DNA from: an uncultured Planctomycetaceae bacterium
GTDB lineage: Bacteria > Planctomycetota > Planctomycetia > Planctomycetales > Planctomycetaceae
DNA: 64,000 nt
Direction: 5' to 3'
Assembly: GCA_903858815.1 (NCBI GenBank)
Contig: CAIOKE010000324.1
Location: 1-64,000, forward strand
In this document: piece after piece, positions 1 to 64,000 of the stretch
Numbering within the stretch: position 1 is the stretch's first letter
Layout: every line of letters begins with the position of its first letter
Position numbers and translations under genes: made by a program
The notes under the pieces: model-generated
What the model saw: only the letters and a program-made list of their open reading frames with translations
What the model was told of the DNA's origin: nothing
Database searches by the model: none

Positions 1-190
1 AGCTGGTGCTCGGAGGTCCCAGTGGCCCCTGTGGGACGGCGAGGCTCCTGCTGAGCCGAAGATCACTGGAATTGGGGTCCCCGAGCTGGTGCTCGGAGGT
101 CCCAGGGGCCCCTTTGGGGAGGGCGAGGCTCCTGCTGAGCCGAAAATCACTGGAATTGGGGTCCCCGAGCTGGTGCTCGGTGGTTCGAGA
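1..190 (+). repeat. Tandem composite hairpin repeat (two full units plus a partial third)
   Basis: Unit 1 spans 1-83, unit 2 spans 84-167 and a third starts at 168 and decays. Each unit carries two small inverted repeats: CCGAGC-tggt-GCTCGG at the unit junctions, and GGCTC-ctgct-GAGCC in the middle (41-60 and 125-143). The same two hairpins, inverted and diverged, recur at 58785-58840, and the second alone recurs at 16973-16992 and near 33058-33080. It is a dispersed, probably non-coding intergenic element. Confidence 0.8.
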
Positions 191-197
191 GGTGAGC

Positions 198-215
198 CGT
201 CAGCGTAAGCTGACG
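198..215. repeat. CGTCAGC-gtaa-GCTGACG hairpin
   Basis: A perfect 7-bp stem with a 4-base loop directly follows the tandem repeat. It sits between that repeat and the terminator of the Hsp70 gene. It looks like another short palindromic intergenic element rather than part of a gene. Confidence 0.6.
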
Positions 216-224
216 TGGATGATC

Positions 225-257
225 AAAAAAGGGCCCGCGGCGGATGCCGGGGCCCTT
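225..257 (-). terminator. Intrinsic terminator of the Hsp70 gene
   Basis: Read on the minus strand, GGGCCC pairs with GGGCCC around a 13-base loop and is followed by six T. It lies about 30 bases past the Hsp70 stop codon. Confidence 0.8.
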
Positions 258-284
258 TGCGATTCCTTGTTGTGCGAAGGTCGA

Positions 285-1862
285 TTATTCGACTTCGTAC
301 TCGCTCTGCAGTACAGCCAGAGCATCCGTGATCTGTCCTTCATTCATGCCGCCGGCACGCACGATCTCTGTGCTGGCCTGGTTATTGCCTGTCAGCTCTT
401 TGGCCGAAGCGTTGATGCGTCCGGCTGAGTCGTAGGCGTAGGTGATCTCGATCGGCGATCCCTTTGGCAGGTTGGACGGCAGATTGAACACTCGGAAATC
501 GCCGATCATTTCGCAGGCTGCCGGATCAACGGCATCACCTTCAAGAATTTCAACGTGGATCCGCTGCTGACCATCAGTATTGGTTCCGAACTTCTGCCGT
601 ACGTTGTGAGGTACGGGTGTGTTGCGAGGAATCATGATGTGGTTGATCTTGCGACTGCGGTCGCGTGGATCAGTGATCTTGATTCCGAGCGAGTGTGAGT
701 TCACGTCGCTGGTGCGGACGGATTTCAGTCGTTTTTGCAGTGCATCAACAACTCCGCTGGAATTCACGCCGTGGCGGGCCTGCAGAATTGCTGCATGGAG
801 GGCAGCACCTTCCGCAACGGCGCGTTCCGGGGCCAGAGCACGGGATGGTTCTTTATGACAGACCTCGCGGAGCATCTGTTCGACCACGGGCATGTAGGTT
901 GAGCCACCGACAAGCACGATCTCGTCAAGTTGTCCGGGACCGACACCGGCCTGCTGCAGCACCAGCTCCGTCGTGTCCTTGGTGCGCTGAAGCAGATCGG
1001 CCGTCATGCGTTCAAAGTCCGTACGAGAGACGGACACGGAAAGAGTGTTGCCCTTGTAGTAGACGGAGATTGGCACCTGCATTTTGGTACTGAGATCGCG
1101 CTTGGCGTCTTCAGCTTCCTGCTGGAACTTGAGCATCGCTTCTGGATCCTGGCTGGGATCCACGTTGAATTTGCGACGGAACTGTTCGACGAGGTGATCC
1201 GACAGACGCTTGCTCCAGTCCAGACCGCCCAGCATGACGTCCCCGTCGGTGGCCAGTACGCGGAAGTTTGTCGGGGTGTAACGGACGACCGTGACGTCGA
1301 AAGTACCACCACCAAGGTCATAGACCATAATGGTCTTTTCATCGGCCTTCAGGTCTGTACGACCAAATTCGCCTTTGCTCCACGCGTAGGCGAGGGTGGC
1401 GGCGGTTGGTTCGTTGATGATGTCGATCACGTTCAGGCCAGCGATCTTGCCGGCATCCTGAGTTGCTTTACGACGGACATCGTTGAAGTAGTAGGGCACG
1501 GTAATCACCGCGTTGGCGATGGGCCCGATGATTTTCTCGGCGTCCTGCTTCATCTTTTTCAGGATGAGTGCAGAAATGAATTCGGGGGTCAGGCGTTTGT
1601 TCTGGTAGACAACGAAGTAGTTCTTGTTACCCATCTCACGCTTGATGGCTTCGACGATGGAACTGGGGTCGGCAACCGAAATGCGTTCGAAGGAGGGACC
1701 GACGACGACCTTGTCTTCATCCAGCAGAACGACGGAGGGGGTAATTGCCCGACCATCGGCGTTGGAAATCACAGTGGGGTTGCCATCTTTGTCCAGCATG
1801 GCGATCGCACTGAACGTGGTGCCAAGGTCAATTCCGACCGTATTTCCTTCGAGAAACTTCAT
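285..1862 (-). CDS. Hsp70-family chaperone, short form lacking the C-terminal lid
   Basis: This is an ATP-dependent cytoplasmic chaperone of the Hsp70/DnaK family. Seen: the phosphate-1 motif GIDLGTTFSA (residues 10-19), the phosphate-2 motif YDLGGGTFDV (181-190), the INEPTAA signature (149-155) and the adenosine motif LVGGSTYMP (317-325). The nucleotide-binding domain ends near 375 and is followed by a beta-sandwich region to about 500. The protein stops at 525 residues, whereas DnaK has about 610-640, so the helical lid and acidic tail are missing. Start: ATG at 1862 with GAGGG five bases upstream. No dnaJ or grpE is adjacent and I see no CIRCE-type inverted repeat upstream, so it is more likely a specialised paralogue than the housekeeping dnaK. 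Its partner and client are unknown. Confidence 0.93.
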   Translation of the reverse strand: MKFLEGNTVGIDLGTTFSAIAMLDKDGNPTVISNADGRAITPSVVLLDEDKVVVGPSFERISVADPSSIVEAIKREMGNKNYFVVYQNKRLTPEFISALILKKMKQDAEKIIGPIANAVITVPYYFNDVRRKATQDAGKIAGLNVIDIINEPTAATLAYAWSKGEFGRTDLKADEKTIMVYDLGGGTFDVTVVRYTPTNFRVLATDGDVMLGGLDWSKRLSDHLVEQFRRKFNVDPSQDPEAMLKFQQEAEDAKRDLSTKMQVPISVYYKGNTLSVSVSRTDFERMTADLLQRTKDTTELVLQQAGVGPGQLDEIVLVGGSTYMPVVEQMLREVCHKEPSRALAPERAVAEGAALHAAILQARHGVNSSGVVDALQKRLKSVRTSDVNSHSLGIKITDPRDRSRKINHIMIPRNTPVPHNVRQKFGTNTDGQQRIHVEILEGDAVDPAACEMIGDFRVFNLPSNLPKGSPIEITYAYDSAGRINASAKELTGNNQASTEIVRAGGMNEGQITDALAVLQSEYEVE

Positions 1863-2104
1863 TTCAGCCCTCAGATCTTTGGTAAACTTGCACCAGGAGT
1901 TGTTGCTGGCCCGGTACCGGAGCAGCAGGCGGGATCACCTGCAGCTGCTATTCTGGCATTGAAAAAGCGGTAATTCAAGCGGCAGAACGGGCGAATTGAC
2001 CGGTCCGGGCAAGGGAATTGGGGGATTTGGGGGCCATTCGGTCTGTATGGCTGTGATCCGTCGAACTTCCTCGGACGCGGCCCCCGATCAAGGAGAAATG
2101 TGCA

Positions 2105-3565
2105 GTGGTGCGAAAAACGGGCGTTATTTGGCTGCTGATGTGGTTCTTCGTCGCTCGGCAACCGGCGTTTTGCCTTCTTCAGGCCGGCGAAACACAGGGG
2201 AGTTCAGGTGTATCTGCCCGTGCACCCTCGATCGTTCTGATCCTTGCGGATGACCTCGGTTATGGGGAATTGGGGTGCTACGGTCAGCAGTTGATTCAGA
2301 CACCGCAGCTGGACCGGATGGCCGCTGAGGGGCTCAGGTTTACTCGGTTTTATTCGGGTGCCACGGTCTGTGCTCCGTCACGCAGTGTGTTAATGACTGG
2401 CCAGCATCATGGTCACACGCGAGTGCGCGGGAATGCTGGTCCCGGCAATCCGTCTGCTCAGGCTTTGCAGGCGGACGACCTGACGGTGGCCCGGCTGTTG
2501 CAGTCCGCTGGTTATCGGACGGCGTTATTCGGTAAGTGGGGTTTGGGCGACGTGGGGCCGGCCGAGTCCGGGCTGCCTCGACGACAGGGGTTTGACCAGT
2601 TCTACGGCTACCTGAACCAGGTTCATGCGCACAATCATTTCCCGGCATTTCTCTGGGAGAACGAGCAGCGTGTGGCCCTGCGAAACGTGGTGACTGCTGT
2701 TGGTGACGCTGGTGGCGGTTATGCTTCCCAGGCGTTCGACTTCGCGGACGATCTGTTCGCCGAGCGAAGTCTGCAGTTTGTGCGAGACAACCGCGATCGT
2801 CCGTTTTTCCTGTACTGGAGTCTTGTGACACCGCATGCGAACAATGAACGGACACGAGCTTTGAAGAACGGAGCTCATGTGCCGGATTTTGGACCGTATG
2901 CTGGCCGGGACTGGTCCGAGCAGGACCGAGGACATGCTGCCATGATTACTCGACTGGACGCTCATGTTGGACGTTTGCTGGACGAGTTGAAGACGCTGGG
3001 TATTGCCGAACAGACACTGGTGCTTTTCAGCAGTGACAATGGGCCTCATAACGAAAGCGGGCATAATCCGGATCGTTTTCAGCCATCCGGTCGGTTCAGC
3101 GGTATGAAACGCAGTCTGAAGGATGGCGGGATTCGAGTGCCGTGTCTGGCCTGGTGGCCTGGTACCATAGCGGCGGGAACGGTCAGTGATCGGGCGGCCT
3201 ATCTGGGCGATGTGATGGCCACTGCGGCAGAACTGAGTGCCTGCCCTGCTCCACCGCACACCGATTCGCTCAGTCTTGTCCCGGTGCTGCGGGGGCAGCC
3301 TGAGCATGCTGGCCGGCATGAGTTTCTGTACTGGGAATTTCATGAGGGGGGATTTCGCTCTGCCTGTCTGTATCAGGGACGCTGGAAAGCGTTGCGACGA
3401 CTGGGGGCAGCCGTGCAGCTGTTTGATACTGAACAGGATCCTGCGGAGTCCGTGGATGTGGCAGCGAAGTACCCGGAGATTACGGCAATTGTTGACCACT
3501 ATCTGAACACCGCGCGATCAGATTCCGTGAACTGGCCGGTTCGTGGCCTTTCGAGGACACCCTGA
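2105..3565 (+). CDS. Secreted Cys-type sulfatase (arylsulfatase family)
   Basis: A sulfate-ester hydrolase of the alkaline-phosphatase-like fold. Seen: a hydrophobic leader (about residues 8-26), the metal-binding ADD (48-50), and the sulfatase signature CAPSR at 89-93, whose cysteine would be converted to formylglycine by a maturase. A second metal-site motif, SSDNGPHNE, lies near residue 315. The 486-residue length is normal for planctomycete sulfatases, which typically desulfate polysaccharides in the periplasm. Start: GTG at 2105 preceded by AAGGAG at about 2090-2095; the nearby ATG at 2098 is out of frame. The gene diverges from the Hsp70 gene across a 242-base gap. The exact substrate cannot be read from the sequence. 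Confidence 0.93.
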   Translation: MVRKTGVIWLLMWFFVARQPAFCLLQAGETQGSSGVSARAPSIVLILADDLGYGELGCYGQQLIQTPQLDRMAAEGLRFTRFYSGATVCAPSRSVLMTGQHHGHTRVRGNAGPGNPSAQALQADDLTVARLLQSAGYRTALFGKWGLGDVGPAESGLPRRQGFDQFYGYLNQVHAHNHFPAFLWENEQRVALRNVVTAVGDAGGGYASQAFDFADDLFAERSLQFVRDNRDRPFFLYWSLVTPHANNERTRALKNGAHVPDFGPYAGRDWSEQDRGHAAMITRLDAHVGRLLDELKTLGIAEQTLVLFSSDNGPHNESGHNPDRFQPSGRFSGMKRSLKDGGIRVPCLAWWPGTIAAGTVSDRAAYLGDVMATAAELSACPAPPHTDSLSLVPVLRGQPEHAGRHEFLYWEFHEGGFRSACLYQGRWKALRRLGAAVQLFDTEQDPAESVDVAAKYPEITAIVDHYLNTARSDSVNWPVRGLSRTP

Positions 3566-3583
3566 ATCTGCCGGGAACAGTGT

Positions 3584-3916
3584 TCAGGCGGCGGTCAGAT
3601 AGATCAACAGTGCCGTTTGCCATGAGGCGATGGAACCTGAGATTGTGAAAGTGAATTTCAGATTTCGCAGAAACATCCAGAACAGCAGCAGCAGTACGAC
3701 AAGTGTTCCGGCGACTTTGAACTGCAGGAACAACCAGACTTCCCCCGAGGCCACTTCAATCAACCACAAGCCCAGCGGGTTTTGTTCAGTGTGCAGCATG
3801 ACTTCGCGAAATCTCAGTGTCAGCCAGCAGTCGTAGAGAGAGACGGCCGCGATCAGCACCTGAAAGAAAGGGAACCAGAGTTTCCAGCGGCGGATGTCGT
3901 CAAGTACCGGGGACAT
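3584..3916 (-). CDS. Small multi-span membrane protein of unknown function
   Basis: A 110-residue protein that I do not recognise. It has three likely membrane segments: about residues 14-34 (WFPFFQVLIAAVSLYDCW), 58-80 (VWLFLQFKVAGTLVVLLLLF) and 92-108 near the C-terminus. The charged loop between the first two includes TEQNPLG. The arrangement resembles small DUF5658-like membrane proteins, but that link is only an impression. It is convergent with the sulfatase gene, 18 bases apart. The start at 3916 is the only good ATG and gives a soluble N-terminus of about 12 residues. Confidence 0.65.
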   Translation of the reverse strand: MSPVLDDIRRWKLWFPFFQVLIAAVSLYDCWLTLRFREVMLHTEQNPLGLWLIEVASGEVWLFLQFKVAGTLVVLLLLFWMFLRNLKFTFTISGSIASWQTALLIYLTAA

Positions 3917-4440
3917 GGTTTGGCAGCTCCTTTTTCAAAGGCATCCCTGACTTTGATCTGAGAGTGTGGCGTCCGGGACTGGTGGTGTCTCGAACGCTGT
4001 TCAGCGAAGCGACATGGCAAACGGTGGTCCCAATGCCGGAGGTCGAAGCAGGATTTCTGTGGAACCCCGGGGATGGGAGTCACGGGGGTGTTGCGGGTTG
4101 ATGTCGCGGCGGTGCATTGCTGCGGGTGTGGGCAATGATGCTGCCAGAGTAAGCTGCAGCAGTTCTGGTGTGATGCGGGGGCGGGGGCCAGTGGCGTGAG
4201 AGCGTGACCGCGCGGGGTGGTGTTCTGCCCTGAATCTGAGCGGGATTGCCACAAGTTCGCTCAGTGGGGGTGTGGTGGCGAAGAATCCGGCGGATTTTCC
4301 CTGCAGAACACGGTGGCAAGCGAGGCAAAGGTGGGCATCTGAGGTTGTCAGAGGCAGGCAGGCACAGTTATGCTCTGGGGATTCACTGGCGGCTGACGCC
4401 GTCTGGCTTGTCGGAATATTTGCTGTGGCGGGGATTTGTC
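3917..4440. other. Intergenic stretch without a recognised feature
   Basis: This 524-base GC-rich gap separates the divergent small membrane protein and the peptide transporter. The reading frames that cross it have no recognisable protein character. I see no repeat family, RNA or terminator in it. It must hold the promoters of both neighbours, but no clear -35/-10 pair stands out. Confidence 0.5.
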
Positions 4441-6450
4441 ATGCATATGGGAACTGAGTCTGCTGCGACTGCTGTGGGAGATTCGCCGCAGTTGCTGGGG
4501 CATCCAACAGGGTTATTCAACCTGTTTTTTGCCGAGATGTGGGAACGTTTTTCCTACTACGGCATGCGGGCCTTGCTGCTTTTCTACATGACCAAGGACT
4601 TCCTGAAGTTCAACGACAGTCAGGCCTACACGGTGTACGGCGCGTACACGGCACTGGTGTATATGACACCGTTTATCGGTGGTTTGCTGGCGGACCGTCT
4701 GCTGGGTCAGCGACTGGCGGTGATTCTGGGTGGTATACTGATGGCGGCTGGTCACCTGTTGATGGGGATCAGCAACGAAACGGCCTTCTATTATGCACTG
4801 GCCCTCGTGATCATCGGCAACGGATTTTTCAAACCGAACATTTCGACGATTGTGGGAACGTTGTATCCGCCTGGTAGTCCGCGGCGGGATGCCGGGTACA
4901 CGATTTTCTACATGGGGGTGAACATGGGGGCTGCAATGAGCCCTCTGCTGTGCGGGTACATCGGTGAAAACTATGGCTGGCATTATGGTTTTGGGCTGGC
5001 GACCATCGGGATGATGGTTGGTCTGGCGGTGTTCATCATGCCCAATCTTGTGACGCAGCTGATGATTGCTGTGGGTGCGGCAGCAGCGGTGGTGGCCCTG
5101 CTGGTGTACCGTCCCAGCGATCCGGCAGCGATTGTGCTGAACGTCTTTGTCGCCCTGTGCCTCGCCGTTGCCGCGGGGATTTCCATTGTGGCACTTGGTC
5201 GTGGTGGGCTGCCACAGTCCGCTGGGGCTGCGAAGTCCGGGGCAGTGCCGAAGAACGTACTGTCGATGGTGCTTGGGGGCATCGTGATCGCGGTTCCAAT
5301 CGTTGCCATGTTCGTGTCAGGCTTCAAACTGGTCGCTACTGAGCCTCTGCAACTGGTGGCCGTCAGTACAATTGAGTCCGTGCAGAAGTCGAGCATACCT
5401 GGTGCTGCGATTCTGGCAATCTTCCTGGCTGAGGTCAGCAAGCCAGCAGGATTGTTGTTGATTCTGACCGGGGTACTGGCATTTGGTTCCCTGATCAAGC
5501 AGACGCTGACGATGCGCCCGATCGCTCGTCATCGCATGATTGTGGTCCTGACGCTGACGTTTTTCTCGATGCTGTTCTGGTCATTCTTTGAGCAGGCGGG
5601 CAGCAGCCTGAACAGTTTTGCGGATCGCAATGTCGATCGTGTAGCAGCCGTTGATCGGTTGATTGCGGAGTCCGATGTTGGCACTGTGATTCAGCTGCAG
5701 CCGACTCAGGAGCAACTGGGTTACACAAACGGTTCCACTCTGTTCACTCTGGATCAGCTGGACAAGCTGCGGGCTGAGGAAGCTGCGAAGGGTGGGGATG
5801 GGACGTTCAACTTCACCATTGACTGGACTGTGGCGGCGGACAACGTGGGGATGGGTGTGACGTCTCGCGACGGTGAGTTGGCTGCCAGTACATTTCAGGC
5901 TGTGAATGCTGTCTGTATTCTGGTTTTCGGACTGGTCTTTACGTGGATCTGGTCGACACTGAGTGCGCGGGGGCTTGATCCGTCTCCACCGGTGAAGTTT
6001 GGTCTTGGGCTGATTCAGCTGGGGCTGGGCTTTGGTGCATTCTGGTATGGTGCGGTGCACCATGATGCTCGCGGCATGGTCGGTGTGTCCTGGCTGCTGC
6101 TGGGGTATATACTGCACACGACTGGTGAGTTATGTCTGTCGCCGGTGGGACTGTCCATGATTGCCCGGCTGGCTCCCAAGGTGCTGGTCAGTACGGTGAT
6201 GGGTGCATGGTATCTAGCCACGGCATTCTCGCAGTATCTGGCGGCAATGATTTCCCAGCTGACGGGTAGCGAGCATGGTGGGTCATCAGAGCCCGGTATT
6301 CCGGCACCGCTGCAGACTGTGATGGTGTACGGGGACGTGTTCAAGCAGATCATGTTGTTTGCGGTTGGGGCCGGCATCGTGTGTCTGGCGATCTCACCGA
6401 TTCTTACGCGGTGGACGCATCCGGAAGCCCCTGAGGACTCAACGGACTGA
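4441..6450 (+). CDS. POT/PTR family proton-dependent peptide transporter
   Basis: An inner-membrane major-facilitator protein that imports di- and tripeptides with protons. Seen: the family signature FNLFFAEMWERFSYYG near the N-terminus, including the ExxER proton-coupling motif, then FKPNIST (the FxPN motif) and at least twelve hydrophobic segments. At 669 residues it is longer than the usual 450-550. The extra length comes from additional membrane segments around residues 210-300 and a polar loop of about 100 residues after the SFFEQAGSSLNSFADR region. Start: ATG at 4441 (ATG at 4447 is equally possible); the frame stays open upstream but that part is not hydrophobic or conserved in character. 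It stands alone, with unrelated genes on both sides. Confidence 0.93.
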   Translation: MHMGTESAATAVGDSPQLLGHPTGLFNLFFAEMWERFSYYGMRALLLFYMTKDFLKFNDSQAYTVYGAYTALVYMTPFIGGLLADRLLGQRLAVILGGILMAAGHLLMGISNETAFYYALALVIIGNGFFKPNISTIVGTLYPPGSPRRDAGYTIFYMGVNMGAAMSPLLCGYIGENYGWHYGFGLATIGMMVGLAVFIMPNLVTQLMIAVGAAAAVVALLVYRPSDPAAIVLNVFVALCLAVAAGISIVALGRGGLPQSAGAAKSGAVPKNVLSMVLGGIVIAVPIVAMFVSGFKLVATEPLQLVAVSTIESVQKSSIPGAAILAIFLAEVSKPAGLLLILTGVLAFGSLIKQTLTMRPIARHRMIVVLTLTFFSMLFWSFFEQAGSSLNSFADRNVDRVAAVDRLIAESDVGTVIQLQPTQEQLGYTNGSTLFTLDQLDKLRAEEAAKGGDGTFNFTIDWTVAADNVGMGVTSRDGELAASTFQAVNAVCILVFGLVFTWIWSTLSARGLDPSPPVKFGLGLIQLGLGFGAFWYGAVHHDARGMVGVSWLLLGYILHTTGELCLSPVGLSMIARLAPKVLVSTVMGAWYLATAFSQYLAAMISQLTGSEHGGSSEPGIPAPLQTVMVYGDVFKQIMLFAVGAGIVCLAISPILTRWTHPEAPEDSTD

Positions 6451-6646
6451 AGTCCTGCTGGCTACGGCTGCAGAGATCCGCTCTGAGGAGGCCACTGATT
6501 GCGAATCGAACAGGTTCGGCAGTCTGTGGCCTCGGTCTTTTATCTGCTGTCGTTTGCGGGGTGTTCGCGCGTGCGTTCCCGGTCAGGTGTCGGTATCATT
6601 TCCTTCGCACTGCGTGTTTTTTTTCCTGCCGGTTCGGGGCGCTGTC

Positions 6647-9600
6647 ATGATCTGCAGAGTTCTGTCTGCCGTTGCGTTGCTGCTTGTCTGTCTCCACCAG
6701 CCGCCATTCGTTGGTGCTCAGGAACAGCCATTGCCTGGACCGTCGCCTGAGCTGCGTGCTCTGGAGCAGGATCCGGCCAGTCCGTGGCATCCTCGTATGG
6801 ATTCACCGCGGCTGTTGACTCCTGAGTGGGTCGGTGATCAGACGACTCAGGCCGTTATAGTGCTGGCCATTGACGATATGCGTGATCCCGCGAAGTATGA
6901 AGCGTGGTTGCGACCGGTACTGAACCGGTTGAAGCAGATTGATGGTCGTGCGGGTGTCAGCATTATGACGAACGATGTGCGTCCTGACGATCCGCAGCTG
7001 CAAAGCTGGCTGGGCGAGGGGCTCAGCATTGAGTGTCACTCGGCCGATCATCCGTGTCCGTTGCTGCAGGGTGGTGACTTTGCAAAGGCGAAGTCCACGT
7101 ACGACCGGTGTATTGATCGGATGGCTGAGATTCCCGGGAATCGCCCGGTCGCCTTTCGAACTCCCTGCTGTGATTCCCTGAACACGGTCAGTCCGCGTTT
7201 TTTCGCTGAGATTTTCAGTGGCACGACGGCTGCCGGTCGGTATCTGCAGATTGATTCTTCGGTCTTCATGTTTTTCACCTCGCGTGATCCTGAGTTGCCG
7301 AAAGATCGCGTACTGGATGCTCAGGGAGCCGAGCGATTTCTGAAGTACCTGCCCAAAGGCAACCGTTTTGGCGGCAACCTGCAGCAGCACTTTGTGAATT
7401 ACGTCGAGAACTATCCCTATCCGTGGGTGATTAACGGGACCTGCTGGCAGATCCCCTGCCTCGCTCCCAGTGACTGGTCAGCTCAGCATCTGCAGGGCGT
7501 GCATAATCCGGTGACGCTTGACGACTGGAAGGCGGCGATTGATCTGACGGTGGCGAAACGTGGAGTCTTCAGTCTGGTGTTTCATCCGCATGGCTGGATC
7601 AGGCCGGAACAGGTTGTGGAGCTGATCGAGCATGCGGTGTCAACGCATGGTCCGCGTGTGAAGTTTCTGAACTTTCGCGAGGTCAGTGAGCGTTTGAATA
7701 ACGCTTACTGTGGTGGGCGTACACTGCGTGAGCATGCTCCGGCCTTTCTGGAGCAGCATCGCAGGTCGGTTGAGGCGGAGCGGGTTCTGACGGCGCTGCC
7801 TGAGCAGGATCAGCAGGTACTGGCCGCGGTCCTGCAGTCTCCGCAGCGTTTTGGTCTGCCTCCGGTGCGCCGTCCTGATGGGACGCATAATGGGTTCTTC
7901 GTGCATGACCAGCATTTGTGCTGGCAGAACGAAGACACCTCGACCTTGCCCGACCTGCTGGTGCGAGTGTCGATAGAGTCTGTGCTGCAGCAGGGGCGAC
8001 GCAATGTGGCGGCGCAGCAGGAGCCGTTGATTCCTGTGGGTGCCGCCGTCGTGGATGTGACACCGGACTACCCGGTGCGGCTGACGGGGTATGGGAATCG
8101 GCTGACGGAAGCTTCGACTGCGGCTGTCAGGATTCATGCACGGGCGTTGGCGGTGGGCGCGGCCGACGATCTGCAGTCGCTGTTGCTGACGGTGGATAAC
8201 TGTGGAGTACCGCTAGAGCTGACAGAGTCTGTTTACCAGAGGATAGCGGCGCAGGTGAAGATACCGCGGGAGCGGTTTGCGATCAGTGCCACGCATTCTC
8301 ATTCTGCTCCGTGGCTGAGAGGGTTTGCGCCCAATATTTTTGCTGAAGTCCCTGCTGATCAGGCGGCTCGACTGGCTCAATACGAGGTTGAGTTGGCGGA
8401 CAAGCTTGTGCAGGTGGCGTTGTCGGCGGTGCAGCAGCAGGTTCCGGCGACGCTGCACCTCGGTTATGGAGAAGCTGGTTTTGCCATGAATCGGCGTGCT
8501 CTGAAGGACGGTCGCTGGTCGGGATTCGGTGAAGTTCCGGACGGCCCTGTGGATAAGCGTGTGCCGTTGCTGGCAGCGCGGGATGCCAGCGGAAAGTTGG
8601 TTGCGCTGCTGGTCAATTACGCGTGTCACTGCACGACGGAGACGGGCGAATTCAATCAGATCAGCGGTGACTGGGCGGGGTTTGCGGCAGATATGCTGGA
8701 GGCGGAGTATTCCGGGGCTGTGGCTCTGGTTGCGATTGGCTGTGGTGCCGATGCGAATCCTTCGCCACGGGGGACTCATGAACAGGCTCGTCAGCATGGT
8801 CGGACACTTGCCGACGAGGTCCGGCGAATTCTGACAGCGGATGGCCAGATGCGGCGGATCAGTGGAAGGATCACGGCGCAGCTCAGCCGCATTGACCTGC
8901 CGCTGGGACGTATTCCGACGCGTGAAGAGTTGCAGCAGGAAGCGGCAGATAAGGGAGTGACCGGTTCGCGGGCACGATATTTTCTGGGGCTGCTGGAATC
9001 GGGTCAGTCGATTCCCTCGACCGTGCCGGATTATCCGGTGCAGACGTGGTGTTTCGGGGAAGACCTTGCCATGGTGTTTCTGGCGGGTGAAGTGGTGGTG
9101 GATTACAGCATTCGTCTGAATGAAATGTTTGATGGCAGTCGTTTGTGGGTGAATGCGTACAGCAATGATGTTCCCTGTTACATCGCCTCGGCAAGGCTGT
9201 TGCGGGAGGGCGGATATGAGGTGGATTCGTCAATGCTGTACTATCGTCGTCCGTCGCGGCTGGCGCCGGAGGCGGAGGATTTGATTTGTGATGCTGTGCA
9301 GAAGCAGTTGCCGCAGCATTTTTATACGGCTGCGCTGCAGGCGAAGTTTCCGGCCCCGAAAAGTCCGACTGAGGCGCAGGCCGTGCTGCATGCTCGAGGT
9401 GGTTTGAAGGCTGTGCTGGCAGCAGCCGAGCCATTGATTCGGGATCCGGTTGCTTTCGACTGGGACGAGCGTGGACGTCTGTGGGTGGTCGAGATGGGGG
9501 ACTATCCTTCGGGAGGTGGGCAGACAGGTCGTGTGCGGATTCTGGAAGATCAGGACGGCGACTTTGTGTATGACCGGGCGGTGACGTTTCTGGACGGACT

Positions 9601-12600
9601 GGATTTTCCGAATGGGATTCAATGCTGGCGCAACGGAGCCCTGATCACAATGGCTCCGCAGGTCCTGTATGCCGAGGATCAGGACGGTGACGGGGCGGCC
9701 GATCTGCGTCAGCCGCTGTATCTGGGGTTTGTGGAGGGCAACCAGCAGCATCGAGTGAATGGGATGCGCTGGGGACTGGATGGTTGGTTGTACCTTGCGA
9801 ATGGTGACAGTGGCGGGCTGGTATCGGGGACTGGCGCGTTGCCGGGGGTGGCTGATTCGGCCGGCAATGGATCATCAGGTGCGCCGGTGCTGCTGCGAGG
9901 CCGTGATCTGCGAATTGCGCCGGACACGAATCGGGCTCGGAGTGCTGCGGGCACAACTCAGTTTGCGCGTGAGCGTGATGACTTCGGTAACTGGTTTGGC
10001 AATAACAATTCGAATCCGATCTGGCAGTATCGCTTTGATGACCGATATGCAGAACGCAATCCGCACGCGCGGTTGTCGGGACTGACCGCCGAGGTGTCTG
10101 CGGTACCCGGCGCGGCCCCGGTGTATCCTCGCAGTCGCACGCTGGATCGCTACAACGACTTTGGCACGGCAAATCGCTTTACCTCCGCCTGTGGCACCAT
10201 GATTTACCGGGATGTGCTGCTGGGGTCGCAGTATTACGGCAATGCCTTTACTTCTGAGCCGGTGCACAATCTGGTTTCGCGGCTGGTGCTGCAGTCGGAA
10301 GGTGCCGGGTTTCATGGAGTTCGAGCAGGTGATGAACAGCATTCGGAGTTTCTGGCGTCGGAGGACAACTGGTTTCGTCCCACGATGCTGCGTACCGGAC
10401 CGGATGGAGCGATCTGGGTGGCTGACATGTATCGTGCTGTGATCGAGCATCCCGAGTGGATTCCGGCGGAATACCAGCGGAAATTGAAACTGAGTTCCGG
10501 GAGTGACCGAGGGCGGATTTATCGGATCGTGCCGGACACCGGCTGCTGCGGCAAAGATCAGGGAATTAATGAAAGTCAAGAAAATTCGAGCCAGCGGGGT
10601 TTCTTTGCCGCCGACTGGAAATCGCTGGATTTGGTGGCAATGGCAGAGCGTGTGGGGAGTGTGAATGGGTGGTGGCGTGACACGGCTCAAAGGATGCTGC
10701 AGCATCGCCGTTCCGAGGCGTCTGGACACGAAGGTGTTGTTGAGGTGCTCAGCAGGGTCAGTCAGGGAGCTGCGGCGCCGGCAGCGCAGGCGTTGTCGAC
10801 TTTGGCGATGCTGGCTGAGGAGCGTATGGACGAGCGGACGCTGCAGTCGCTGCAGGGTGGATTGCGGCATGCGGACCCGCGAGTGCGGGCGATCGCAGTG
10901 CAACTGCTTGAGCCCCAGCTGCGATTGGGATCTGCGGATGTGCTGAACGCGGTGCTGCAACTTGAGTCTGAGACGGATGAACGTGTGCAGCTGCAGCTGG
11001 TGCTGAGTCTGGGGGAGGTTCCCGGATCGGAGGCGGCTGCGGCGATCGGACGTTTGCTGGCTCGGACGGTGCAGAGCGAGTGGGTTCAGCGTGCCGGTCT
11101 GACGTCATTGAGTGGAGAGAATGTCGGCGGAGTTCTGGAATCGGTCCTTGAGCTGAGTGCTGCGGGGACCGAGGAGTTGACTGGTCGACTGCTGGCACAA
11201 GCGGCAGAATTTGGTCAGGGTGAGAAGCTGGCCGGACCGCTGAGAAGCCTGCTGCGTCGCGTCTCTGACGATCCGGGTTCGGTCAGTTTCGCGGCGGTGA
11301 CGGCAGTTGTGCGTACGATTCTGCCTGGTACTGAGGGTGCCCGGTTGCGGTCAAATGCTGACGTGCAGGCGGCTCTCGAAGACGCTCGGAAGGCTGCTTC
11401 GAAAATCGCGTTGAATGTGTCGGGTGATGTGCAGCAGCGTGCGGCGTGTGTGGAGTTTCTGGATGCGGCAGGGATTGATCCGGCGAGTCTGTCGGAGTTG
11501 TTGCAGCCGCAGGTCCCGCTGGAGGTTCAGCGTGCGGCGGCCGCAGCGATTTCGCGGCGGGGTTCGCAGGGTGATCTCGAGCATTTACTGAGACGTTTCT
11601 CTGAGTATTCCCCGGCTGTTCGTGCGGAACTGGTCGATGGCATGCTCAGTCGTGCCATTTCTGTGGACTGGCTGCTGAGTGCCCTGGAAGCACAGATCTT
11701 GTCCGCCGTGGACCTTGACGCGGCTCAGCGAGATCGGCTGCTGAGTGATCGTCGGGAGGCGGTGGCCCAGCGTGCCCAGCGGGTGCTGGTCATGCAGGTC
11801 GATGCGGATCGTCAGAAGCTGGTGGAACTGAAACGCAGTGAGCTGGAGGGTGTTACCGGAGGGGCGGCCGCCGGGGCGATTGTGTTTGAAAAACGTTGTG
11901 GGACTTGTCATCGATTGCAGAGTATCGGACGTGAGGTTGGAGCTGACCTCGCGGCGCTGAAGGATCGTTCGACGCAGGCCCTGTTAGTGGCGATTCTGGA
12001 CCCTAATCGCGCGGTGGAAGCAAAGTTTCTCAGTTATACGGCCGTGACGACAGCAGGTGTACAGCATGTGGGCATGCTGCGGGGGGAAAGTGGGAACGCG
12101 GTGACGCTGCTGGGGCCGGATGGTCGTGAGCAGACGCTGGCTCGCAATGAACTTGAGCTTTTGACGGCCTCGAAACGCTCGTTGATGCCGGAGGGTCTGG
12201 AGAAGGACCTGAGCAATCAGGAGCTGGCGGATGTGATCGCTTTTGTGCAGTCGGCGGGAGCGGCGTGGAAACAGTTTGCAGGCAATGTGCCGGCATCCGG
12301 TCAGTTGCAGGCAGACGGCTCAATCCTGCTTCCGGCGTCTGCAGCCGAGATCTACGGACCCAGTCTGGTCTTCGAGGAAAAGTACGGGAATATCGGGTTC
12401 TGGACCAGCACTGAGGACTATGTTCGCTGGACTTTTGATGTGCCTCAGGGGGGCGACTGGGTCGTAGAGCTGGAATTTGCCTGTGATGATGGGACGGCCG
12501 GAAGTCCGATTCGGTTCTCGACGGGCACTCGGCTGCTGACTGCTCGTGTGCCGGGGACGGGCACGTGGGACGAATATCGTCTTTGGATTGCTGGTACCAT

Positions 12601-12703
12601 TGATCTGCACCGGGGGCGTGGTCAGTTGATTGTGACGGCGCCTGAAAAGCCTGGAATGGCATTAATTGACCTGAAGGCTATTCGCCTGAAACCGCCAAAG
12701 TAG
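6647..12703 (+). CDS. Giant secreted fusion: polysaccharide deacetylase + ceramidase-like + PVC-type dehydrogenase/HEAT/cytochrome c
   Basis: A 2018-residue secreted protein with a signal peptide (residues 1-23). Domains in order: (1) about 50-400, a carbohydrate esterase 4-like deacetylase with AIDDM, HSADH and FRTPCC, its metal and catalytic motifs; (2) about 460-830, similar to neutral/alkaline ceramidase, with VGAAVVDVTP, ATHSHSAPW (near 550) and NYACHCTTETG (near 657); (3) from about 930, the PVC-type membrane-bound dehydrogenase beta-propeller beginning VAFDWDERGRLWVVEMGDYP; (4) about 1370-1710, HEAT-like helical repeats; (5) a c-type heme site CGTCH at 1751-1755; (6) a C-terminal beta-sandwich that resembles a carbohydrate-binding module. 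Start: ATG at 6647, which opens the signal peptide; the upstream open frame overlaps the transporter gene. The parts suggest removal of acyl or acetyl groups from a glycan or glycolipid, plus sugar oxidation with electrons passed to heme. That role is inference. Confidence 0.9.
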   Translation: MICRVLSAVALLLVCLHQPPFVGAQEQPLPGPSPELRALEQDPASPWHPRMDSPRLLTPEWVGDQTTQAVIVLAIDDMRDPAKYEAWLRPVLNRLKQIDGRAGVSIMTNDVRPDDPQLQSWLGEGLSIECHSADHPCPLLQGGDFAKAKSTYDRCIDRMAEIPGNRPVAFRTPCCDSLNTVSPRFFAEIFSGTTAAGRYLQIDSSVFMFFTSRDPELPKDRVLDAQGAERFLKYLPKGNRFGGNLQQHFVNYVENYPYPWVINGTCWQIPCLAPSDWSAQHLQGVHNPVTLDDWKAAIDLTVAKRGVFSLVFHPHGWIRPEQVVELIEHAVSTHGPRVKFLNFREVSERLNNAYCGGRTLREHAPAFLEQHRRSVEAERVLTALPEQDQQVLAAVLQSPQRFGLPPVRRPDGTHNGFFVHDQHLCWQNEDTSTLPDLLVRVSIESVLQQGRRNVAAQQEPLIPVGAAVVDVTPDYPVRLTGYGNRLTEASTAAVRIHARALAVGAADDLQSLLLTVDNCGVPLELTESVYQRIAAQVKIPRERFAISATHSHSAPWLRGFAPNIFAEVPADQAARLAQYEVELADKLVQVALSAVQQQVPATLHLGYGEAGFAMNRRALKDGRWSGFGEVPDGPVDKRVPLLAARDASGKLVALLVNYACHCTTETGEFNQISGDWAGFAADMLEAEYSGAVALVAIGCGADANPSPRGTHEQARQHGRTLADEVRRILTADGQMRRISGRITAQLSRIDLPLGRIPTREELQQEAADKGVTGSRARYFLGLLESGQSIPSTVPDYPVQTWCFGEDLAMVFLAGEVVVDYSIRLNEMFDGSRLWVNAYSNDVPCYIASARLLREGGYEVDSSMLYYRRPSRLAPEAEDLICDAVQKQLPQHFYTAALQAKFPAPKSPTEAQAVLHARGGLKAVLAAAEPLIRDPVAFDWDERGRLWVVEMGDYPSGGGQTGRVRILEDQDGDFVYDRAVTFLDGLDFPNGIQCWRNGALITMAPQVLYAEDQDGDGAADLRQPLYLGFVEGNQQHRVNGMRWGLDGWLYLANGDSGGLVSGTGALPGVADSAGNGSSGAPVLLRGRDLRIAPDTNRARSAAGTTQFARERDDFGNWFGNNNSNPIWQYRFDDRYAERNPHARLSGLTAEVSAVPGAAPVYPRSRTLDRYNDFGTANRFTSACGTMIYRDVLLGSQYYGNAFTSEPVHNLVSRLVLQSEGAGFHGVRAGDEQHSEFLASEDNWFRPTMLRTGPDGAIWVADMYRAVIEHPEWIPAEYQRKLKLSSGSDRGRIYRIVPDTGCCGKDQGINESQENSSQRGFFAADWKSLDLVAMAERVGSVNGWWRDTAQRMLQHRRSEASGHEGVVEVLSRVSQGAAAPAAQALSTLAMLAEERMDERTLQSLQGGLRHADPRVRAIAVQLLEPQLRLGSADVLNAVLQLESETDERVQLQLVLSLGEVPGSEAAAAIGRLLARTVQSEWVQRAGLTSLSGENVGGVLESVLELSAAGTEELTGRLLAQAAEFGQGEKLAGPLRSLLRRVSDDPGSVSFAAVTAVVRTILPGTEGARLRSNADVQAALEDARKAASKIALNVSGDVQQRAACVEFLDAAGIDPASLSELLQPQVPLEVQRAAAAAISRRGSQGDLEHLLRRFSEYSPAVRAELVDGMLSRAISVDWLLSALEAQILSAVDLDAAQRDRLLSDRREAVAQRAQRVLVMQVDADRQKLVELKRSELEGVTGGAAAGAIVFEKRCGTCHRLQSIGREVGADLAALKDRSTQALLVAILDPNRAVEAKFLSYTAVTTAGVQHVGMLRGESGNAVTLLGPDGREQTLARNELELLTASKRSLMPEGLEKDLSNQELADVIAFVQSAGAAWKQFAGNVPASGQLQADGSILLPASAAEIYGPSLVFEEKYGNIGFWTSTEDYVRWTFDVPQGGDWVVELEFACDDGTAGSPIRFSTGTRLLTARVPGTGTWDEYRLWIAGTIDLHRGRGQLIVTAPEKPGMALIDLKAIRLKPPK

Positions 12704-12774
12704 GTATCGGTCAGTGCGCTGAAAACGGGACCTGTTGCATTTTGAGTGAGTTGGGGTGGGGGAGGAAGAATCGT

Positions 12775-14286
12775 ATGTCTGGAGAAGTTCGTCCTGCCGG
12801 TTTTCGGCTGTTGCTGGTGGTCATCTGGTGTCTGTCGTGTCCGGCGTTCAGTGGACGGCTGCTGGCACAGAATCGAATTCAGCAGGAGAATGCTTTGCCG
12901 GGTGCCATAGACTGGCAGCTGACTCGTGTGAAGGTTGTGGGTAATGGCTGTCGATCAGTGCCGGTGGAGGCTTACTGTTCGAGGCAGAGTGTGGCGGCGG
13001 GTGAGACGATCGACATTATGGCTTCGACGAATCCCGCCCGGGCATTTCGGCTGGAGATTTTTCGCACGGGCTTCTATGGCGGACGGGGTGCCCGACTGAT
13101 GCGCACAATCGATCGCGTGGATTGTGGAACTCAGGCTGATCCTGAACCCGGCGAGAAGAATCTGCATGAGTGTCGCTGGACGCCGACGGTCACGCTGACG
13201 ATTCCGCAGGACTGGCTCAGTGGTGTGTATCTGGGACGTTTGACAACGATCCCTGAGGGGAATGAGCCGTACTGGCAGAGTTATGTGATTTTTATCGTAC
13301 GTGACGACCGCCCGGCAGATGTTTTGTTCCAGTGTTCTGACAACACGTGGCAGGCGTACAACGTCTGGCCCACGAATTTCTCGGTCTATACGCATCCGAA
13401 GGGCGGTCAGGGGCCGTGGGCTGATGTCAGTTTTGACCGGCCTTATGGTCGTGAGTCGCAGTTCACTTCGGTGGTGAATGATCCGCTGACGGTTGGTGCT
13501 GGTGAGTTTCTGCCCTATGAGTTTCCGATGACATACTGGCTGGAGCAGCAGGGGTATGACGTGTCGTATGTTTCAAATTCCGACATGCTGACTCCGGACC
13601 GGGGGCTGAAGTGTCGCTGTTTCATCAGCATTGGTCACGATGAGTACTGGGATCAACGCCAGTTCGACAGTGTGTCGCGGATGCGAGACGAGGGTGTCGA
13701 TCTGTTGTTTTTGAGTGGAAACAGTGTGTGCTGGGTCAGTCCTCTCAGGGCAGCAGCCGATGGTCGCGCCAACCGGATCTTTTTCCGGGGTGGACCCTAT
13801 GGCGGTGAGAATGAGTACGCTGTGCAGCGTGAGCGTGAGCACGGTCCCTTTCCGCATCGTGGCCCGGACGAGGGTTTATTGATGGGAGCCCGCAATGTGG
13901 AACCGGTGAATGGTGGCGGGGACTGGACAGTGACAAAGGCGGATCACTGGATCTTTCGGGGTGCGGGAGTGAAGAATGGGGATTCGATTCCGGGATTGAT
14001 TGGCTGGGAGTATCACGGGCAACCAGCAGAGATTCCTGGCCTGGAAGTCGTGGCTGGTGGCACAGCGTGGCAGGGTGGCATTAATCCGCAGCAATGGACT
14101 GCAACAATTTATCCGGGTCCGAAAGGGAACTTTGTGTTCAATGCAGCAACGATTTGGTGGGCTCAGGCCCTGGGAGATCCTCCGGGGCACACATTGCCGT
14201 GGTCGCATTACAGTCGACCGCACGGTCCGGATGAGCGCGTTCAGATTATGACTCATAACCTGCTGAAGAAGGCGATTGAGAACTGA
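12775..14286 (+). CDS. Secreted N,N-dimethylformamidase large-subunit-like protein (DUF6605-type)
   Basis: A 503-residue protein with a signal peptide (cleavage after about residue 32, ...SGRLLAQ). The body resembles the C-terminal region of the N,N-dimethylformamidase large subunit: FRLEIFRTGFYGG, then DNTWQAYNVWP, the FISIGHDEYWD motif and a glycine-rich LFLSGNSVCW loop typical of a flavodoxin/glutaminase-like fold. Bacterial secreted homologues are common, but most have no proven substrate, so an amidase role is only suggested. Start: ATG at 12775 with a strong GGAGGA at 12761-12766; a TTG at 12742 would extend it without adding a better signal. It is 71 bases after the giant fusion gene and may be co-transcribed with it. 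Confidence 0.85.
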   Translation: MSGEVRPAGFRLLLVVIWCLSCPAFSGRLLAQNRIQQENALPGAIDWQLTRVKVVGNGCRSVPVEAYCSRQSVAAGETIDIMASTNPARAFRLEIFRTGFYGGRGARLMRTIDRVDCGTQADPEPGEKNLHECRWTPTVTLTIPQDWLSGVYLGRLTTIPEGNEPYWQSYVIFIVRDDRPADVLFQCSDNTWQAYNVWPTNFSVYTHPKGGQGPWADVSFDRPYGRESQFTSVVNDPLTVGAGEFLPYEFPMTYWLEQQGYDVSYVSNSDMLTPDRGLKCRCFISIGHDEYWDQRQFDSVSRMRDEGVDLLFLSGNSVCWVSPLRAAADGRANRIFFRGGPYGGENEYAVQREREHGPFPHRGPDEGLLMGARNVEPVNGGGDWTVTKADHWIFRGAGVKNGDSIPGLIGWEYHGQPAEIPGLEVVAGGTAWQGGINPQQWTATIYPGPKGNFVFNAATIWWAQALGDPPGHTLPWSHYSRPHGPDERVQIMTHNLLKKAIEN

Positions 14287-14400
14287 ATGTTCAATTCTCA
14301 TCAGTTTTCGGGAACAATCTGCAGTCTTCTGCCGTCACAGGCCATGGATAGGTGCGACTGACATGTGGTAGTAGTCCATTTCCACTGAAGGATCTGACCC

Positions 14401-16761
14401 ATGGTGATGCCGCTGCTTGCAGGATTACGCTCTGTTGGTTCGATTCTGGGACCGTTTCTGCTGATGGCCGTCGGTGGCCTGTTGTCTCAGGGCATTGCGG
14501 GGGCGCAGGACCTGACGAATCCTCAACCGGCGAGAATTCAGGCGTTAACTTCAGGGTTCGAGATCAGTCGACTGCACGTGGATGCGGTTGTGCGTGGACA
14601 GTCTGCGAAGGTACGGATCAGCAATGTCCTGAAGAATCCGTCTGCATCGGTGATTGAGGCATCATTCCTGTTTCCGCTGCCTGATGATGCTGTTGTGGGG
14701 GCATTGACACTGCTGGTTGACGGTAAGGAGTTGCCTGGTAATGTGCTCGATGCCGCTGAGGCTCGTCGGATCTATGAGGCGACGGTCCGTCGGCAGCGGG
14801 ATCCTGCGTTGCTGGAATATGCCGGTCGGCGATTGATTCGCAGCCGCGTCTTTCCGATTCCGGCCGGTCAGGAGCGGACCGTGGAGTTTGAGTACACGGT
14901 TGTACCGATGCTGCGTGGAAACCTGCGAGAACTGAGATTGCCGCTGCGATCCGTTCGGGGGGCTCAGGCGCTGGGCACAGTGGATCCTGCACCGCTGAAG
15001 GTGCAGGAGCTGAATGCCAGTGTTGTGATTCACAGCGAGCAGCCCTTATCGACGCTGTATTGTCCGTCACACAGCGATGCACGCATTGAGGGCAGTGCAC
15101 AGCAGAAAACGGTCTCGTTGAAGCAGCAGACACCGGGTGTGCCGGATGACTTTGTGGTGATGTTCAGGAGCGACGGGGAAGACGGTGTCCCCACGGTGCT
15201 CAGTTATCGTCGAGACACCAGCGAACCAGGGTATTTCATGGTTCTGGTGGCACCGGCCGATCAGCAGACGCGACCGATTCCCGGTGGCCGCAGTATTGTG
15301 ATGGTCATTGACCGATCGGGATCGATGCGAGGCGAGAAATTCGTGCAGGCCCAGCTGGGGATTCGCAGGCTGCTGGAGTCGCTGAATCCGGACGACCATT
15401 TCAACCTTGTGGTCTATGACAGTGATGTCGAATTGTTCCGCACTGAGCTGCAGGCAGCGACACCAGAGAACCTGCAGGCGGGGCGTGAGTGGGCTGATGC
15501 GCTGAAGCCTCAGGGGGGAACTAATATTTCTGAAGCGCTGAGAGTGGGATTAAAGCAGGCGGCCACGGGTGACCGACCTGCATGGGTGCTGTTTTTGACG
15601 GACGGTCTGCCGACTGCTGGTGTGACTGATGAAAAAAAGATTGCAGCTCTGGCGGTCGAGTCAAACACAAAGCAGGCTCGAGTGTTCTCGCTGGGGGTTG
15701 GCTATGACGTGAATACAAGATTACTGGATCGGTTGAGTACTGCTCACCGGGGGCGCACGGCTTATGTTCTGCCGGGAGAGCAGATTGATTCGGCAGTGGC
15801 TGCAATTGAGTCGGGGATTGCAGATCCGTTGCTGACGGATCTGACTTTGCAGCTGAACGGGCTGGACGGGAAGCCGCTGGAGGGGATTACTCGGGTCTGG
15901 CCGACGGCTCCGGCTGACCTCTATCGGGGTGAAGTGTTTGTCGTGACCGGCCGTTACCGCACTGCGGGGGACGTTGACTTGCAGTTGAGCGGACGGCGGG
16001 AAGGGGTCGCTGTGACGTTGTCTGGTCGCGGAAATCTGGCAGCAGAGAGCGCTGATTCTTCATTGTCATTCGTGGAGCGGCTGTGGGCGGGGCGACGGAT
16101 TGCGCAGCTGACGGCTCAGATGGACCAGAATGGCGAGAGTGAGGAGTTGCTGACGGAGTTACTTGAGCTTTCGAAGCGATACGGAATCCTGACTCCGTGG
16201 ACTGCGTTTCTGGCAGACGAGCGTCAGTCTCTGGACTCGACAACTGCCCTGCCCCAGCTGCGAGGTGTATTGCAGGAGCAGGCAAAGAGGGTGTCGGGGG
16301 CAGAGGCGATTCACAGTCGAGACTCAGTGCAGATGCTTTCGCGTGCGTTTGGTCCACTGCCGGAGTTGTTTGGCACAGGGGCGGCTGTTGATTCCGCTGC
16401 TGCTCCGGGGTTGGCCGGTGCCGGCACTGGTGGTTCAATAAGTGGCGGCATGAAAGGCAAACAATTGGCGGTCGAAAGTAAGGCATCGCTTGCACCGGAT
16501 CGAACTCCGCGGAGTGTTGCAGGTCGTACCTTCTTCTGGAAGGATGGATGCTGGATAGATGTCAGGTTGCGGCCCACGGATCGCGCTAAGGCAAAGCAGG
16601 TGACAGTATTTTCGGATGAGTATTTTCGGCTGACGGAGGCTGACGCCGAGGCTGCGGCCTGTCTGGCATCACTGGGAGACAGCCGGGCGCTGATTCAACT
16701 TGGAGAGATCGTATATCTGATCGAGCCGTCAGAGGTGAAAGCGGACGCGGAAAAGCAGTGA
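14401..16761 (+). CDS. Secreted VIT + von Willebrand factor A domain protein
   Basis: A 786-residue exported protein with the inter-alpha-trypsin-inhibitor layout. Seen: a long signal peptide (about residues 1-36, ending GIAGAQ); a VIT domain (about 45-190) with EASFLFPLPDDAVV and the AEARRIYE signature; a von Willebrand A domain from about 297, with the metal-ion-dependent adhesion site DRSGS at 304-308 and the downstream FLTDGLPT; and a C-terminal region near 540-680 with the ELLELSKRYGILTPWTAFL motif common in bacterial VIT proteins. No C-terminal anchor is seen. Start: ATG at 14401 after GAAGGA. A terminator follows at 16779. Likely role is metal-dependent protein binding or adhesion at the cell surface; the partner is unknown. 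Confidence 0.92.
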   Translation: MVMPLLAGLRSVGSILGPFLLMAVGGLLSQGIAGAQDLTNPQPARIQALTSGFEISRLHVDAVVRGQSAKVRISNVLKNPSASVIEASFLFPLPDDAVVGALTLLVDGKELPGNVLDAAEARRIYEATVRRQRDPALLEYAGRRLIRSRVFPIPAGQERTVEFEYTVVPMLRGNLRELRLPLRSVRGAQALGTVDPAPLKVQELNASVVIHSEQPLSTLYCPSHSDARIEGSAQQKTVSLKQQTPGVPDDFVVMFRSDGEDGVPTVLSYRRDTSEPGYFMVLVAPADQQTRPIPGGRSIVMVIDRSGSMRGEKFVQAQLGIRRLLESLNPDDHFNLVVYDSDVELFRTELQAATPENLQAGREWADALKPQGGTNISEALRVGLKQAATGDRPAWVLFLTDGLPTAGVTDEKKIAALAVESNTKQARVFSLGVGYDVNTRLLDRLSTAHRGRTAYVLPGEQIDSAVAAIESGIADPLLTDLTLQLNGLDGKPLEGITRVWPTAPADLYRGEVFVVTGRYRTAGDVDLQLSGRREGVAVTLSGRGNLAAESADSSLSFVERLWAGRRIAQLTAQMDQNGESEELLTELLELSKRYGILTPWTAFLADERQSLDSTTALPQLRGVLQEQAKRVSGAEAIHSRDSVQMLSRAFGPLPELFGTGAAVDSAAAPGLAGAGTGGSISGGMKGKQLAVESKASLAPDRTPRSVAGRTFFWKDGCWIDVRLRPTDRAKAKQVTVFSDEYFRLTEADAEAAACLASLGDSRALIQLGEIVYLIEPSEVKADAEKQ

Positions 16762-16778
16762 GATTCTGTTGGGGCAAT

Positions 16779-16799
16779 TCAGGCGTGCCTGAGTTTTTT
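16779..16799 (+). terminator. Intrinsic terminator after the VIT/vWA gene
   Basis: TCAGG-cgtg-CCTGA followed by G and six T, 17 bases past the stop codon. Confidence 0.75.
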
Positions 16800-16972
16800 G
16801 TGACGCACGAAACCAGTCGGGCTCGTTCAGTTTTATTACCCTGATCCTCGAATGATTTTTTTGGTTCACCGTAAAATGCTGTGCGCGGTCTGCTGTCCCG
16901 TCTGAGTGGTGGTGATTCATCACCACCGAAGGACATGGTGGTCAGTGCACGCAAAGTCCCGCTTGGGAGGGC

Positions 16973-16992
16973 GAGGCTCCCGCCGAGCCGAA
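16973..16992 (+). repeat. Dispersed GGCTC/GAGCC hairpin repeat, single copy
   Basis: It matches the central hairpin of the tandem units at 41-60 and 125-143, including the preceding GGGAGGGC and the following CGAAA, and stands directly before the heptamer run. Confidence 0.7.
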
Positions 16993-16996
16993 AGAA

Positions 16997-17039
16997 GTGG
17001 TCAGTGGTCAGTAGTCAGTATTCAGTTCTCAGTGGTCAG
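16997..17039 (+). repeat. Degenerate heptamer repeat (unit TCAGTGG-like)
   Basis: About six consecutive 7-base units based on GGTCAGT, with variants AGTCAGT, ATTCAGT and TCTCAGT. A second, shorter run of the same heptamer is at 58744-58762, again beside a hairpin repeat. Confidence 0.75.
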
Positions 17040-17051
17040 CCAAAATGTAGT

Positions 17052-17069
17052 CCGGGCATTCCTGCCCGG
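17052..17069. repeat. CCGGGC-n6-GCCCGG hairpin
   Basis: A perfect 6-bp stem. A close relative with a 4-base loop is at 18469-18484, on the other side of the carboxylate-amine ligase gene. Confidence 0.6.
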
Positions 17070-17292
17070 CCGCCTTTGGCCTTAACGTCGTAACAGCCTG
17101 TCAAATCGGAATCCGAAAGAGCGTTCCATGGGCATTATGGCGATAAATTGTTGATCCTCACAATTGAGCTTCGCGCCTCGAATGACCCGGTCACCGTTGC
17201 TTTGGACAGCGGGGTTCAACGCTGCCAGGTGGATCAGCTCGATTTCGCACTTCGGGCTGAGGATTTTGGATTCTTTGCGATGCAACCGTGGC

Positions 17293-18405
17293 TCACCAGG
17301 CAGGCGTTTCCAGCAGCTTCTCGACGACCTTCCGGCGACTGCCGGTTTGTTCGTAAATCTCCAGTTGGCGGCGTGCACCGCTGGTACCGGGGATGTCAGC
17401 AAGTCTTTCCAGTTCCGCACGGCACTGCAGTTCTGAAGCGGCCGGACCAAGCCGTGTAATCAGATCATCCACCAGTTGTGGTACTGACCGTTGCTGAAAG
17501 TCTCGATAGCTGACCAGTGAGGCATCAGCACCGTAGCGCGTGGCCCGCCACTTATTCTGCTCCACCATCATAGGGTGGTATTCAGACTGAAACGTTCCCT
17601 CATCAATTTCCTGAGAGATGGTATGGACGAGGCACTGAATCAGGGCGGTGAGTGAGAGGACGTGGTTGAGATCCGGAGGAATATCGCAGACGCGGACTTC
17701 AATGGTGCCGAAGTGATGGTGCGGCCGAATGTCCCACCAGACTTCGCGGATCGAATTGATGAATCCGGTGTCCATCAGGTGTTTAATGAGCCAGACGTAT
17801 TCGCTCCAGTTTCGCATTTGGTAGGGCAGTCCGGCGGTCGGCAGACCCTCCATGATTTTTGAGCGATTGGAATGCAGCCCGGTACTGCGACCTTCCCAGA
17901 ACGGCGAGTTTGCTGAGAGGGCCAGCAGCAGGGGCAGATGATGCAGCATTCTGTCGCAGATCATGACGGCTTTGTCGCCCGAGTCGACTCCGATGTGCAC
18001 GTGCAGACCGAACGTCACCAGCCGGCGCACGACGTCTTCCATCAGCGTCACAAGGCGGTGATAGCGTTCGTGAAACGTAATTTTCTGGTGTCGCCATGAG
18101 GAAAACGGGTGAGTGCCTGCCCAAAGAAGGCGAATCCCCATGGGGTGCAGCAGTTGTTCAAGTTGCGACAGTTTAGCCCGCAGATCGTCTCCAGCCTCGC
18201 CGACGGTGTCGCAGATTTTCGTATTGATTTCCACGTAGCATTGCATGAGTTCCGGCTTGACAGACTCTTTCAGGGAATCCGGCAAAGCGGCAAGAACCTG
18301 ATCAATGCAGCTTTTCAGAGACAGTTCGCGGGAATCAATGAGTTGCAGCTCGATCTCGACTCCGATTGTGGGTTTGGGGTTCGGCGTGAACCTCATAACT
18401 GTCAT
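17293..18405 (-). CDS. GCS2-family carboxylate-amine ligase (glutamate-cysteine ligase type 2-like)
   Basis: An ATP-grasp-like ligase of the YbdK/GCS2 family, which joins an amine to a carboxylate; glutamate-cysteine ligase activity is proven for some members and weak for others. Seen: the N-terminal GVEIELQL, which holds the metal-binding glutamates, the YVEINT segment, GLHVHIGV (a family hallmark) and HHHFGTIEVRVCD. Length (370 residues) fits the family. Start: ATG at 18405 is favoured; ATG at 18396 and an upstream ATG at 18465 are in frame and also possible, since none has a convincing ribosome-binding site. No glutathione synthetase gene is beside it. It diverges from the sensor kinase gene. 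Confidence 0.9.
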   Translation of the reverse strand: MTVMRFTPNPKPTIGVEIELQLIDSRELSLKSCIDQVLAALPDSLKESVKPELMQCYVEINTKICDTVGEAGDDLRAKLSQLEQLLHPMGIRLLWAGTHPFSSWRHQKITFHERYHRLVTLMEDVVRRLVTFGLHVHIGVDSGDKAVMICDRMLHHLPLLLALSANSPFWEGRSTGLHSNRSKIMEGLPTAGLPYQMRNWSEYVWLIKHLMDTGFINSIREVWWDIRPHHHFGTIEVRVCDIPPDLNHVLSLTALIQCLVHTISQEIDEGTFQSEYHPMMVEQNKWRATRYGADASLVSYRDFQQRSVPQLVDDLITRLGPAASELQCRAELERLADIPGTSGARRQLEIYEQTGSRRKVVEKLLETPAW

Positions 18406-18800
18406 AAGGACCGTATCCTGTGGGACCGAATTTCGAACAATCCAGACGCGAGGGACAACAGTCATAATCCGGGCTTCAGCCCGGGCAAGAACCGCTCGGC
18501 ACCCGTGAAAACCTCAGTGTTTTTCATGGTTGGGGCCGACCAGGAATGCTGGGGCTGCATTTTGCCTTCCACGTCTGTCCTGATTCTGCAGACCGGGTTC
18601 GTCGCTGGCAAGATCAGGCCGTTGAATAGGGGCTGCCTGGTACTGAGGGTGTGTTTGGTGCTGTTGAGTTGTGGCAGAATCGGCCGAACTGTCGTTTTTT
18701 CGATCAACACGCGATCGGTGGATCGGCCGCGGTTGCAGGAGTCTGGAATTCCTGGGACACTACGGGGACTCGTGCCCGTAGTTGCTGAAGGATTCTGGCT
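18406..18800. other. Divergent promoter region with a palindromic repeat
   Basis: A 395-base gap between the ligase (minus) and the sensor kinase (plus). It contains the CCGGGC-ttca-GCCCGG hairpin at 18469-18484, a relative of 17052-17069. I found no other structured element. Confidence 0.5.
18469..18484. repeat. CCGGGC-ttca-GCCCGG hairpin
   Basis: A perfect 6-bp stem lying about 65 bases upstream of the favoured start of the ligase gene, so it may be in its 5' leader. Confidence 0.6.
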
Positions 18801-20690
18801 GTGTCGTATCGCGCATTAAAGAAGCTGATCGGCGAAACCAGTCTGGAACGCAAGTGTCGTTTTCTGTTTGGTGCTGCGCTGGGATTTCTGGTGACTGCCA
18901 GCCTGTGGTGGCACTCTGCTCGTACCCGAACACTCGTTGACGACCAGCAGGTCAATGCGGCACGGCGCATGGTGCCTCAGATTCTGCGACTGCATCATTA
19001 TCAGAAGATGATTGATACGGAAATGTCGTCGATGCAGGATGCCGAGCGGGTGAAGGCTTTTCGGCAGACGTTTGGCGGTACAACCGTACCAGCTGGGGAC
19101 TTGAACCTTCCGATCTGGCAGCTGTTGTCGGCGACTGAAGTGTTGTCGGACGTTGCTGCCGTGGAGGCTCGTCAGCAGTTTGAAAGTGAAAACGCTCCTG
19201 AAGAGTGGTTCCGTCAGGTGGTCGTGGACGGGCAGCGGCGCCTGCAGTATTTCAGTCCAATCCGGCTGACACAGGATTGCCTGAAGTGTCATGTGAATGA
19301 CGCGCTGACAGCCGCTCGGGATGCCAGCAGTGCTGCTGCGGCATTTAATTCGTCGGCCAGTGCCGGGCGAGTCAACCCTGAGCTGTCCGCGGAAAGTGGC
19401 GAAGCGCCGGCAGACACGGCGTTGCAGTCACAATTGCCGTCCCCTGAGCAACCCAGAGCCCCTATATTTGCAATTGCTTCGATAGATATCCCACTGGGGT
19501 CTGTGGATCAGCAACTGGCTAGAAATCGGGCGATGCTGCTGGCATCGGGGATTGTCACCGCCTTTCTGGCGATGCTCGCTGCCTATGTCATCGTGCGCTA
19601 CATTATTGTCAAGCCGGTGCAGCACCTGAAGGATGTCAGCGATGAGATTGCTCGCGGAAACCTGAACCTGCGTGCTGACATCAGTACCGGCGACGAATTT
19701 GAAGAACTGAGTCATGCCTTCAACCGCATGCTGCGGCATATTGTGATCAAGAATGAGGAGTTGCGCGGGGCCAACGCGGAGCTGGACGAAAAGATCGACG
19801 AACTGGCTCGCGCGAACCTTGAATTGTTCACCAGCAATAATCTGAAAAATGATTTTCTGGCGACCATCAGCCACGAGCTGCGAACGCCACTGAACAGTAT
19901 TCTTGGATTCAGTGACATTCTGCAGTCAGCTCCGAATCTGGATGATCGCCAACGGCGGTATGTTTCAAATATTCTGACCTCCGGTCAGTCGCTGATGGTG
20001 CAGATCAACGACCTGCTGGATCTGGCCAAGATTGAATCCGGAAAAATGGACATTCACCCGACGGTGTTCGCCCTCGGGGATGTGCTGGAACTGCAGGTTC
20101 AGCAGATGATGCCGCTGGCAGATCGTCGGCATATCGACATGCGGACAGACCCACCTGCGGTACCTGTGCCAACAGTCTTCCAGGATCGTGGGAAGATCAG
20201 TCAGATTGTGAATAACCTGCTGTCCAACGCAATCAAGTTCACTCCGGAGGGCGGTCGAATTCGTGTCTCCTGGAAGTCGCTGGAGCCGGGATTCCTGTCT
20301 TTCAGCGTGGAGGACACAGGAATCGGGATTCCGTTGGACGGTCAGGATAAAATCTTCGAGAAGTTCCGCCAGGGGGCCACCTCCAATGAAGGCTGGGACC
20401 ACACCAAACGCGAGTATGGAGGAACCGGGCTGGGGTTATCCATCGTACGGGAATTGTCACGACTGCTCGGTGGCGACGTGACGCTCGTCAGTGAATTCGG
20501 TCGAGGCAGTGTTTTCACAGTCAAGCTGCCTGAGGAAGTGTCGCAGCAGACACCGCCATCGCCTCCGGAACCCGTTGTGCGCCCTGTGGCTGCTCCACCC
20601 CTGATCACTGCAACTGAGATCCTGATTCCCTCGAAGAGCGGGCCCGGTGACGCAAGAAAAGAGCTGGATGTGCAGTCCATCGGCGACTGA
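18801..20690 (+). CDS. Membrane sensor histidine kinase with a heme c (DUF3365-type) sensor domain
   Basis: A 629-residue two-component kinase. Layout: transmembrane segment near residues 21-38; a periplasmic DUF3365/Tll0287-like domain with the c-type heme motif CLKCH at 160-164; a low-complexity Ala/Ser linker (about 167-215); a second membrane segment near 243-268; HAMP (about 270-322); a short coiled coil; HisKA with SHELRTPLNS, the phospho-accepting His being residue 358; then HATPase with NNLLSNAIKF, EDTGIGIP and GTGLGLSIV. The heme suggests sensing of redox state or of a small gas such as O2 or NO (inference). Start: GTG at 18801 after GAAGGA. No response regulator is next to it, so it is an orphan kinase. 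Its stop lies 10 bases from the stop of the convergent propeller gene. Confidence 0.93.
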   Translation: MSYRALKKLIGETSLERKCRFLFGAALGFLVTASLWWHSARTRTLVDDQQVNAARRMVPQILRLHHYQKMIDTEMSSMQDAERVKAFRQTFGGTTVPAGDLNLPIWQLLSATEVLSDVAAVEARQQFESENAPEEWFRQVVVDGQRRLQYFSPIRLTQDCLKCHVNDALTAARDASSAAAAFNSSASAGRVNPELSAESGEAPADTALQSQLPSPEQPRAPIFAIASIDIPLGSVDQQLARNRAMLLASGIVTAFLAMLAAYVIVRYIIVKPVQHLKDVSDEIARGNLNLRADISTGDEFEELSHAFNRMLRHIVIKNEELRGANAELDEKIDELARANLELFTSNNLKNDFLATISHELRTPLNSILGFSDILQSAPNLDDRQRRYVSNILTSGQSLMVQINDLLDLAKIESGKMDIHPTVFALGDVLELQVQQMMPLADRRHIDMRTDPPAVPVPTVFQDRGKISQIVNNLLSNAIKFTPEGGRIRVSWKSLEPGFLSFSVEDTGIGIPLDGQDKIFEKFRQGATSNEGWDHTKREYGGTGLGLSIVRELSRLLGGDVTLVSEFGRGSVFTVKLPEEVSQQTPPSPPEPVVRPVAAPPLITATEILIPSKSGPGDARKELDVQSIGD

Positions 20691-20700
20691 ATCGGTCGGC

Positions 20701-23700
20701 TCAGGGGTGAAGTCGGATGGAGACACCCCCTCCGGCTGTCTCGACCCGAATCAGTGATTCGGACCATTCGTAAGCGACCGAGACAGGGAAAGTCAGGGGG
20801 ATGTTCTCGGCCGATCCCAGAGTGGCACCATCGGACAGGCGGACAACAGACAGCCTGACTGGCATAACGCGCAGTGGTTGTCCTCGCTGCTGTTCCCAGT
20901 CAGTGCCTCCGGAACACTCGATCAGTACGCCTGATGGACTGCCTTGTGGCCAGTGCAATTCGCAGGTTTGCAGATCGCGGGTCCAGACAATCGCGCCGGT
21001 CGTGGAATCAAGTCTCAGCAGGCGTCCAACAAACGGGACGGTCTGGCTGCCACGGTGTTCGGACATGCGATCCCATTGTCTCAGCAGCACAAACAGGCCG
21101 CCCTCCGATTCAAAGGCCAGCATGTCTGAAGCCGGAAAACGAAGTCGTGCATCATCGACGTGAAACAGGATGCGTGAAGTCTGCAGGTCTATGGCGATCA
21201 ATCCCTGTTCGCCTGCCGAGGACAGCAGCCGATTTTCATCGAGGCGACAGCAGAAACGATGAATCAGCTGAGGGTTGACGGTGACTTCAGGGGCGGTGGC
21301 AAGGATTTCATCACCAGTCACTCCATTATGGATCTGCAGTCGCCCTGTCTCGCTGGTGGCCACCAGAAAACGGCCAAAGGCTGCCGGTCGAGTACCAAGG
21401 CCAATGCGAAGTGGCCCATGGCCAAGCAGTTTGCCGGCTGTCGTGTCCCATGCAGAACGAGTGCCTGCTATCGGGTCAAACAGTACAACGGCCTCAGCGT
21501 CGCCGGTCAGTGGCAGCGATTCCCCGGGACTGAAAAAGAACGGCAGATCTTCACTGATGTCCAGTTCACGTCGCTGCCAGAGGTCTCGGCCCGTCAACGC
21601 ATGGCTGCAGTGCAGACTGTCTCCCTGCAGCCAGAATACGCGATTTGTCAGCACAGGCCCCGGTACAATCAGCTCGTCGGAAACCGCCGAGCGTTTCGTG
21701 GGGGCCGACCAGAGCTCGCTGATGCGCCCGTCGGCGGACAGATGCAGTGCTGTCAGCCGTTCGCGAGCGGCAAGCGTCATCAATCCGGGCGTGGTCTCAG
21801 AAGGCCCATCAGAGAACCGCAGTCGCGACATCCGACCGGATCCGGAGATTCGAAGCTCTGAGACTTCAGAACCCGAGGGATCCTGAACAGCAAAAACGAT
21901 TGAATCACTGCTTTCCCCTGCTGTGTTGTTTGCCCCCTGGAATCCTGCAAGCAGACGGAAATTCATCCATCGCGGCAGGTTCTCGACGGGGATACCTGGC
22001 CGATCCGCATCATTGGAGACCAGAATTGCTGAGTGTCGCAGGTCACAGGTAATGCTGCACGCAGATGGACTGGTCGTGGACAGTGCCGGAGCCGCATGTT
22101 TTTCGGAGACAGCGAGCGAGGGAAGTCGCATCTTTCGCAGCGCGGCGAGTACCGTGTTGCGGTCTTCGTTCCTGTCGGTCCGCTCGCTGGCCCACTCCGA
22201 GATCCAGAGGTCGCCGGCCGCTGCTCTGCCATTGGTCTGCAGCCACCGCAGGATTTCGAGTCGCTGCAGGTGGCCACCGGCAGCAGCGGGGTGCAGCAGC
22301 GCGGTCTCGATGTCGTCGGTGGAAAGCTGTGCACGTCCATCCGTTGGTATTGCGAGTCTGCTGGCCTCGAATTCAGGCAGGGATATTGGACTGACCAGCC
22401 ATGTCTGATTGATTGGTATCAGTTGACGATCGAACGATCGAGACTGCAGATCGTCTTTCATGAGCTGCAACCTGCTGCCCAGCAGACCGCTCAGCAGACG
22501 AGTTCGAGCACGCTGCCGGCTGCTCGGCTGCAGCGAAAGCAGCTCTTCAAACAGTACCTTCTGAATCTGTTCAGAGACCGATGAATGTTCCACTGCACCC
22601 GCCAGAGTTTCCAGCAGCAGTTCAATTCGCAGTTGGTCGACTCGCTGCGCAGTTTCGTTGTTCCCTGCTGTTCGCAGGTCCGCACTACGAATGGCAAGAT
22701 TCTTCGTTCTGGACAGCAACGATTCCGCCATGGCTGATCGCAGTTGCGAACTCAATGGGTCAGCGGAAGTCGCAGCCTGCCCGGACTGGCGAACGATACT
22801 TTCAGCAGTCGGCCATGCTGTGACGGTACCGGCTGTTGCTGTCAGCAGCGTCTGTTCAACAATCAGACAGGCACCGGCGACAGGTCGTGTGCGGATTGGC
22901 AGGGTGATCTGACTGCCTGGCAGGATTTGGCCCGTACTGATTTCGATTACCGCAATTCGGCCCCCTGCTATTGGCAGCAGGCAGTGTGGACCGTGAACCA
23001 CTCCCACACCATTGAGACTTCCCGGAGTGACCGACCACAATTCTTTGCCTGTCGAGGCCTCGAGACAACGGCAATGACGTCGCCCGGTGAGAATGATCTG
23101 CTGGGGGGTATGTGCCAGTATCTGCAGGTCCTGTGCGTTCTCGGATACATCCGCTGCAATCCTATCGGGAACACTCCAGATCAGACGACCGGATTGAAAG
23201 TCAAAGCAGCTGATGCTGCCGATGCCCGGCTCTGCGCACAGGATCTGGTTCTGACTGACTGATGTACTGATCGTGGGCGGGTGTCCGTCGATGGATCTGA
23301 GGGCCGCGTCTGCTTCAATCCTCAGTAACTTGTCTACTGCCTGATCTGACGTGTCAGTGGCAAGCTGACGAACCCAGTCAATTGATCCATCAAGCTGCGA
23401 CAGACTGATCAGTAATCCGGTTTGCAGTGTGCAGAGAATCTGATTGCCGTGGGCGATGCAGTCGGTGGTACCCCGGTAACGCTCGGGATAGCCAGGTGAT
23501 GGCAGGTAACCGATCGGCTGCTGCCACAGCACGTGGCCATTACGTCCGTCCAGGCAGTTCAGAACGATGTAGTCGGGTGAATGGGAAACAATGAATACTC
23601 GTTGATCAAGCACTGCCGGTAGAGAAACGAACAGATGATTGTCCAGCGGGGTTCCAGCCGTATCAGATTCCGCAGGTGACGCCGCAGGCGATGATTCTGC

Positions 23701-24957
23701 GGGAAAGGTTGTCGTGACAGAAACGGTTTCACCAGCGTCAGTGCCCGCCGTCCAGCAGATTGATGGTGGACTTCCGTCAGTGGACGTGTGCAGTGCGATC
23801 AGGCGGGATCCGTGGCGGTGCCGATCTGGACGGTCCGGGTCCGGCAGGAAATTCAGACGATTGCCCGAAGGTTGCGTCGATTCCACAGCAAACCCATCAA
23901 TCGCAAGGCACAAATCACCGCTGGTGATAAGGCGTCCCCATGTGGGACGCAGCATTTCGCCGGCAAGGGGCGACTCTGGTTCTCCGAAACCTGCGGTACT
24001 TTCGTGCAGGCCGGTGGGAGGCAGCAGTGCGGGTAACGACCATGCTTCGCGGCCGGTTTTTGCGTCAAGAGCAGCAATGCGTGCGGGTGTCCTTGTCAGG
24101 ATCCAGTTTTTCCAGGGTGTGGCCGGCCAGCGATGGTACTGCGGAAGGCGAATGGGTGGATCTGGGGCTGCGCTCAGCAGAAGTCTCGAGAGGTCTGGCG
24201 CTGGCAGTCCCGGCAGGTCGCAGACTCGCTCGGTCCATGTCCATGCAGGCTGAGGCCACGGCTGCGGGCTGTCAGCGTCGGATTCCGTCACCGTCAGATC
24301 GCTGGCGGTCTCAGCTGCAGGCCGACTGTTCTGCCGGGACATCTGGATCAGTGAGTTGATTGCCGTTGTTCGCTGGTTGAATCGCGACTGCAGTTCAGCG
24401 CCGGAAAACTGACGGGCCAGCAGATCCAGCCGCAGTCGCGCACCTGCAGGCTGACCACGAAAACAATCCAGTGAAATCAGAATGACCTGCGACTGCAGAT
24501 GGATGTCTGTCAGAGGGAAGCGAAGACTCAGTTCCTGCAGTGCTGTCGGATCCGATGTGTTGATGGCCTTTTTCAGTGCATCAGTGGCAACTGTTTTTGC
24601 ATAGCGATCCCAGGCAAGCTGGAAGTCGGGTGTGGTTTGTTTCAGGTAGGCCACCGCTTCTGATCGCAGACCGCGCCAGCCATTTGCGGTCTGGATCGGG
24701 ACATCGGCGGACCTGGAAAACAGGTTCTGCAGGCTGCGAAACGTCTGTTCTCCGGCCTGTGCCTTCTGCAATTCTCTGAATTCCTGCTCATCCGCCCGCG
24801 ATCTGAGCATGACCTCAGTTGTGCCCTGCCCAGCATCGGTTGAAGGCAGTTCGTCCGAGCTCACGGCAGCTTTCTCAGAACACAGCAGTATCAGGGCGAC
24901 CGGGGCCAGACAATGCAGCCATCTGCTGGTCCTGAACTGTGGCTGGTGAATTCGCAT
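20701..24957 (-). CDS. Very large secreted PQQ-type beta-propeller repeat protein
   Basis: A 1418-residue exported protein with a signal peptide (about residues 1-33; LAPVALILLC core). Two blocks show PQQ/BamB-like blade repeats: about 280-720, with the repeated pattern W-n-LP, NGHVLWQQPIG, GSIDWVRQL, SGRLIWSVPD and GKELWSVTPG, and about 1130-1410, with GRDLWQRREL and GAIVWTRDLQ. A helical stretch of about 200 residues separates them, and the N-terminal 250 residues are helical and TPR-like. Such proteins are usually scaffolds in the periplasm; no quinone-enzyme active-site residues were identified, so catalysis is not supported. The start ATG (24957) abuts the stop of the ACT-domain gene, so translation is probably coupled. 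Confidence 0.85.
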   Translation of the reverse strand: MRIHQPQFRTSRWLHCLAPVALILLCSEKAAVSSDELPSTDAGQGTTEVMLRSRADEQEFRELQKAQAGEQTFRSLQNLFSRSADVPIQTANGWRGLRSEAVAYLKQTTPDFQLAWDRYAKTVATDALKKAINTSDPTALQELSLRFPLTDIHLQSQVILISLDCFRGQPAGARLRLDLLARQFSGAELQSRFNQRTTAINSLIQMSRQNSRPAAETASDLTVTESDADSPQPWPQPAWTWTERVCDLPGLPAPDLSRLLLSAAPDPPIRLPQYHRWPATPWKNWILTRTPARIAALDAKTGREAWSLPALLPPTGLHESTAGFGEPESPLAGEMLRPTWGRLITSGDLCLAIDGFAVESTQPSGNRLNFLPDPDRPDRHRHGSRLIALHTSTDGSPPSICWTAGTDAGETVSVTTTFPAESSPAASPAESDTAGTPLDNHLFVSLPAVLDQRVFIVSHSPDYIVLNCLDGRNGHVLWQQPIGYLPSPGYPERYRGTTDCIAHGNQILCTLQTGLLISLSQLDGSIDWVRQLATDTSDQAVDKLLRIEADAALRSIDGHPPTISTSVSQNQILCAEPGIGSISCFDFQSGRLIWSVPDRIAADVSENAQDLQILAHTPQQIILTGRRHCRCLEASTGKELWSVTPGSLNGVGVVHGPHCLLPIAGGRIAVIEISTGQILPGSQITLPIRTRPVAGACLIVEQTLLTATAGTVTAWPTAESIVRQSGQAATSADPLSSQLRSAMAESLLSRTKNLAIRSADLRTAGNNETAQRVDQLRIELLLETLAGAVEHSSVSEQIQKVLFEELLSLQPSSRQRARTRLLSGLLGSRLQLMKDDLQSRSFDRQLIPINQTWLVSPISLPEFEASRLAIPTDGRAQLSTDDIETALLHPAAAGGHLQRLEILRWLQTNGRAAAGDLWISEWASERTDRNEDRNTVLAALRKMRLPSLAVSEKHAAPALSTTSPSACSITCDLRHSAILVSNDADRPGIPVENLPRWMNFRLLAGFQGANNTAGESSDSIVFAVQDPSGSEVSELRISGSGRMSRLRFSDGPSETTPGLMTLAARERLTALHLSADGRISELWSAPTKRSAVSDELIVPGPVLTNRVFWLQGDSLHCSHALTGRDLWQRRELDISEDLPFFFSPGESLPLTGDAEAVVLFDPIAGTRSAWDTTAGKLLGHGPLRIGLGTRPAAFGRFLVATSETGRLQIHNGVTGDEILATAPEVTVNPQLIHRFCCRLDENRLLSSAGEQGLIAIDLQTSRILFHVDDARLRFPASDMLAFESEGGLFVLLRQWDRMSEHRGSQTVPFVGRLLRLDSTTGAIVWTRDLQTCELHWPQGSPSGVLIECSGGTDWEQQRGQPLRVMPVRLSVVRLSDGATLGSAENIPLTFPVSVAYEWSESLIRVETAGGGVSIRLHP

Positions 24958-25464
24958 TCAGCCGAACTCGTCCAGATGGATCAGGTCATCCTCTGTGACC
25001 AGTTCCAGTCCCCGTTCGCGCACTACTCGCAGGACTTCTTCAGTTTCTGTCGCATAGAGTGCGATCGAGCCACGACCGCCACGACGGTAAAGCATGGGAT
25101 AGACGTACTGGACGTTCAGTTCAGCGGACATCATGCTGCCCAGCACCGCCGTATGCGGCTGCTCGGCTCGCGGCAGCAGCAACCCAATGACATCCGTCTC
25201 AAAAAAATGCATCCCCGAAAAACGCAACAGCTCCTGTGCTCGTTCATAGTGGTCGACGATCACACGGGCGACTGCGCAGTCAGAGGAATCGACGATCGAA
25301 AGAGCCACAATCCGCAGATCATCACGTTCTATCCGTCGCAAAAGGTCATGCAGCGACCCAACGCGATTTTCAAGGAAAATCACGAATTGTCTGAGGCACG
25401 GCCAGTCGCGACCACGACTGGTAGCGGGTCCGACCGCTGAATCTTCATCCCACGATGATGGCAT
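24958..25464 (-). CDS. Tandem ACT-domain protein
   Basis: A small cytoplasmic regulatory protein (168 residues). Two ACT modules are visible: about 26-90, starting RQFVIFLENRVGSLHDLLRR with the glycine-containing ligand loop NRVGSL, and about 100-165, with AVLGSMMSAELNVQYVYP. ACT modules bind amino acids or other small ligands and usually control an enzyme; here no catalytic domain is attached. Start: ATG at 25464 after CAGGAA; a TTG at 25554 would add 30 polar residues. The stop touches the start of the propeller gene, and the CPBP protease gene ends about 105 bases upstream, so the three probably form an operon. Confidence 0.85.
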   Translation of the reverse strand: MPSSWDEDSAVGPATSRGRDWPCLRQFVIFLENRVGSLHDLLRRIERDDLRIVALSIVDSSDCAVARVIVDHYERAQELLRFSGMHFFETDVIGLLLPRAEQPHTAVLGSMMSAELNVQYVYPMLYRRGGRGSIALYATETEEVLRVVRERGLELVTEDDLIHLDEFG

Positions 25465-25569
25465 CGATTCCTGACTCCGTTTTTTCCCTCGCTGCTGCGG
25501 AATCCCCTGATCCGCCAGCAGGTTAACCAATCCGGGCCGTTCGGGAAACGGCAATTCCTTCCCAGAACG

Positions 25570-26334
25570 TCAGCCGCCCGGATGATCTTCAGGGATCGCC
25601 AGCAGAATGCCCACCAGCAGGTCATACGCTGCGTGGCAGCCGACTGTAATCCCGAAACCTCGCAGCAGAAAAACGCAGGCAAAAAACAGCCCTGCAGCCG
25701 CCCGAAACGAAAAACTAAACAGGTGGAAAGCGTCGGCTTGAGGCCCCACATGGTGAGCCAGGGCAAACAGAAAACTGGTGGACAGGGCCGCCATGATGGC
25801 AGCCATTGTCCGAGGAAACTCGAACAGGCGAAAAAACAGGAATGCGGCCGGAACCAGCAGCAGGCGGAACATCACTTCCTCGTAAACTCCTGCCCCCACG
25901 AATGAAACAGCGCGGACGACAGGCGGAGACAGCGAGTTGGTGAGTGGGGCGCTGACAGCGTCCCCGGCGCTCCAGTGATACGCGAAGTCGTGCAGCCGAC
26001 CAAGGGCGGCCAGAGAAGCCGCCAGCAGCAGACTTTCAGCCAGCATTCCAGCCTGAGTTGTCAATTGCAGTCGCCACGGCAGACGAGTCAGAATGTGCCA
26101 CGACAGTAATATCCCCAACACCAGCAGGGGCAGCAGCTGCTGTCTGGCTCCGGCATGTGCCAGCAGTGAACGCAGCCAGAAATCGGCACCGTTGCGAACC
26201 AGATCAGGATCACCGACACCTGCTGCCACAACACCCCACTCGTAAATCAACAGCCAGGGCAACAGAAAACACAGGCTGGCGAGAGGTGTTCTCGCGTCGC
26301 TCCAGTAGTCAGGTTGTTCTGCGGGCAAAGACAT
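25570..26334 (-). CDS. CPBP-family intramembrane protease (Abi/CAAX-type)
   Basis: A 254-residue polytopic membrane protein of the CPBP family of glutamic intramembrane proteases. Seen: motif 1 EEVMFR (the EExxxR catalytic pair), motif 2 FALAHH with a conserved histidine, and a later GCHAAYD corresponding to motif 3. There are about seven hydrophobic segments. Family members process prenylated proteins or act in bacteriocin immunity and membrane maintenance; the substrate here is unknown. Start: ATG at 26334 is preferred to the in-frame TTG at 26355. It heads the likely CPBP-ACT-propeller operon. Confidence 0.9.
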   Translation of the reverse strand: MSLPAEQPDYWSDARTPLASLCFLLPWLLIYEWGVVAAGVGDPDLVRNGADFWLRSLLAHAGARQQLLPLLVLGILLSWHILTRLPWRLQLTTQAGMLAESLLLAASLAALGRLHDFAYHWSAGDAVSAPLTNSLSPPVVRAVSFVGAGVYEEVMFRLLLVPAAFLFFRLFEFPRTMAAIMAALSTSFLFALAHHVGPQADAFHLFSFSFRAAAGLFFACVFLLRGFGITVGCHAAYDLLVGILLAIPEDHPGG

Positions 26335-26499
26335 GAAGCCACGGCGAAAACACAAAAACAGGGTTCTGAATCGCTCCTGACGTGTTTATCGGCCGTCCAT
26401 TCCGCATTGTTGCAGAACACGCTCTCGTCAATGCCTTCTAGCCACTCGGTTTTGTGTTGTTCGGCAAAAGCTGCCGATGTGAGTGCCGGCCCTTCGCTG

Positions 26500-28167
26500 T
26501 TACAGGCGACTGGCAAGTCGCGCTGCAAGCCGTTTCAGGGCGGGGCTGACATCCAGGCTGTCCAGATGCACGTTCAGGATGCTGAAACAGTCCTGATTGG
26601 CGAAAGCTGCATGAAACGCCTTCTCGAGGTCGCCTTCTGTTGCTACTTCAAAGCCCCAGCCAGCTCCCAACAGCTCCGGCAGTCGATGATATTGCCAGTT
26701 CAGAATATCATTGAATGGGCCTTCCTGGATGAAACGCTCGGTCGAGTAACCTTTGTTATTCAGCACCACAACGATCGGATTGAACTTCTGTCGCACGGCC
26801 GTTGACAATTCAAGGCACGTCATCTGGAATGCGCCATCACCCACCAGCACCAGCGGCCGCAGATTTCGGTTGGCAATCTGCACGCCGACGGCAGCCGGAA
26901 TCGCAAACCCCATTGACGTGTAGTAGGCGGTGCTGAGAAATTCGGTATGCTGTGTAATGCTCAGGTCCGCAGCTGCAAACAGCGAGTCGCCGGTATCCGA
27001 TACCACGACCACCTGCTGGTTCAGGATGGAATTGATCTTCTCAAACAGGCGGGCGATCGTAAGTTTCCGACTGTCAGAAGGCTTCCACTCAGGGACTTTC
27101 GGCTGAGCGACCTTCGGCGCTGGTCTGCGAACAGTAAACTTCGGATCTGCCAGAGCCTGCATGAAATCCGTGAACAGCACATCGTGGAAGTGGTGATGGC
27201 CGATCCGCAGTTTCTCGCTGGTGGCGTAAATACACTTGTCCGGATCAAGCCGCGCTGTGAATCCACCAAGATTGATGTCACTCATGAAGGTGCCCAGCAG
27301 GACGATGCAGTCTGATTTTTCGACTCGCTTCTGGACCTCTGCCCGCCCCATAGCACCTTCATAAATGCCAAGATACAGCGGATGACGCTCGCTGACCACC
27401 GATTTTCCCAGCAACGTGGCGCTGATCGGAATGTTGTTTTGCTCGGCGAAGGCCAGTAACTGCGGCTGCAGACCAAACCGATGCACCTCAATGTCGGCGA
27501 TGATGACCGGATTCTTTGCAGCTTTCAGTTTGGATCTCGCCTCCGCAACGGCGGCATCGAGGGCTTGTCGGTCACTTTCCACGACTTCGGTCACAGTCAC
27601 GTGCGGATGCGGACACCGTGCCAGAACCTTATCACGAGGTAACTCAAGGAATACCGGACGTTTGTAACGCACACAGGCAGCGAGGACGCGATCAATCTCG
27701 CGGAACGCAGTCAGTTCGTCTTCCAGCGATGCAGAAGCGACTGTCAGTTTCTCAAACACGTCCCTCTGCGTATGAAAGTCACGGACACGGTGATGCAGCA
27801 GTGGATCTGAACGGCGTTCGTTCATTCCCGGGGCACCACTGATTACGATCACCGGACTCTTTTCAGCGTATGCCCCGGCAATCGGATTACAAAGACTGAG
27901 CCCGCCCACGCAGTACGTCACGCAAACAGCACCGATACCGTTGATGCGAGCATATCCATCGGCAGCATATCCGGCACATGCTTCACTGGTTGTACCGATC
28001 ACTCGAATCGGACTGTCCTGCAGCATTCCGTAAAACTGCAGCACAAAGTCTCCTGGGACGCCAAATACGTCCCGGACACCATAGTCCTGCAGCCGCTGGA
28101 TCAGGTACTGTGCGATCGTGGGCTGCAGCCGGCTTTCCTTACGCTGCCCGGAATTTCTGGTCACCAT
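26500..28167 (-). CDS. ThDP-dependent 2-keto acid decarboxylase (pyruvate/indolepyruvate decarboxylase type)
   Basis: A cytoplasmic thiamin-diphosphate enzyme that decarboxylates a 2-keto acid to an aldehyde. The full set of decarboxylase residues is visible: [16 protein letters not shown] with the cofactor-activating Glu (residue 62), the paired histidines of LLHHR (125-126), the ThDP-Mg motif GDGAFQMT...NNKGY (443-474), and the Glu of YSTERF (477). That set is typical of pyruvate and indolepyruvate decarboxylases rather than acetolactate synthases. Length (555 residues) is normal. Start: the ATG at 28167 is five bases after GGAGG; the ATG at 28170 and GTG at 28164 are alternatives. No alcohol dehydrogenase is beside it, so pyruvate versus aromatic keto acid cannot be settled here. 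Confidence 0.92.
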
Positions 28168-28320
28168 CATCGCCTCCAAACGCCTGTCAGGTTCAGAACT
28201 CGACCAAAATCTGTTTCCAGCATTTTAGCCGCAGGCGAGAATCTGGCGACAGCAGAAGTTTCGACGACTGCTGTTTTGGCGTCCTTTTGACCGAGGGATC
28301 AGTTCCATGCAGTCAGACGG

Positions 28321-29961
28321 TCAGTTGCTGGTCAGGCGACGCTGCAGGGCAGAGATCGCTTCAGCCACATCCGGATCAGCATTGATTTCATCGGATGTGC
28401 GAGTCCGAAAGAACGTTGTCCGATTTTGAGCGGACTCCGGAACCAGCACGTCCGGCTGCAGACCCACTCCAGAATAATTCCGGTCGTCCGGTGAATAAAA
28501 TTTGGCGGTGGTCAGCCGCAGTGCCATTTCCCGTTCACCAGGCATCCGCACAATTGTCTGCACCGACCATTTGCCATAGGTCGGTCGACCCACGATCACT
28601 CCGCGATTGTGGTCACGTACCGCTCCAGCGATGATTTCGCTGGCACTGGCACTGTCCTCATCCACGATCAAAGCCAGCGGGTAGGGGCGAGTATAGGCGC
28701 CATTCACCCGGTAGACCTGATTCTGATTCGCATTGCGTCCGCGAGTCGTTACAACGACTCCACTGTCAATGAATCGCTCGGCAACTGCCGCAGCCGTGTC
28801 CAGCAGCCCGCCCGGATTACCTCGCAGGTCCAGCACAAGGGCCTGCATTCCTTCGGCCTCCAGTGCACGCAGCGCGGTATCCAGTTCCTGCACGGTATCC
28901 TCCTGGAATCCCTCCATCCGAATGTAACCAATGCCACGCTGTTGATCGAGAATTGCGTGGCGAGTGATGCTGCGAATGTCGACCCGACGTCGCGCAAACT
29001 CACCAGCTCGCTTTTCCTGTTCCGGAGTCTGCCATGACAGTCGGACGCGGGATCCCGCGGTACCTCGCAGCAACTTTGCAGCATCGTCAGTCGACAGATT
29101 GCGACAGTCTGTACCGTTGATTTCCGTGATGAAATCGTCCGGACGCAGCCCGCCCTCCTCAGCAGGGCTGCCCAGCAGTACGTTCAACAGGTGCATTCCG
29201 CGACCAGCCTCTGCCTTCATTTCAATTCCCAGCCCCACCATCTCACCCTGAATGGTTCCGTGCAGTTCGCGATAACGGTCCGGAGTCAACAGGATGCTGT
29301 ACTCGTCCAGAGTGTTACAACCCCCGAAGACGTACTCCAGAATCACAGCATTGCGTGAGAGATTCAACTGCTCACGGCACAGCTCACAGACGCTGGCGAT
29401 GACATTGCGAGCATCGCTGAGTCCGGACACGGGACGGTTCCAGTAGCTCTCAATCAGAGTCTGTCTGACTTTGGCGATCTGCGGCTGCAACTGATCTGCA
29501 GCAGGCAGATTCTTCTGCAGGAATACGGGGTTCCTGAGGGCCATATACAGGCTCTCTGTGCCATGAGCCGTGTATCGCGTCAGCGAGACCGTCTCCAGAT
29601 ATTCGCGATGAATGTTGCGATAAACGTCCTCGAACATGTTCAGCAGCGAGGTGCTGCCGGTTTCCATCAGCATGGACTGGAAACTGAGGTCTGCATAGCG
29701 ACGATCAAGCGAATGATGAATCCGAGCGCGGCGCAGTCCGTACTTCAGAGACTTGTCGCTGGAGAATGCCTTCAAAGCCTCCTCGTACAACTGAATCGCA
29801 TCGCTCCACTTGCGATTGTTCTCGAGATCTTCGCCCTTCTGCATGGCCTCAGAAGCGCTGGACCACGCGGTCGGCCGCGTCAACTCCTCGGCAGAAACGG
29901 AAACAGACAGAAATACTGCCAGCAGCAACCGGGCGAACAAGTTACAGACGATTCGAGACAC
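28321..29961 (-). CDS. Secreted S41-family C-terminal-processing protease
   Basis: A 546-residue exported serine protease. Layout: signal peptide (about 1-24, ending SVSA), a short TPR-like helical segment (35-85), a helical domain, a PDZ domain (about 235-315, with GLGIEM and GSPAEEGGLRPDD), and the S41 catalytic core (about 335-510). The nucleophile is Ser437 in DEDSASASEI and the general base is Lys464 in TYGKWSVQ, spaced as in Tsp/CtpA. Such proteases trim or degrade periplasmic proteins from the C-terminus. Start: GTG at 29961 with AAGG upstream. The gene lies about 150 bases upstream of the decarboxylase gene on the same strand; a functional link is not evident. Confidence 0.93.
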   Translation of the reverse strand: MSRIVCNLFARLLLAVFLSVSVSAEELTRPTAWSSASEAMQKGEDLENNRKWSDAIQLYEEALKAFSSDKSLKYGLRRARIHHSLDRRYADLSFQSMLMETGSTSLLNMFEDVYRNIHREYLETVSLTRYTAHGTESLYMALRNPVFLQKNLPAADQLQPQIAKVRQTLIESYWNRPVSGLSDARNVIASVCELCREQLNLSRNAVILEYVFGGCNTLDEYSILLTPDRYRELHGTIQGEMVGLGIEMKAEAGRGMHLLNVLLGSPAEEGGLRPDDFITEINGTDCRNLSTDDAAKLLRGTAGSRVRLSWQTPEQEKRAGEFARRRVDIRSITRHAILDQQRGIGYIRMEGFQEDTVQELDTALRALEAEGMQALVLDLRGNPGGLLDTAAAVAERFIDSGVVVTTRGRNANQNQVYRVNGAYTRPYPLALIVDEDSASASEIIAGAVRDHNRGVIVGRPTYGKWSVQTIVRMPGEREMALRLTTAKFYSPDDRNYSGVGLQPDVLVPESAQNRTTFFRTRTSDEINADPDVAEAISALQRRLTSN

Positions 29962-30612
29962 GTCAGTACGCCTTGAGTGAGATCAACTGTTCGGCCTGCA
30001 TCGAGACCGAAAAGCACGGCGTCCTGCCACATGGGTCATCCTGAGCTTTGGTGACGAGCACACGTCGGACATTGACAACCGAAACACGCTCGTTACGACC
30101 GATACACTAGCAATTCCGTTTCGGAAAAACTGATGTCCGGTCCAATATATGTCTGCATTTGGCGAGGTCAAATGCCGAGGGCTGTTACAGTTTGCCTTCT
30201 TCGCCAGGTTTCTCTGTGTCGAAAAGTCAAGCAGAATTGAGCAGTCGGGGACGTGTTTTTTTGTGAGAGCTTAAGTTCCTTCTGTGCATGGAGTTACGTA
30301 GTGTGTTTGCAGGGCTGTGGGGGAGCTCAGCTCTATGGTAATCACCTCCGGCGTGCGATCCCGCGGTGCAGATCCACTCGTCATGAGTGCGACGGCGACA
30401 CCTGGAATGAATGTGCTGGTTCTGTGGTGCGTTGCCGAAGATATTCAAAAAGCCGTTTTCACACTTTGAAATTCATGGCGGATCCGTCAGAGTGTCACTG
30501 GCAGCGGGGTATGGTTCGCCAGCGGGCACCCGTCCCAGTTGCCGGTGCCGGTGCGATTGTCTCGGCCCCTGATGCCCGCCCCCCAATTCCTACCAGTCTC
30601 AGGAACCTGATC
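29962..30612. other. Long divergent intergenic stretch without a recognised gene
   Basis: This 651-base gap lies between the S41 protease (minus) and the Gfo/Idh/MocA gene (plus). Frames in it are open for short distances but show no protein character, although the frame of the downstream gene is open from 30253. I found no tRNA, dispersed repeat or terminator here. Confidence 0.5.
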
Positions 30613-31908
30613 ATGAGCGTGTCCTCAGCCTCCCGTCGCAGCTTTTTGGGCCATGCAGGGCTGCTGTCCGCGACAGCTGCAGTGTTGCCATCCACGGCCA
30701 GTGCCGATGAAGCAACGGATCAGCGTCCTGTCGTGGTAGGCGTTATGGGAGCCAGCCGAGGCGCGGCGCTGGCGGAGGTCTTTGGGCGACTGCCGAATGT
30801 CGAAGTACGCTACGTCTGCGATGTAGACCAGAATCGAGTCAAGGCACTGCAGGAATCGCTGACAGCGAAACTGGAGAAGCCAGTGCAGGCGATCGCCGAT
30901 TTTCGTCGAATTCTTGATGATCCTCAGGTGGATGCTCTGATTTGTGCGGCACCGAACCACTGGCATGCTCCGGCCGGGATTCTGGCCTGTGCAGCGGGTA
31001 AGCATGCCTATGTGGAAAAGCCATGCAGCCACACCCCTGAGGAAGGCGAAATGTTGGTTCAGGCCGCTCGCAAATATGCAAAATGCGTGCAGATGGGGAA
31101 TCAGCGTCGCAGCAGCCCCACGATCCAGAAAGCGATGCAGCGACTGCAGGAGAACGCGATTGGTCGGGTCTACTATAGTCGCAGTTGGTACGCTGCGACT
31201 CGCGGCACAATCGGCACCGGCACTCCGGCTCCGGTGCCACCGCATATTGACTACGAACTCTGGCAGGGGCCGGCTGCCCGTCAGCCCTTCACCTCAAACC
31301 GCCTGCACTACAACTGGCACTGGGTCTGGCATTACGGAAATGGCGAACTGGGGAACAACGGAATTCATTCGATTGACCTCAGTCGCTGGGGCCTGCAGGT
31401 CGACTACCCGATCCGTGTCGTTTCCTCGGGCGGTCGATATGCCTTTTCTGATGATCAGCAGACTGCAGATACCCACGTGGTCTCATTCGAATTTCCTGAT
31501 CGGCGGCAGATCGTCTGGGAATGTCTGAGTTGCAATCGCCACGGCCTGGACGGGACTGGATTCGGGGTCAGTTTCCACGGGGAAAACGGATCTTTGAAGC
31601 TGAATGACAGTGGCTATACCATTCTGGACGCGCGCGGTAAAGAGCTTGAAAAACAGGATGGAGCGGACGGCATGCGGGCTCATGCTGAAAACTTTGTCAC
31701 GGCGATTCGACGCAATGATCCAACTCTGCTGAATTCCGAGATCGAGCAGGGACACAAATCCACTCTGCTCTGCCATCTGGGCAATATCGCGCATCGAACC
31801 GGTGAAGCTCTGACCTGCGACGCAACCAGCGGGCGAATCAAAAACAGCGCGGCGGCTATGCAGCTTTGGTCACGCGAATACGCCGAAGGTTGGCAGCCAA
31901 AGGTGTGA
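30613..31908 (+). CDS. Tat-exported Gfo/Idh/MocA-family oxidoreductase
   Basis: An NAD(P)-dependent sugar or polyol oxidoreductase-like protein (431 residues). Seen: a Tat leader ASRRSFLGHAG near the N-terminus with cleavage after about residue 32; a Rossmann motif VGVMGASRGAALAEVF; CAAPNHWHAP; and the family's EKPCSHT, the lysine of which is catalytic. The C-terminal half has WHYGNGELGNNGIHSIDLSRWG, typical of planctomycete members. Start: ATG at 30613, a few bases after AGGAAC, giving the Tat motif at residues 8-12; the upstream frame adds no sensible sequence. A terminator-like hairpin follows at 31941, shared with the convergent PEP-CTERM gene. Confidence 0.93.
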   Translation: MSVSSASRRSFLGHAGLLSATAAVLPSTASADEATDQRPVVVGVMGASRGAALAEVFGRLPNVEVRYVCDVDQNRVKALQESLTAKLEKPVQAIADFRRILDDPQVDALICAAPNHWHAPAGILACAAGKHAYVEKPCSHTPEEGEMLVQAARKYAKCVQMGNQRRSSPTIQKAMQRLQENAIGRVYYSRSWYAATRGTIGTGTPAPVPPHIDYELWQGPAARQPFTSNRLHYNWHWVWHYGNGELGNNGIHSIDLSRWGLQVDYPIRVVSSGGRYAFSDDQQTADTHVVSFEFPDRRQIVWECLSCNRHGLDGTGFGVSFHGENGSLKLNDSGYTILDARGKELEKQDGADGMRAHAENFVTAIRRNDPTLLNSEIEQGHKSTLLCHLGNIAHRTGEALTCDATSGRIKNSAAAMQLWSREYAEGWQPKV

Positions 31909-31937
31909 TTCAGTCATTTCTTGTGTGATAAACGAGC

Positions 31938-31965
31938 AAAGGCGGAGCGATTGAATCGCTCCGCC
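31938..31965 (-). terminator. Shared hairpin terminator between convergent genes
   Basis: GGCGGAGCGAT-tga-ATCGCTCCGCC is a perfect 11-bp stem with a 3-base loop between the Gfo/Idh/MocA gene and the PEP-CTERM gene. On the minus strand it is followed by TTTGCTCGTTT, so it best serves the PEP-CTERM gene; its symmetry could stop transcription from both sides. Confidence 0.7.
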
Positions 31966-31994
31966 TTCGAGGTGTTCAGCTTCGCGGCACAAAT

Positions 31995-32654
31995 TCAGGC
32001 GTTTGGTGCGGCGACGGCTTTTCGACGATTCAGCAGACGACGGGCGCCAACACCAGCAACCCCAATCAGCAGCGCCCATGTGGATGGCTCTGGCACGGTG
32101 CGCTGTAATGTCAGGGACTCAGTCGCAAAGCTGGACTCAATGATCGCGTAGGACCCCTGCTGCGGCAATAGTGAGGTAGCGAGAATGGTGTCGATATTTG
32201 CCTGAGAGGCGAAGCCCGAATTATCAGCAGGTGTGCCATCGAGAGCCAGGCTGAACACACTGCGTCCTGTTCCGCGATTACCAGGATCCGAATCTGGAGC
32301 AAAGTTCGCAGTGATCTGCAGCCGTGTCGGATTCTCCATCCTCAGCTCGCTGATTACCGGGGGAGCCCCAGATGGAGCGTCAGGGACCAGAATGTTCCAC
32401 GTTTCACCGCCGATCTTCATGGTCGCAGCGGTCAACGATGCAGTCGCAGCCGCAGGTGCCGGAGTGTAGGTTCCGGTGAACGTCCAAATCTGTCCAATAA
32501 ATGAACTGCCACCCACCGTCGACGACGTGACAACGCCGTAAAGGAAGACCTGATTTGCCGACGCCGCAGCGCAGGAACAGAGAACAGCACAGGTGGTCAA
32601 AAGTCTGACGGCCAGCGACCGCGTTTTGGCTGGTGCCTTGCACTTCAATTCCAT
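31995..32654 (-). CDS. PEP-CTERM protein, substrate A of the exosortase locus
   Basis: A 219-residue exported protein with a signal peptide (about 1-33, ending AAASA), a beta-rich body and a PEP-CTERM tail: VPEPSTWALL, a membrane span, then the basic RRLLNRRK. The body begins NQVFLYG, contains GTYTPAP and ends with the ASQANIDTIL segment, landmarks shared with the three other PEP-CTERM proteins of the window, so they are likely paralogues. An exosortase would cleave near the PEP motif and release or anchor the protein at the surface. Start: ATG at 32654 with GGAG eight bases before; longer in-frame starts lack a leader. The exosortase gene is 7.5 kb away on the same strand. The function of the body is unknown. 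Confidence 0.88.
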   Translation of the reverse strand: MELKCKAPAKTRSLAVRLLTTCAVLCSCAAASANQVFLYGVVTSSTVGGSSFIGQIWTFTGTYTPAPAAATASLTAATMKIGGETWNILVPDAPSGAPPVISELRMENPTRLQITANFAPDSDPGNRGTGRSVFSLALDGTPADNSGFASQANIDTILATSLLPQQGSYAIIESSFATESLTLQRTVPEPSTWALLIGVAGVGARRLLNRRKAVAAPNA

Positions 32655-32933
32655 GTTTACACTCCATGTTGCCAACAATCGACGACCGAACAAATCATAA
32701 AGGCGTAATTTGCCGGGGGATTCGGTTGCGTCGAATGTGAGATTTGCAGTAAGGAGTGAGTCTTGGTGGGGGAGGGGAGATGAAGCAACGGGGCTGTTAA
32801 AATTGTGTGGTGTTTTTTCAACAGTATGAGCTGGATAGTGATCCAATCCGCATAATCGTTACATCTTAACGCAGTGCGGTTTGAGTACTTTCGCGGGTGT
32901 CTGCACTGTTTTTGATGTTTTCTGGGCACATGT

Positions 32934-32972
32934 GGTGTCGTTTTCACTTTTATCAGTGAAAGTCAAAACACC
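32934..32972. other. Extended imperfect inverted repeat
   Basis: GGTGT, two bases, TTTTCACT, a six-base loop, AGTGAAA, then three bases and AAAACACC: the outer GGTGT/ACACC pair and the inner TTTCACT/AGTGAAA pair form one 39-base hairpin. It stands about 280 bases upstream of substrate A. It could be an operator, but no regulator is identified. Confidence 0.45.
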
Positions 32973-33044
32973 AAAGAAACGCTCAAAGTACAATGAAGTG
33001 CGCGGTATGAATGAGTCCTTTGGATAAAGGAGTGGACAATAGTC

Positions 33045-33081
33045 CTCGCTTGGGAATTCGAGGCACCCGCCGAGCCGAAGG
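33045..33081 (+). repeat. Degenerate copy of the dispersed GGCTC/GAGCC repeat
   Basis: It carries the CGCTTGGGA prefix seen at 16961-16969 and the CCGCCGAGCCGAA half, but the first stem is altered (GAGGCACC), so the hairpin is partly lost. Confidence 0.6.
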
Positions 33082-33253
33082 TGGAATCGGTTCCTACTCG
33101 TTAATGCTTCCTCCGACTATTCGGCAGTGGTGCAAACACTGCGAGTGAATCGCTAATCCTGCTTTCTGGGACGTCTCGATTCTCAGTGGACGACACATTG
33201 GCAGGACCACTGGCAATGACCGCTACAGTGCGCACATGATTTCGCGTAGATCC

Positions 33254-33288
33254 AAAAAAAACCTGACGGTTGATCTCAGCCCGTCAGG
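33254..33288 (-). terminator. Strong intrinsic terminator of the dehydrogenase-rhodanese gene
   Basis: On the minus strand CCTGACGG pairs with CCGTCAGG and is followed by eight T. It lies about 35 bases past the stop codon at 33322. Confidence 0.9.
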
Positions 33289-33321
33289 CGTGGTTTTTCG
33301 GCAAATCGCTGAATCCAGTTG

Positions 33322-36300
33322 TCATTCTGCCTTGCGGAAACCTGCCTGCAGCAGGTTCTCGTAGCCCGCTCGCAAAGGACGGATGTCATATCCTTTACCC
33401 TGCAGGATTTCCGCACACATCAGCACGCGACCACCTGATTTGCAGTGCAGATAGACTGGCTTGTCTTTCGGTAACTTCTGCAGTGCTTCTGCCAGCCCCG
33501 GTCCTTTCAGCGAACTGAGAGGAATGAAAGTCGCATCGGCCAAATGGCCGGCGTTCCACTCGTCCTGCTCGCGGACATCGATCAGAACAGCCGTCTTTTC
33601 AATGATCTGCTGTTTGACGGAATCCAGTGTATCCACGGTATGTCCGGCATTGGTGAATTGTGGTGTCATCTTTTTGGCTCCTTGTTGTTGAACTGCTGCC
33701 GTCTTTTTCCGGGTTGCGAAGACTGGTGAGTCCGGGTCGCCGCCGGACTGAAGATAGGCGACCAGATCGAGCACTTCTTCGCGGCTGAGCGTATTGATCA
33801 GTCCCGCGGGCATCATCGAGACCTTTGATGCCTGCGTTTCCTCGATTTCATCGCGTGGGATCGTCGTCAGTGCGCCCGGTTCAAGCATGTTTTCACAGAC
33901 CATGATCCGGTCGCTGTTCAGGTTCACAACTCGTCCGGTCACTGTCCGGCCACTGTCGAGAAGAAACACTGACGCTTCGTACTGGTCAGAAACAACCTTG
34001 CTGGGCTCGATGATCGACTCCAGCAGGGTGCGTGCGTTGTAGCGACGTGACACTGCCGTCAATTCCGGTCCCACAATTCCTCCGTCACCAGCAAAACGAT
34101 GACATTTGTAACAGGCTGTGACCTGAAACATGCGTCGGCCGGTGTCGAACGATCGACCTGTCAGACCGGACTCGACGTCTGCGAGGAAATCATCCACCTT
34201 CCACTCCTGGACGATAGGTCGAGCAGCGGCTTCAACGAGCGGCTGACCGCCAGTCGGCTGCGCCTCAAGAACCTGCTTCAGTTCCACCTTCTCTGCGTCA
34301 GTCAGTCGATCAATAGCCTCCTGACGGATGTTTTTCAGGAAACCTGAAAATGAATTGCCACCACGCAGCGTGGTCGAGGTCACAAACCACTGAAAATACT
34401 TCTGCCGTTGCTCCAGTGTCCACGGCCCCTTCAAGGCACGCAGACAATACGCGTAGTGGATCTGCTCCTCCTGACTGGGAGCATTGGACTGCAGAGCCAG
34501 CGTCTTGTCTGCAACACCATCGGCGTTCAGGTACACAAGGATGCGACACAGTTCACGATTCAATCGCACACTCTTCGCCGGGTACATCGGATTCAATACG
34601 GCGGCCACAGATTTCGCCACATCGGCCGAAGGTTCACCCATGCGGATAAAACACAAGCCGGCGACTCGTAGCGCAGACAACAACTGCTGTTCGGTCAATT
34701 CTGAGCCGTTCAGACGTCCCAGGGACTCCAGCAGTGACTGCTGCAGGGATTTGTCTCCACAGCGAGCCAGAGCAAGCAGCGCGGTGATTTTGGCATCGCT
34801 GGACGAGCTTTCCTGCAGGGCCCGCTCGGCCCACGATGCCACTGGCTGATGCTCGATGGCCGTGCGAGCTGCAAACCGAATGCTGCGATCAGCATGCCCC
34901 AGATAGGGCCATGCTTTCTCAACAGCTCCGTCCTGCGGACGATGCAGTTCTTCAAGCGAGTGACGCAGATCGCGAGCTTCCTGGCCGGCCAGATCCACGG
35001 GCCCCGGCTGAACTGACTCTTTGCCAGTGTAGGTGACTCGATACAGACCACTCTGAGTCCGACGTCCACCAATCGTGAAGTACATGGCCTTGTCAGCAGG
35101 ATTGATGATCACATCTGTGACGGGCAGCGGCGCGGCCGAAATGAACCGCTCCAGCTCACCGGTGTAGGTGCTGCCGGATGCGGTCATGTGCACCGCATAT
35201 ATCACACCATAGCTCCAGTCGCTGATAAACAGTGCCCGTTGGTACTTGTCAGGGAATTGTGCCCCGGTACCAAATGTGATGCCCGTGGGCGAACCCGGGC
35301 CGATGTCGACCACGCTGCCCAGTGAATCAGGATAGAATTCCGGCCACTTGCCGGTTCCCGAACGCCAGCCGAATTCCGAACCGCTGGTCACATGATTGAC
35401 TCGCGTCGGACGATACCACGGTGAACCCACGTCCCATTCCATGTCCGCGTCGTAAGTGAACAGTTCCCCCTGAGCATTCAGAGCAATGTCGTACTGGTTA
35501 CGGAATCCCATGGACAGCAGTTCCCAGTCGGCCCCGTCAGGACTGACTTTTGCAATCCAGCCACCGGGCGCCATGATCCCCACGGCATGCCCGCCCGCAT
35601 CCCACATCCGCGGCAAAAGCTGATCCTCATCCCAGATCTGTGGTACACGCGACGAGGAAAATTTTGTCGGGGGGGTGTGGTTGCCGCAGGCGACCAGCAA
35701 CGACTTTCCATCCGGCGACAGAATGATCGCATGCGGCCCGTGTTCATTGCCACCCTGCAATGTTCGCAGGTGCTCGGTCATGTCATACTGGTCGTCACCA
35801 TCAGTGTCACGCACCCGGTGCAGGCCTACTCTCGGAGCATCACCGCTGTTGGTCATCACGTACAGACTGTCAAACGCGCACAGCAGTCCCTGAGCCATAC
35901 CAACATCGACGTTGATCAACTCGATCTGAATCTTTGCATCACTGCCGATTGCAGGAGGCGTAACACGGTACAATTTGCCGTACTGGTCTGAAACAATCAG
36001 TCGTCCCTTCGGATCCGAAGTCATGCAGACCCACGAGCCCATTTTCTCAGCTGGTACCGAATACAGTAACTCGGCTTTGAAGCCAGCTGCCAGTTTCAGA
36101 TCATTCACGGGTGTGGCTTCGGGAACGGGAGCCCCATCGTCCGTCAGCACGATACTGTCAATCTCCATCTGACCGCCACGGCTGAACGGATCGATCCGCA
36201 GTGAGGTCACAGGGCTGTCCGTTTCGAACCAGACACGGGCGGTTCGAAATTCCTTATCAGAGCCACGCAATTCGGTGCGAACAGACTTGTCTTCGGATGT

Positions 36301-36603
36301 CACCGGAGACGCCTCGGTTGTCCAGAACACCTGAATGTCGGCATTACCTTTGAAGCGGGCACTGATTGACAGGCGGTGGTTGCCCGCTCGTCCCTGCACG
36401 CTGGCGGAGAGGAACGGATCGCCACCTTTTGCTCGCAACTGCAAATGCCCGTCTGCGGTGGATAACTGGACTTGATCGTTGCCCGTCCAGACAGTCTCGG
36501 CAGAATCAAAGTCCCAGCGAGCGATTTCGTCCGCGGGCGATAAGCGGGAGAACACAAGGGGCAACAGTAGGGCGAATACTCGAATTTTGAAGCGGGTTGT
36601 CAT
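33322..36603 (-). CDS. PVC-type membrane-bound dehydrogenase/cytochrome c with a C-terminal rhodanese domain
   Basis: A 1093-residue secreted protein. Layout: signal peptide (1-24); a beta-sandwich domain (about 27-155); a glucose-dehydrogenase-like beta-propeller starting NDLKLAAGFKAELLYSVP (about 165-530); HEAT-like helices (about 545-800); a PVC heme-binding domain with CYKCH at 830-834 and the EPSKVVSDQYEA and EEVLDLVAYLQSGG segments; then, after a short Lys/Gln linker, a rhodanese domain (about 980-1090) with the active-site loop HCKSGGR, Cys1054. Dehydrogenase-cytochrome chains are common in planctomycetes; the rhodanese addition is unusual. A strong ribosome-binding site before Met979 suggests the rhodanese may also be made alone (see separate entry). 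The gene lies between PEP-CTERM genes but has no PEP signal itself. Confidence 0.9.
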   Translation of the reverse strand: MTTRFKIRVFALLLPLVFSRLSPADEIARWDFDSAETVWTGNDQVQLSTADGHLQLRAKGGDPFLSASVQGRAGNHRLSISARFKGNADIQVFWTTEASPVTSEDKSVRTELRGSDKEFRTARVWFETDSPVTSLRIDPFSRGGQMEIDSIVLTDDGAPVPEATPVNDLKLAAGFKAELLYSVPAEKMGSWVCMTSDPKGRLIVSDQYGKLYRVTPPAIGSDAKIQIELINVDVGMAQGLLCAFDSLYVMTNSGDAPRVGLHRVRDTDGDDQYDMTEHLRTLQGGNEHGPHAIILSPDGKSLLVACGNHTPPTKFSSSRVPQIWDEDQLLPRMWDAGGHAVGIMAPGGWIAKVSPDGADWELLSMGFRNQYDIALNAQGELFTYDADMEWDVGSPWYRPTRVNHVTSGSEFGWRSGTGKWPEFYPDSLGSVVDIGPGSPTGITFGTGAQFPDKYQRALFISDWSYGVIYAVHMTASGSTYTGELERFISAAPLPVTDVIINPADKAMYFTIGGRRTQSGLYRVTYTGKESVQPGPVDLAGQEARDLRHSLEELHRPQDGAVEKAWPYLGHADRSIRFAARTAIEHQPVASWAERALQESSSSDAKITALLALARCGDKSLQQSLLESLGRLNGSELTEQQLLSALRVAGLCFIRMGEPSADVAKSVAAVLNPMYPAKSVRLNRELCRILVYLNADGVADKTLALQSNAPSQEEQIHYAYCLRALKGPWTLEQRQKYFQWFVTSTTLRGGNSFSGFLKNIRQEAIDRLTDAEKVELKQVLEAQPTGGQPLVEAAARPIVQEWKVDDFLADVESGLTGRSFDTGRRMFQVTACYKCHRFAGDGGIVGPELTAVSRRYNARTLLESIIEPSKVVSDQYEASVFLLDSGRTVTGRVVNLNSDRIMVCENMLEPGALTTIPRDEIEETQASKVSMMPAGLINTLSREEVLDLVAYLQSGGDPDSPVFATRKKTAAVQQQGAKKMTPQFTNAGHTVDTLDSVKQQIIEKTAVLIDVREQDEWNAGHLADATFIPLSSLKGPGLAEALQKLPKDKPVYLHCKSGGRVLMCAEILQGKGYDIRPLRAGYENLLQAGFRKAE
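33667..33683 (-). promoter_or_regulatory. Apparent internal ribosome-binding site and start for a stand-alone rhodanese
   Basis: Inside the long gene, AAGGAG (33683-33678 on the minus strand) precedes an in-frame ATG at 33669 by eight bases, an ideal spacing. Translation from it would give a 115-residue protein that matches exactly one rhodanese domain, with the active-site cysteine at residue 76. This could be a second, cytoplasmic product, or a relic of two once separate genes. Confidence 0.5.
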
Positions 36604-36910
36604 GATGGACGCTCTTGCGTGGTTTCAAGTTTTATGGGTTTCAAACCGCCACCGCCAGAAGTCCAAACGACTGGTCAGGTGATGCGCGTGAGTCTGACAG
36701 AGAGCGGATATCACTGCAACTGAATTCACCGTCTGGCAGAGGTGGTGCGGTTTACTCAATTGTACTGACGAAAGCTTTGCATTTTCCAAAAAGAAGGCCC
36801 CGTGACATTACAAATGTTGCTGGTGGGTTTTCAGGTTTCAGCCACGATCAAACGAAAAAGGCCCGGCAGAGAACTGCCGAGCCTTCGTAAACACATCAAT
36901 ACTTGTTACG
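36604..36910. other. Short intergenic stretch holding a terminator
   Basis: A 307-base gap between substrate B and the dehydrogenase-rhodanese gene, both on the minus strand. It contains the terminator of substrate B at 36855-36883 and must contain the promoter of the downstream gene. Nothing else was recognised. Confidence 0.5.
36855..36883 (-). terminator. Intrinsic terminator of PEP-CTERM substrate B
   Basis: On the minus strand GGCTCGGCAG-ttct-CTGCCGGGCC (one G-T pair) is followed by five T, 28 bases past the stop codon. Confidence 0.85.
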
Positions 36911-37528
36911 TCAAACGGCCGCAGCGGCACGACGGCGCTTCAGGCAGCGACGACCAACCACCGCACCGACTCCAGCCAGAACACACCATGTCGACGGTTC
37001 CGGGACTGCAGAAAATCCGGTGAGGTCATAATCTGTGTCTGGAAGACTTCCCTGCCCGTTAACGCTGAGCGAGCCAATTACTGACACTGCATTCGCGATC
37101 AGAAAATTGACATTCGCCTGCGAAGCAACCAACGATCCTACTGACTGACTGCTGACAACCGTCAGAATGAGTTCGGTGCTGCTTGTACCGATCGCGTTTC
37201 CGGTGTCACCCACCCAGTTCGCGTTGATCGTCAGTGTATTCGCCGATGCAACTCGAACGCGGTTTTTGCCGGCAGGCAGACCACCCTTCAAGTCCGTGAA
37301 GTTCACGGTGGAAGAACCATTCATGCTGAGAGCAAGGCTAGCCGAGTTCAGCACAGCGTTTGCTGTCGCACTGGGAGTGTATCCAACATTGCTGAGAACG
37401 AATGAACCTAAAACTACCGGGCTGACGTTGGCAGTCCTCGCCTGACCAGCAAAAAACAGTGGGTTCGCTGAAGCAGAACCACAAGCCATTAACACCGCCA
37501 CAACCATCAACAGAGATCTTCGCATCAT
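36911..37528 (-). CDS. PEP-CTERM protein, substrate B of the exosortase locus
   Basis: A 205-residue exported protein: signal peptide MMRRSLLMVVAVLMACGSASA, a beta-rich body starting NPLFFAG, the YTPSATANAVLNSASL landmark, a NANWVGDTG segment shared with substrate C, the ASQANVNFLI segment shared with substrate A, then VPEPSTWCVLAGVG, a membrane span and RRCLKRRRAA. It is a likely exosortase substrate. Start: ATG at 37528 (or 37525). The only purine-rich element before it is a run of nine G five bases away, which doubles as the ribosome-binding site. It has its own terminator. The body has no recognised enzymatic motif. Confidence 0.88.
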   Translation of the reverse strand: MMRRSLLMVVAVLMACGSASANPLFFAGQARTANVSPVVLGSFVLSNVGYTPSATANAVLNSASLALSMNGSSTVNFTDLKGGLPAGKNRVRVASANTLTINANWVGDTGNAIGTSSTELILTVVSSQSVGSLVASQANVNFLIANAVSVIGSLSVNGQGSLPDTDYDLTGFSAVPEPSTWCVLAGVGAVVGRRCLKRRRAAAAV

Positions 37529-37533
37529 CTTAT

Positions 37534-37542
37534 CCCCCCCCC
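37534..37542 (-). promoter_or_regulatory. Nine-G tract at the ribosome-binding site of substrate B
   Basis: On the minus strand G9 is followed by ATAAG and then the ATG at 37528. A homopolymer of this length can gain or lose bases during replication, and here it occupies the ribosome-binding position. An identical-length tract precedes substrate C at 38390-38398. Confidence 0.6.
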
Positions 37543-37769
37543 GGGATTGCCAGAACCCACCGAGTGACAATCAGCAAGCAGGCTGTCAAACAATTGGAAC
37601 GAACGCCATTCAGAATCCTGAACAGTGAGTATCATTACAATTCGGGGAGTTTACGCAATCCTTAGAGCTTGCCTTTTTGAAAAAAAAGCAAACGCAGTAC
37701 TACGGGTGGGAAAAGATCGTTTACAAAAATCACTTTCCGCGCCTGCCGAAACTACATGCTTCTCCGCGA

Positions 37770-38375
37770 TCAAGCAGATAAAATACGCCGATTTCGCAAT
37801 ACTCGGCGTCCAATCACACCGCCCACGGCGGCCAACAATGCCCATGTTCCTGGTTCTGGCACTGCCTGGGGAATTCCTACCAGAATTTGCTCGGTGTCAC
37901 CAAATGGGGCAAATGGATCGAATTCAAATGTCCCGGAAATACTCGTGGCCGTGTTCATGATGTGGGAAACATTCGCCGCACTCGCAATCTCCGTAGGAAC
38001 TGCCGTCGGAGAGACAATACTCAAAGTGAGTTTGCTCAGATTCGTTCCCAAAAGACCCGACTGATCGCCTGTCCAGTTTGTGCGAACCCGGAGGGTATTC
38101 TTGTTGGTCAAGACGGAAACTGTATTCGTCTTGCTGCCATCGAGTGCGGACCATGTATACGTGCCACCACCCACACGATTCACGACCAGCGAAGCCTGAG
38201 TAATGGCGGCCACTGCCGTTGCCGAGGGTGTGTACTGCAGCAACAGAGTCCACGTAGAACCCGCGTCTGTTGCCGCTGATGCCCCCTCCAATACTCCCGT
38301 TACGTAAATTGACTCAGCTCTGGCTGGCGACATACCCAACAGCAACGCACACACGCCGCAAAGTACGAATTTCAT
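37770..38375 (-). CDS. PEP-CTERM protein, substrate C of the exosortase locus
   Basis: A 201-residue exported protein: signal peptide (about 1-20, ending SPARA), a body starting ESIYVTG, then STWTLLLQYTPSATAVAAIT, a TNWTGDQSGLLGTN segment like that of substrate B, a SAANVSHIMNTATSISGTFE segment like that of substrate D, and the tail VPEPGTWALLAAVGGVIGRR. Start: ATG at 38375; a run of nine G lies 14 bases before it. The gene is 88 bases downstream of the TPR gene on the same strand and could be the last member of an exosortase-TPR-substrate operon. No enzymatic motif was found. Confidence 0.88.
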   Translation of the reverse strand: MKFVLCGVCALLLGMSPARAESIYVTGVLEGASAATDAGSTWTLLLQYTPSATAVAAITQASLVVNRVGGGTYTWSALDGSKTNTVSVLTNKNTLRVRTNWTGDQSGLLGTNLSKLTLSIVSPTAVPTEIASAANVSHIMNTATSISGTFEFDPFAPFGDTEQILVGIPQAVPEPGTWALLAAVGGVIGRRVLRNRRILSA

Positions 38376-38389
38376 GTTTGACACCGCTT

Positions 38390-38398
38390 CCCCCCCCC
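38390..38398 (-). promoter_or_regulatory. Nine-G tract upstream of substrate C
   Basis: On the minus strand G9 is followed by AAGCGGTGTCAAAC and the ATG at 38375. The tract is the same length as the one before substrate B. It lies in the 5' leader at the edge of the ribosome-binding region. Confidence 0.55.
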
Positions 38399-38463
38399 AA
38401 AGAATCACAAATTCAGATTCAGGCCTTGAACAGACAAAGGCCTTTGCGATATCCGCAAGCGTT

Positions 38464-40179
38464 CTATTTCTCGCGATCGGTAGACGAAGGAACACCATCG
38501 CTTTTCCGCAATTGTTCAACCATAGCTCGGTGAATTTCCGCCTTCGGAAGATTTCCAGCCGCCTCCCAGGCTTTTGCCAGGTGCTCGTGCACTTTGTGCA
38601 GGTTCTGACGATCACTCAAGGCTCGCTCAAAGTCAGCAATTGCCTCAACCACTTTTCCCTGCCGAAGCAGAATCTTCCCCCGAGTGTCGTAAATAGCTGG
38701 TTCGTCCGGCAGGTATTTCAGAGCCTGTTCCACCAGCACCAGAGCCTGTTCCATGTCGGCCTCCGGTTGCTCCACCATCACATCCGCCACATTGTTCAGC
38801 AGGCCCGGCATCCCGGGCGCATGCTGGTTGGAAATCTCGAAATGCTCCATTGCACTGGCGATGTTCGCGGGTGACTTCGATAATTCTCGAGTCCCCAGAA
38901 TGAAGTGGACGGTTCCCGGGGAGACGCCAGCAACCAGGGCGGCCTCCAGCTGCTGCTGCAACCGTTCGTCCGAAAGTTCACGCACCCCGCCAGTCAGGGC
39001 TAACTCGTCAGTGACACGTGGATCGGAGGGACTCAGATTGATCGCTCGAGTGATCTGGTCAAGAAGCATGGCGACATCGGTATCGGATCGAACCGGTTGC
39101 GTTCGTAATCGCGCACAGTGATACAGGTAAGTCTGCAGCAGCAAGTCCTTCAGTTCCTCTCGGTGTCCACTGTTCGACTCTGCCGCTTCAATGATCAAAG
39201 TTGCAGCATCCAGTTCTCTTTGTGCCAACAGCAAGGCTCGAACGAGGCGTACAAACTCCTCCAGTACAAAAGGTTTGTTTGAAGAATTCTGCAGCATTTG
39301 CTGGGCCGCAGCGTCTGCAGCAGCCTGTGCGTCTGCCGTGTTCCCAAGACTTGTCTCGACCTCAGCCAGTGAAAAGTAGGCCTCCGCAAATCCGCCTTTT
39401 GGTTGCCTGATCAGCGATCTCAGCACAGTTCGGGCGAGTGTATTCTCCCCGCGCATCATGAGGCCAGTGGCCCGCATAAACAAGGATCGGGAATGCTCGG
39501 GATTGCGGCTGAGGATCCATTGCAGCGTCGCGTCAAGCCCTTCCCACGACTGGTCATCCGGCAGTTTTTCTGCGGCAAACCTGCGAAATCGTCGTTCGGC
39601 CAACCACTCCCCGGCTTTCAAATACCCGGACTGCCTCATCACCGCTGTGGCCGTCTGCCAAGCTCGGTCCTCTTCCCCCTGTTCAGCCAGCAGCACAGCC
39701 TTTTGCAGCACATGATCAGGCTCTTCCGGCTGTAACACAGCCAACTGTCGCAGGAAGAATTCAGCCCGCTGGTACTCTTTCGCCTGCAGTTGTATACGAA
39801 AGGCTGCTCGCGCTCGCAGCAGCAGTTGTTGCTCTGTCGGCACCAGCCACAGCTCCAGCAGCACCGGACTAAATACTCCGAGCACTGCAGGCAAGCCTGT
39901 CAGGAAATGCAGAAACTGTCGCGTCTGAAGAAATCGCAGCAGGAACGCAAATGATTGGATCGCCCAGAAAATGGGATTGATGTAGCTCAGCCCGGCAGGC
40001 ATCTTACGCTGGTCTGACCCACTGAGCGATTGGCTGCTCTCACGAATCCTCAGGACCTCACGGAACCAGCGTTTCCATCCGGCCCAGGATTTCCCCAACT
40101 TTCGTTGGTAATAACCAAATGTTGTCGACAGCCACTTCTTCAGTGCTGGTATGCTGAATTTTTTCCTACGACGGCTCAT
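38464..40179 (-). CDS. Membrane-anchored TPR protein coupled to the exosortase
   Basis: A 571-residue protein with a very basic N-terminus (SRRRKKFSIPALKKW), one hydrophobic region around residues 70-115 (NPIFWAIQSFAFLLRF and GLPAVLGVFSPVLLELW) and then a series of TPR-like helical repeats. The last repeats are clearest: YDTRGKILLRQGKVVEAIAD. It is a paralogue of the divergent gene at 42058-43767: both share NP(I/F)FW, PTE, PG(T/F)VHF(I/V)LGTR, PGLxNNxADV and AIADFE in the same order. The start ATG overlaps the exosortase stop (ATGA), so the two are translationally coupled. A scaffolding role in exosortase-dependent sorting is likely but unproven. Confidence 0.85.
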   Translation of the reverse strand: MSRRRKKFSIPALKKWLSTTFGYYQRKLGKSWAGWKRWFREVLRIRESSQSLSGSDQRKMPAGLSYINPIFWAIQSFAFLLRFLQTRQFLHFLTGLPAVLGVFSPVLLELWLVPTEQQLLLRARAAFRIQLQAKEYQRAEFFLRQLAVLQPEEPDHVLQKAVLLAEQGEEDRAWQTATAVMRQSGYLKAGEWLAERRFRRFAAEKLPDDQSWEGLDATLQWILSRNPEHSRSLFMRATGLMMRGENTLARTVLRSLIRQPKGGFAEAYFSLAEVETSLGNTADAQAAADAAAQQMLQNSSNKPFVLEEFVRLVRALLLAQRELDAATLIIEAAESNSGHREELKDLLLQTYLYHCARLRTQPVRSDTDVAMLLDQITRAINLSPSDPRVTDELALTGGVRELSDERLQQQLEAALVAGVSPGTVHFILGTRELSKSPANIASAMEHFEISNQHAPGMPGLLNNVADVMVEQPEADMEQALVLVEQALKYLPDEPAIYDTRGKILLRQGKVVEAIADFERALSDRQNLHKVHEHLAKAWEAAGNLPKAEIHRAMVEQLRKSDGVPSSTDREK

Positions 40180-41441
40180 ACTGTCACCCACATGGTCGTT
40201 GCAGCGTCCGGTGAAAGCTCGACAGTAATTCGGTGTTCAGACTGATCGTCCACGCAGTTCCTGCTGGCCGCTCCAACCGCCGGTGCTTCCGCCGCCTCTG
40301 GCGGGGTTGAAACTGCCGGGATCGCTGGTGGAGGTGCTGGCATGGACCGGAAAAATCCTGGCAGCACCCATGCCGGTGCGGCAGTCAACAGCACCGCAAC
40401 GGCCACCACAATCGCCATGCCACGCTGGCCGCTGGTGAGTGCTGACCAGGTGGCCTGCTCGGAACTGGCGATCTTTTTCGCTTCAGAAGATTCTGCCGGC
40501 ACGACAAACAGCCAGTTCCATGCGAGCACAAACACGTTAATACGGTCGTATTTTCGAGGGTCATCGGGTATTCCACCGAAAATGAACTGAATAAATCGAT
40601 CTGTACTCAGCAGGAACGGGATCGCCAGTCCCATGGCCACATAACCAACCGCGTCATGCTTCCAGCCTGTGGTCAGGTCAACGTTGAATCGCACCTGCGC
40701 GACGGCGATTGCCAGAACGCGACCCACATTCATCAGCAACGCCCAGAAGATCGCGGTGCTCATCAGTAGCCCGGTGCGAACGATCGAGTACTGTCGATAG
40801 GCACCGATGGCTGCGGCGATAAACATTACCGTGAATAGAGACTGAACGCCGGAACATGCCTCGGCGACCATCAGTGGGACGCCAGTCATAGGTTGGAGAA
40901 TGTTTCCCTCTCGAATGTGGTCGATCTTCATCACGTTGAGGAAGTCTGAAGCGATACGGGAGGTGATCAACTGCAGCCGCTGCACGGCTCGTTCGTCAAG
41001 ATTCAGCGGAGGACGCACTGTCATCAGAATCGGGAGTGCGAGGTAAAGCAGTCGTCGTCGTGTGTCCTGTTCTTTCCAGAGGTCCAGCAGGAGTGTGAAC
41101 AGCAGGGAATAGCCGATGTAGCACAGCCATGGAGAAGACCGCAGGGATCCCAAAATGGTGCTTGTCACAGCGATCAGGATCGCTGCCCCTCGCAGCGACT
41201 GTCGCAGCATATTCCCGGAAAAATCGGGTTCCTGAGATGTGCGAAGTGAGGCCAGAAACAGTGTGGAGGCGAACGCAACAGGGAAAAACTGATAGTATTC
41301 GCGAGTCCAGAGTTGAGTCAGGTAGGCGTAGAGAACGGGAGCGAATGCGAGGGACAGGGCACCGAACGCCAGCATCAGTGGCGACCGCAGCAGCTCCGCA
41401 AAACCGGCGGGTTCCTGATTATGAGAAGTCACAGTGCTCAT
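40176..41441 (-). CDS. Exosortase (planctomycete XrtU-like)
   Basis: A 421-residue polytopic membrane transpeptidase-like enzyme that recognises PEP-CTERM tails and cleaves them. About eight hydrophobic segments lie between residues 20 and 345. The catalytic triad expected of exosortases is visible: Cys196 in EACSGVQSLF, Arg241 in MNVGRVLAIA and His262 in WKHDAVGY. After the last span there is a Pro/Ala-rich tail and a short polar end (NCVDDQSEHRITVEL) rather than a full EpsI-type domain. Start: ATG at 41441 with AAGGAA upstream; the long open frame to 41963 has no membrane or exosortase character. It is coupled to a TPR gene downstream, and a TPR paralogue diverges upstream. The XrtU assignment is by overall impression; the exosortase family itself is certain. 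Confidence 0.9.
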   Translation of the reverse strand: MSTVTSHNQEPAGFAELLRSPLMLAFGALSLAFAPVLYAYLTQLWTREYYQFFPVAFASTLFLASLRTSQEPDFSGNMLRQSLRGAAILIAVTSTILGSLRSSPWLCYIGYSLLFTLLLDLWKEQDTRRRLLYLALPILMTVRPPLNLDERAVQRLQLITSRIASDFLNVMKIDHIREGNILQPMTGVPLMVAEACSGVQSLFTVMFIAAAIGAYRQYSIVRTGLLMSTAIFWALLMNVGRVLAIAVAQVRFNVDLTTGWKHDAVGYVAMGLAIPFLLSTDRFIQFIFGGIPDDPRKYDRINVFVLAWNWLFVVPAESSEAKKIASSEQATWSALTSGQRGMAIVVAVAVLLTAAPAWVLPGFFRSMPAPPPAIPAVSTPPEAAEAPAVGAASRNCVDDQSEHRITVELSPDAATTMWVTV

Positions 41442-42057
41442 TTTTTGCGATTCCTTGCCCTGCAGGCAAAACGGCAGCGCGGTTATGGCGATATCTGACC
41501 GGTGGATGACCGCCACCTTGAGGATGTGGGCGCAACCTGATCCATCGTCGTAGGGCAGTCTGCCATACGTGTGAGATTCGTCAGCCAAATTCAGGTTGGC
41601 TGATGGCAAATCGCGGTTGAAATTTGGAAATCTTTCGTCAGGACTGGCATTCGGCGTCAGAATCGTCAGATTCGGATGCTGAGGGAAATTCTGGTATTCC
41701 CGGAAGTGCTTTGCCAGTTTCGGAGGGTATCCCGGGCGTGGCTTTGGAACACACGAAGGAGCGGCCCCACTGCGAGTCGACTGCAGCGGGGGGAGTTTCG
41801 GGAAGTCGGAGTGGTTTGTGGCATCGGCACGGAGTCTGCTGAATTTCTTCAGCGATTTTCCTTTTTTTTTTATGTGGTGGATCGCTTGCCGAATTACCGT
41901 GTGGTAGATTTGATGATTTAGGTTGTTTGCCTTAAATGGTCGGCCTGCCGTGATTCTGCACATTTTCCGGGGGATTCTGTTCGGTCAGGTGGCCGGGTGG
42001 GTCTCCTGATCAGCCAAGCCAAACGATTTCCACCTTTGAACCCCTGCAGGTATCTGG
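41442..42057. other. Divergent control region of the sorting locus
   Basis: A 616-base gap between the exosortase operon (minus) and the second TPR gene (plus). The half near the plus-strand gene is AT-richer and contains ten consecutive T at 41862-41871. I looked for the sigma-54 TGGCAC/TTGC pattern linked to some PEP-CTERM systems and did not find a convincing match. Both transcripts must start here. Confidence 0.5.
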
Positions 42058-43767
42058 ATGTTTCGCTGGTTTAAAAGAACTCGCCGCAGCCTTCGCGACT
42101 GGTCGAAAGACCGCCGTCGTTACCTGCGTTACCAGTGGCACCGAATGCTCAGTGGCATCTTCGTGTGGTGGGAAAGCCTGAAGACATCTCACGAAGACGG
42201 CGTGCCGCTCGCAGAAGTTGGCGGTCGAAAATTTCAGCGTCCGCCGGTCAAGGTGGCCAGTTTCCTGAATCCCTTCTTCTGGTTTGCAGGTGGCTTCCAG
42301 TTTCTTTACCGGTACTTGCTCTCCAGACGCCCAATGGATCTGGTGGTCAGTCTGCCTGGATTCGGCGGAATCTTGGGGACGTTTTTTGTCCTCTACGCCT
42401 ATACCCCCACAGAAGCAGAATTGGTAGAAAACTGCCGCAATCGTATCGAAGTTCTGGGTTCTGATCAGCAGTATGATCTTGCCGTCTGGTATTCGAAGTT
42501 GTGGCAGTCTCTTCAACCGTCCGAGCCAATGGCATACGTAGCCGAGTCGGACCTGTTAAGATTGCAGGGGAAGTCACAGCAGGCACGTGCAGTACTTGAG
42601 CAATTGTTCAGTGTGACTCAGTACGAACCCGCACTGGTTCGAATCTGCCGTGATGACCTTGCATTGGCCACAGCGGGCACGCTCGGCCAGCAGGCTCAAA
42701 TAGACCTGTCCGACCGGCTTGCTTGGTTGGGTGATCGGCTGGCCAAAGATCCTGAGGTGCAGTTCCTTGTGGGTACCTATCACATGGATCGTGGGGATTT
42801 TACTGCCGCTCGGCTGTGTTTTCAGAATGCGGGCGAAACCAAGTCAGAGTACCAGGTTGGGGCTTATCGGTCGCAGGCGATATGCGAATCGCGGTTGGAC
42901 ATGCGGGCTGCGTCGCGTAGTACGGCATCGTTTGGCGCGGACATTTGTCTACAGCAACTGGCGGCATTCGATGCTCGCCCAGAGTCATTGAAGACCTGTT
43001 GCGAACTGCTTGTGCTCAGTTTCCGTGAGTCTGAAGCGGTCAAGCTGCTTGAGGGGCGGCTGTCAAGAGTGTCTGAGAGTGAAGCAGAGCCATTGCGATT
43101 TTTGTTGTCAGAAGTGCTTACTCGTTGGTGTGAACGCAAGCGGGTCGCTGGGTTTAAGAACGCGGAAGAGATGGCTGAGTGCCTGCAATTACTCGGCAGA
43201 GCATTGACTGCATTTCCTCGCAATGAAGGGGCCCTGAACGAAGTGTCGTGGTTCGCGAATACAGCCCCTGACAGCATCGAAGTTGAATCGTTATTGAATC
43301 AGATTCTGGACTCAGGAATTGACCCGGGTTTCGTGCACTTTGTGCTTGGAACTCGTGCCGCCATCAAAAATCCGCCAGATGACGCTGCTGCCCAGGAACA
43401 CCTTGGGCGTGCTATAGCTCACAACGCTGGTTACCCGGGTCTGATGAACAATCTGGCTGATGTGATTGCCAGGACGGAATCTGCTGATGAAGCTCAATTG
43501 AAGAATGCACTCGCGTTGGCCGAGCAGGCTGTTTCACGACTGCCGAAAGTGCCTGAGGTTTACGACACGCGTGGCCGCATTCGGCTGCGTTTGGGCGATG
43601 TTGAATCAGCTATCGCGGATTTTGAGATAGCAATTCGATCTCCAAACTGCCGAGTTTCCAGTTACGAAGGTCTTGCGACCGCCTATGAAAGGTTGGGCAA
43701 TCATGACCGCGCTCAACACTATCGGCAGTTACGGAACAGTTTAGAGGTGTCGGAAGAGTCGGATTGA
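42058..43767 (+). CDS. Membrane-anchored TPR protein, paralogue of the exosortase-coupled one
   Basis: A 569-residue protein with a strongly basic N-terminus (FKRTRRSLRDWSKDRRR), a hydrophobic region around 80-123 (NPFFWFAGGFQFLYRYLL and GFGGILGTFFVLYAY) followed by PTEAEL, and TPR-like repeats to the C-terminus. The C-terminal repeats closely follow the partner gene at 38464-40179, for example PGFVHFVLGTR, PGLMNNLADV and YDTRGRIRLRLGDVESAIAD. Start: ATG at 42058. It is divergent from the exosortase operon and 52 bases upstream of PEP-CTERM substrate D, probably in one transcript with it. It is inferred to be a second adaptor of the sorting machinery, perhaps with a different partner or substrate preference. 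Confidence 0.85.
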   Translation: MFRWFKRTRRSLRDWSKDRRRYLRYQWHRMLSGIFVWWESLKTSHEDGVPLAEVGGRKFQRPPVKVASFLNPFFWFAGGFQFLYRYLLSRRPMDLVVSLPGFGGILGTFFVLYAYTPTEAELVENCRNRIEVLGSDQQYDLAVWYSKLWQSLQPSEPMAYVAESDLLRLQGKSQQARAVLEQLFSVTQYEPALVRICRDDLALATAGTLGQQAQIDLSDRLAWLGDRLAKDPEVQFLVGTYHMDRGDFTAARLCFQNAGETKSEYQVGAYRSQAICESRLDMRAASRSTASFGADICLQQLAAFDARPESLKTCCELLVLSFRESEAVKLLEGRLSRVSESEAEPLRFLLSEVLTRWCERKRVAGFKNAEEMAECLQLLGRALTAFPRNEGALNEVSWFANTAPDSIEVESLLNQILDSGIDPGFVHFVLGTRAAIKNPPDDAAAQEHLGRAIAHNAGYPGLMNNLADVIARTESADEAQLKNALALAEQAVSRLPKVPEVYDTRGRIRLRLGDVESAIADFEIAIRSPNCRVSSYEGLATAYERLGNHDRAQHYRQLRNSLEVSEESD

Positions 43768-43819
43768 GTTTTCTTTTCTGCAAGCAGGCGTTTACCGCTT
43801 TTCACTTTTGGAGGTTTCA

Positions 43820-44482
43820 ATGAAACGTGTTATTTTCTCTGTCCTCGCAGTGCTCGGGTTAGCCGCCAGCGTTTCCGCTGAGCAGGTTTACTTCCGAGGA
43901 ACTGCAACGACCACCGCTGCTCAAGACCCGGCGGGTCTGTTCAATAATCGTCTCTGGACGTTGTTGCTGACTTACACGCCCAACAGTTCCGGTCCGGCAA
44001 CACTCACGGCGGCATCCTTGTTTTTCTATTCCAACAATGCTACTGATCACAAGAACGAGGCTTTCAGTCTAATTGCTGCCAGCAACGTTTCTCAGGGGAA
44101 CGTGATCGAAGTGCAACAGAATTCAGGATCCAACAACGACGGGCTGAAAATTGGGACTGAGTTCGGTCCCTCGGAACTTGGACGCGGAGCCAACTCCGCT
44201 TACTACGATAATCTCGTTATTACGGGTACCTCGGACGTAAGCAATACCAACGGCACCGTGGCCAATATTCAGCAGTTGGCTGCACTTGGTAATTCGGTAA
44301 GCGGGACATTCCGCCTTGATCCTCGCCCATCGGGCTCTGGTACGTTGCAGGTGAACCTGACAGGGTTTGTTGCAGTTCCCGAGCCAAGCACAGTTGCTTT
44401 GCTGAGCGGCGTGGGCCTGGTAATTGGTCGACGAGTTTGGAAACGCCGTTCTGCTAAGAAGCAGAACGTTGCGACCGCTTGA
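43820..44482 (+). CDS. PEP-CTERM protein, substrate D of the exosortase locus
   Basis: A 220-residue exported protein: signal peptide MKRVIFSVLAVLGLAASVSA, a body starting EQVYFRG, then NNRLWTLLLTYTPNSS, a long polar Asn/Ser-rich middle with no counterpart in the others, the TVANIQQLAALGNSVSGTFR segment, and the tail VPEPSTVALLSGVGLVIGRR followed by WKRRSAKK. Start: ATG at 43820 with a perfect GGAGG five bases upstream, unlike substrates B and C. It follows the plus-strand TPR gene closely and is probably co-transcribed with it. No enzymatic motif is seen. Confidence 0.88.
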   Translation: MKRVIFSVLAVLGLAASVSAEQVYFRGTATTTAAQDPAGLFNNRLWTLLLTYTPNSSGPATLTAASLFFYSNNATDHKNEAFSLIAASNVSQGNVIEVQQNSGSNNDGLKIGTEFGPSELGRGANSAYYDNLVITGTSDVSNTNGTVANIQQLAALGNSVSGTFRLDPRPSGSGTLQVNLTGFVAVPEPSTVALLSGVGLVIGRRVWKRRSAKKQNVATA

Positions 44483-44520
44483 GAACCATCATCGAATGCG
44501 GATCTTGTCATCATCGGTGA

Positions 44521-44553
44521 GTCCCTTTCCTGATGCCTATCACGGAAAGGGAC
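44521..44553 (+). terminator. Stem-loop after substrate D
   Basis: GTCCCTTTCC pairs perfectly with GGAAAGGGAC around a 13-base loop, 39 bases past the stop codon. There is no T run, so it may stabilise the 3' end rather than stop transcription on its own. Confidence 0.5.
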
Positions 44554-44760
44554 ACCATCAGTGGATTCGGAAGTACGATGCTTCCAATTGCGTTCAAATC
44601 GAGTTCCTGTGTCTGCAGGTCAAATCACAGTGGTGCACCCGGATCCGGTATCACTCTGAAACTGACCATCAAACACGGATGAACTTAAAGAAAATCACCA
44701 TCTGCCGCACTTGGACACGAGGTCAATCGCGGTGACGCTTTGAACATGGTGGGGTTTTCA

Positions 44761-44845
44761 ACATCTGTCTGAGGTACGTCTGCTTGACCCACAGATGTGG
44801 GATTTCCGGGGCCAGTCGAAGTTGCAAATTCGGCTGGCCCTTTTT
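44761..44845 (+). ncRNA. Possible small RNA or orphan leader ending in a terminator
   Basis: Two consecutive hairpins lie on the plus strand: ACATCTGT (44761-44768) with ACAGATGT (44791-44798), and then GGGCCAG..CGAA with TTCG..CTGGCCC (44809-44840), followed directly by five T. No open frame with protein character leads into it and the nearest upstream gene ends 280 bases earlier, already followed by its own stem-loop. Confidence 0.35.
44809..44845 (+). terminator. Strong intrinsic terminator
   Basis: GGGCCAGTCGAA pairs with TTCGGCTGGCCC (one mismatch) around an eight-base loop and is followed by TTTTT. Confidence 0.85.
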
Positions 44846-45401
44846 CTGCGCTGACACAAATGAGATTCCCTGGAATCCACTTGATGAAAGCCCCTCCCGG
44901 CAGACCGCATCGCATGGCACGCTCTCCGTCTCGAGAGACTCTCGCGTTTCCTGCACCCACGCCACCCTCCGACTCCGGTAAGATGGGCGTCAACCCCGCA
45001 ATAGCTGCACCACAGTCCCACTTGAGTGCTTCCACATCTGCTGCCTCTGGATCGGAAGTGGCAGGGCCAGCATTCCGTAAGGCTCCTGCGTGTGAGATTT
45101 GGCGTGGAGGGCTTATCTCGGGCTAAATCGCAAGCTCCGTTTTCGTTTCCGTTCCTCAGGTCGTTGACAACTGCCCCCTCAACGCACCTTGGATGATGCC
45201 ATTCCCATGCTCACCCCCAGTAGGATGGGCTTCGACCCGTCAACGCCTTCAACCACTCGCCTCCAAACACTTTCCTCCCTCCCCTTCCCCCCTGGACATC
45301 GCCCCTCAGGCCGGCGTGGTGGATTTGTCCCTGCGGGTTTGGCACAATGATCTCACCACCGACACCATTTGAGTTCCAGAACGCCACTGTGGATTCCGAG
45401 C

Positions 45402-47681
45402 ATGCTGCATCGTCGTCGCTTCCTCGCTCTTGGCATCGCCACTCCCTTCGGCTCTTTGGCTTCTTTCGGCTCAGAGTCTGCGATCGTGGGCGATCAAATC
45501 TCATCGGGTGGCCTTGAAACGCTGATGAACCAGCGGGGCGGCTGGGATCTCGCGGTTTATCGTCGCATTCTGGGGGCGGCGAATGAGCCGAAGGAGGGGG
45601 ATGCCATTGTTGGCGTCGCGGCTGCAGATGATGCCGAGCGTCAGACGGCTCGGCAAACGCTGCTGGCAACGCGACTTGAGACGATTGATCTGCATCCTCC
45701 GTTTGCCGATGCCTTGTTGACCATGATCAACTCGGCTGTCGATCCCTCAAAGCAACGGGAAATGGGCGCATGGACGTTTGCTCAGCTCAAAGCCGCTTTG
45801 CTGTCGTTACCAGAGCCTGACCTGCACCAACTGCGGCGAGGACTGACCAGCGATGTGATCGCCGTTGTTGTTCGGCTGATGACCAATGAAGAACTGATCC
45901 AACTGGGATCGCGGCTCTTCAATCCGCTGCCAGGATCGAAAATTGGCTCCCGTGGTTACATGGGAGCTCGCATACAACCCAATTCGCCCACAGATCATCC
46001 GGACGACATTCGCTGGCAGGTGTTTGACGCGTTCGCATACGGTGTTGGCGATATTCTGGTTGGCACAAATCCGGTCTCCAGTGAGCCCGCTTCGGTGCTG
46101 GAGGTACAGAACTGTCTGCGGGATGTGCTGCAGACCTTTGAATTGACCGATGTGTTACCGCACTGTGTGCTTTCGCATATTGACGTGCAGTCAACGGTCG
46201 AGCAGCAGGCTCCGGGGTCGACTGCTCTGTGGTTTCAGAGTATTGCCGGCAACGACAGTGCCAATCAGACATTTGATATCAGCGTGGAAAAGATGCGGCA
46301 GCATGCGGCCGGTCGCACTGGTCGGTTTGGGCTGTACTTTGAAACGGGTCAGGGCGCTGATTTCACAAACGGGCATGGCCATGGCGTGGACATGGTCATC
46401 TTCGAGTCACGTAAATACGGCTTTGCTCGAGCGCTGACTGCAGACGTCGCGAAAGCTCTGCAGACCGCAGGCAATGGTCACGCTCCGTGGGTGCACCTGA
46501 ACGATGTGGCCGGGTTTATCGGTCCTGAAGTGTTTCGATCTCGTGAACAACTGGTGCGCTGCTGCCTTGAAGATATCGCCATGGGCAAGCTGCATGGTCT
46601 GACGATTGGCCTTGATGTCTGTTCAACGCTGCATATGGATGTGTCAATTGACGACCTTGGCTGGTGCATTGATCAGATCATGCCGGCGAATCCCGCTTAC
46701 CTGATGGCTTTGCCCACAAGAATCGACCCCATGCTGGGTTATCTGACGACTGGCTATCAGGACCATGTCCATATCCGTCGCAGATTCGGCTATCGCGTGG
46801 ATGATCAGATGTGGCAGTTTTATCAGCAGTTGGGAGTTGTAGCAGAGGATGGTTCACCGGGGCCGGCCTTTGGTGATCCAGGGGCCGTGTATCTGCAGTA
46901 CTGCCGTCGTCGGGGTGATGACCGGGCAGAGGCTGAGATCCGCCGGGAAGCGCAGCAACGGATTGCTGAAGTCCGCAGTCGCGGCGTGTTTCTGGCTGAA
47001 GGCCACGGGGCCCAACCTGAACTTCTGAATCCGGGCCTGCAGGCAGAGATTGACAGAATCTATCAGCAGTCGCGACGAGCGATTTGGCAGGAGATGGACA
47101 GCAGCGTTCTGGCCGCAGTTCCTGATGCCATCCCGTTGACGACGAAATCACTGAATCGAACCGACTATATTCTGCACCCGGCCTCGGGTGAGGAATTGAG
47201 TGATGCATCAAAGGGCATTCTGCAGCGACTGCTGGCAAGTCGCAGTCGTACAGCGGATGTGCAGATTGTCATCTCTGATGGCCTGAACGCTCTTGCGCTG
47301 ATGGAGGCTGACCAGCTTTCGCTGCTGCTGGCTGCACTACGGAAGCAGTTGAAGCTGGCAGGGTTCCCAGCGTTTGACGAGCATCTGCTGGTGACATCCG
47401 GACGAGTACGAGCCGGTTATCGAATTGGCGAACAGGTGTTTGGATCGGCAGGCGGTCGAGGCATTCTGCTGCATATTATCGGTGAGCGTCCGGGGACCGG
47501 ACACCATACGATGTCCATTTACATGACGGCAGCCACTGCATCCGTCTGGGGGCAGCCCGGCACGGTCGACCACAATATCACGCGAGTTGTCTCAGGGATT
47601 GCTCAGACTGCACTGGACCCTGAGGTGGCAGCCATTGATGCCGTGCGAATTCTGAAGACTATGACAGGAACACAGGAATGA
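45402..47681 (+). CDS. eutBC: Ethanolamine ammonia-lyase, fused EutB-EutC, with a Tat-like leader
   Basis: An adenosylcobalamin-dependent lyase that converts ethanolamine to acetaldehyde and ammonia. Both subunits are in one 759-residue chain. The EutB part (about 30-480) has GDAIVGVAAADDAER, GLTSDVIAVV, RIQPNSPTDHPDD, YGVGDILVGTNPVS, LYFETGQGADF and MGKLHGLTIGLDVC. The EutC part (about 575-755) has NRTDYILHP, VQIVISDGLNALA, GRVRAGYRIGEQVFG and HIIGERPGTGHH; the first 100 or so residues of a normal EutC are replaced by a helical linker. The N-terminus MLHRRRFLALGIATPFGSL resembles a Tat signal, odd for a cobalamin enzyme. Start: ATG at 45402. Its stop overlaps the start of the NagA-like gene. 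No microcompartment, reactivase or transporter gene is nearby. Confidence 0.93.
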   Translation: MLHRRRFLALGIATPFGSLASFGSESAIVGDQISSGGLETLMNQRGGWDLAVYRRILGAANEPKEGDAIVGVAAADDAERQTARQTLLATRLETIDLHPPFADALLTMINSAVDPSKQREMGAWTFAQLKAALLSLPEPDLHQLRRGLTSDVIAVVVRLMTNEELIQLGSRLFNPLPGSKIGSRGYMGARIQPNSPTDHPDDIRWQVFDAFAYGVGDILVGTNPVSSEPASVLEVQNCLRDVLQTFELTDVLPHCVLSHIDVQSTVEQQAPGSTALWFQSIAGNDSANQTFDISVEKMRQHAAGRTGRFGLYFETGQGADFTNGHGHGVDMVIFESRKYGFARALTADVAKALQTAGNGHAPWVHLNDVAGFIGPEVFRSREQLVRCCLEDIAMGKLHGLTIGLDVCSTLHMDVSIDDLGWCIDQIMPANPAYLMALPTRIDPMLGYLTTGYQDHVHIRRRFGYRVDDQMWQFYQQLGVVAEDGSPGPAFGDPGAVYLQYCRRRGDDRAEAEIRREAQQRIAEVRSRGVFLAEGHGAQPELLNPGLQAEIDRIYQQSRRAIWQEMDSSVLAAVPDAIPLTTKSLNRTDYILHPASGEELSDASKGILQRLLASRSRTADVQIVISDGLNALALMEADQLSLLLAALRKQLKLAGFPAFDEHLLVTSGRVRAGYRIGEQVFGSAGGRGILLHIIGERPGTGHHTMSIYMTAATASVWGQPGTVDHNITRVVSGIAQTALDPEVAAIDAVRILKTMTGTQE

Positions 47682-48859
47682 CTGAAGGCAGTGCTCGGGA
47701 TGTGAGATTACTGTCCACCGGCGAATGCGTGCGTCTGGAAATTGCGGGCACTCGTATCCGCTCTGTGTTGCCGATCCACCGTCCGGTTGATCCGTTGACA
47801 TTGCCGTGGGCCGCGCCGGGACTATTCGATCTGCAGGTGAACGGTTATGCCGGAATCTGGTTCAGCAGCACCGAACTGACGATCAGTCAGGTGCAGCAGG
47901 TGCTGTACAGCTATGCAAGGCAGGGGCTGACGGGGTGTCTGCCAACACTCATCACCAATTCCGCAGAGGCTCTGGAGCATGGTCTGACGGTGCTGCGGCA
48001 GGCACGAACAACCTGTGACCTGTGTCGGAGAATGATTGTTGGTATTCATGTGGAAGGCCCCTGGATCTCCAGTCTCGATGGGCCCCGGGGCGCACATCCG
48101 CTGGCACATGTGCGTCCCTGTACTCTGGCCGAATATCACTGCTGGCAGCGGGCATCCGGAGGTCTGGTACGATTGATTACAGTGGCTCCGGAATGCCCCG
48201 GGGTACTTTCGGTTCTGCCGCAGATCGCTGCAGATGGTGTCTGTGTGGCCATCGGACATTCGGCGGCCACTGCCCAGCAGATCCATGAAGCTGCAGCCCA
48301 GGGGGCGCGACTGAGCACTCATCTTGGAAATGGCTGTGCCGGAATGGTACCTCGGCATGACAACGTGTTCTGGCCGCAGTTGGCCGATGATCTGCTGACT
48401 GCCAGTGTCATCGCAGACGGCTGGCACATACCGACCGATCTGCTGAACTGCATTTATCGCTGTAAATCGGCATCCCGAGTTGTCCTGACGTCGGATGTCT
48501 CAGGTTTCGGGGGGTGCTCACCGGGCCGATATACAACTCCTGCAGTGGATGTTGAAGTTCTTGACGACGGACGAATTGTTGTTGCTGGTCAGCGACAGTT
48601 TCTGGCTGGCTCGGGTGCCAGTACTATGGACTGCGTCCAGCAGTTTCATCGAAGTACCGGCGTGTCGATGCAGCAGACGTGGGATCTTGCCACCACGAAT
48701 CCTCGGCAGCTGCTGGGGCTGCCCTGCCCCGAAATCGCGGAAGGTGCTGTTGCCAGCCTGACTCTGTTCCATGCGGCAACGGCGGACAATGTGCTGACAC
48801 TGCAGCCGGTTGCGGCGATCATTCAGGGACAGACTATTGTCGCTGATCAGGGTGACTGA
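47678..48859 (+). CDS. N-acetylglucosamine-6-phosphate deacetylase-like amidohydrolase
   Basis: A 393-residue metal-dependent amidohydrolase of the NagA type, which removes acetate from N-acetylglucosamine-6-phosphate in amino-sugar recycling. Visible ligands: GLFDLQVNGYAG (49-60), Glu126 in GIHVEGPWIS, His194 in IGHSAAT, His215 in STHLGNG, ADGWHI (246-251) and Asp273 in TSDVSGFGG. Length fits NagA. The start ATG overlaps the previous stop by four bases (ATGA), so it is translated with the ethanolamine ammonia-lyase, an unusual pairing. No nagB is seen, so another N-acyl substrate is possible. Its 3' end overlaps the convergent gene by 13 bases. Confidence 0.85.
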   Translation: MTEGSARDVRLLSTGECVRLEIAGTRIRSVLPIHRPVDPLTLPWAAPGLFDLQVNGYAGIWFSSTELTISQVQQVLYSYARQGLTGCLPTLITNSAEALEHGLTVLRQARTTCDLCRRMIVGIHVEGPWISSLDGPRGAHPLAHVRPCTLAEYHCWQRASGGLVRLITVAPECPGVLSVLPQIAADGVCVAIGHSAATAQQIHEAAAQGARLSTHLGNGCAGMVPRHDNVFWPQLADDLLTASVIADGWHIPTDLLNCIYRCKSASRVVLTSDVSGFGGCSPGRYTTPAVDVEVLDDGRIVVAGQRQFLAGSGASTMDCVQQFHRSTGVSMQQTWDLATTNPRQLLGLPCPEIAEGAVASLTLFHAATADNVLTLQPVAAIIQGQTIVADQGD

Positions 48860-51450
48860 TGGGGACGTGCTGCCGTCTGCAGGATTTTCAGGAATTCCGT
48901 TAGCTGAAACTGAGTTGGCCAGTTGCCTCGCAGCCTGATGTTTCGCACTCGAGCTTCTCTGCGAGTTCGCAAATAAGCAAACCCGAATCTGCTGTCGTCA
49001 GGACTCCAGGAAAATGCAATGGGATTCTGATCATTCAGCGTAAGTTCAAATCCACTGCTCGTGCGTTCAAGGACGGCCTGATTCCAGCCCAATCGAAGTG
49101 TGTGCGCTGGACTGACTGCATTTAATGGCAAGCGACGTCCATTGAAACCTGCCAGTTTTTCCCACCACGCGCGCGGGCTGTGTTTCAGAAAAATACCGGT
49201 TGGCAGGATTTCAAGAATTGATTGACCAATCACTGGATGGCACTGACTGCGCCCCGGCTGGTAGTCGAACTCCCAACTCACCCGGTCACCCTCTGACAAT
49301 GGTCTCTGATAGACAATCTGTCCGACCGGCTGGCAATCCTGCGGGAATCCCGCCAGCGGAGCAGTTCGCTGCAGACTCCGTTTTCCTGTCAATTCGCCCG
49401 ACACAACCTGCCAGTCGGGTGCACCAACCGGTGGCTGCGCTGTTCCTGTGACGGAATCCAGCTGCAGATCGGGCTGCGTCTGACCACTGAGTCGACTGCT
49501 CCAGCCCCGCAGATCGGTCGAATCCAGCAATGTTACTTCAGGCGGAATCTGTGGCGTCCCAGTGATACTGAGACCATCCACGCGTATGTTTTCCGCCTGC
49601 GAACTTTGCAGGAAAAGCCACGGGCTGGAGCTGCCCGTTGCTGGCATCGACCACAGTTCCTGTCCCGAAATCACCAGCCGCACTTTCCCGGCGGCGACGT
49701 CCATCAGCTGCGAAGAATCAGGGCGTGCTGGGTCGAAGCTCACCAGCTTTTTCTGCAGAACCTGACCCGATGTTGAACGCAGCTTCACTTCGCCGACTTC
49801 ACTGGCATCCGGAAAAACATTCTGGTAACCAAACCATGGCAAGTTGGCTGCTTCAGAGTTAATGGAGTTGGTGATCTGAAACTGGCCTGTCAGTGGCCAG
49901 GGAAAATACCAGCAGTGCGTTGGAACTTCAGCCACTGCATCAGAGCCACCACCAAACGATGCTTCAGGCGTGTCATCGGTCACCCATATCTGTTCCCGGC
50001 GTGAGCCGACTGGCGGTGCCAGCATCTCAGTCCCAGCCATCAGCAACAGCAGCCCTTTCCGGGCGACCACGTCGCCACTCGCCGCTGCCTCAGACCACGT
50101 CTTCCGCAGTTCGTCTGCCCGCCCGGACTGTACAGCAGCAAGGACGATCTCTTCTGTCAGCTCAAATCGCTGCTGGTCTGATGCCTGTTCCCCTGGGGCT
50201 GACGAGGTGGCAATCTGCGGAGCCTGTTCACGCACCAGCAGCCACAAATCACCGAGCAAAACCATCTGAAACAGTCTCCAGCGGTCTTCTGCCGACATGC
50301 GATGGACTGCCTGCAGGGGCAGAAAGAAACGCAGGTCAGAGGCTGTCAGAACGCTGGTTTCCAGCTGCAGAGAACGAAAGATCGAAAACCGCCGTAAACC
50401 GGCTGTCGACAGATCATGCACAAAACACATCTGAGCCGTCAGCAGATAGTGCTGTGTCAGCATTCGCAAAACGGGGCTGCTGTCATCCTGTGCGGCAAAC
50501 TGCTCCATCAGGACATCGGCTGTGGCCAACGACTTCTGCAGGCCGTCCGCTGATTCGAGTTGATATGCAGTTGGCCCGGCGAGAATGCAGGCATCGCGCA
50601 GTAATCTGAGCAGAACGCCCGAGCCGCCTGTCCGCATTACGGTGTTTGAAAGCTGCTGCAGCAGCTGCAGGCTGCCCTGTTGAACAGATTGATCGGCCGA
50701 CTGTAGTCCGGTCATCAGAATCTGGGTCACCTGCAGGCCGTGCTGCTGCAGTAGTTCCCTGGTGATCGGAAGCTCACACAACTGTTGCAACGCTTTCTGC
50801 TGCCCCGACAGGTCGTCAGCCTCATGGCTGATCAACCACAAAAGAATGGCTCGGTCTGCGGTCGCTGGCTGTTCGTGTTGACGCAGTGCGGCAAGCCATT
50901 CGTGATGTACGCCGGCTGCTGCTGCGGTTCTGGCGATCAGAGCTCCGCCGCAGGTCTCCAGTACAAAGGGATACCCCGGCCCTTTCAGAGATGACTGCAA
51001 GAGTGATACTCGCTGACCGTTTTTGCCTGACACGAACGGCCGCAGTACTTCGGCAATACGAGCCGGGGGCGTCTGCTGATTGACCCAGCGAAGGTATAAT
51101 CGATCAAGCAGTGGCACGATCTGGTCGGCAACATCTGCTTCAAGGTCACGGAGCGATGCTGCGGATTCCGAATGACTGGCGATTTCATCCCACAGCCCCG
51201 CAGCCTGCTCCGTCAGCCTGAGACTGGCCTCAGAATCCCGGCGATCAATGGCTGTGACGGCCTGTGCCAGCAGCTGTCGAATCTGTTCACGCGAACCCTC
51301 TGTTGGCGTTGCCAACTGAGGGAGCTGTGCGGCCCACAACAGATCTGAGCCTGCCGCGAAGCAATACAAAAGTGCCAGCCACAGCCCACGCGAAAACGCT
51401 GACAGAGACACGCGGTAGTCAGAACAACTCGGCAAGCGGCTGGCCTCCAT
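48847..51450 (-). CDS. Planctomycete secreted protein of unknown function (DUF1581/DUF1583-like)
   Basis: An 867-residue protein that I recognise only by type. The N-terminal half (to about 430) is helical and rich in Leu/Gln/Ala. The C-terminal half is beta-rich with many Trp and Gly, for example PTHCWYFPWPLTGQF, DSTDLRGWSSRL, VSWEFDYQPGRSQCHPVIGQ and NGRRLPLNAVSPAHTLRLGWN; that end resembles lectin-like sandwich domains of planctomycete DUF1583 proteins. Start is uncertain: ATG at 51450 overlaps the preceding DUF1501 gene by 32 bases, while GTG at 51410 directly exposes a good signal peptide (SLSAFSRGLWLALLYCFAAG). It is downstream of, and probably translated with, the DUF1501 gene. No catalytic residues were identified. 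Confidence 0.7.
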   Translation of the reverse strand: MEASRLPSCSDYRVSLSAFSRGLWLALLYCFAAGSDLLWAAQLPQLATPTEGSREQIRQLLAQAVTAIDRRDSEASLRLTEQAAGLWDEIASHSESAASLRDLEADVADQIVPLLDRLYLRWVNQQTPPARIAEVLRPFVSGKNGQRVSLLQSSLKGPGYPFVLETCGGALIARTAAAAGVHHEWLAALRQHEQPATADRAILLWLISHEADDLSGQQKALQQLCELPITRELLQQHGLQVTQILMTGLQSADQSVQQGSLQLLQQLSNTVMRTGGSGVLLRLLRDACILAGPTAYQLESADGLQKSLATADVLMEQFAAQDDSSPVLRMLTQHYLLTAQMCFVHDLSTAGLRRFSIFRSLQLETSVLTASDLRFFLPLQAVHRMSAEDRWRLFQMVLLGDLWLLVREQAPQIATSSAPGEQASDQQRFELTEEIVLAAVQSGRADELRKTWSEAAASGDVVARKGLLLLMAGTEMLAPPVGSRREQIWVTDDTPEASFGGGSDAVAEVPTHCWYFPWPLTGQFQITNSINSEAANLPWFGYQNVFPDASEVGEVKLRSTSGQVLQKKLVSFDPARPDSSQLMDVAAGKVRLVISGQELWSMPATGSSSPWLFLQSSQAENIRVDGLSITGTPQIPPEVTLLDSTDLRGWSSRLSGQTQPDLQLDSVTGTAQPPVGAPDWQVVSGELTGKRSLQRTAPLAGFPQDCQPVGQIVYQRPLSEGDRVSWEFDYQPGRSQCHPVIGQSILEILPTGIFLKHSPRAWWEKLAGFNGRRLPLNAVSPAHTLRLGWNQAVLERTSSGFELTLNDQNPIAFSWSPDDSRFGFAYLRTRREARVRNIRLRGNWPTQFQLTEFLKILQTAARPHQSP

Positions 51451-52891
51451 CCACCACAAACTTTGGACGGCCCTGATGATCAGTGTACTGCACATCCTGC
51501 GGAACGTCGAAATAGCGAAACAAAGTGGCTGCCAGATCCGCAGGAGTCACGGGACGCTCGCGAATCGTCCCGCCATCCTTCTCCGACGCTCCGATCACCT
51601 GGCCATGCCGCAGGCCACCACCAGCCAGACACATCGACATGATGTCCGTCCAGTGATTGCGACCGTCCGTGCTGTCCTGCGTCCCCATGTTCGGAGTCCG
51701 CCCGAATTCCCCCATTGCAATCACCAGTACCTGGTCAAGGAGTCCTCGTTCCTCCAGATCGGACACCAAAGTCGTCAGCAGGTGGTCAAACAACGGCAGC
51801 AGTGGACCCAGTCCCTTGCTGATCCCGCCGTAGGGTGGAATATTATCTCCGTGAGTATCCCACGTTCCCGAGGCAGTGTGATAGCTGAGATCCAGTGTGA
51901 CAAACGCCGTACCAGCCTCAACCAGTCGGCGAGCAATCAGCGCCTGCTGGCACCAAAGGTGATTTCCATAGCGAGCGCGAACGGCTGGGTCCTCACGGTT
52001 CAGATCGAATGCAGCCCGAGCCCTGTCACCAAGCAGCAGATCCACAGCCTGCCGCTGATAGGCACCAAGCGCGTCCATGGAACCATCCTGATCTCGTCCG
52101 GCCTTCAGCACGTCAAACTGCTGCAGCAAGGACAGCCGATCATGCAGTCGATCCTGATTCAGGCCTCGTGGCATCTGAAAAATATCACCACCACTCACCT
52201 GCCCGGTATCCCGACCAACATTGGTATAGACCGGCAGCACCGCTGCCTTATCGCAGATAAAGGGGTCATATTGCTTGCCAAGATACCCAGCAAAGGCGAG
52301 GTGCGAACGAGACTTCATAAACGCGGCGTAGGCCGGCATCGCGGCATGATTTGAGCCGTGATGTTTGGCAATGACGGAGGCCAGTGCCGGGTAGCGGACA
52401 GCTTCCGGATTGACTCGAGGTTCCGCAGCCAGATTGGCCGTCTGAAAGACCATGTTGGGTTCATGATTGCTGTGACGCGCGTCCACGGAGCGGATGATGG
52501 TGAATCGATCCAGCATGGCCGCCTGTTTCGGCAGATGTTCAGAAATCACCACACCCGGCAGCCTGGTTTGAGTGACCCCAAATGGCCCACGGTTGATCCA
52601 TGGTCGCTCAGGCTTACTGTCCCACGTGTCAATCTGGCTTGGTCCACCTGCCATCCACAAAAGGATGACACTTTTGCCCCGCGAACTGCGCTGCCCGGAG
52701 GCAGCCCGAGACTGCTGCGTTTGCAGCAGCTGGGCCAGACTTAACCCCCCGATACCCGCCAGACCAGTTTTCAGCATCCCCCGCCGGTTCTGCAGGTACA
52801 GACCCTCTCGAGTTCGCCCCTGAAACGAACCAAACGCATGGCCACCATGCTGATTGACCGAACAGGCTGTTGCTGTTTGATTCGATCCCAT
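51419..52891 (-). CDS. DUF1501 protein (sulfatase-like fold, Tat-type leader)
   Basis: A 490-residue planctomycete-type DUF1501 protein, related to the alkaline phosphatase/sulfatase superfamily. Seen: a twin-arginine region LQNRRGMLKTGLAGIGGL at about residues 33-50, then SVILLWMAGGPSQIDTWDSKP with the metal-site aspartate, RSVDARHSNHEPNM, the GTWDTHGDNIPPYG motif and VLVIAMGEFGRTPNMG near the C-terminus. Such proteins are usually paired with a DUF1549/DUF1553 cytochrome protein; none is adjacent here. Start: ATG at 52891, although shorter starts nearer the twin arginines are possible. The C-terminal end overlaps the next gene on the same strand. Confidence 0.92.
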   Translation of the reverse strand: MGSNQTATACSVNQHGGHAFGSFQGRTREGLYLQNRRGMLKTGLAGIGGLSLAQLLQTQQSRAASGQRSSRGKSVILLWMAGGPSQIDTWDSKPERPWINRGPFGVTQTRLPGVVISEHLPKQAAMLDRFTIIRSVDARHSNHEPNMVFQTANLAAEPRVNPEAVRYPALASVIAKHHGSNHAAMPAYAAFMKSRSHLAFAGYLGKQYDPFICDKAAVLPVYTNVGRDTGQVSGGDIFQMPRGLNQDRLHDRLSLLQQFDVLKAGRDQDGSMDALGAYQRQAVDLLLGDRARAAFDLNREDPAVRARYGNHLWCQQALIARRLVEAGTAFVTLDLSYHTASGTWDTHGDNIPPYGGISKGLGPLLPLFDHLLTTLVSDLEERGLLDQVLVIAMGEFGRTPNMGTQDSTDGRNHWTDIMSMCLAGGGLRHGQVIGASEKDGGTIRERPVTPADLAATLFRYFDVPQDVQYTDHQGRPKFVVDGGQPLAELF

Positions 52892-52952
52892 CTGCTGCTG
52901 TCCAGTACAGTATTGCTTGACTGGGAGGGTGCACGGATGCTGAGTGAATCGA

Positions 52953-54644
52953 CTATTTTGCAGGTGCAGCGGTCAATGGAATCGTGACTTCAGTCCATTG
53001 CGGCTGCTGGGCCTTCTGAATCTGCTGCTCAAGCTCACGAATGAAAGGGTCAAAACGCGCAATGTCTGCTGCATTGTTCCCCTGCTCATGCTTGCGAAAA
53101 CCAAACAGGTAGGTGACGTTCTGTGGCCGCCAGCGATGAAAATACAGCTCATTCTTTTTCTGAATTAACTGCCGCAGTGCAGCATAGCCACTGTCGGCGA
53201 AAATACTGACGGTGGTGGGTTTATCCGCAGCTGCACGCACAATTTCCGCCGCAAGGGGTAGTGGTGACAGCGTCTGTGGCCGGATCTTCAATGACACCTG
53301 CTTGCCACCATCAAGGAATCGGACGTCCTCGATCTCCGTTCCCGTCGCCTCGACCTTCCCTGCTGCCACGTCAATTCGCAGCTTTGCCGGCGTCGCTGCC
53401 ACGCCCAGCAGGCGTTGGCGCAGCACCAGTGCCGCACATGCATACCCGTCAGCCGTCAAATGCATGCCGTTCTCGGCCAGCCCATCAAGGCCAGTTGCCT
53501 GTGGATGCAGGACGCTGTTCAGAGACTGCATGCTGGTCGTGAAATCTGAAAACAGATCCACAAACGGCAGCTGCCGTGACTGTGCCGTACTGCCAGCCGC
53601 GTCTGCGTATAGCCGGATCTTTGAGTTGAATCGAGCGGGTGAAGGAATCGGGGCCTTGGCTGGAAACAGTTCGTGCGGTGAAACAATCACACACGGAATT
53701 CCCGATGCCTGCAGCTCGTCCACGAACTGTCCGAACTGCCGACTGAATTGATCCGGAGTCATCCCTGCAGTCAAGGCCTCGTTCTGACCATAGCACAGAA
53801 TCGCCACCGTCGGCTCCTCTGCACGAATGTGCTCTACCATCCGCAGATAACCCACGGCGGGAGCATCAAAGATGCCACGCGATTCCGCCTGCACCGTGTC
53901 AGCACTCCAGCCCAGATTCCGAAACGTCACACGACGAATGCCAAGTGTGCCCGCGAGAATCGACTCGAGGTGCTCTGAAAGCTGGGCCCGCTCAACAAAC
54001 GTCGCACCCACGAACACCACATGGTCGCCATCCTGGAACTCAAAAGGCAGAGTTCGCCGCAGCACGCCCTTGCGAGCGGCAGACTCGGCTTTGGCTGGAA
54101 TCTGCACCATCGCAGCAAAGGCCGGCGCCTGCTCAGGGGACTTGAATTCCTTCCAGTCACGGTCATTGAAATCCGTCTGCTCCCAGCCCACCGGCGGTGG
54201 CGCTGGGGCCTGCTTCCACGGACCACCCACTACCTGGGCCGCACCGCCCCTGACAAAAACAAGGCGTGCGCCAAAGATGGCCCCCGATTCTGCTCCCTGA
54301 ACTTCGACTGCAACCATATTGCGACCCGGTCGAAGCAGGGGCTGAACATCAAAAACGCGAGCGATCGTAGTGGAATCGGCGACCGCAAACTGATCGTACT
54401 TCAATAATCTCTGGCCGTTCACATAGAGCGAACAACGAGCATTCCCGACAAGGGCCAGACGGGCAGCCTCTGGTACAGAACTGCCACCATCAACCGCCCA
54501 GCGACCCCACGCCGCTGATTTGCCGTCCGCCGCAGCAACCGAAAACCACTGCAACTGGCCGGCATCCTGCGCCTTCACTGGCTGAGAAACGCCGAAGCAC
54601 AGAGCTGTTATCAGAAAAATACGTAGACTTGTCGCTGATCGCAT
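52953..54644 (-). CDS. Secreted SGNH/GDSL-hydrolase-like protein with a variant nucleophile block
   Basis: A 563-residue exported protein: signal peptide (about 1-25, ending QPVKA), an N-terminal jelly-roll domain (about 30-190) like those that precede glycan enzymes, then an SGNH-type domain (about 205-420). Block II (LGWSADTV), block III (CYGQNEAL) and block V (NGMHLTADGY, with the catalytic His) are recognisable. Block I, normally GDS, reads VGATFVER here, so a Thr stands where the nucleophilic Ser is expected. A C-terminal helical region follows. It may act on an acylated glycan or have become a binding protein. Start: ATG at 54644. It heads the minus-strand group with the DUF1501 gene, about 60 bases apart. 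Confidence 0.8.
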   Translation of the reverse strand: MRSATSLRIFLITALCFGVSQPVKAQDAGQLQWFSVAAADGKSAAWGRWAVDGGSSVPEAARLALVGNARCSLYVNGQRLLKYDQFAVADSTTIARVFDVQPLLRPGRNMVAVEVQGAESGAIFGARLVFVRGGAAQVVGGPWKQAPAPPPVGWEQTDFNDRDWKEFKSPEQAPAFAAMVQIPAKAESAARKGVLRRTLPFEFQDGDHVVFVGATFVERAQLSEHLESILAGTLGIRRVTFRNLGWSADTVQAESRGIFDAPAVGYLRMVEHIRAEEPTVAILCYGQNEALTAGMTPDQFSRQFGQFVDELQASGIPCVIVSPHELFPAKAPIPSPARFNSKIRLYADAAGSTAQSRQLPFVDLFSDFTTSMQSLNSVLHPQATGLDGLAENGMHLTADGYACAALVLRQRLLGVAATPAKLRIDVAAGKVEATGTEIEDVRFLDGGKQVSLKIRPQTLSPLPLAAEIVRAAADKPTTVSIFADSGYAALRQLIQKKNELYFHRWRPQNVTYLFGFRKHEQGNNAADIARFDPFIRELEQQIQKAQQPQWTEVTIPLTAAPAK

Positions 54645-54800
54645 GAGCAGAAGTTTCCCGGCAGGAATTCCGTAACATCGTTCCCCGGGGACAGATTACG
54701 AAATTGGAGTCGTTGTGACTACTGCACAGGCCACTTTCAGTCCAACGGATTCCTGCAGAAAACGAAAACCGGGGTCGCTGTGCCACGCACGTCCGCGTCC

Positions 54801-55805
54801 TCAATCGACCGCGTGCTGCTGTCGGGCCATCATCATGGCCCCAAACAGCAGAATTCCACAGACCATGAGGAAGGTTCCACCGCCGAAAAGGCTTTCAGGG
54901 AAAACTGCTGACAGGATGGAGCCGTGCAGCTTTTCACGGACCTTGTCATTCGCCGAAACCTGCAGATTCAACCAGACGTGATGCAACCTCAAGGCCAGAT
55001 GACTGAACGAACTGACAGGATGGAACGGCTTGCCAGGACGGTCCAGTTCATGTGTTGTAAATGGCTGTTCAGCCAGCGAAAGATCCGGAAAACACAACCG
55101 CCGCCACACAGCAGACATCGCTGGGTCCTGGAATTGCAGCCCAGCCGGATTTCGATCGTCCTGCGAAAACGCGGCGACAACCACGTCCAATGACCCGGCA
55201 ACAGACGGATCCGGTAATCGATTTGCGTCATCCGCCCCCTTCAGCGGTGGCAGAAGGCCCTGCAGAGAATACAAGTTACGCAACAGCTCACACTGGCATC
55301 GCTGTAAATACGGGACACGGAGCGCGGTTTGATACTCGTGATGCTGCAAACCCAAAACGACGTCCGGATCTGTCCCACCCATGACTGGACCACCAACAAT
55401 AACCTGCCGAGCCGTTCGCGGAACCGGAAACAGGAACAGGACTGGCGAACCCGCTGCGTCGGTGGCAGGCGATGACGACGCATTCAAGGCACCCAAATGC
55501 TGATTGGTGAAGTCTTTTGAGATCTGCGACTGGTCCGACAACATTGCGTTGCCGACGATTCGCACTTGGGAACTGCGAATGTTCAGATCGGCCTGAGCCA
55601 GCCACTGCTGCACTGAACGTGGCTTACCGGAATAAGTCATCGAGGACGCAGGAGTGCCAGTTTTTGCAGAAACTGGAGATGTGTTGCTGCTGACATGTTC
55701 AGGTTCTGCGAATTGTCTCTGGAACGTGACGCTGTCCAGCACGTCGCCGCGAATGGGCAGCGTGAGCAGTAACTGAGCAATGAATGTCAGCAGAAAAAAA
55801 CGCAT
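54801..55805 (-). CDS. Secreted single-span protein of unknown function
   Basis: A 334-residue protein that I do not recognise. Seen: a signal peptide (about 1-20, FFLLTFIAQLLLTLPIRG), a Ser/Thr-rich linker, a mixed alpha/beta body with the low-complexity stretch PVPRTARQVIVGGPVMGG, and a C-terminal hydrophobic span TFLMVCGILLFGAMMMA followed by RQQH. The short segment FPESLFGGG before the span loosely recalls PEP-type sorting tails, but there is no VPEP motif. The body may face the periplasm. Start: ATG at 55805, which opens the leader. It diverges from the DMT transporter gene and is separated from the SGNH-like gene by about 155 bases. Confidence 0.7.
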   Translation of the reverse strand: MRFFLLTFIAQLLLTLPIRGDVLDSVTFQRQFAEPEHVSSNTSPVSAKTGTPASSMTYSGKPRSVQQWLAQADLNIRSSQVRIVGNAMLSDQSQISKDFTNQHLGALNASSSPATDAAGSPVLFLFPVPRTARQVIVGGPVMGGTDPDVVLGLQHHEYQTALRVPYLQRCQCELLRNLYSLQGLLPPLKGADDANRLPDPSVAGSLDVVVAAFSQDDRNPAGLQFQDPAMSAVWRRLCFPDLSLAEQPFTTHELDRPGKPFHPVSSFSHLALRLHHVWLNLQVSANDKVREKLHGSILSAVFPESLFGGGTFLMVCGILLFGAMMMARQQHAVD

Positions 55806-55834
55806 ATTTGAGGAAAATTCGCAACTTTGACGGG

Positions 55835-55854
55835 GTGTTGAAAAATGTCAACAC
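55835..55854. promoter_or_regulatory. Inverted repeat in a divergent promoter region
   Basis: GTGTTGA-aaaatg-TCAACAC is a perfect 7-bp dyad 30 bases upstream of the minus-strand start at 55805 and 200 bases before the transporter start. Its position suggests an operator; no regulator gene is nearby. Confidence 0.4.
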
Positions 55855-56055
55855 GGGACCGGAGAGTCTGTCCTGTTAGGTACGCAAACGTTGGCGAAAG
55901 ACAACACGAAAGTAAATCTAGGCAAGGTGGGGTATCTGGGGCAATATAAGTTTGGTGAATTCGAAGGAATGTTTTGCAATTCCCTCGTCGCTGCGCCAGC
56001 GATTACACTGCTTTTCCGGAACTTTCAGGTTTTGGTTGAGAGGTATTACGACAAT

Positions 56056-57000
56056 ATGAATGGGGTTTTGCCGGGTTCTGGCGAGATGGCAGCACTGGCG
56101 GCAGCAGCACTCTGGGCCTGTTCCAGCCTGTTTTATTCGCGAGTTCGTCTGACGGCGTGGCAGATCAATTTTGGCAAGAATGTGCTGGCCTCGGGGATTC
56201 TGCTGCTGCACCTCAGCCTGCAGTCACTGTTTCTCGACACGCCCCTGCTCAGTATTGACCGCCAGGCGGGGTTCTGGCTGGTGCTCAGCAGCCTGACGGG
56301 GATCGTCATTGGGGATACGCTGTATTTCCGCAGTCTGCAGATTCTTGGTGCAAGGCGGGCATTGATTGTGTCAACCACCAGTCCTCTGTTTGCCGCGTCT
56401 GCGGGCTGGCTGTTGTTATCGGAACCTTTGTCGGTGATGGCCTTATTAGGCTTGTGTCTGACGATGTCCGGGGTGTTTCTGGTGGTTACTGACAGACCGG
56501 CGAGTGGCGAAGTGTCTCAGCATTTTCCGGCATCAGTGATGCGTGGTGTGCTGGCTGGACTGGGTGGAGCTGTGTGCAACGCGTCCGGTGCTATGTTCAG
56601 CCACCTTGCCACGTATAACTCAAGCGGCTCTGCCACCAGCGGATCCACCTGCTCTCCTTTGGAGGCGACTTTTGTTCGCGTTGGATTTGCGGCACTGCTG
56701 TCAGTCGGTTTACTCACCTGTACTGGGCGGTTGCGTCAGACAGCGAAGCCAGCCTTCGACAGAAACATTCTTCCCGCCTATCTGCCCGCCGTGATCTGTG
56801 GGCCATGGCTGGGAATCTGGATGAGTCAGATTGCCTACCGGGATTCGCTACTGGCTGTTGCCAATACTCTGACATGTACCAGTCCGATCTTTGTTCTGCC
56901 GCTTGTGCGGCTGGCCTTTGGCACTCCGATCTCGCTGCGGGGACTCTTCGGAGCTGTGATCTCTGTGGCTGGAATTTACCTGACAGTTGCTGGTAAGTAG
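56056..57000 (+). CDS. DMT-superfamily (EamA) transporter
   Basis: A 314-residue inner-membrane protein with about ten hydrophobic spans in two EamA repeats: the first starts GEMAALAAAALWACSSLFYSR and has IGDTLYFRSLQILGARRALI, the second has GVLAGLGGAVCNASGAMF and RDSLLAVANTLTCTSPIFVL. EamA transporters export metabolites such as amino acids or purines; the substrate is not readable here. Start: ATG at 56056 gives the family-typical length; the open frame continues upstream to 55891 with a non-hydrophobic stretch that is probably leader, and ATG at 56086 is also possible. It is followed 38 bases later by the amidase gene, so co-transcription is likely. Confidence 0.85.
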   Translation: MNGVLPGSGEMAALAAAALWACSSLFYSRVRLTAWQINFGKNVLASGILLLHLSLQSLFLDTPLLSIDRQAGFWLVLSSLTGIVIGDTLYFRSLQILGARRALIVSTTSPLFAASAGWLLLSEPLSVMALLGLCLTMSGVFLVVTDRPASGEVSQHFPASVMRGVLAGLGGAVCNASGAMFSHLATYNSSGSATSGSTCSPLEATFVRVGFAALLSVGLLTCTGRLRQTAKPAFDRNILPAYLPAVICGPWLGIWMSQIAYRDSLLAVANTLTCTSPIFVLPLVRLAFGTPISLRGLFGAVISVAGIYLTVAGK

Positions 57001-57038
57001 CTGGATTCAGTCTCAAGGTGTTCTGGTGGAGTCCTGCG

Positions 57039-58742
57039 ATGAATTCCGTTGATCGTGACGTCACACGACGAGTGTTGCTGGGCCGACTTTCTCTGCTGGG
57101 TATTGGCACCTCGGCATTTCAGCGCGCGCTGGCCGATGAGGCGACTCGTGCGCATGCACTTACAGACGTGCAGGTCAGCAATGCCGAGTGGATTTCGGGG
57201 CTGACGCTTTCAGAAACCGATCGCAGTGCCATGATCCGCTCAAGTGAAAGTCTGCTTTCGGAGCTGGAGCTGTTGCGTTCGGTGACTCTCGACCCCGCAG
57301 CACTTTCCTGTCTGCGATTTGATCCCGAGTTGGGTGACCCGACAATCAGGTCGGTTGCCGCAACGCAGCGGCCCTGGTTGCGGCAGCCGGACACTGCGAC
57401 CGCAGTGGCACCGCAGCCCGCAGATCTGACAGACGAACTGCTGCCATGGTTGCCGATCCGTGTGCTGGCCAGTCTGCTGCGCGGTGGTCAGGTAACCAGT
57501 GAGCGACTTGTCGATCTGGCGATCGCGCGTCTTAAGGCGGCAGATCCCAAATTGCTGTGCGTTGTAACTCTGCTGGAAGAGTCGGCTCGCACTGCGGCAA
57601 AGCAGGCTGACGCAGAACTGCGTTCGGGGCATGACCGAGGGCTGCTGCATGGGATTCCGTGGGGCGCCAAAGATCTGCTGGCGGTCGCGGGCAGTCCCAC
57701 CACGTGGGGTGCCCCGCAGTATAAAACGCGGGTAGTGGAGCAAACTGCAGCGGTGGTCGGTCGATTGCATACTGCTGGAGCAGTGCTGGTTGCCAAACTG
57801 ACGACTGGTGCTCTGGCAATGGGCGACCAGTGGTTTGGTGGAAAGACCCGAAATCCGTGGAATACAGAAGAGGGTTCCAGTGGCTCCTCAGCCGGTTCTG
57901 CGGCCGCTGTCTCGGCGGGCCTTCTGCCATTCGCCATCGGCAGTGAAACGCTCGGCAGCATCGTGTCACCGACCCGTCGCTGTGGTGTGGCGGGACTGCG
58001 ACCCACCTTCGGACGGATATCACGAGCCGGTTGTATGCCACTGTCGTGGTCGATGGACAAGCTGGGACCAATCGCAAGATCGGCTGATGATCTGGGAATC
58101 GTACTGGCTGCCACACATGGGGCGGATCCCGGAGATCCCTGTTCGGTGGATCGCTGGTTCGAGTGGCCGCGTCAGGTGGACCTGAGTCAACTGCGAGTTG
58201 GCAAAGTCACGAATGCGAAGACGCAGGCACCCGAACAGGCGGCCCTTGATCATCTCAAGTCTCTCGGTGCAAACATTGTCGATATTGAATTGCCGCGAGC
58301 AGCGCACCATGATGCCATCACGCAGATGCTGGAGGTTGAAGCCTGTGAAGTCTTTCGTGAATTGAGCAATGCAGGAACAACAGAAGGTCTGAATGCGTGG
58401 CCATTGATCTTCCGCAAGGCCCGCTTTGTGTCGGCCGCCGACTATCTGCATGCGTCGCGTCTGCGTCTGCAACTGATGCAGCAATTAGCTCAGGTGTTTC
58501 GCAGCGTTGATCTTTATGTTGGCGGTGATGACCTTGTGATGACCAATCTGAGCGGACATCCCTGTTTGTCAATGCCGGTCATCATGCAGGATCAGCAACC
58601 GGAACCTCGAGCTCTCTGTTGTACTCTCACGGCCGGACTTTATGACGAGGCAACGCTGCTGGCCGCCGGCAGTTTGATTGAATCCCGGGCCGACGTGCTG
58701 AAGCATCATCCGAGCCTGCATGGTCACGTGGCCGAAAAGTGA
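57039..58742 (+). CDS. Tat-exported amidase-signature family enzyme
   Basis: A 567-residue hydrolase of C-N bonds. The N-terminal TRRVLLGRLSLLGIGTS is a Tat-type leader, followed by an Ala-rich cleavage region. The amidase-signature core starts near residue 150 and has the Ser-Ser-Lys triad: Lys in GIPWGAKDLLAVAG, the cis-Ser in the GSSGSSAGSAAAVSAG loop, and the nucleophilic Ser in GSETLGSIVSPTRRCG. It is longer than GatA-type amidases because of the leader and a helical N-terminal domain. Adjacent genes give no hint of GatCAB function, and export argues against it; peptide or amide scavenging is more likely (inference). Start: ATG at 57039 with GGTGGAG upstream. Confidence 0.92.
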   Translation: MNSVDRDVTRRVLLGRLSLLGIGTSAFQRALADEATRAHALTDVQVSNAEWISGLTLSETDRSAMIRSSESLLSELELLRSVTLDPAALSCLRFDPELGDPTIRSVAATQRPWLRQPDTATAVAPQPADLTDELLPWLPIRVLASLLRGGQVTSERLVDLAIARLKAADPKLLCVVTLLEESARTAAKQADAELRSGHDRGLLHGIPWGAKDLLAVAGSPTTWGAPQYKTRVVEQTAAVVGRLHTAGAVLVAKLTTGALAMGDQWFGGKTRNPWNTEEGSSGSSAGSAAAVSAGLLPFAIGSETLGSIVSPTRRCGVAGLRPTFGRISRAGCMPLSWSMDKLGPIARSADDLGIVLAATHGADPGDPCSVDRWFEWPRQVDLSQLRVGKVTNAKTQAPEQAALDHLKSLGANIVDIELPRAAHHDAITQMLEVEACEVFRELSNAGTTEGLNAWPLIFRKARFVSAADYLHASRLRLQLMQQLAQVFRSVDLYVGGDDLVMTNLSGHPCLSMPVIMQDQQPEPRALCCTLTAGLYDEATLLAAGSLIESRADVLKHHPSLHGHVAEK

Positions 58743-58743
58743 T

Positions 58744-58762
58744 TAGTGGTCAGTGGTCAGTG
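58744..58762 (+). repeat. Short heptamer repeat run
   Basis: About two and a half units of TCAGTGG starting right at the amidase stop codon, identical to the units of the longer run at 16997-17039. Confidence 0.65.
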
Positions 58763-58784
58763 AAAACGGCTCGCCCCGGGACCA

Positions 58785-58840
58785 CCGAGCACCAGCTCGG
58801 TGAGGGTAATGCATCGAAATTCGGTTCGGCGGGAGCTTCA
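58785..58840 (-). repeat. Inverted, diverged copy of the composite hairpin repeat
   Basis: Read on the minus strand it has the arrangement of the units at 1-190: an AGCTCCCGCCGAACCGAA half-hairpin, a spacer of about 19 bases, then CCGAGC-tggt-GCTCGG (58785-58800) and TGGTCCCGGGGCGAGC. The second hairpin is perfectly kept; the first has changed on one arm. Confidence 0.75.
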
Positions 58841-59132
58841 CGCTTCCTGAGATCACTGATTATTGGCTACGGTGGCCGCGTTTGGCGAAGAAAATACAAC
58901 TCCTCGAACGCCATGAAAACATCGTGCATTTCACGTTACGCAGAGCCACCTGCTTCGACTGCGAATGCCAGCAGGGCCAGCCTCAGCAGGCCCGCAGACG
59001 TGTTTTCGGCGTCGGTAATTGCGACCAGACCTGCGGACTCGATGGCTGATCCCCTGCCAAAGGCTACCCGCTTGTGCAGGTGCGGGCTTTCGGTCGAGCA
59101 TCGCATTTTCCAGTTGTCTGTCCGACGCGCCG

Positions 59133-60872
59133 TCAACCGGCCGGCTTCCAGTCGTGAAGCTGCAGTTCGACGCGACTGATACCCTGGAAGTTGTTGATCG
59201 TCGGAGCAAAGCTGATGTGCAGCGGGCCGCTGACCTTCGCCAGCTCCTCAGCCCAATCGGCTCGACCAAAGGCAACGGCACGCATCACTGTGCCCTGCTG
59301 GCGTACCCGGATGGCAAGATGACGACCGCCCTCGCCCATCAGCTTCGGTGGCTCTGCAAGCTCGACATTCGACGCCATAAAACGAGGTGCTGGATTTGCT
59401 GCCCCAAATGGACCAAGGCGATCCAGTTCGGTCACCGCTTTCAGATTCACTTCTGACAACAACACCTCAGCATCGATTCTCAGCTGAGTATCCTCCACCG
59501 TCGGATGGAAGTGTTCGCCAGCCCATGCGGCCAGTGATTCGCGAAACGCATCCACACTCGTGGCCTGCAGTTTCAGCCCCGCCGCGGCTTTATGCCCGCC
59601 AAACTGGATCAGGTGCTGACGACAGGCCTGCAACGCATCGTACAGCTGAAAACCGGCAAAGCTGCGACCGGATCCCGTTCCAGTTCCATCGTCCTTCAGC
59701 GCGATCAGTATGGTCGGACGATCAAATTCTTCAGCCACCCGACTGGCAACAACCCCGATCACACCCGGATGCCAGTCGTGATGGGCCAGCACCAGAGTCT
59801 TATGCTGCTGCCATGACGGATTTTCAGCCACCATGTCTTTGGCCTGCCGCAGAATTCGACGCTCCACTGTGCGCCGGTTGTCATTCAGCTGATCAACCCA
59901 TGCGGCAAGCTGCTCAGCCCGCTCCACATCTTCGGTCGTCAGCAGCTCAACAGCAAGCCTTGCCTGGCCGAGCCGTCCGGCGGCGTTGATTCGCGGGGCA
60001 ATCGAAAAACCAATGTCATCCGATCGCAGTGTTTCCTTATCCGCAACTTTGGCGACTCGCAGCAGTGCCTTCAGTCCCGGAGAAGCGATGCCCTTCAGAG
60101 TCTGCAGACCGTACCGCACAATCACTCGGTTCTCCGCCAGCAGCGGTACCACATCCGCCACAGTTCCGATCGCTGCCAACCCCACCGCACTCTGCAGAAA
60201 TTCGCGCATCCGCGGCGAGGCTTTCTTTCCGTCTCCCAACCGCTGACAGATGGCCCACGCCAGCTTAAAGGCCACACCCGCACCGCAAAGCTCGCCAAAC
60301 GGATACTCCGATCCGGGCAGGCGAGGATGCACCAGCACCGTTGCATCCGGTAACTCGGGCCCCAGCGTGTGGTGGTCCGTGATAATCATTTCCAGACCAA
60401 GTTGCCTTGCCAGCGCCGCCTCTCGCACACTGGCAATGCCGCAGTCCACAGACACCAGCAGACGCTGCGGATCCTCCTCATGCAGCTGACGAATCGCAGT
60501 TTCGTTCAGCCCATACCCTTCCTCCATCCGACACGGGATGTAGTAGTCCACATGACCGCCACAGAGCTGCAGGCAGTACCACAGAATGCTGGTGCCGGTG
60601 ACGCCATCCACGTCGTAGTCACCATAGATTGTAATCCGGCGTTTCTGCTGCAGAGCCTTTACGACGGCGTCAGCCGCCCGCTCAACACCCGGCAGTAAGG
60701 CTGGATCGTTCAGATCGCCAAGCTTCGCATTGAGGAACGCCTTCGCCTGTTCGGCGTCTGACATACCGCGAGCAATCAGCACCTGAGCCAGCAGGGGAGA
60801 AACCTGCAGCTGACCCGAAACACGCCGGATCATGGCAGTATCATGAGGGTGGAAGGTCCACTTCCTGGCCAT
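59133..60872 (-). CDS. recJ: Single-stranded-DNA-specific exonuclease RecJ
   Basis: A 5'-to-3' single-strand DNA exonuclease of recombination and mismatch repair, cytoplasmic. Seen: the DHH-family motifs ITIYGDYDVDGVTGT and SVDCGIASV, the motif LEMIITDHHTLG, then GIGTVADVVPL-like LAAIGTVADVVPL, and the C-terminal DHHA1 region with GRSFAGFQLYDAL and QFGGHKAAAGLKL, followed by the OB-fold end. Length (579 residues) fits RecJ. Start: ATG at 60872 (MARKWTFHPHD); ATG at 60881 is also possible, and the longer open frame overlaps the FHA gene. It is 34 bases downstream of the FHA gene. Confidence 0.95.
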   Translation of the reverse strand: MARKWTFHPHDTAMIRRVSGQLQVSPLLAQVLIARGMSDAEQAKAFLNAKLGDLNDPALLPGVERAADAVVKALQQKRRITIYGDYDVDGVTGTSILWYCLQLCGGHVDYYIPCRMEEGYGLNETAIRQLHEEDPQRLLVSVDCGIASVREAALARQLGLEMIITDHHTLGPELPDATVLVHPRLPGSEYPFGELCGAGVAFKLAWAICQRLGDGKKASPRMREFLQSAVGLAAIGTVADVVPLLAENRVIVRYGLQTLKGIASPGLKALLRVAKVADKETLRSDDIGFSIAPRINAAGRLGQARLAVELLTTEDVERAEQLAAWVDQLNDNRRTVERRILRQAKDMVAENPSWQQHKTLVLAHHDWHPGVIGVVASRVAEEFDRPTILIALKDDGTGTGSGRSFAGFQLYDALQACRQHLIQFGGHKAAAGLKLQATSVDAFRESLAAWAGEHFHPTVEDTQLRIDAEVLLSEVNLKAVTELDRLGPFGAANPAPRFMASNVELAEPPKLMGEGGRHLAIRVRQQGTVMRAVAFGRADWAEELAKVSGPLHISFAPTINNFQGISRVELQLHDWKPAG

Positions 60873-60906
60873 GCGGTTCATCACTTTCCGAAAAACATCA
60901 AAGTCA

Positions 60907-61299
60907 TCAACTGGCAGTCCTGTCCGCTGACGGATCACCGTGCAGTGGCTGATCCGGCGACGGGATCTCGCGCGTGGGTTGATCGTGAATCGCCGCCGCA
61001 GAAATATCCAGTTCCACCAGCAGTTCCGTTTCACCCAGCAGAATCTGATCGCCACTCTTCAGGACGCAGGCGTGAATCTCCTGCTGGTTCACAATCGTCA
61101 GATTGGTCGAATCGCAATCCACCAGCTCAATTTCACCCTTCGAGTTCCGACGAAACTCTGCATGGATTCGACTTAACTGCAGGTCATGAATTACAATATC
61201 GGCCCGCGGGCTGCGTCCGATCGTGGCCGGCAGGTCAGCGGAATCCAGCTCAATCTGGCCATCCGTGAATAAGGCCGATTTCAATCGCAGACGCGTCAT
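60907..61299 (-). CDS. FHA-domain protein
   Basis: A 130-residue cytoplasmic protein consisting of one forkhead-associated domain, which binds phosphothreonine peptides. The core motifs are visible: IGRSPRADIVIHD (GR strand), LSRIHAEFRR (SxxHA) and DCDSTNLTIVN, where the usual NG of the last loop is replaced by NL. The C-terminal 25 residues are polar and probably unstructured. Start: ATG at 61299 after GGAAGG; a GTG at 61362 would extend it by 21 residues and overlap the SDR gene. It is between the SDR and recJ genes on the same strand; its phospho-partner is unknown. Confidence 0.88.
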   Translation of the reverse strand: MTRLRLKSALFTDGQIELDSADLPATIGRSPRADIVIHDLQLSRIHAEFRRNSKGEIELVDCDSTNLTIVNQQEIHACVLKSGDQILLGETELLVELDISAAAIHDQPTREIPSPDQPLHGDPSADRTAS

Positions 61300-61351
61300 G
61301 TGTCCACTGACCTTCCGGTTGGTGCGTTCATGCACTTCGTCCGTAACACCC

Positions 61352-62143
61352 TCACTGACCACCCTCTGTTCGCTTTGACCACCAGGGCAGACCTACTCCG
61401 CCATCCATTGTCAAAGTCGAACCGGTCATGTACGAGGCTTCATCGCTGAGAGTAAAGCAGACTCCGTGGGCCATCTCGTCGGAGGTTCCCAGTCGCTTCA
61501 TCGGCAGACCAGACGCGCCTGCTGCCAACTGATCCTCTGTAAAGAACTTGCGCTCACCCGGAGTATCGATCCAGCCTGGATGGAAGACGTTCACTCGAAT
61601 ACCTTCACGCACCAGCTCGATGGCTGCCGTCCGCGCCATGTGGTCGATTGCAGCCTTGGCCATGTTGTAGGCCATTGCTGTCGGAAACGGTATGATGGCG
61701 TGTGGCGAACTGATCACTGTGATACGACCGCGAGATTCCTGTTTGAGCATCTGCTGGGCCGCGGCACGGACACCATACATCGCACCCCACATGCTGACTT
61801 CGATCGTCCGACGGAAACCTTCCATCTTTGCATTGACCATCAGCTCACGATCACTGTACACGGCATTTGAGACGAACAGGTCCAGACTGCCCAGTTCCTC
61901 GACCACGCCGGCGACCATCGCCTCGACAGCGGACTGATCCGAGACGTCACACACCGCAACGTACGATTTGCGACCGAGTGCACGAATTTCGGCCGCCACT
62001 TCTTCCGCCTGAGCCCGGCTGCCACTGCAGTTCACAACCACATTCGCGCCGCCCTTTGCCAGAGCCACTGCAACGGCCCGGCCGATTCCCTTGGAAGAAC
62101 CTGTCACAAGTGCATTCTTACCGACAAAACTGTACTGAACCAC
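61352..62143 (-). CDS. Short-chain dehydrogenase/reductase
   Basis: A 263-residue NAD(P)-dependent oxidoreductase of the classical SDR family. Seen: the cofactor motif TGSSKGIGRA, the VCDVSD segment, SNAVYSD in place of the usual NNAG, the catalytic Ser in ISSPHA, and YNMAK with the Tyr/Lys pair; the C-terminal MTGSTLTMDGGVG is typical. Substrate unknown; the family covers sugar, lipid and polyketide alcohols. Start: GTG at 62143 with AGGAG nine bases upstream is preferred to the in-frame TTG at 62182. Its 3' end is next to the FHA gene, suggesting an SDR-FHA-recJ transcript. Confidence 0.92.
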   Translation of the reverse strand: MVQYSFVGKNALVTGSSKGIGRAVAVALAKGGANVVVNCSGSRAQAEEVAAEIRALGRKSYVAVCDVSDQSAVEAMVAGVVEELGSLDLFVSNAVYSDRELMVNAKMEGFRRTIEVSMWGAMYGVRAAAQQMLKQESRGRITVISSPHAIIPFPTAMAYNMAKAAIDHMARTAAIELVREGIRVNVFHPGWIDTPGERKFFTEDQLAAGASGLPMKRLGTSDEMAHGVCFTLSDEASYMTGSTLTMDGGVGLPWWSKRTEGGQ

Positions 62144-62576
62144 GAATTCACCGCTCCTGTAATTCCCCGGATCAACAGACAATCCCGCAGGCTGGCTTCA
62201 CGCCGGACGCCTCGGTACCCCGCAGACGCAGACTGCTGCATCTGCATCCCCCGCCCGGAATTCTGGCAAGCCCGCCGAGTTACGTCAAAGCACTGAGCCG
62301 GAATCCCCTGACAGTCACAATCGACGTCCAATGGCTTGTGGAAAAAAGCCACGGCAATTGCACGATTTTCCTTGACAACTGACGCAGTGACATGAATTTG
62401 CAGACTTTTTTCTGATTTTGCCCTCGCATAACTCCCGATTTGCACGTAGGTATTACCGTACCAGAAGTCTCGCGTTGCTCGATCGCAGCGGTGATGACAT
62501 CCGGCGTCGCAACTGAAAAAACGTGGAATCCGGCGTGATTTGTCCCTGCATCTCAACCTTCCTCAACGCAAATGCC
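62144..62576. other. Divergent intergenic stretch
   Basis: 433 bases between the SDR gene (minus) and the small secreted protein (plus). It contains a TTGACA at 62373 without a convincing -10 and a short GGTATTACC dyad near 62446. Nothing else was recognised. Confidence 0.45.
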
Positions 62577-62978
62577 GTGCGAATCGTCGCTCGGATGCTG
62601 CTGTTGGTGTGTTGTGCAGTGATATTGAGCAGCGCAACTGTTCAAGCCGATTCCTGCGGTCACTACCTGTTCCGAAACGGTGTGCCCGTTTCGACAGTCA
62701 CCGCACCAAAGGCGACGCTGCCCCTGCAGATGACACCTGATCACTCTGCCCCGCTGATGCCTGTGGCTCCTCCTTGCCATGGACCTGGATGCAGAAACCA
62801 GTCCACTCCGCTGGCCCCGCCTGCGGCGCCCAGTCTGCGTTTAACCCAGTCTGATCCCGCCGTTTTGCTGCAGGGACTTCTGGTGTTGCTGAATCGCTCT
62901 CGGTTGTTCCCGCTGCCGCACTCTGAGTTCGCGGTAACGGTGCTGAATGCCGAGATTTTCCGTCCCCCGGCAGCCTGA
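62577..62978 (+). CDS. Small secreted Cys/Pro-rich protein of unknown function
   Basis: A protein of about 133 residues that I do not recognise. It has a signal peptide (ARMLLLVCCAVILSSATVQA) and a mature part starting DSCGHYLFRNG, a Pro-rich linker around PCHGPGCRNQ with three cysteines in the mature region, and a hydrophobic stretch LLQGLLVLLNRSRLFPLP near the end. Start is uncertain: GTG at 62577 gives a basic n-region, ATG at 62595 also works, and GTG at 62523 is the longest. A CGGCAGC/GCTGCCG hairpin (62968-62990) overlaps the stop codon. It precedes the pilin-like DUF1559 gene by 350 bases. Confidence 0.6.
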   Translation: MRIVARMLLLVCCAVILSSATVQADSCGHYLFRNGVPVSTVTAPKATLPLQMTPDHSAPLMPVAPPCHGPGCRNQSTPLAPPAAPSLRLTQSDPAVLLQGLLVLLNRSRLFPLPHSEFAVTVLNAEIFRPPAA

Positions 62979-63330
62979 TTGCAGCTGCCGCGGGAACGTT
63001 GCGTACCGACCTGAACTCGGTCTGTCAGCAGTTGTCTGATCGACCTGCGTCGTCGTGAGTGACTCCGCCCTGCTCTGTGTGGCGAACTGTGGTTGCGCCT
63101 TTTCGCGGCTGCTGCACAGTTTCGCGGCCAGAGTCTGTATGCTGCCCTGCCCTCTGAACATCCGCGCCGGCTGTACCCGCACTTTCGCTGTGCCAGGCGC
63201 ATGACTCCGCCGTCGCAGACCAATGGCCTGCAGACTGCTGCGAACGAGGCTGCCTTCCTTCATTCGGGGGTGTTTTTGCCCCGCTGCGTTTTCTTATTCG
63301 CCGTTGATTCGTTTCTTCAGGAGCGTCCTT
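62979..63330. other. Leader and intergenic stretch upstream of the DUF1559 gene
   Basis: 352 bases with a hairpin CGGGG/CCCCG at 63265-63283 followed by a T-rich run, terminator-like, shortly before the DUF1559 start. No gene was recognised. Confidence 0.4.
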
Positions 63331-64000
63331 ATGTTCAGTAATCCCCGACGTACTCAGCGAGGATTTACGCTGATTGAACTGCTGGTGGTGATTGCCATCA
63401 TCGCAATTCTTGTGGCATTGCTGCTGCCGGCTGTGCAGCAGGCCCGCGAAGCCGCTCGCCGGACTCAGTGCAAGAACAACCTCAAGCAACTGGGTTTGGC
63501 CATGCATAACTACCATGACGTGCATAACTGCATCCCCATCGCAGACGTGGATGGCACTGTGAATCCAGTCTCGGCACATGCGCGGCTGCTTCCGTCGCTT
63601 GAGCAGGCGAATCTGTATGCTCTTGTGAATTTCAATGTGCCCTACGATCACCCCAGTAATGCCGTGCCACGAATGACGGAAGTGCCCACCTTTCGCTGCC
63701 CATCCGATCCGACCCCTCTGCCTGCTGCAATCGGTGGACGGAACAACTACTACTGGAATGCCGGTTCGGGGATCGTGATGTATGCCACCGGTATGACCGG
63801 GCAGCCACCAGCCAATGGTATCGTCTTTCACAATCAGCGGATTCGTTTCAACGACATCACAGACGGGCTGAGTAATACAGCCGGGATGAGTGAAAAACTG
63901 ACGGGCGACGGTTCCAATGGCATCTCCACACCGCGGATTGACACCTATCGGCCGGGCACTTTTCCAAACAACGCCGACGAAGCAACCGTGCAGTGCAACG
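63331..64000 (+). CDS. DUF1559 pilin-like protein, cut by the window edge
   Basis: The N-terminal 223 residues of a planctomycete DUF1559 protein. The type IV pilin-like leader is clear: [18 protein letters not shown], with the prepilin peptidase site after Gly and the conserved Glu five residues on, followed by [20 protein letters not shown] and the family segment [17 protein letters not shown]. Later, RCPSDPTP and [13 protein letters not shown] are typical of the family. Such proteins are found in dozens of copies in planctomycetes and are thought to be pseudopilins or surface proteins. Start: ATG at 63331 with AGGAG seven bases upstream. The 3' end lies outside the window. Confidence 0.95.

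Follow-up and report, generated by a model that had tools for sequence, protein, structure and literature searches.

A locus of 12.5 kb in a planctomycete draft genome (6.39 Mb, 99.4% complete; G000 below) bears on the questions of how an exosortase recognises its substrates and what part accessory proteins play. The window, meaning the whole stretch of DNA that was analysed, comprises 64,000 nucleotides (G000:C324:1-64000). The original prediction placed in this locus an exosortase with its catalytic triad, a TPR gene coupled to it through an ATGA overlap, a divergent paralogue of that TPR gene, and four PEP-CTERM genes, and all of these are present at the positions that it gave. The features are as follows.

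31995..32654, minus strand: PEPd, PEP-CTERM protein, paralogue, on the far side of the haem-protein gene
32037..32099, minus strand: PEPd sorting signal, from genome scan and register
33322..36603, minus strand: haem-binding CxxCH protein, PVC-type, with rhodanese domain; bystander and conserved left flank of the locus
36911..37528, minus strand: PEPc, PEP-CTERM protein, paralogue
36932..37009, minus strand: PEPc sorting signal, from genome scan and register
37770..38375, minus strand: PEPb, PEP-CTERM protein directly 3' of TPR1, with a predicted beta-rich domain and a C-terminal helix
37785..37865, minus strand: PEPb sorting signal, from genome scan and register
38464..40179, minus strand: TPR1, basic N-terminus, one transmembrane segment (TM; residues 95-113) and TPR domain; A-group in the TPR tree
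40176..41441, minus strand: exosortase, 421 amino acids (aa), short relative of exosortase U without XrtU_C; called from PF09721, start codon, triad and tree
41442..42057, no strand: intergenic region of 616 bp separating the exosortase and TPR2 genes, which run divergently; presumed to hold the promoters of both units
42058..43767, plus strand: TPR2, divergent TPR1 paralogue with the architecture of TPR1
43820..44482, plus strand: PEPa, PEP-CTERM protein directly 3' of TPR2; ATG at 43820, with the open reading frame (ORF) opening at TTG 43808
44372..44449, plus strand: PEPa sorting signal, PEPST...GRR, with RR at +17

The window encodes a short relative of exosortase U

The exosortase matches Pfam PF09721, the 8-TM EpsH domain, with an E value of 1.3e-32 (113.6 bits against a cut-off of 25.7), and its catalytic residues C196, R241, and H262 occupy invariant columns in an alignment of 22 homologues. 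We take it to be the putative enzyme that cleaves or transfers PEP-CTERM proteins. The ORF as listed (595 aa) is over-long; the likely start is the ATG at 41441, behind an AAGGA motif, which yields 421 aa. Its stop codon overlaps the TPR1 start codon in an ATGA (40179-40176). In the intergenic region upstream, a sigma-70 promoter scan returned no convincing site, with scores no better than those of shuffles.

A catalytic-domain tree, midpoint-rooted and with its deep forks unsettled, places the window exosortase among class-II sequences from planctomycetes, NF033780 members included. The C-terminal domain described by NF033780 (XrtU_C) is found in long members of this branch, L191, L225, and L095 among them, and had no match in the window exosortase at an E value of 0.1; the enzyme is therefore best described as a short derivative, near exosortase U but not filed there. 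A profile search of structures gave no match to a solved exosortase structure.

The two TPR proteins are homologous (29% over 547 aa, E 1e-53). In both, a basic N-terminus is followed by a single hydrophobic segment at the same residues and then by TPR repeats. Against the profile of PrsT, a TPR protein of proteobacterial systems (TIGR02917), they score 79.1 and 34.9 bits, below the family cut-off of 312.2.

The four substrates form one family with its own signal register

In a genome-wide scan, all four PEP-CTERM proteins exceeded the PF07589 cut-off, and an N-terminal hydrophobic segment is present; when proteins were scanned singly, PEPc fell below TIGR02595 (13.9 versus 16), and PEPa and PEPc fell narrowly below PF07589. 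They are homologous over their full length, at 29-36% for most pairs; for PEPa and PEPd, the phmmer similarity is significant and the BLAST similarity lies mainly in the tail. Neither sequence searches nor the structure model of PEPb, which is good (pLDDT 83), yielded a convincing match, in the latter case to the PDB, from which a substrate function could be read.

The sorting signals of this family differ in spacing from the others in the genome. The first basic residue, present as RR, lies exactly 17 residues after the first P of PEP in all four local proteins and in 10 of 11 family members (the exception, at 19, is a G009 protein), versus 18 to 21 residues in 12/12 PEP-CTERM proteins encoded elsewhere in this genome. 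Since the four local signals share a common ancestry, this difference does not represent four independent events. The +17 register may give recognition specificity by this exosortase, and shifting the RR by one to four positions would test such specificity quickly.

Comparison with the closest relative, G007, indicates that the sorting genes are real, conserved coding genes, because dN (0.28-0.42) is far below dS (about 1.8-2.6 where computable; the NG86 estimates are rough, and dS of PEPb is saturated). Their rate of divergence is three to five times that of the flanking haem-protein gene, which has a dN of 0.09, with dS near or beyond 2 throughout where computable.

The haem-protein gene lies between two PEP-CTERM genes, inside the interval of the original prediction. 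It was rejected as a member of the system because it belongs to the core gene set of the genus: each of the 13 congeners searched (this genome included) has it, with or without the cassette. The right-hand neighbours (an EutB-EutC-like protein and a NagA-like protein) were likewise rejected, as conserved chromosomal flank. No glycan biosynthesis or export gene was found among the window proteins scanned, a subset of the ORFs, and to that extent the predicted lack of glycan-export genes holds; the polysaccharide-export genes of the genome are on other contigs (C293 and C202).

The system is not the only one in the cell

The genome encodes three PF09721 proteins, each with a TPR gene directly downstream. 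The triad of the exosortase on contig C173 is intact; in the third exosortase, on C243, none of Cys, Arg, and His is retained. Other contigs carry about 12 more PEP-CTERM genes with the same PEP-TM-basic plan, and none of their products is a clear full-length relative of the four substrates (weak matches, E 1e-4). With these genes and two more exosortase-TPR pairs, one of them dead, elsewhere in the genome, the description of the locus as self-contained does not hold in the strict sense.

The dispersed PEP-CTERM genes would be expected if the window exosortase processed every PEP-CTERM protein in the cell and its clustering with these four were incidental. We consider this unlikely, given the second intact exosortase on C173, the distinct register of the local signals, and the joint inheritance of the substrate family with this exosortase type. 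Full-length or clear matches to the substrate-family profile were confined to this genus, in G000 (four, all in the locus), G007, G008, G003, and G009, with weaker or truncated matches in G002, G016, and G010; the best match outside the genus was a single one in another genus of the same family (E 9e-7). TPR1-type genes (E below 1e-75) occur in G000, G002, G003, G007, G008, G009, and G016. The substrate family was thus present in 7/7 genomes with TPR1-type genes versus 1/11 other congeners (p about 2.5e-4, relatedness ignored), and in the single other congener, G010, the match is a fragment at a contig end, next to the haem gene that also flanks the locus here. These distributions show that the substrate family and this TPR/exosortase type are co-inherited.

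A TPR partner is a general trait of the exosortase branch

Recurrent co-occurrence of TPR genes with exosortases elsewhere had been set as a test of the original prediction. We compiled exosortase contexts from 59 genomes and from 79 named loci of GTDB genomes, with duplicates removed, and defined the branch as NCBIfam exosortase U and its derivatives (96 exosortases with readable context). A TPR gene lies next downstream on the same strand in 64 of these 96, 7 are fused to a TPR, and 25 have neither; 4-base overlaps are common among the gene pairs. Within the 79-locus set, a TPR gene was next downstream of 50/86 exosortases versus 2/422 other genes of the same loci (Fisher p 5e-43, an overstated value since relatives are not independent). 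Among exosortases less similar to that of the window, a TPR gene was next in 6/28 and fused in one. The co-occurrence that the test asked for is seen, and the TPR partner is a general trait of this branch, not special to the locus. The 25 exosortases without a TPR neighbour, about ten of which form one clade in glycan clusters, indicate that the partner is not universally required.

Fusions carry the association further. Single ORFs of 1037-1053 aa that join an intact exosortase to a whole TPR partner with its own TM were found in G004, G011, G015, G017, and L192, and two more fused open frames in G005 both end at contig ends. In the exosortase tree, most branch fusions form one group (support 94/83) near the split C173-type pairs. 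Two other fusions are unrelated to these: one in a class-I active exosortase (1788 aa, L155) and one in a catalytically dead exosortase (1110 aa, L265; PF09721 19.8 bits, below the cut-off). Fusion in three exosortase lineages is strong evidence that exosortase and TPR protein act as one complex. In the fused proteins, the partner's TM and TPR directly follow the exosortase core. An AlphaFold model of one of them predicts both parts with confidence (mean pLDDT 82) and the linker as disordered; at a pTM of 0.52, the relative placement of the two parts is not fixed by the model. The position of the TPR after the ninth TM of the fused proteins, together with the basic N-terminus and single TM of the separate ones, suggests that the TPR domain is periplasmic. 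We found no published description of exosortase-TPR fusions in the part of the literature covered, and these proteins offer a single-chain structure target for a family that had no relative in the solved-structure search.

The pairing also persists where catalysis does not. Most congeneric relatives of the C243 exosortase lack two or all three triad residues, and catalytically dead exosortases with readable context keep their TPR gene, downstream or fused; the partner thus cannot be only a cleavage aid. This persistence would fit a TPR protein that acts after cleavage, as an assembly or export chaperone moving the cut protein towards the outer membrane or matrix, instead of as a recruiting adaptor. 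Such a late role would agree with the proteobacterial TPR lipoprotein PrsT, which is required for PEP-CTERM-dependent flocculation (PMC9850573), and with the same-strand substrate gene that closely follows each TPR gene. Against it, direct fusion to the enzyme and the stop-start overlaps tie the TPR to the exosortase first, and many TPR-exosortase pairs have no PEP-CTERM gene nearby; on balance we regard the late role as doubtful. A role as adaptor or chaperone within an exosortase-TPR complex is what we infer for the TPR proteins here. Directly downstream of each TPR gene, on the same strand, lies a substrate gene (TPR1-PEPb and TPR2-PEPa, in G000 and, as far as contigs reach, in G007), and this order of TPR gene and PEP-CTERM gene recurs in G008 and G009, so each TPR may prefer a client of its own.

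The two TPR genes probably descend from two modules

In G008, the gene order is PEPa-TPR2 facing an exosortase termed XrtB, two other genes, and then a second exosortase in the order XrtA-TPR1-PEPb. Both modules also occur in G003, where about 13 kb separate the TPR2/XrtB block from the other module. In the exosortase tree, the window enzyme clusters with XrtB (100/98), to the exclusion of XrtA (98/88). In the TPR tree, by contrast, TPR1 joins the TPRs linked to XrtA (93/90), and TPR2 joins those linked to XrtB (88/89). This mismatch would follow if a deletion had taken out XrtA and brought XrtB next to TPR1. The two TPR paralogues thus probably derive from two ancestral exosortase-TPR-substrate modules, and one exosortase was probably lost in this lineage by deletion between two neighbouring copies. 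The support for this history is modest, given the values for the TPR groups and the 80/43 for the exact placement of TPR2. A chimeric exosortase formed by XrtB/XrtA recombination was also considered and rejected, as identity along the protein is suggestive at most.

TPR2 hence looks like a remnant of the second exosortase-TPR module seen in G008 and G003. The prediction of two TPR adaptors stands insofar as TPR partners belong to exosortases; it needs correction in that the second TPR of relatives adjoins a second exosortase, which the window lacks. Alternatively, two systems may meet here, with TPR2-PEPa an independent unit that no longer needs an exosortase, beside exosortase-TPR1-PEPb/c/d. 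The TPR2-type genes of G002 and G013, which adjoin an ABC transporter and not an exosortase, and the faster evolution of TPR2 (branch 1.43) speak for such a split. Nevertheless, it appears improbable, since the PEPa sorting signal is intact and in the same register and TPR2 faces an exosortase in G000, G003, and G008.

A model for sorting

The locus is probably a sorting cassette dedicated to its own PEP-CTERM proteins, built around an enzyme of the exosortase U branch and acting as an inner-membrane exosortase-TPR complex. Its dedicated nature, as originally proposed, is well supported, in that the substrate family tracks the TPR/exosortase type and has its own signal register. In the proposed mechanism, Sec would export the four substrates, which their C-terminal helix would then hold; the signal peptides and tails can be read from the sequences, and the fate of the proteins is our extrapolation. 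The membrane-anchored TPR protein would bind folded beta-rich domains or stalled intermediates and present them to the exosortase. The Cys/Arg/His site would then cut at the PEP motif, recognising the shorter-register signal (RR +17), and the cut protein would be passed to a surface acceptor. With one exosortase lost, a single enzyme would now serve two TPR partners, each followed by its substrate gene. Being small and complete, with a single enzyme, its two TPR partners, and four substrates that form a closed set, the locus lends itself to reconstitution.

A broader reading, which we put forward tentatively, is that the planctomycete exosortase is half of a two-part sorting machine whose periplasmic TPR arm chooses the cargo. 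Catalysis would have been lost repeatedly and the arm kept, leaving pseudo-exosortase-TPR complexes to retain or steer PEP-CTERM proteins that they do not cut, and a genome could hold several such machines, each with its own register.

Comparison with known systems

Among the closest known systems is exosortase U (NF033780), which belongs to the same PF09721 branch in planctomycetes and whose long relatives carry the same downstream TPR gene. The window enzyme differs in lacking XrtU_C and in length (421 versus about 550-650 aa), and no glycan genes surround it, whereas Stieleria-type loci have glycosyltransferases. A likeness in working mode alone is offered by LbcA-CtpA of Pseudomonas aeruginosa, in which a TPR protein serves, in a complex, a periplasmic C-terminal protease; in the fold comparison of the TPR part, 8sxf_C ranked with the better matches (target TM 0.45), a likeness generic to TPR folds, and CtpA is a soluble S41 protease without homology to exosortases. 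In a different phylum, the exosortase variant XrtF of Flavobacterium johnsoniae has an adjacent partner that is also needed for surface colonisation, as cited in PMC12188702; the parallel with the window pair is drawn from this description.

The proteobacterial PEP-CTERM/EpsH system likewise combines an exosortase, PEP-CTERM proteins, and an accessory TPR protein, PrsT, to whose repeats those of the window are similar. Haft and colleagues described PrsT as a TPR lipoprotein and suggested that TPR proteins could guide modification; Prs genes were near EpsH in only 3/13 genomes (PMC1569441). PrsT is a longer lipoprotein linked to PrsK/PrsR and sigma-54, whereas the window TPR protein has a TM anchor, scores well short of the PrsT cut-off (79 versus 312 bits), and is encoded by a gene that overlaps the exosortase gene. 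The exosortase/PEP-CTERM system as such is already known; its TM-anchored TPR partner described here, below the PrsT cut-off, is a different protein from PrsT.

Other exosortase loci

A second exosortase-TPR pair with an intact Cys/Arg/His triad is found in the same genome, on contig C173, where it adjoins a neutral ceramidase-like gene, an esterase/peptidase gene, and DUF1501 genes (one on each side); no PEP-CTERM gene was detected near this pair (L101:1-20000). Exosortase homologues without catalysis form one family that is present in several genomes of the genus, with two or three of the triad residues missing in most members and, where the context is readable, a TPR gene as the partner. 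The members are located as follows:

L102:9712-10743, own genome, contig C243
L262 to L271, including one case of fusion to its own TPR (L265:2540-5872)
L086:9090-10166
L133:4652-5692

Fusion was also observed for a class I exosortase in genome G014, where the exosortase (match E value, 2.6e-59) and many TPRs are combined in a single, very large protein of 1,788 amino acids (L155:5412-10778). A 1,829-amino-acid frame on contig C96 of genome G004 is a candidate counterpart. Some Pirellulaceae loci carry two exosortase genes in close proximity, one of them divergent in sequence, and adjoin a PEP-CTERM gene or a TPR gene (L239:516-7042, L200:7884-11649, and L203).

Genes neighboring the PEP-CTERM locus in the window

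28321-29961, S41 C-terminal processing peptidase with a PDZ domain, 2 kb from the PEP-CTERM locus
45369-47681, single ORF encoding both ethanolamine ammonia-lyase subunits as a 770-amino-acid protein (EutB, residues 64 to 496; EutC, residues 565 to 767)

The fused EutB-EutC ORF is kept across the genus.
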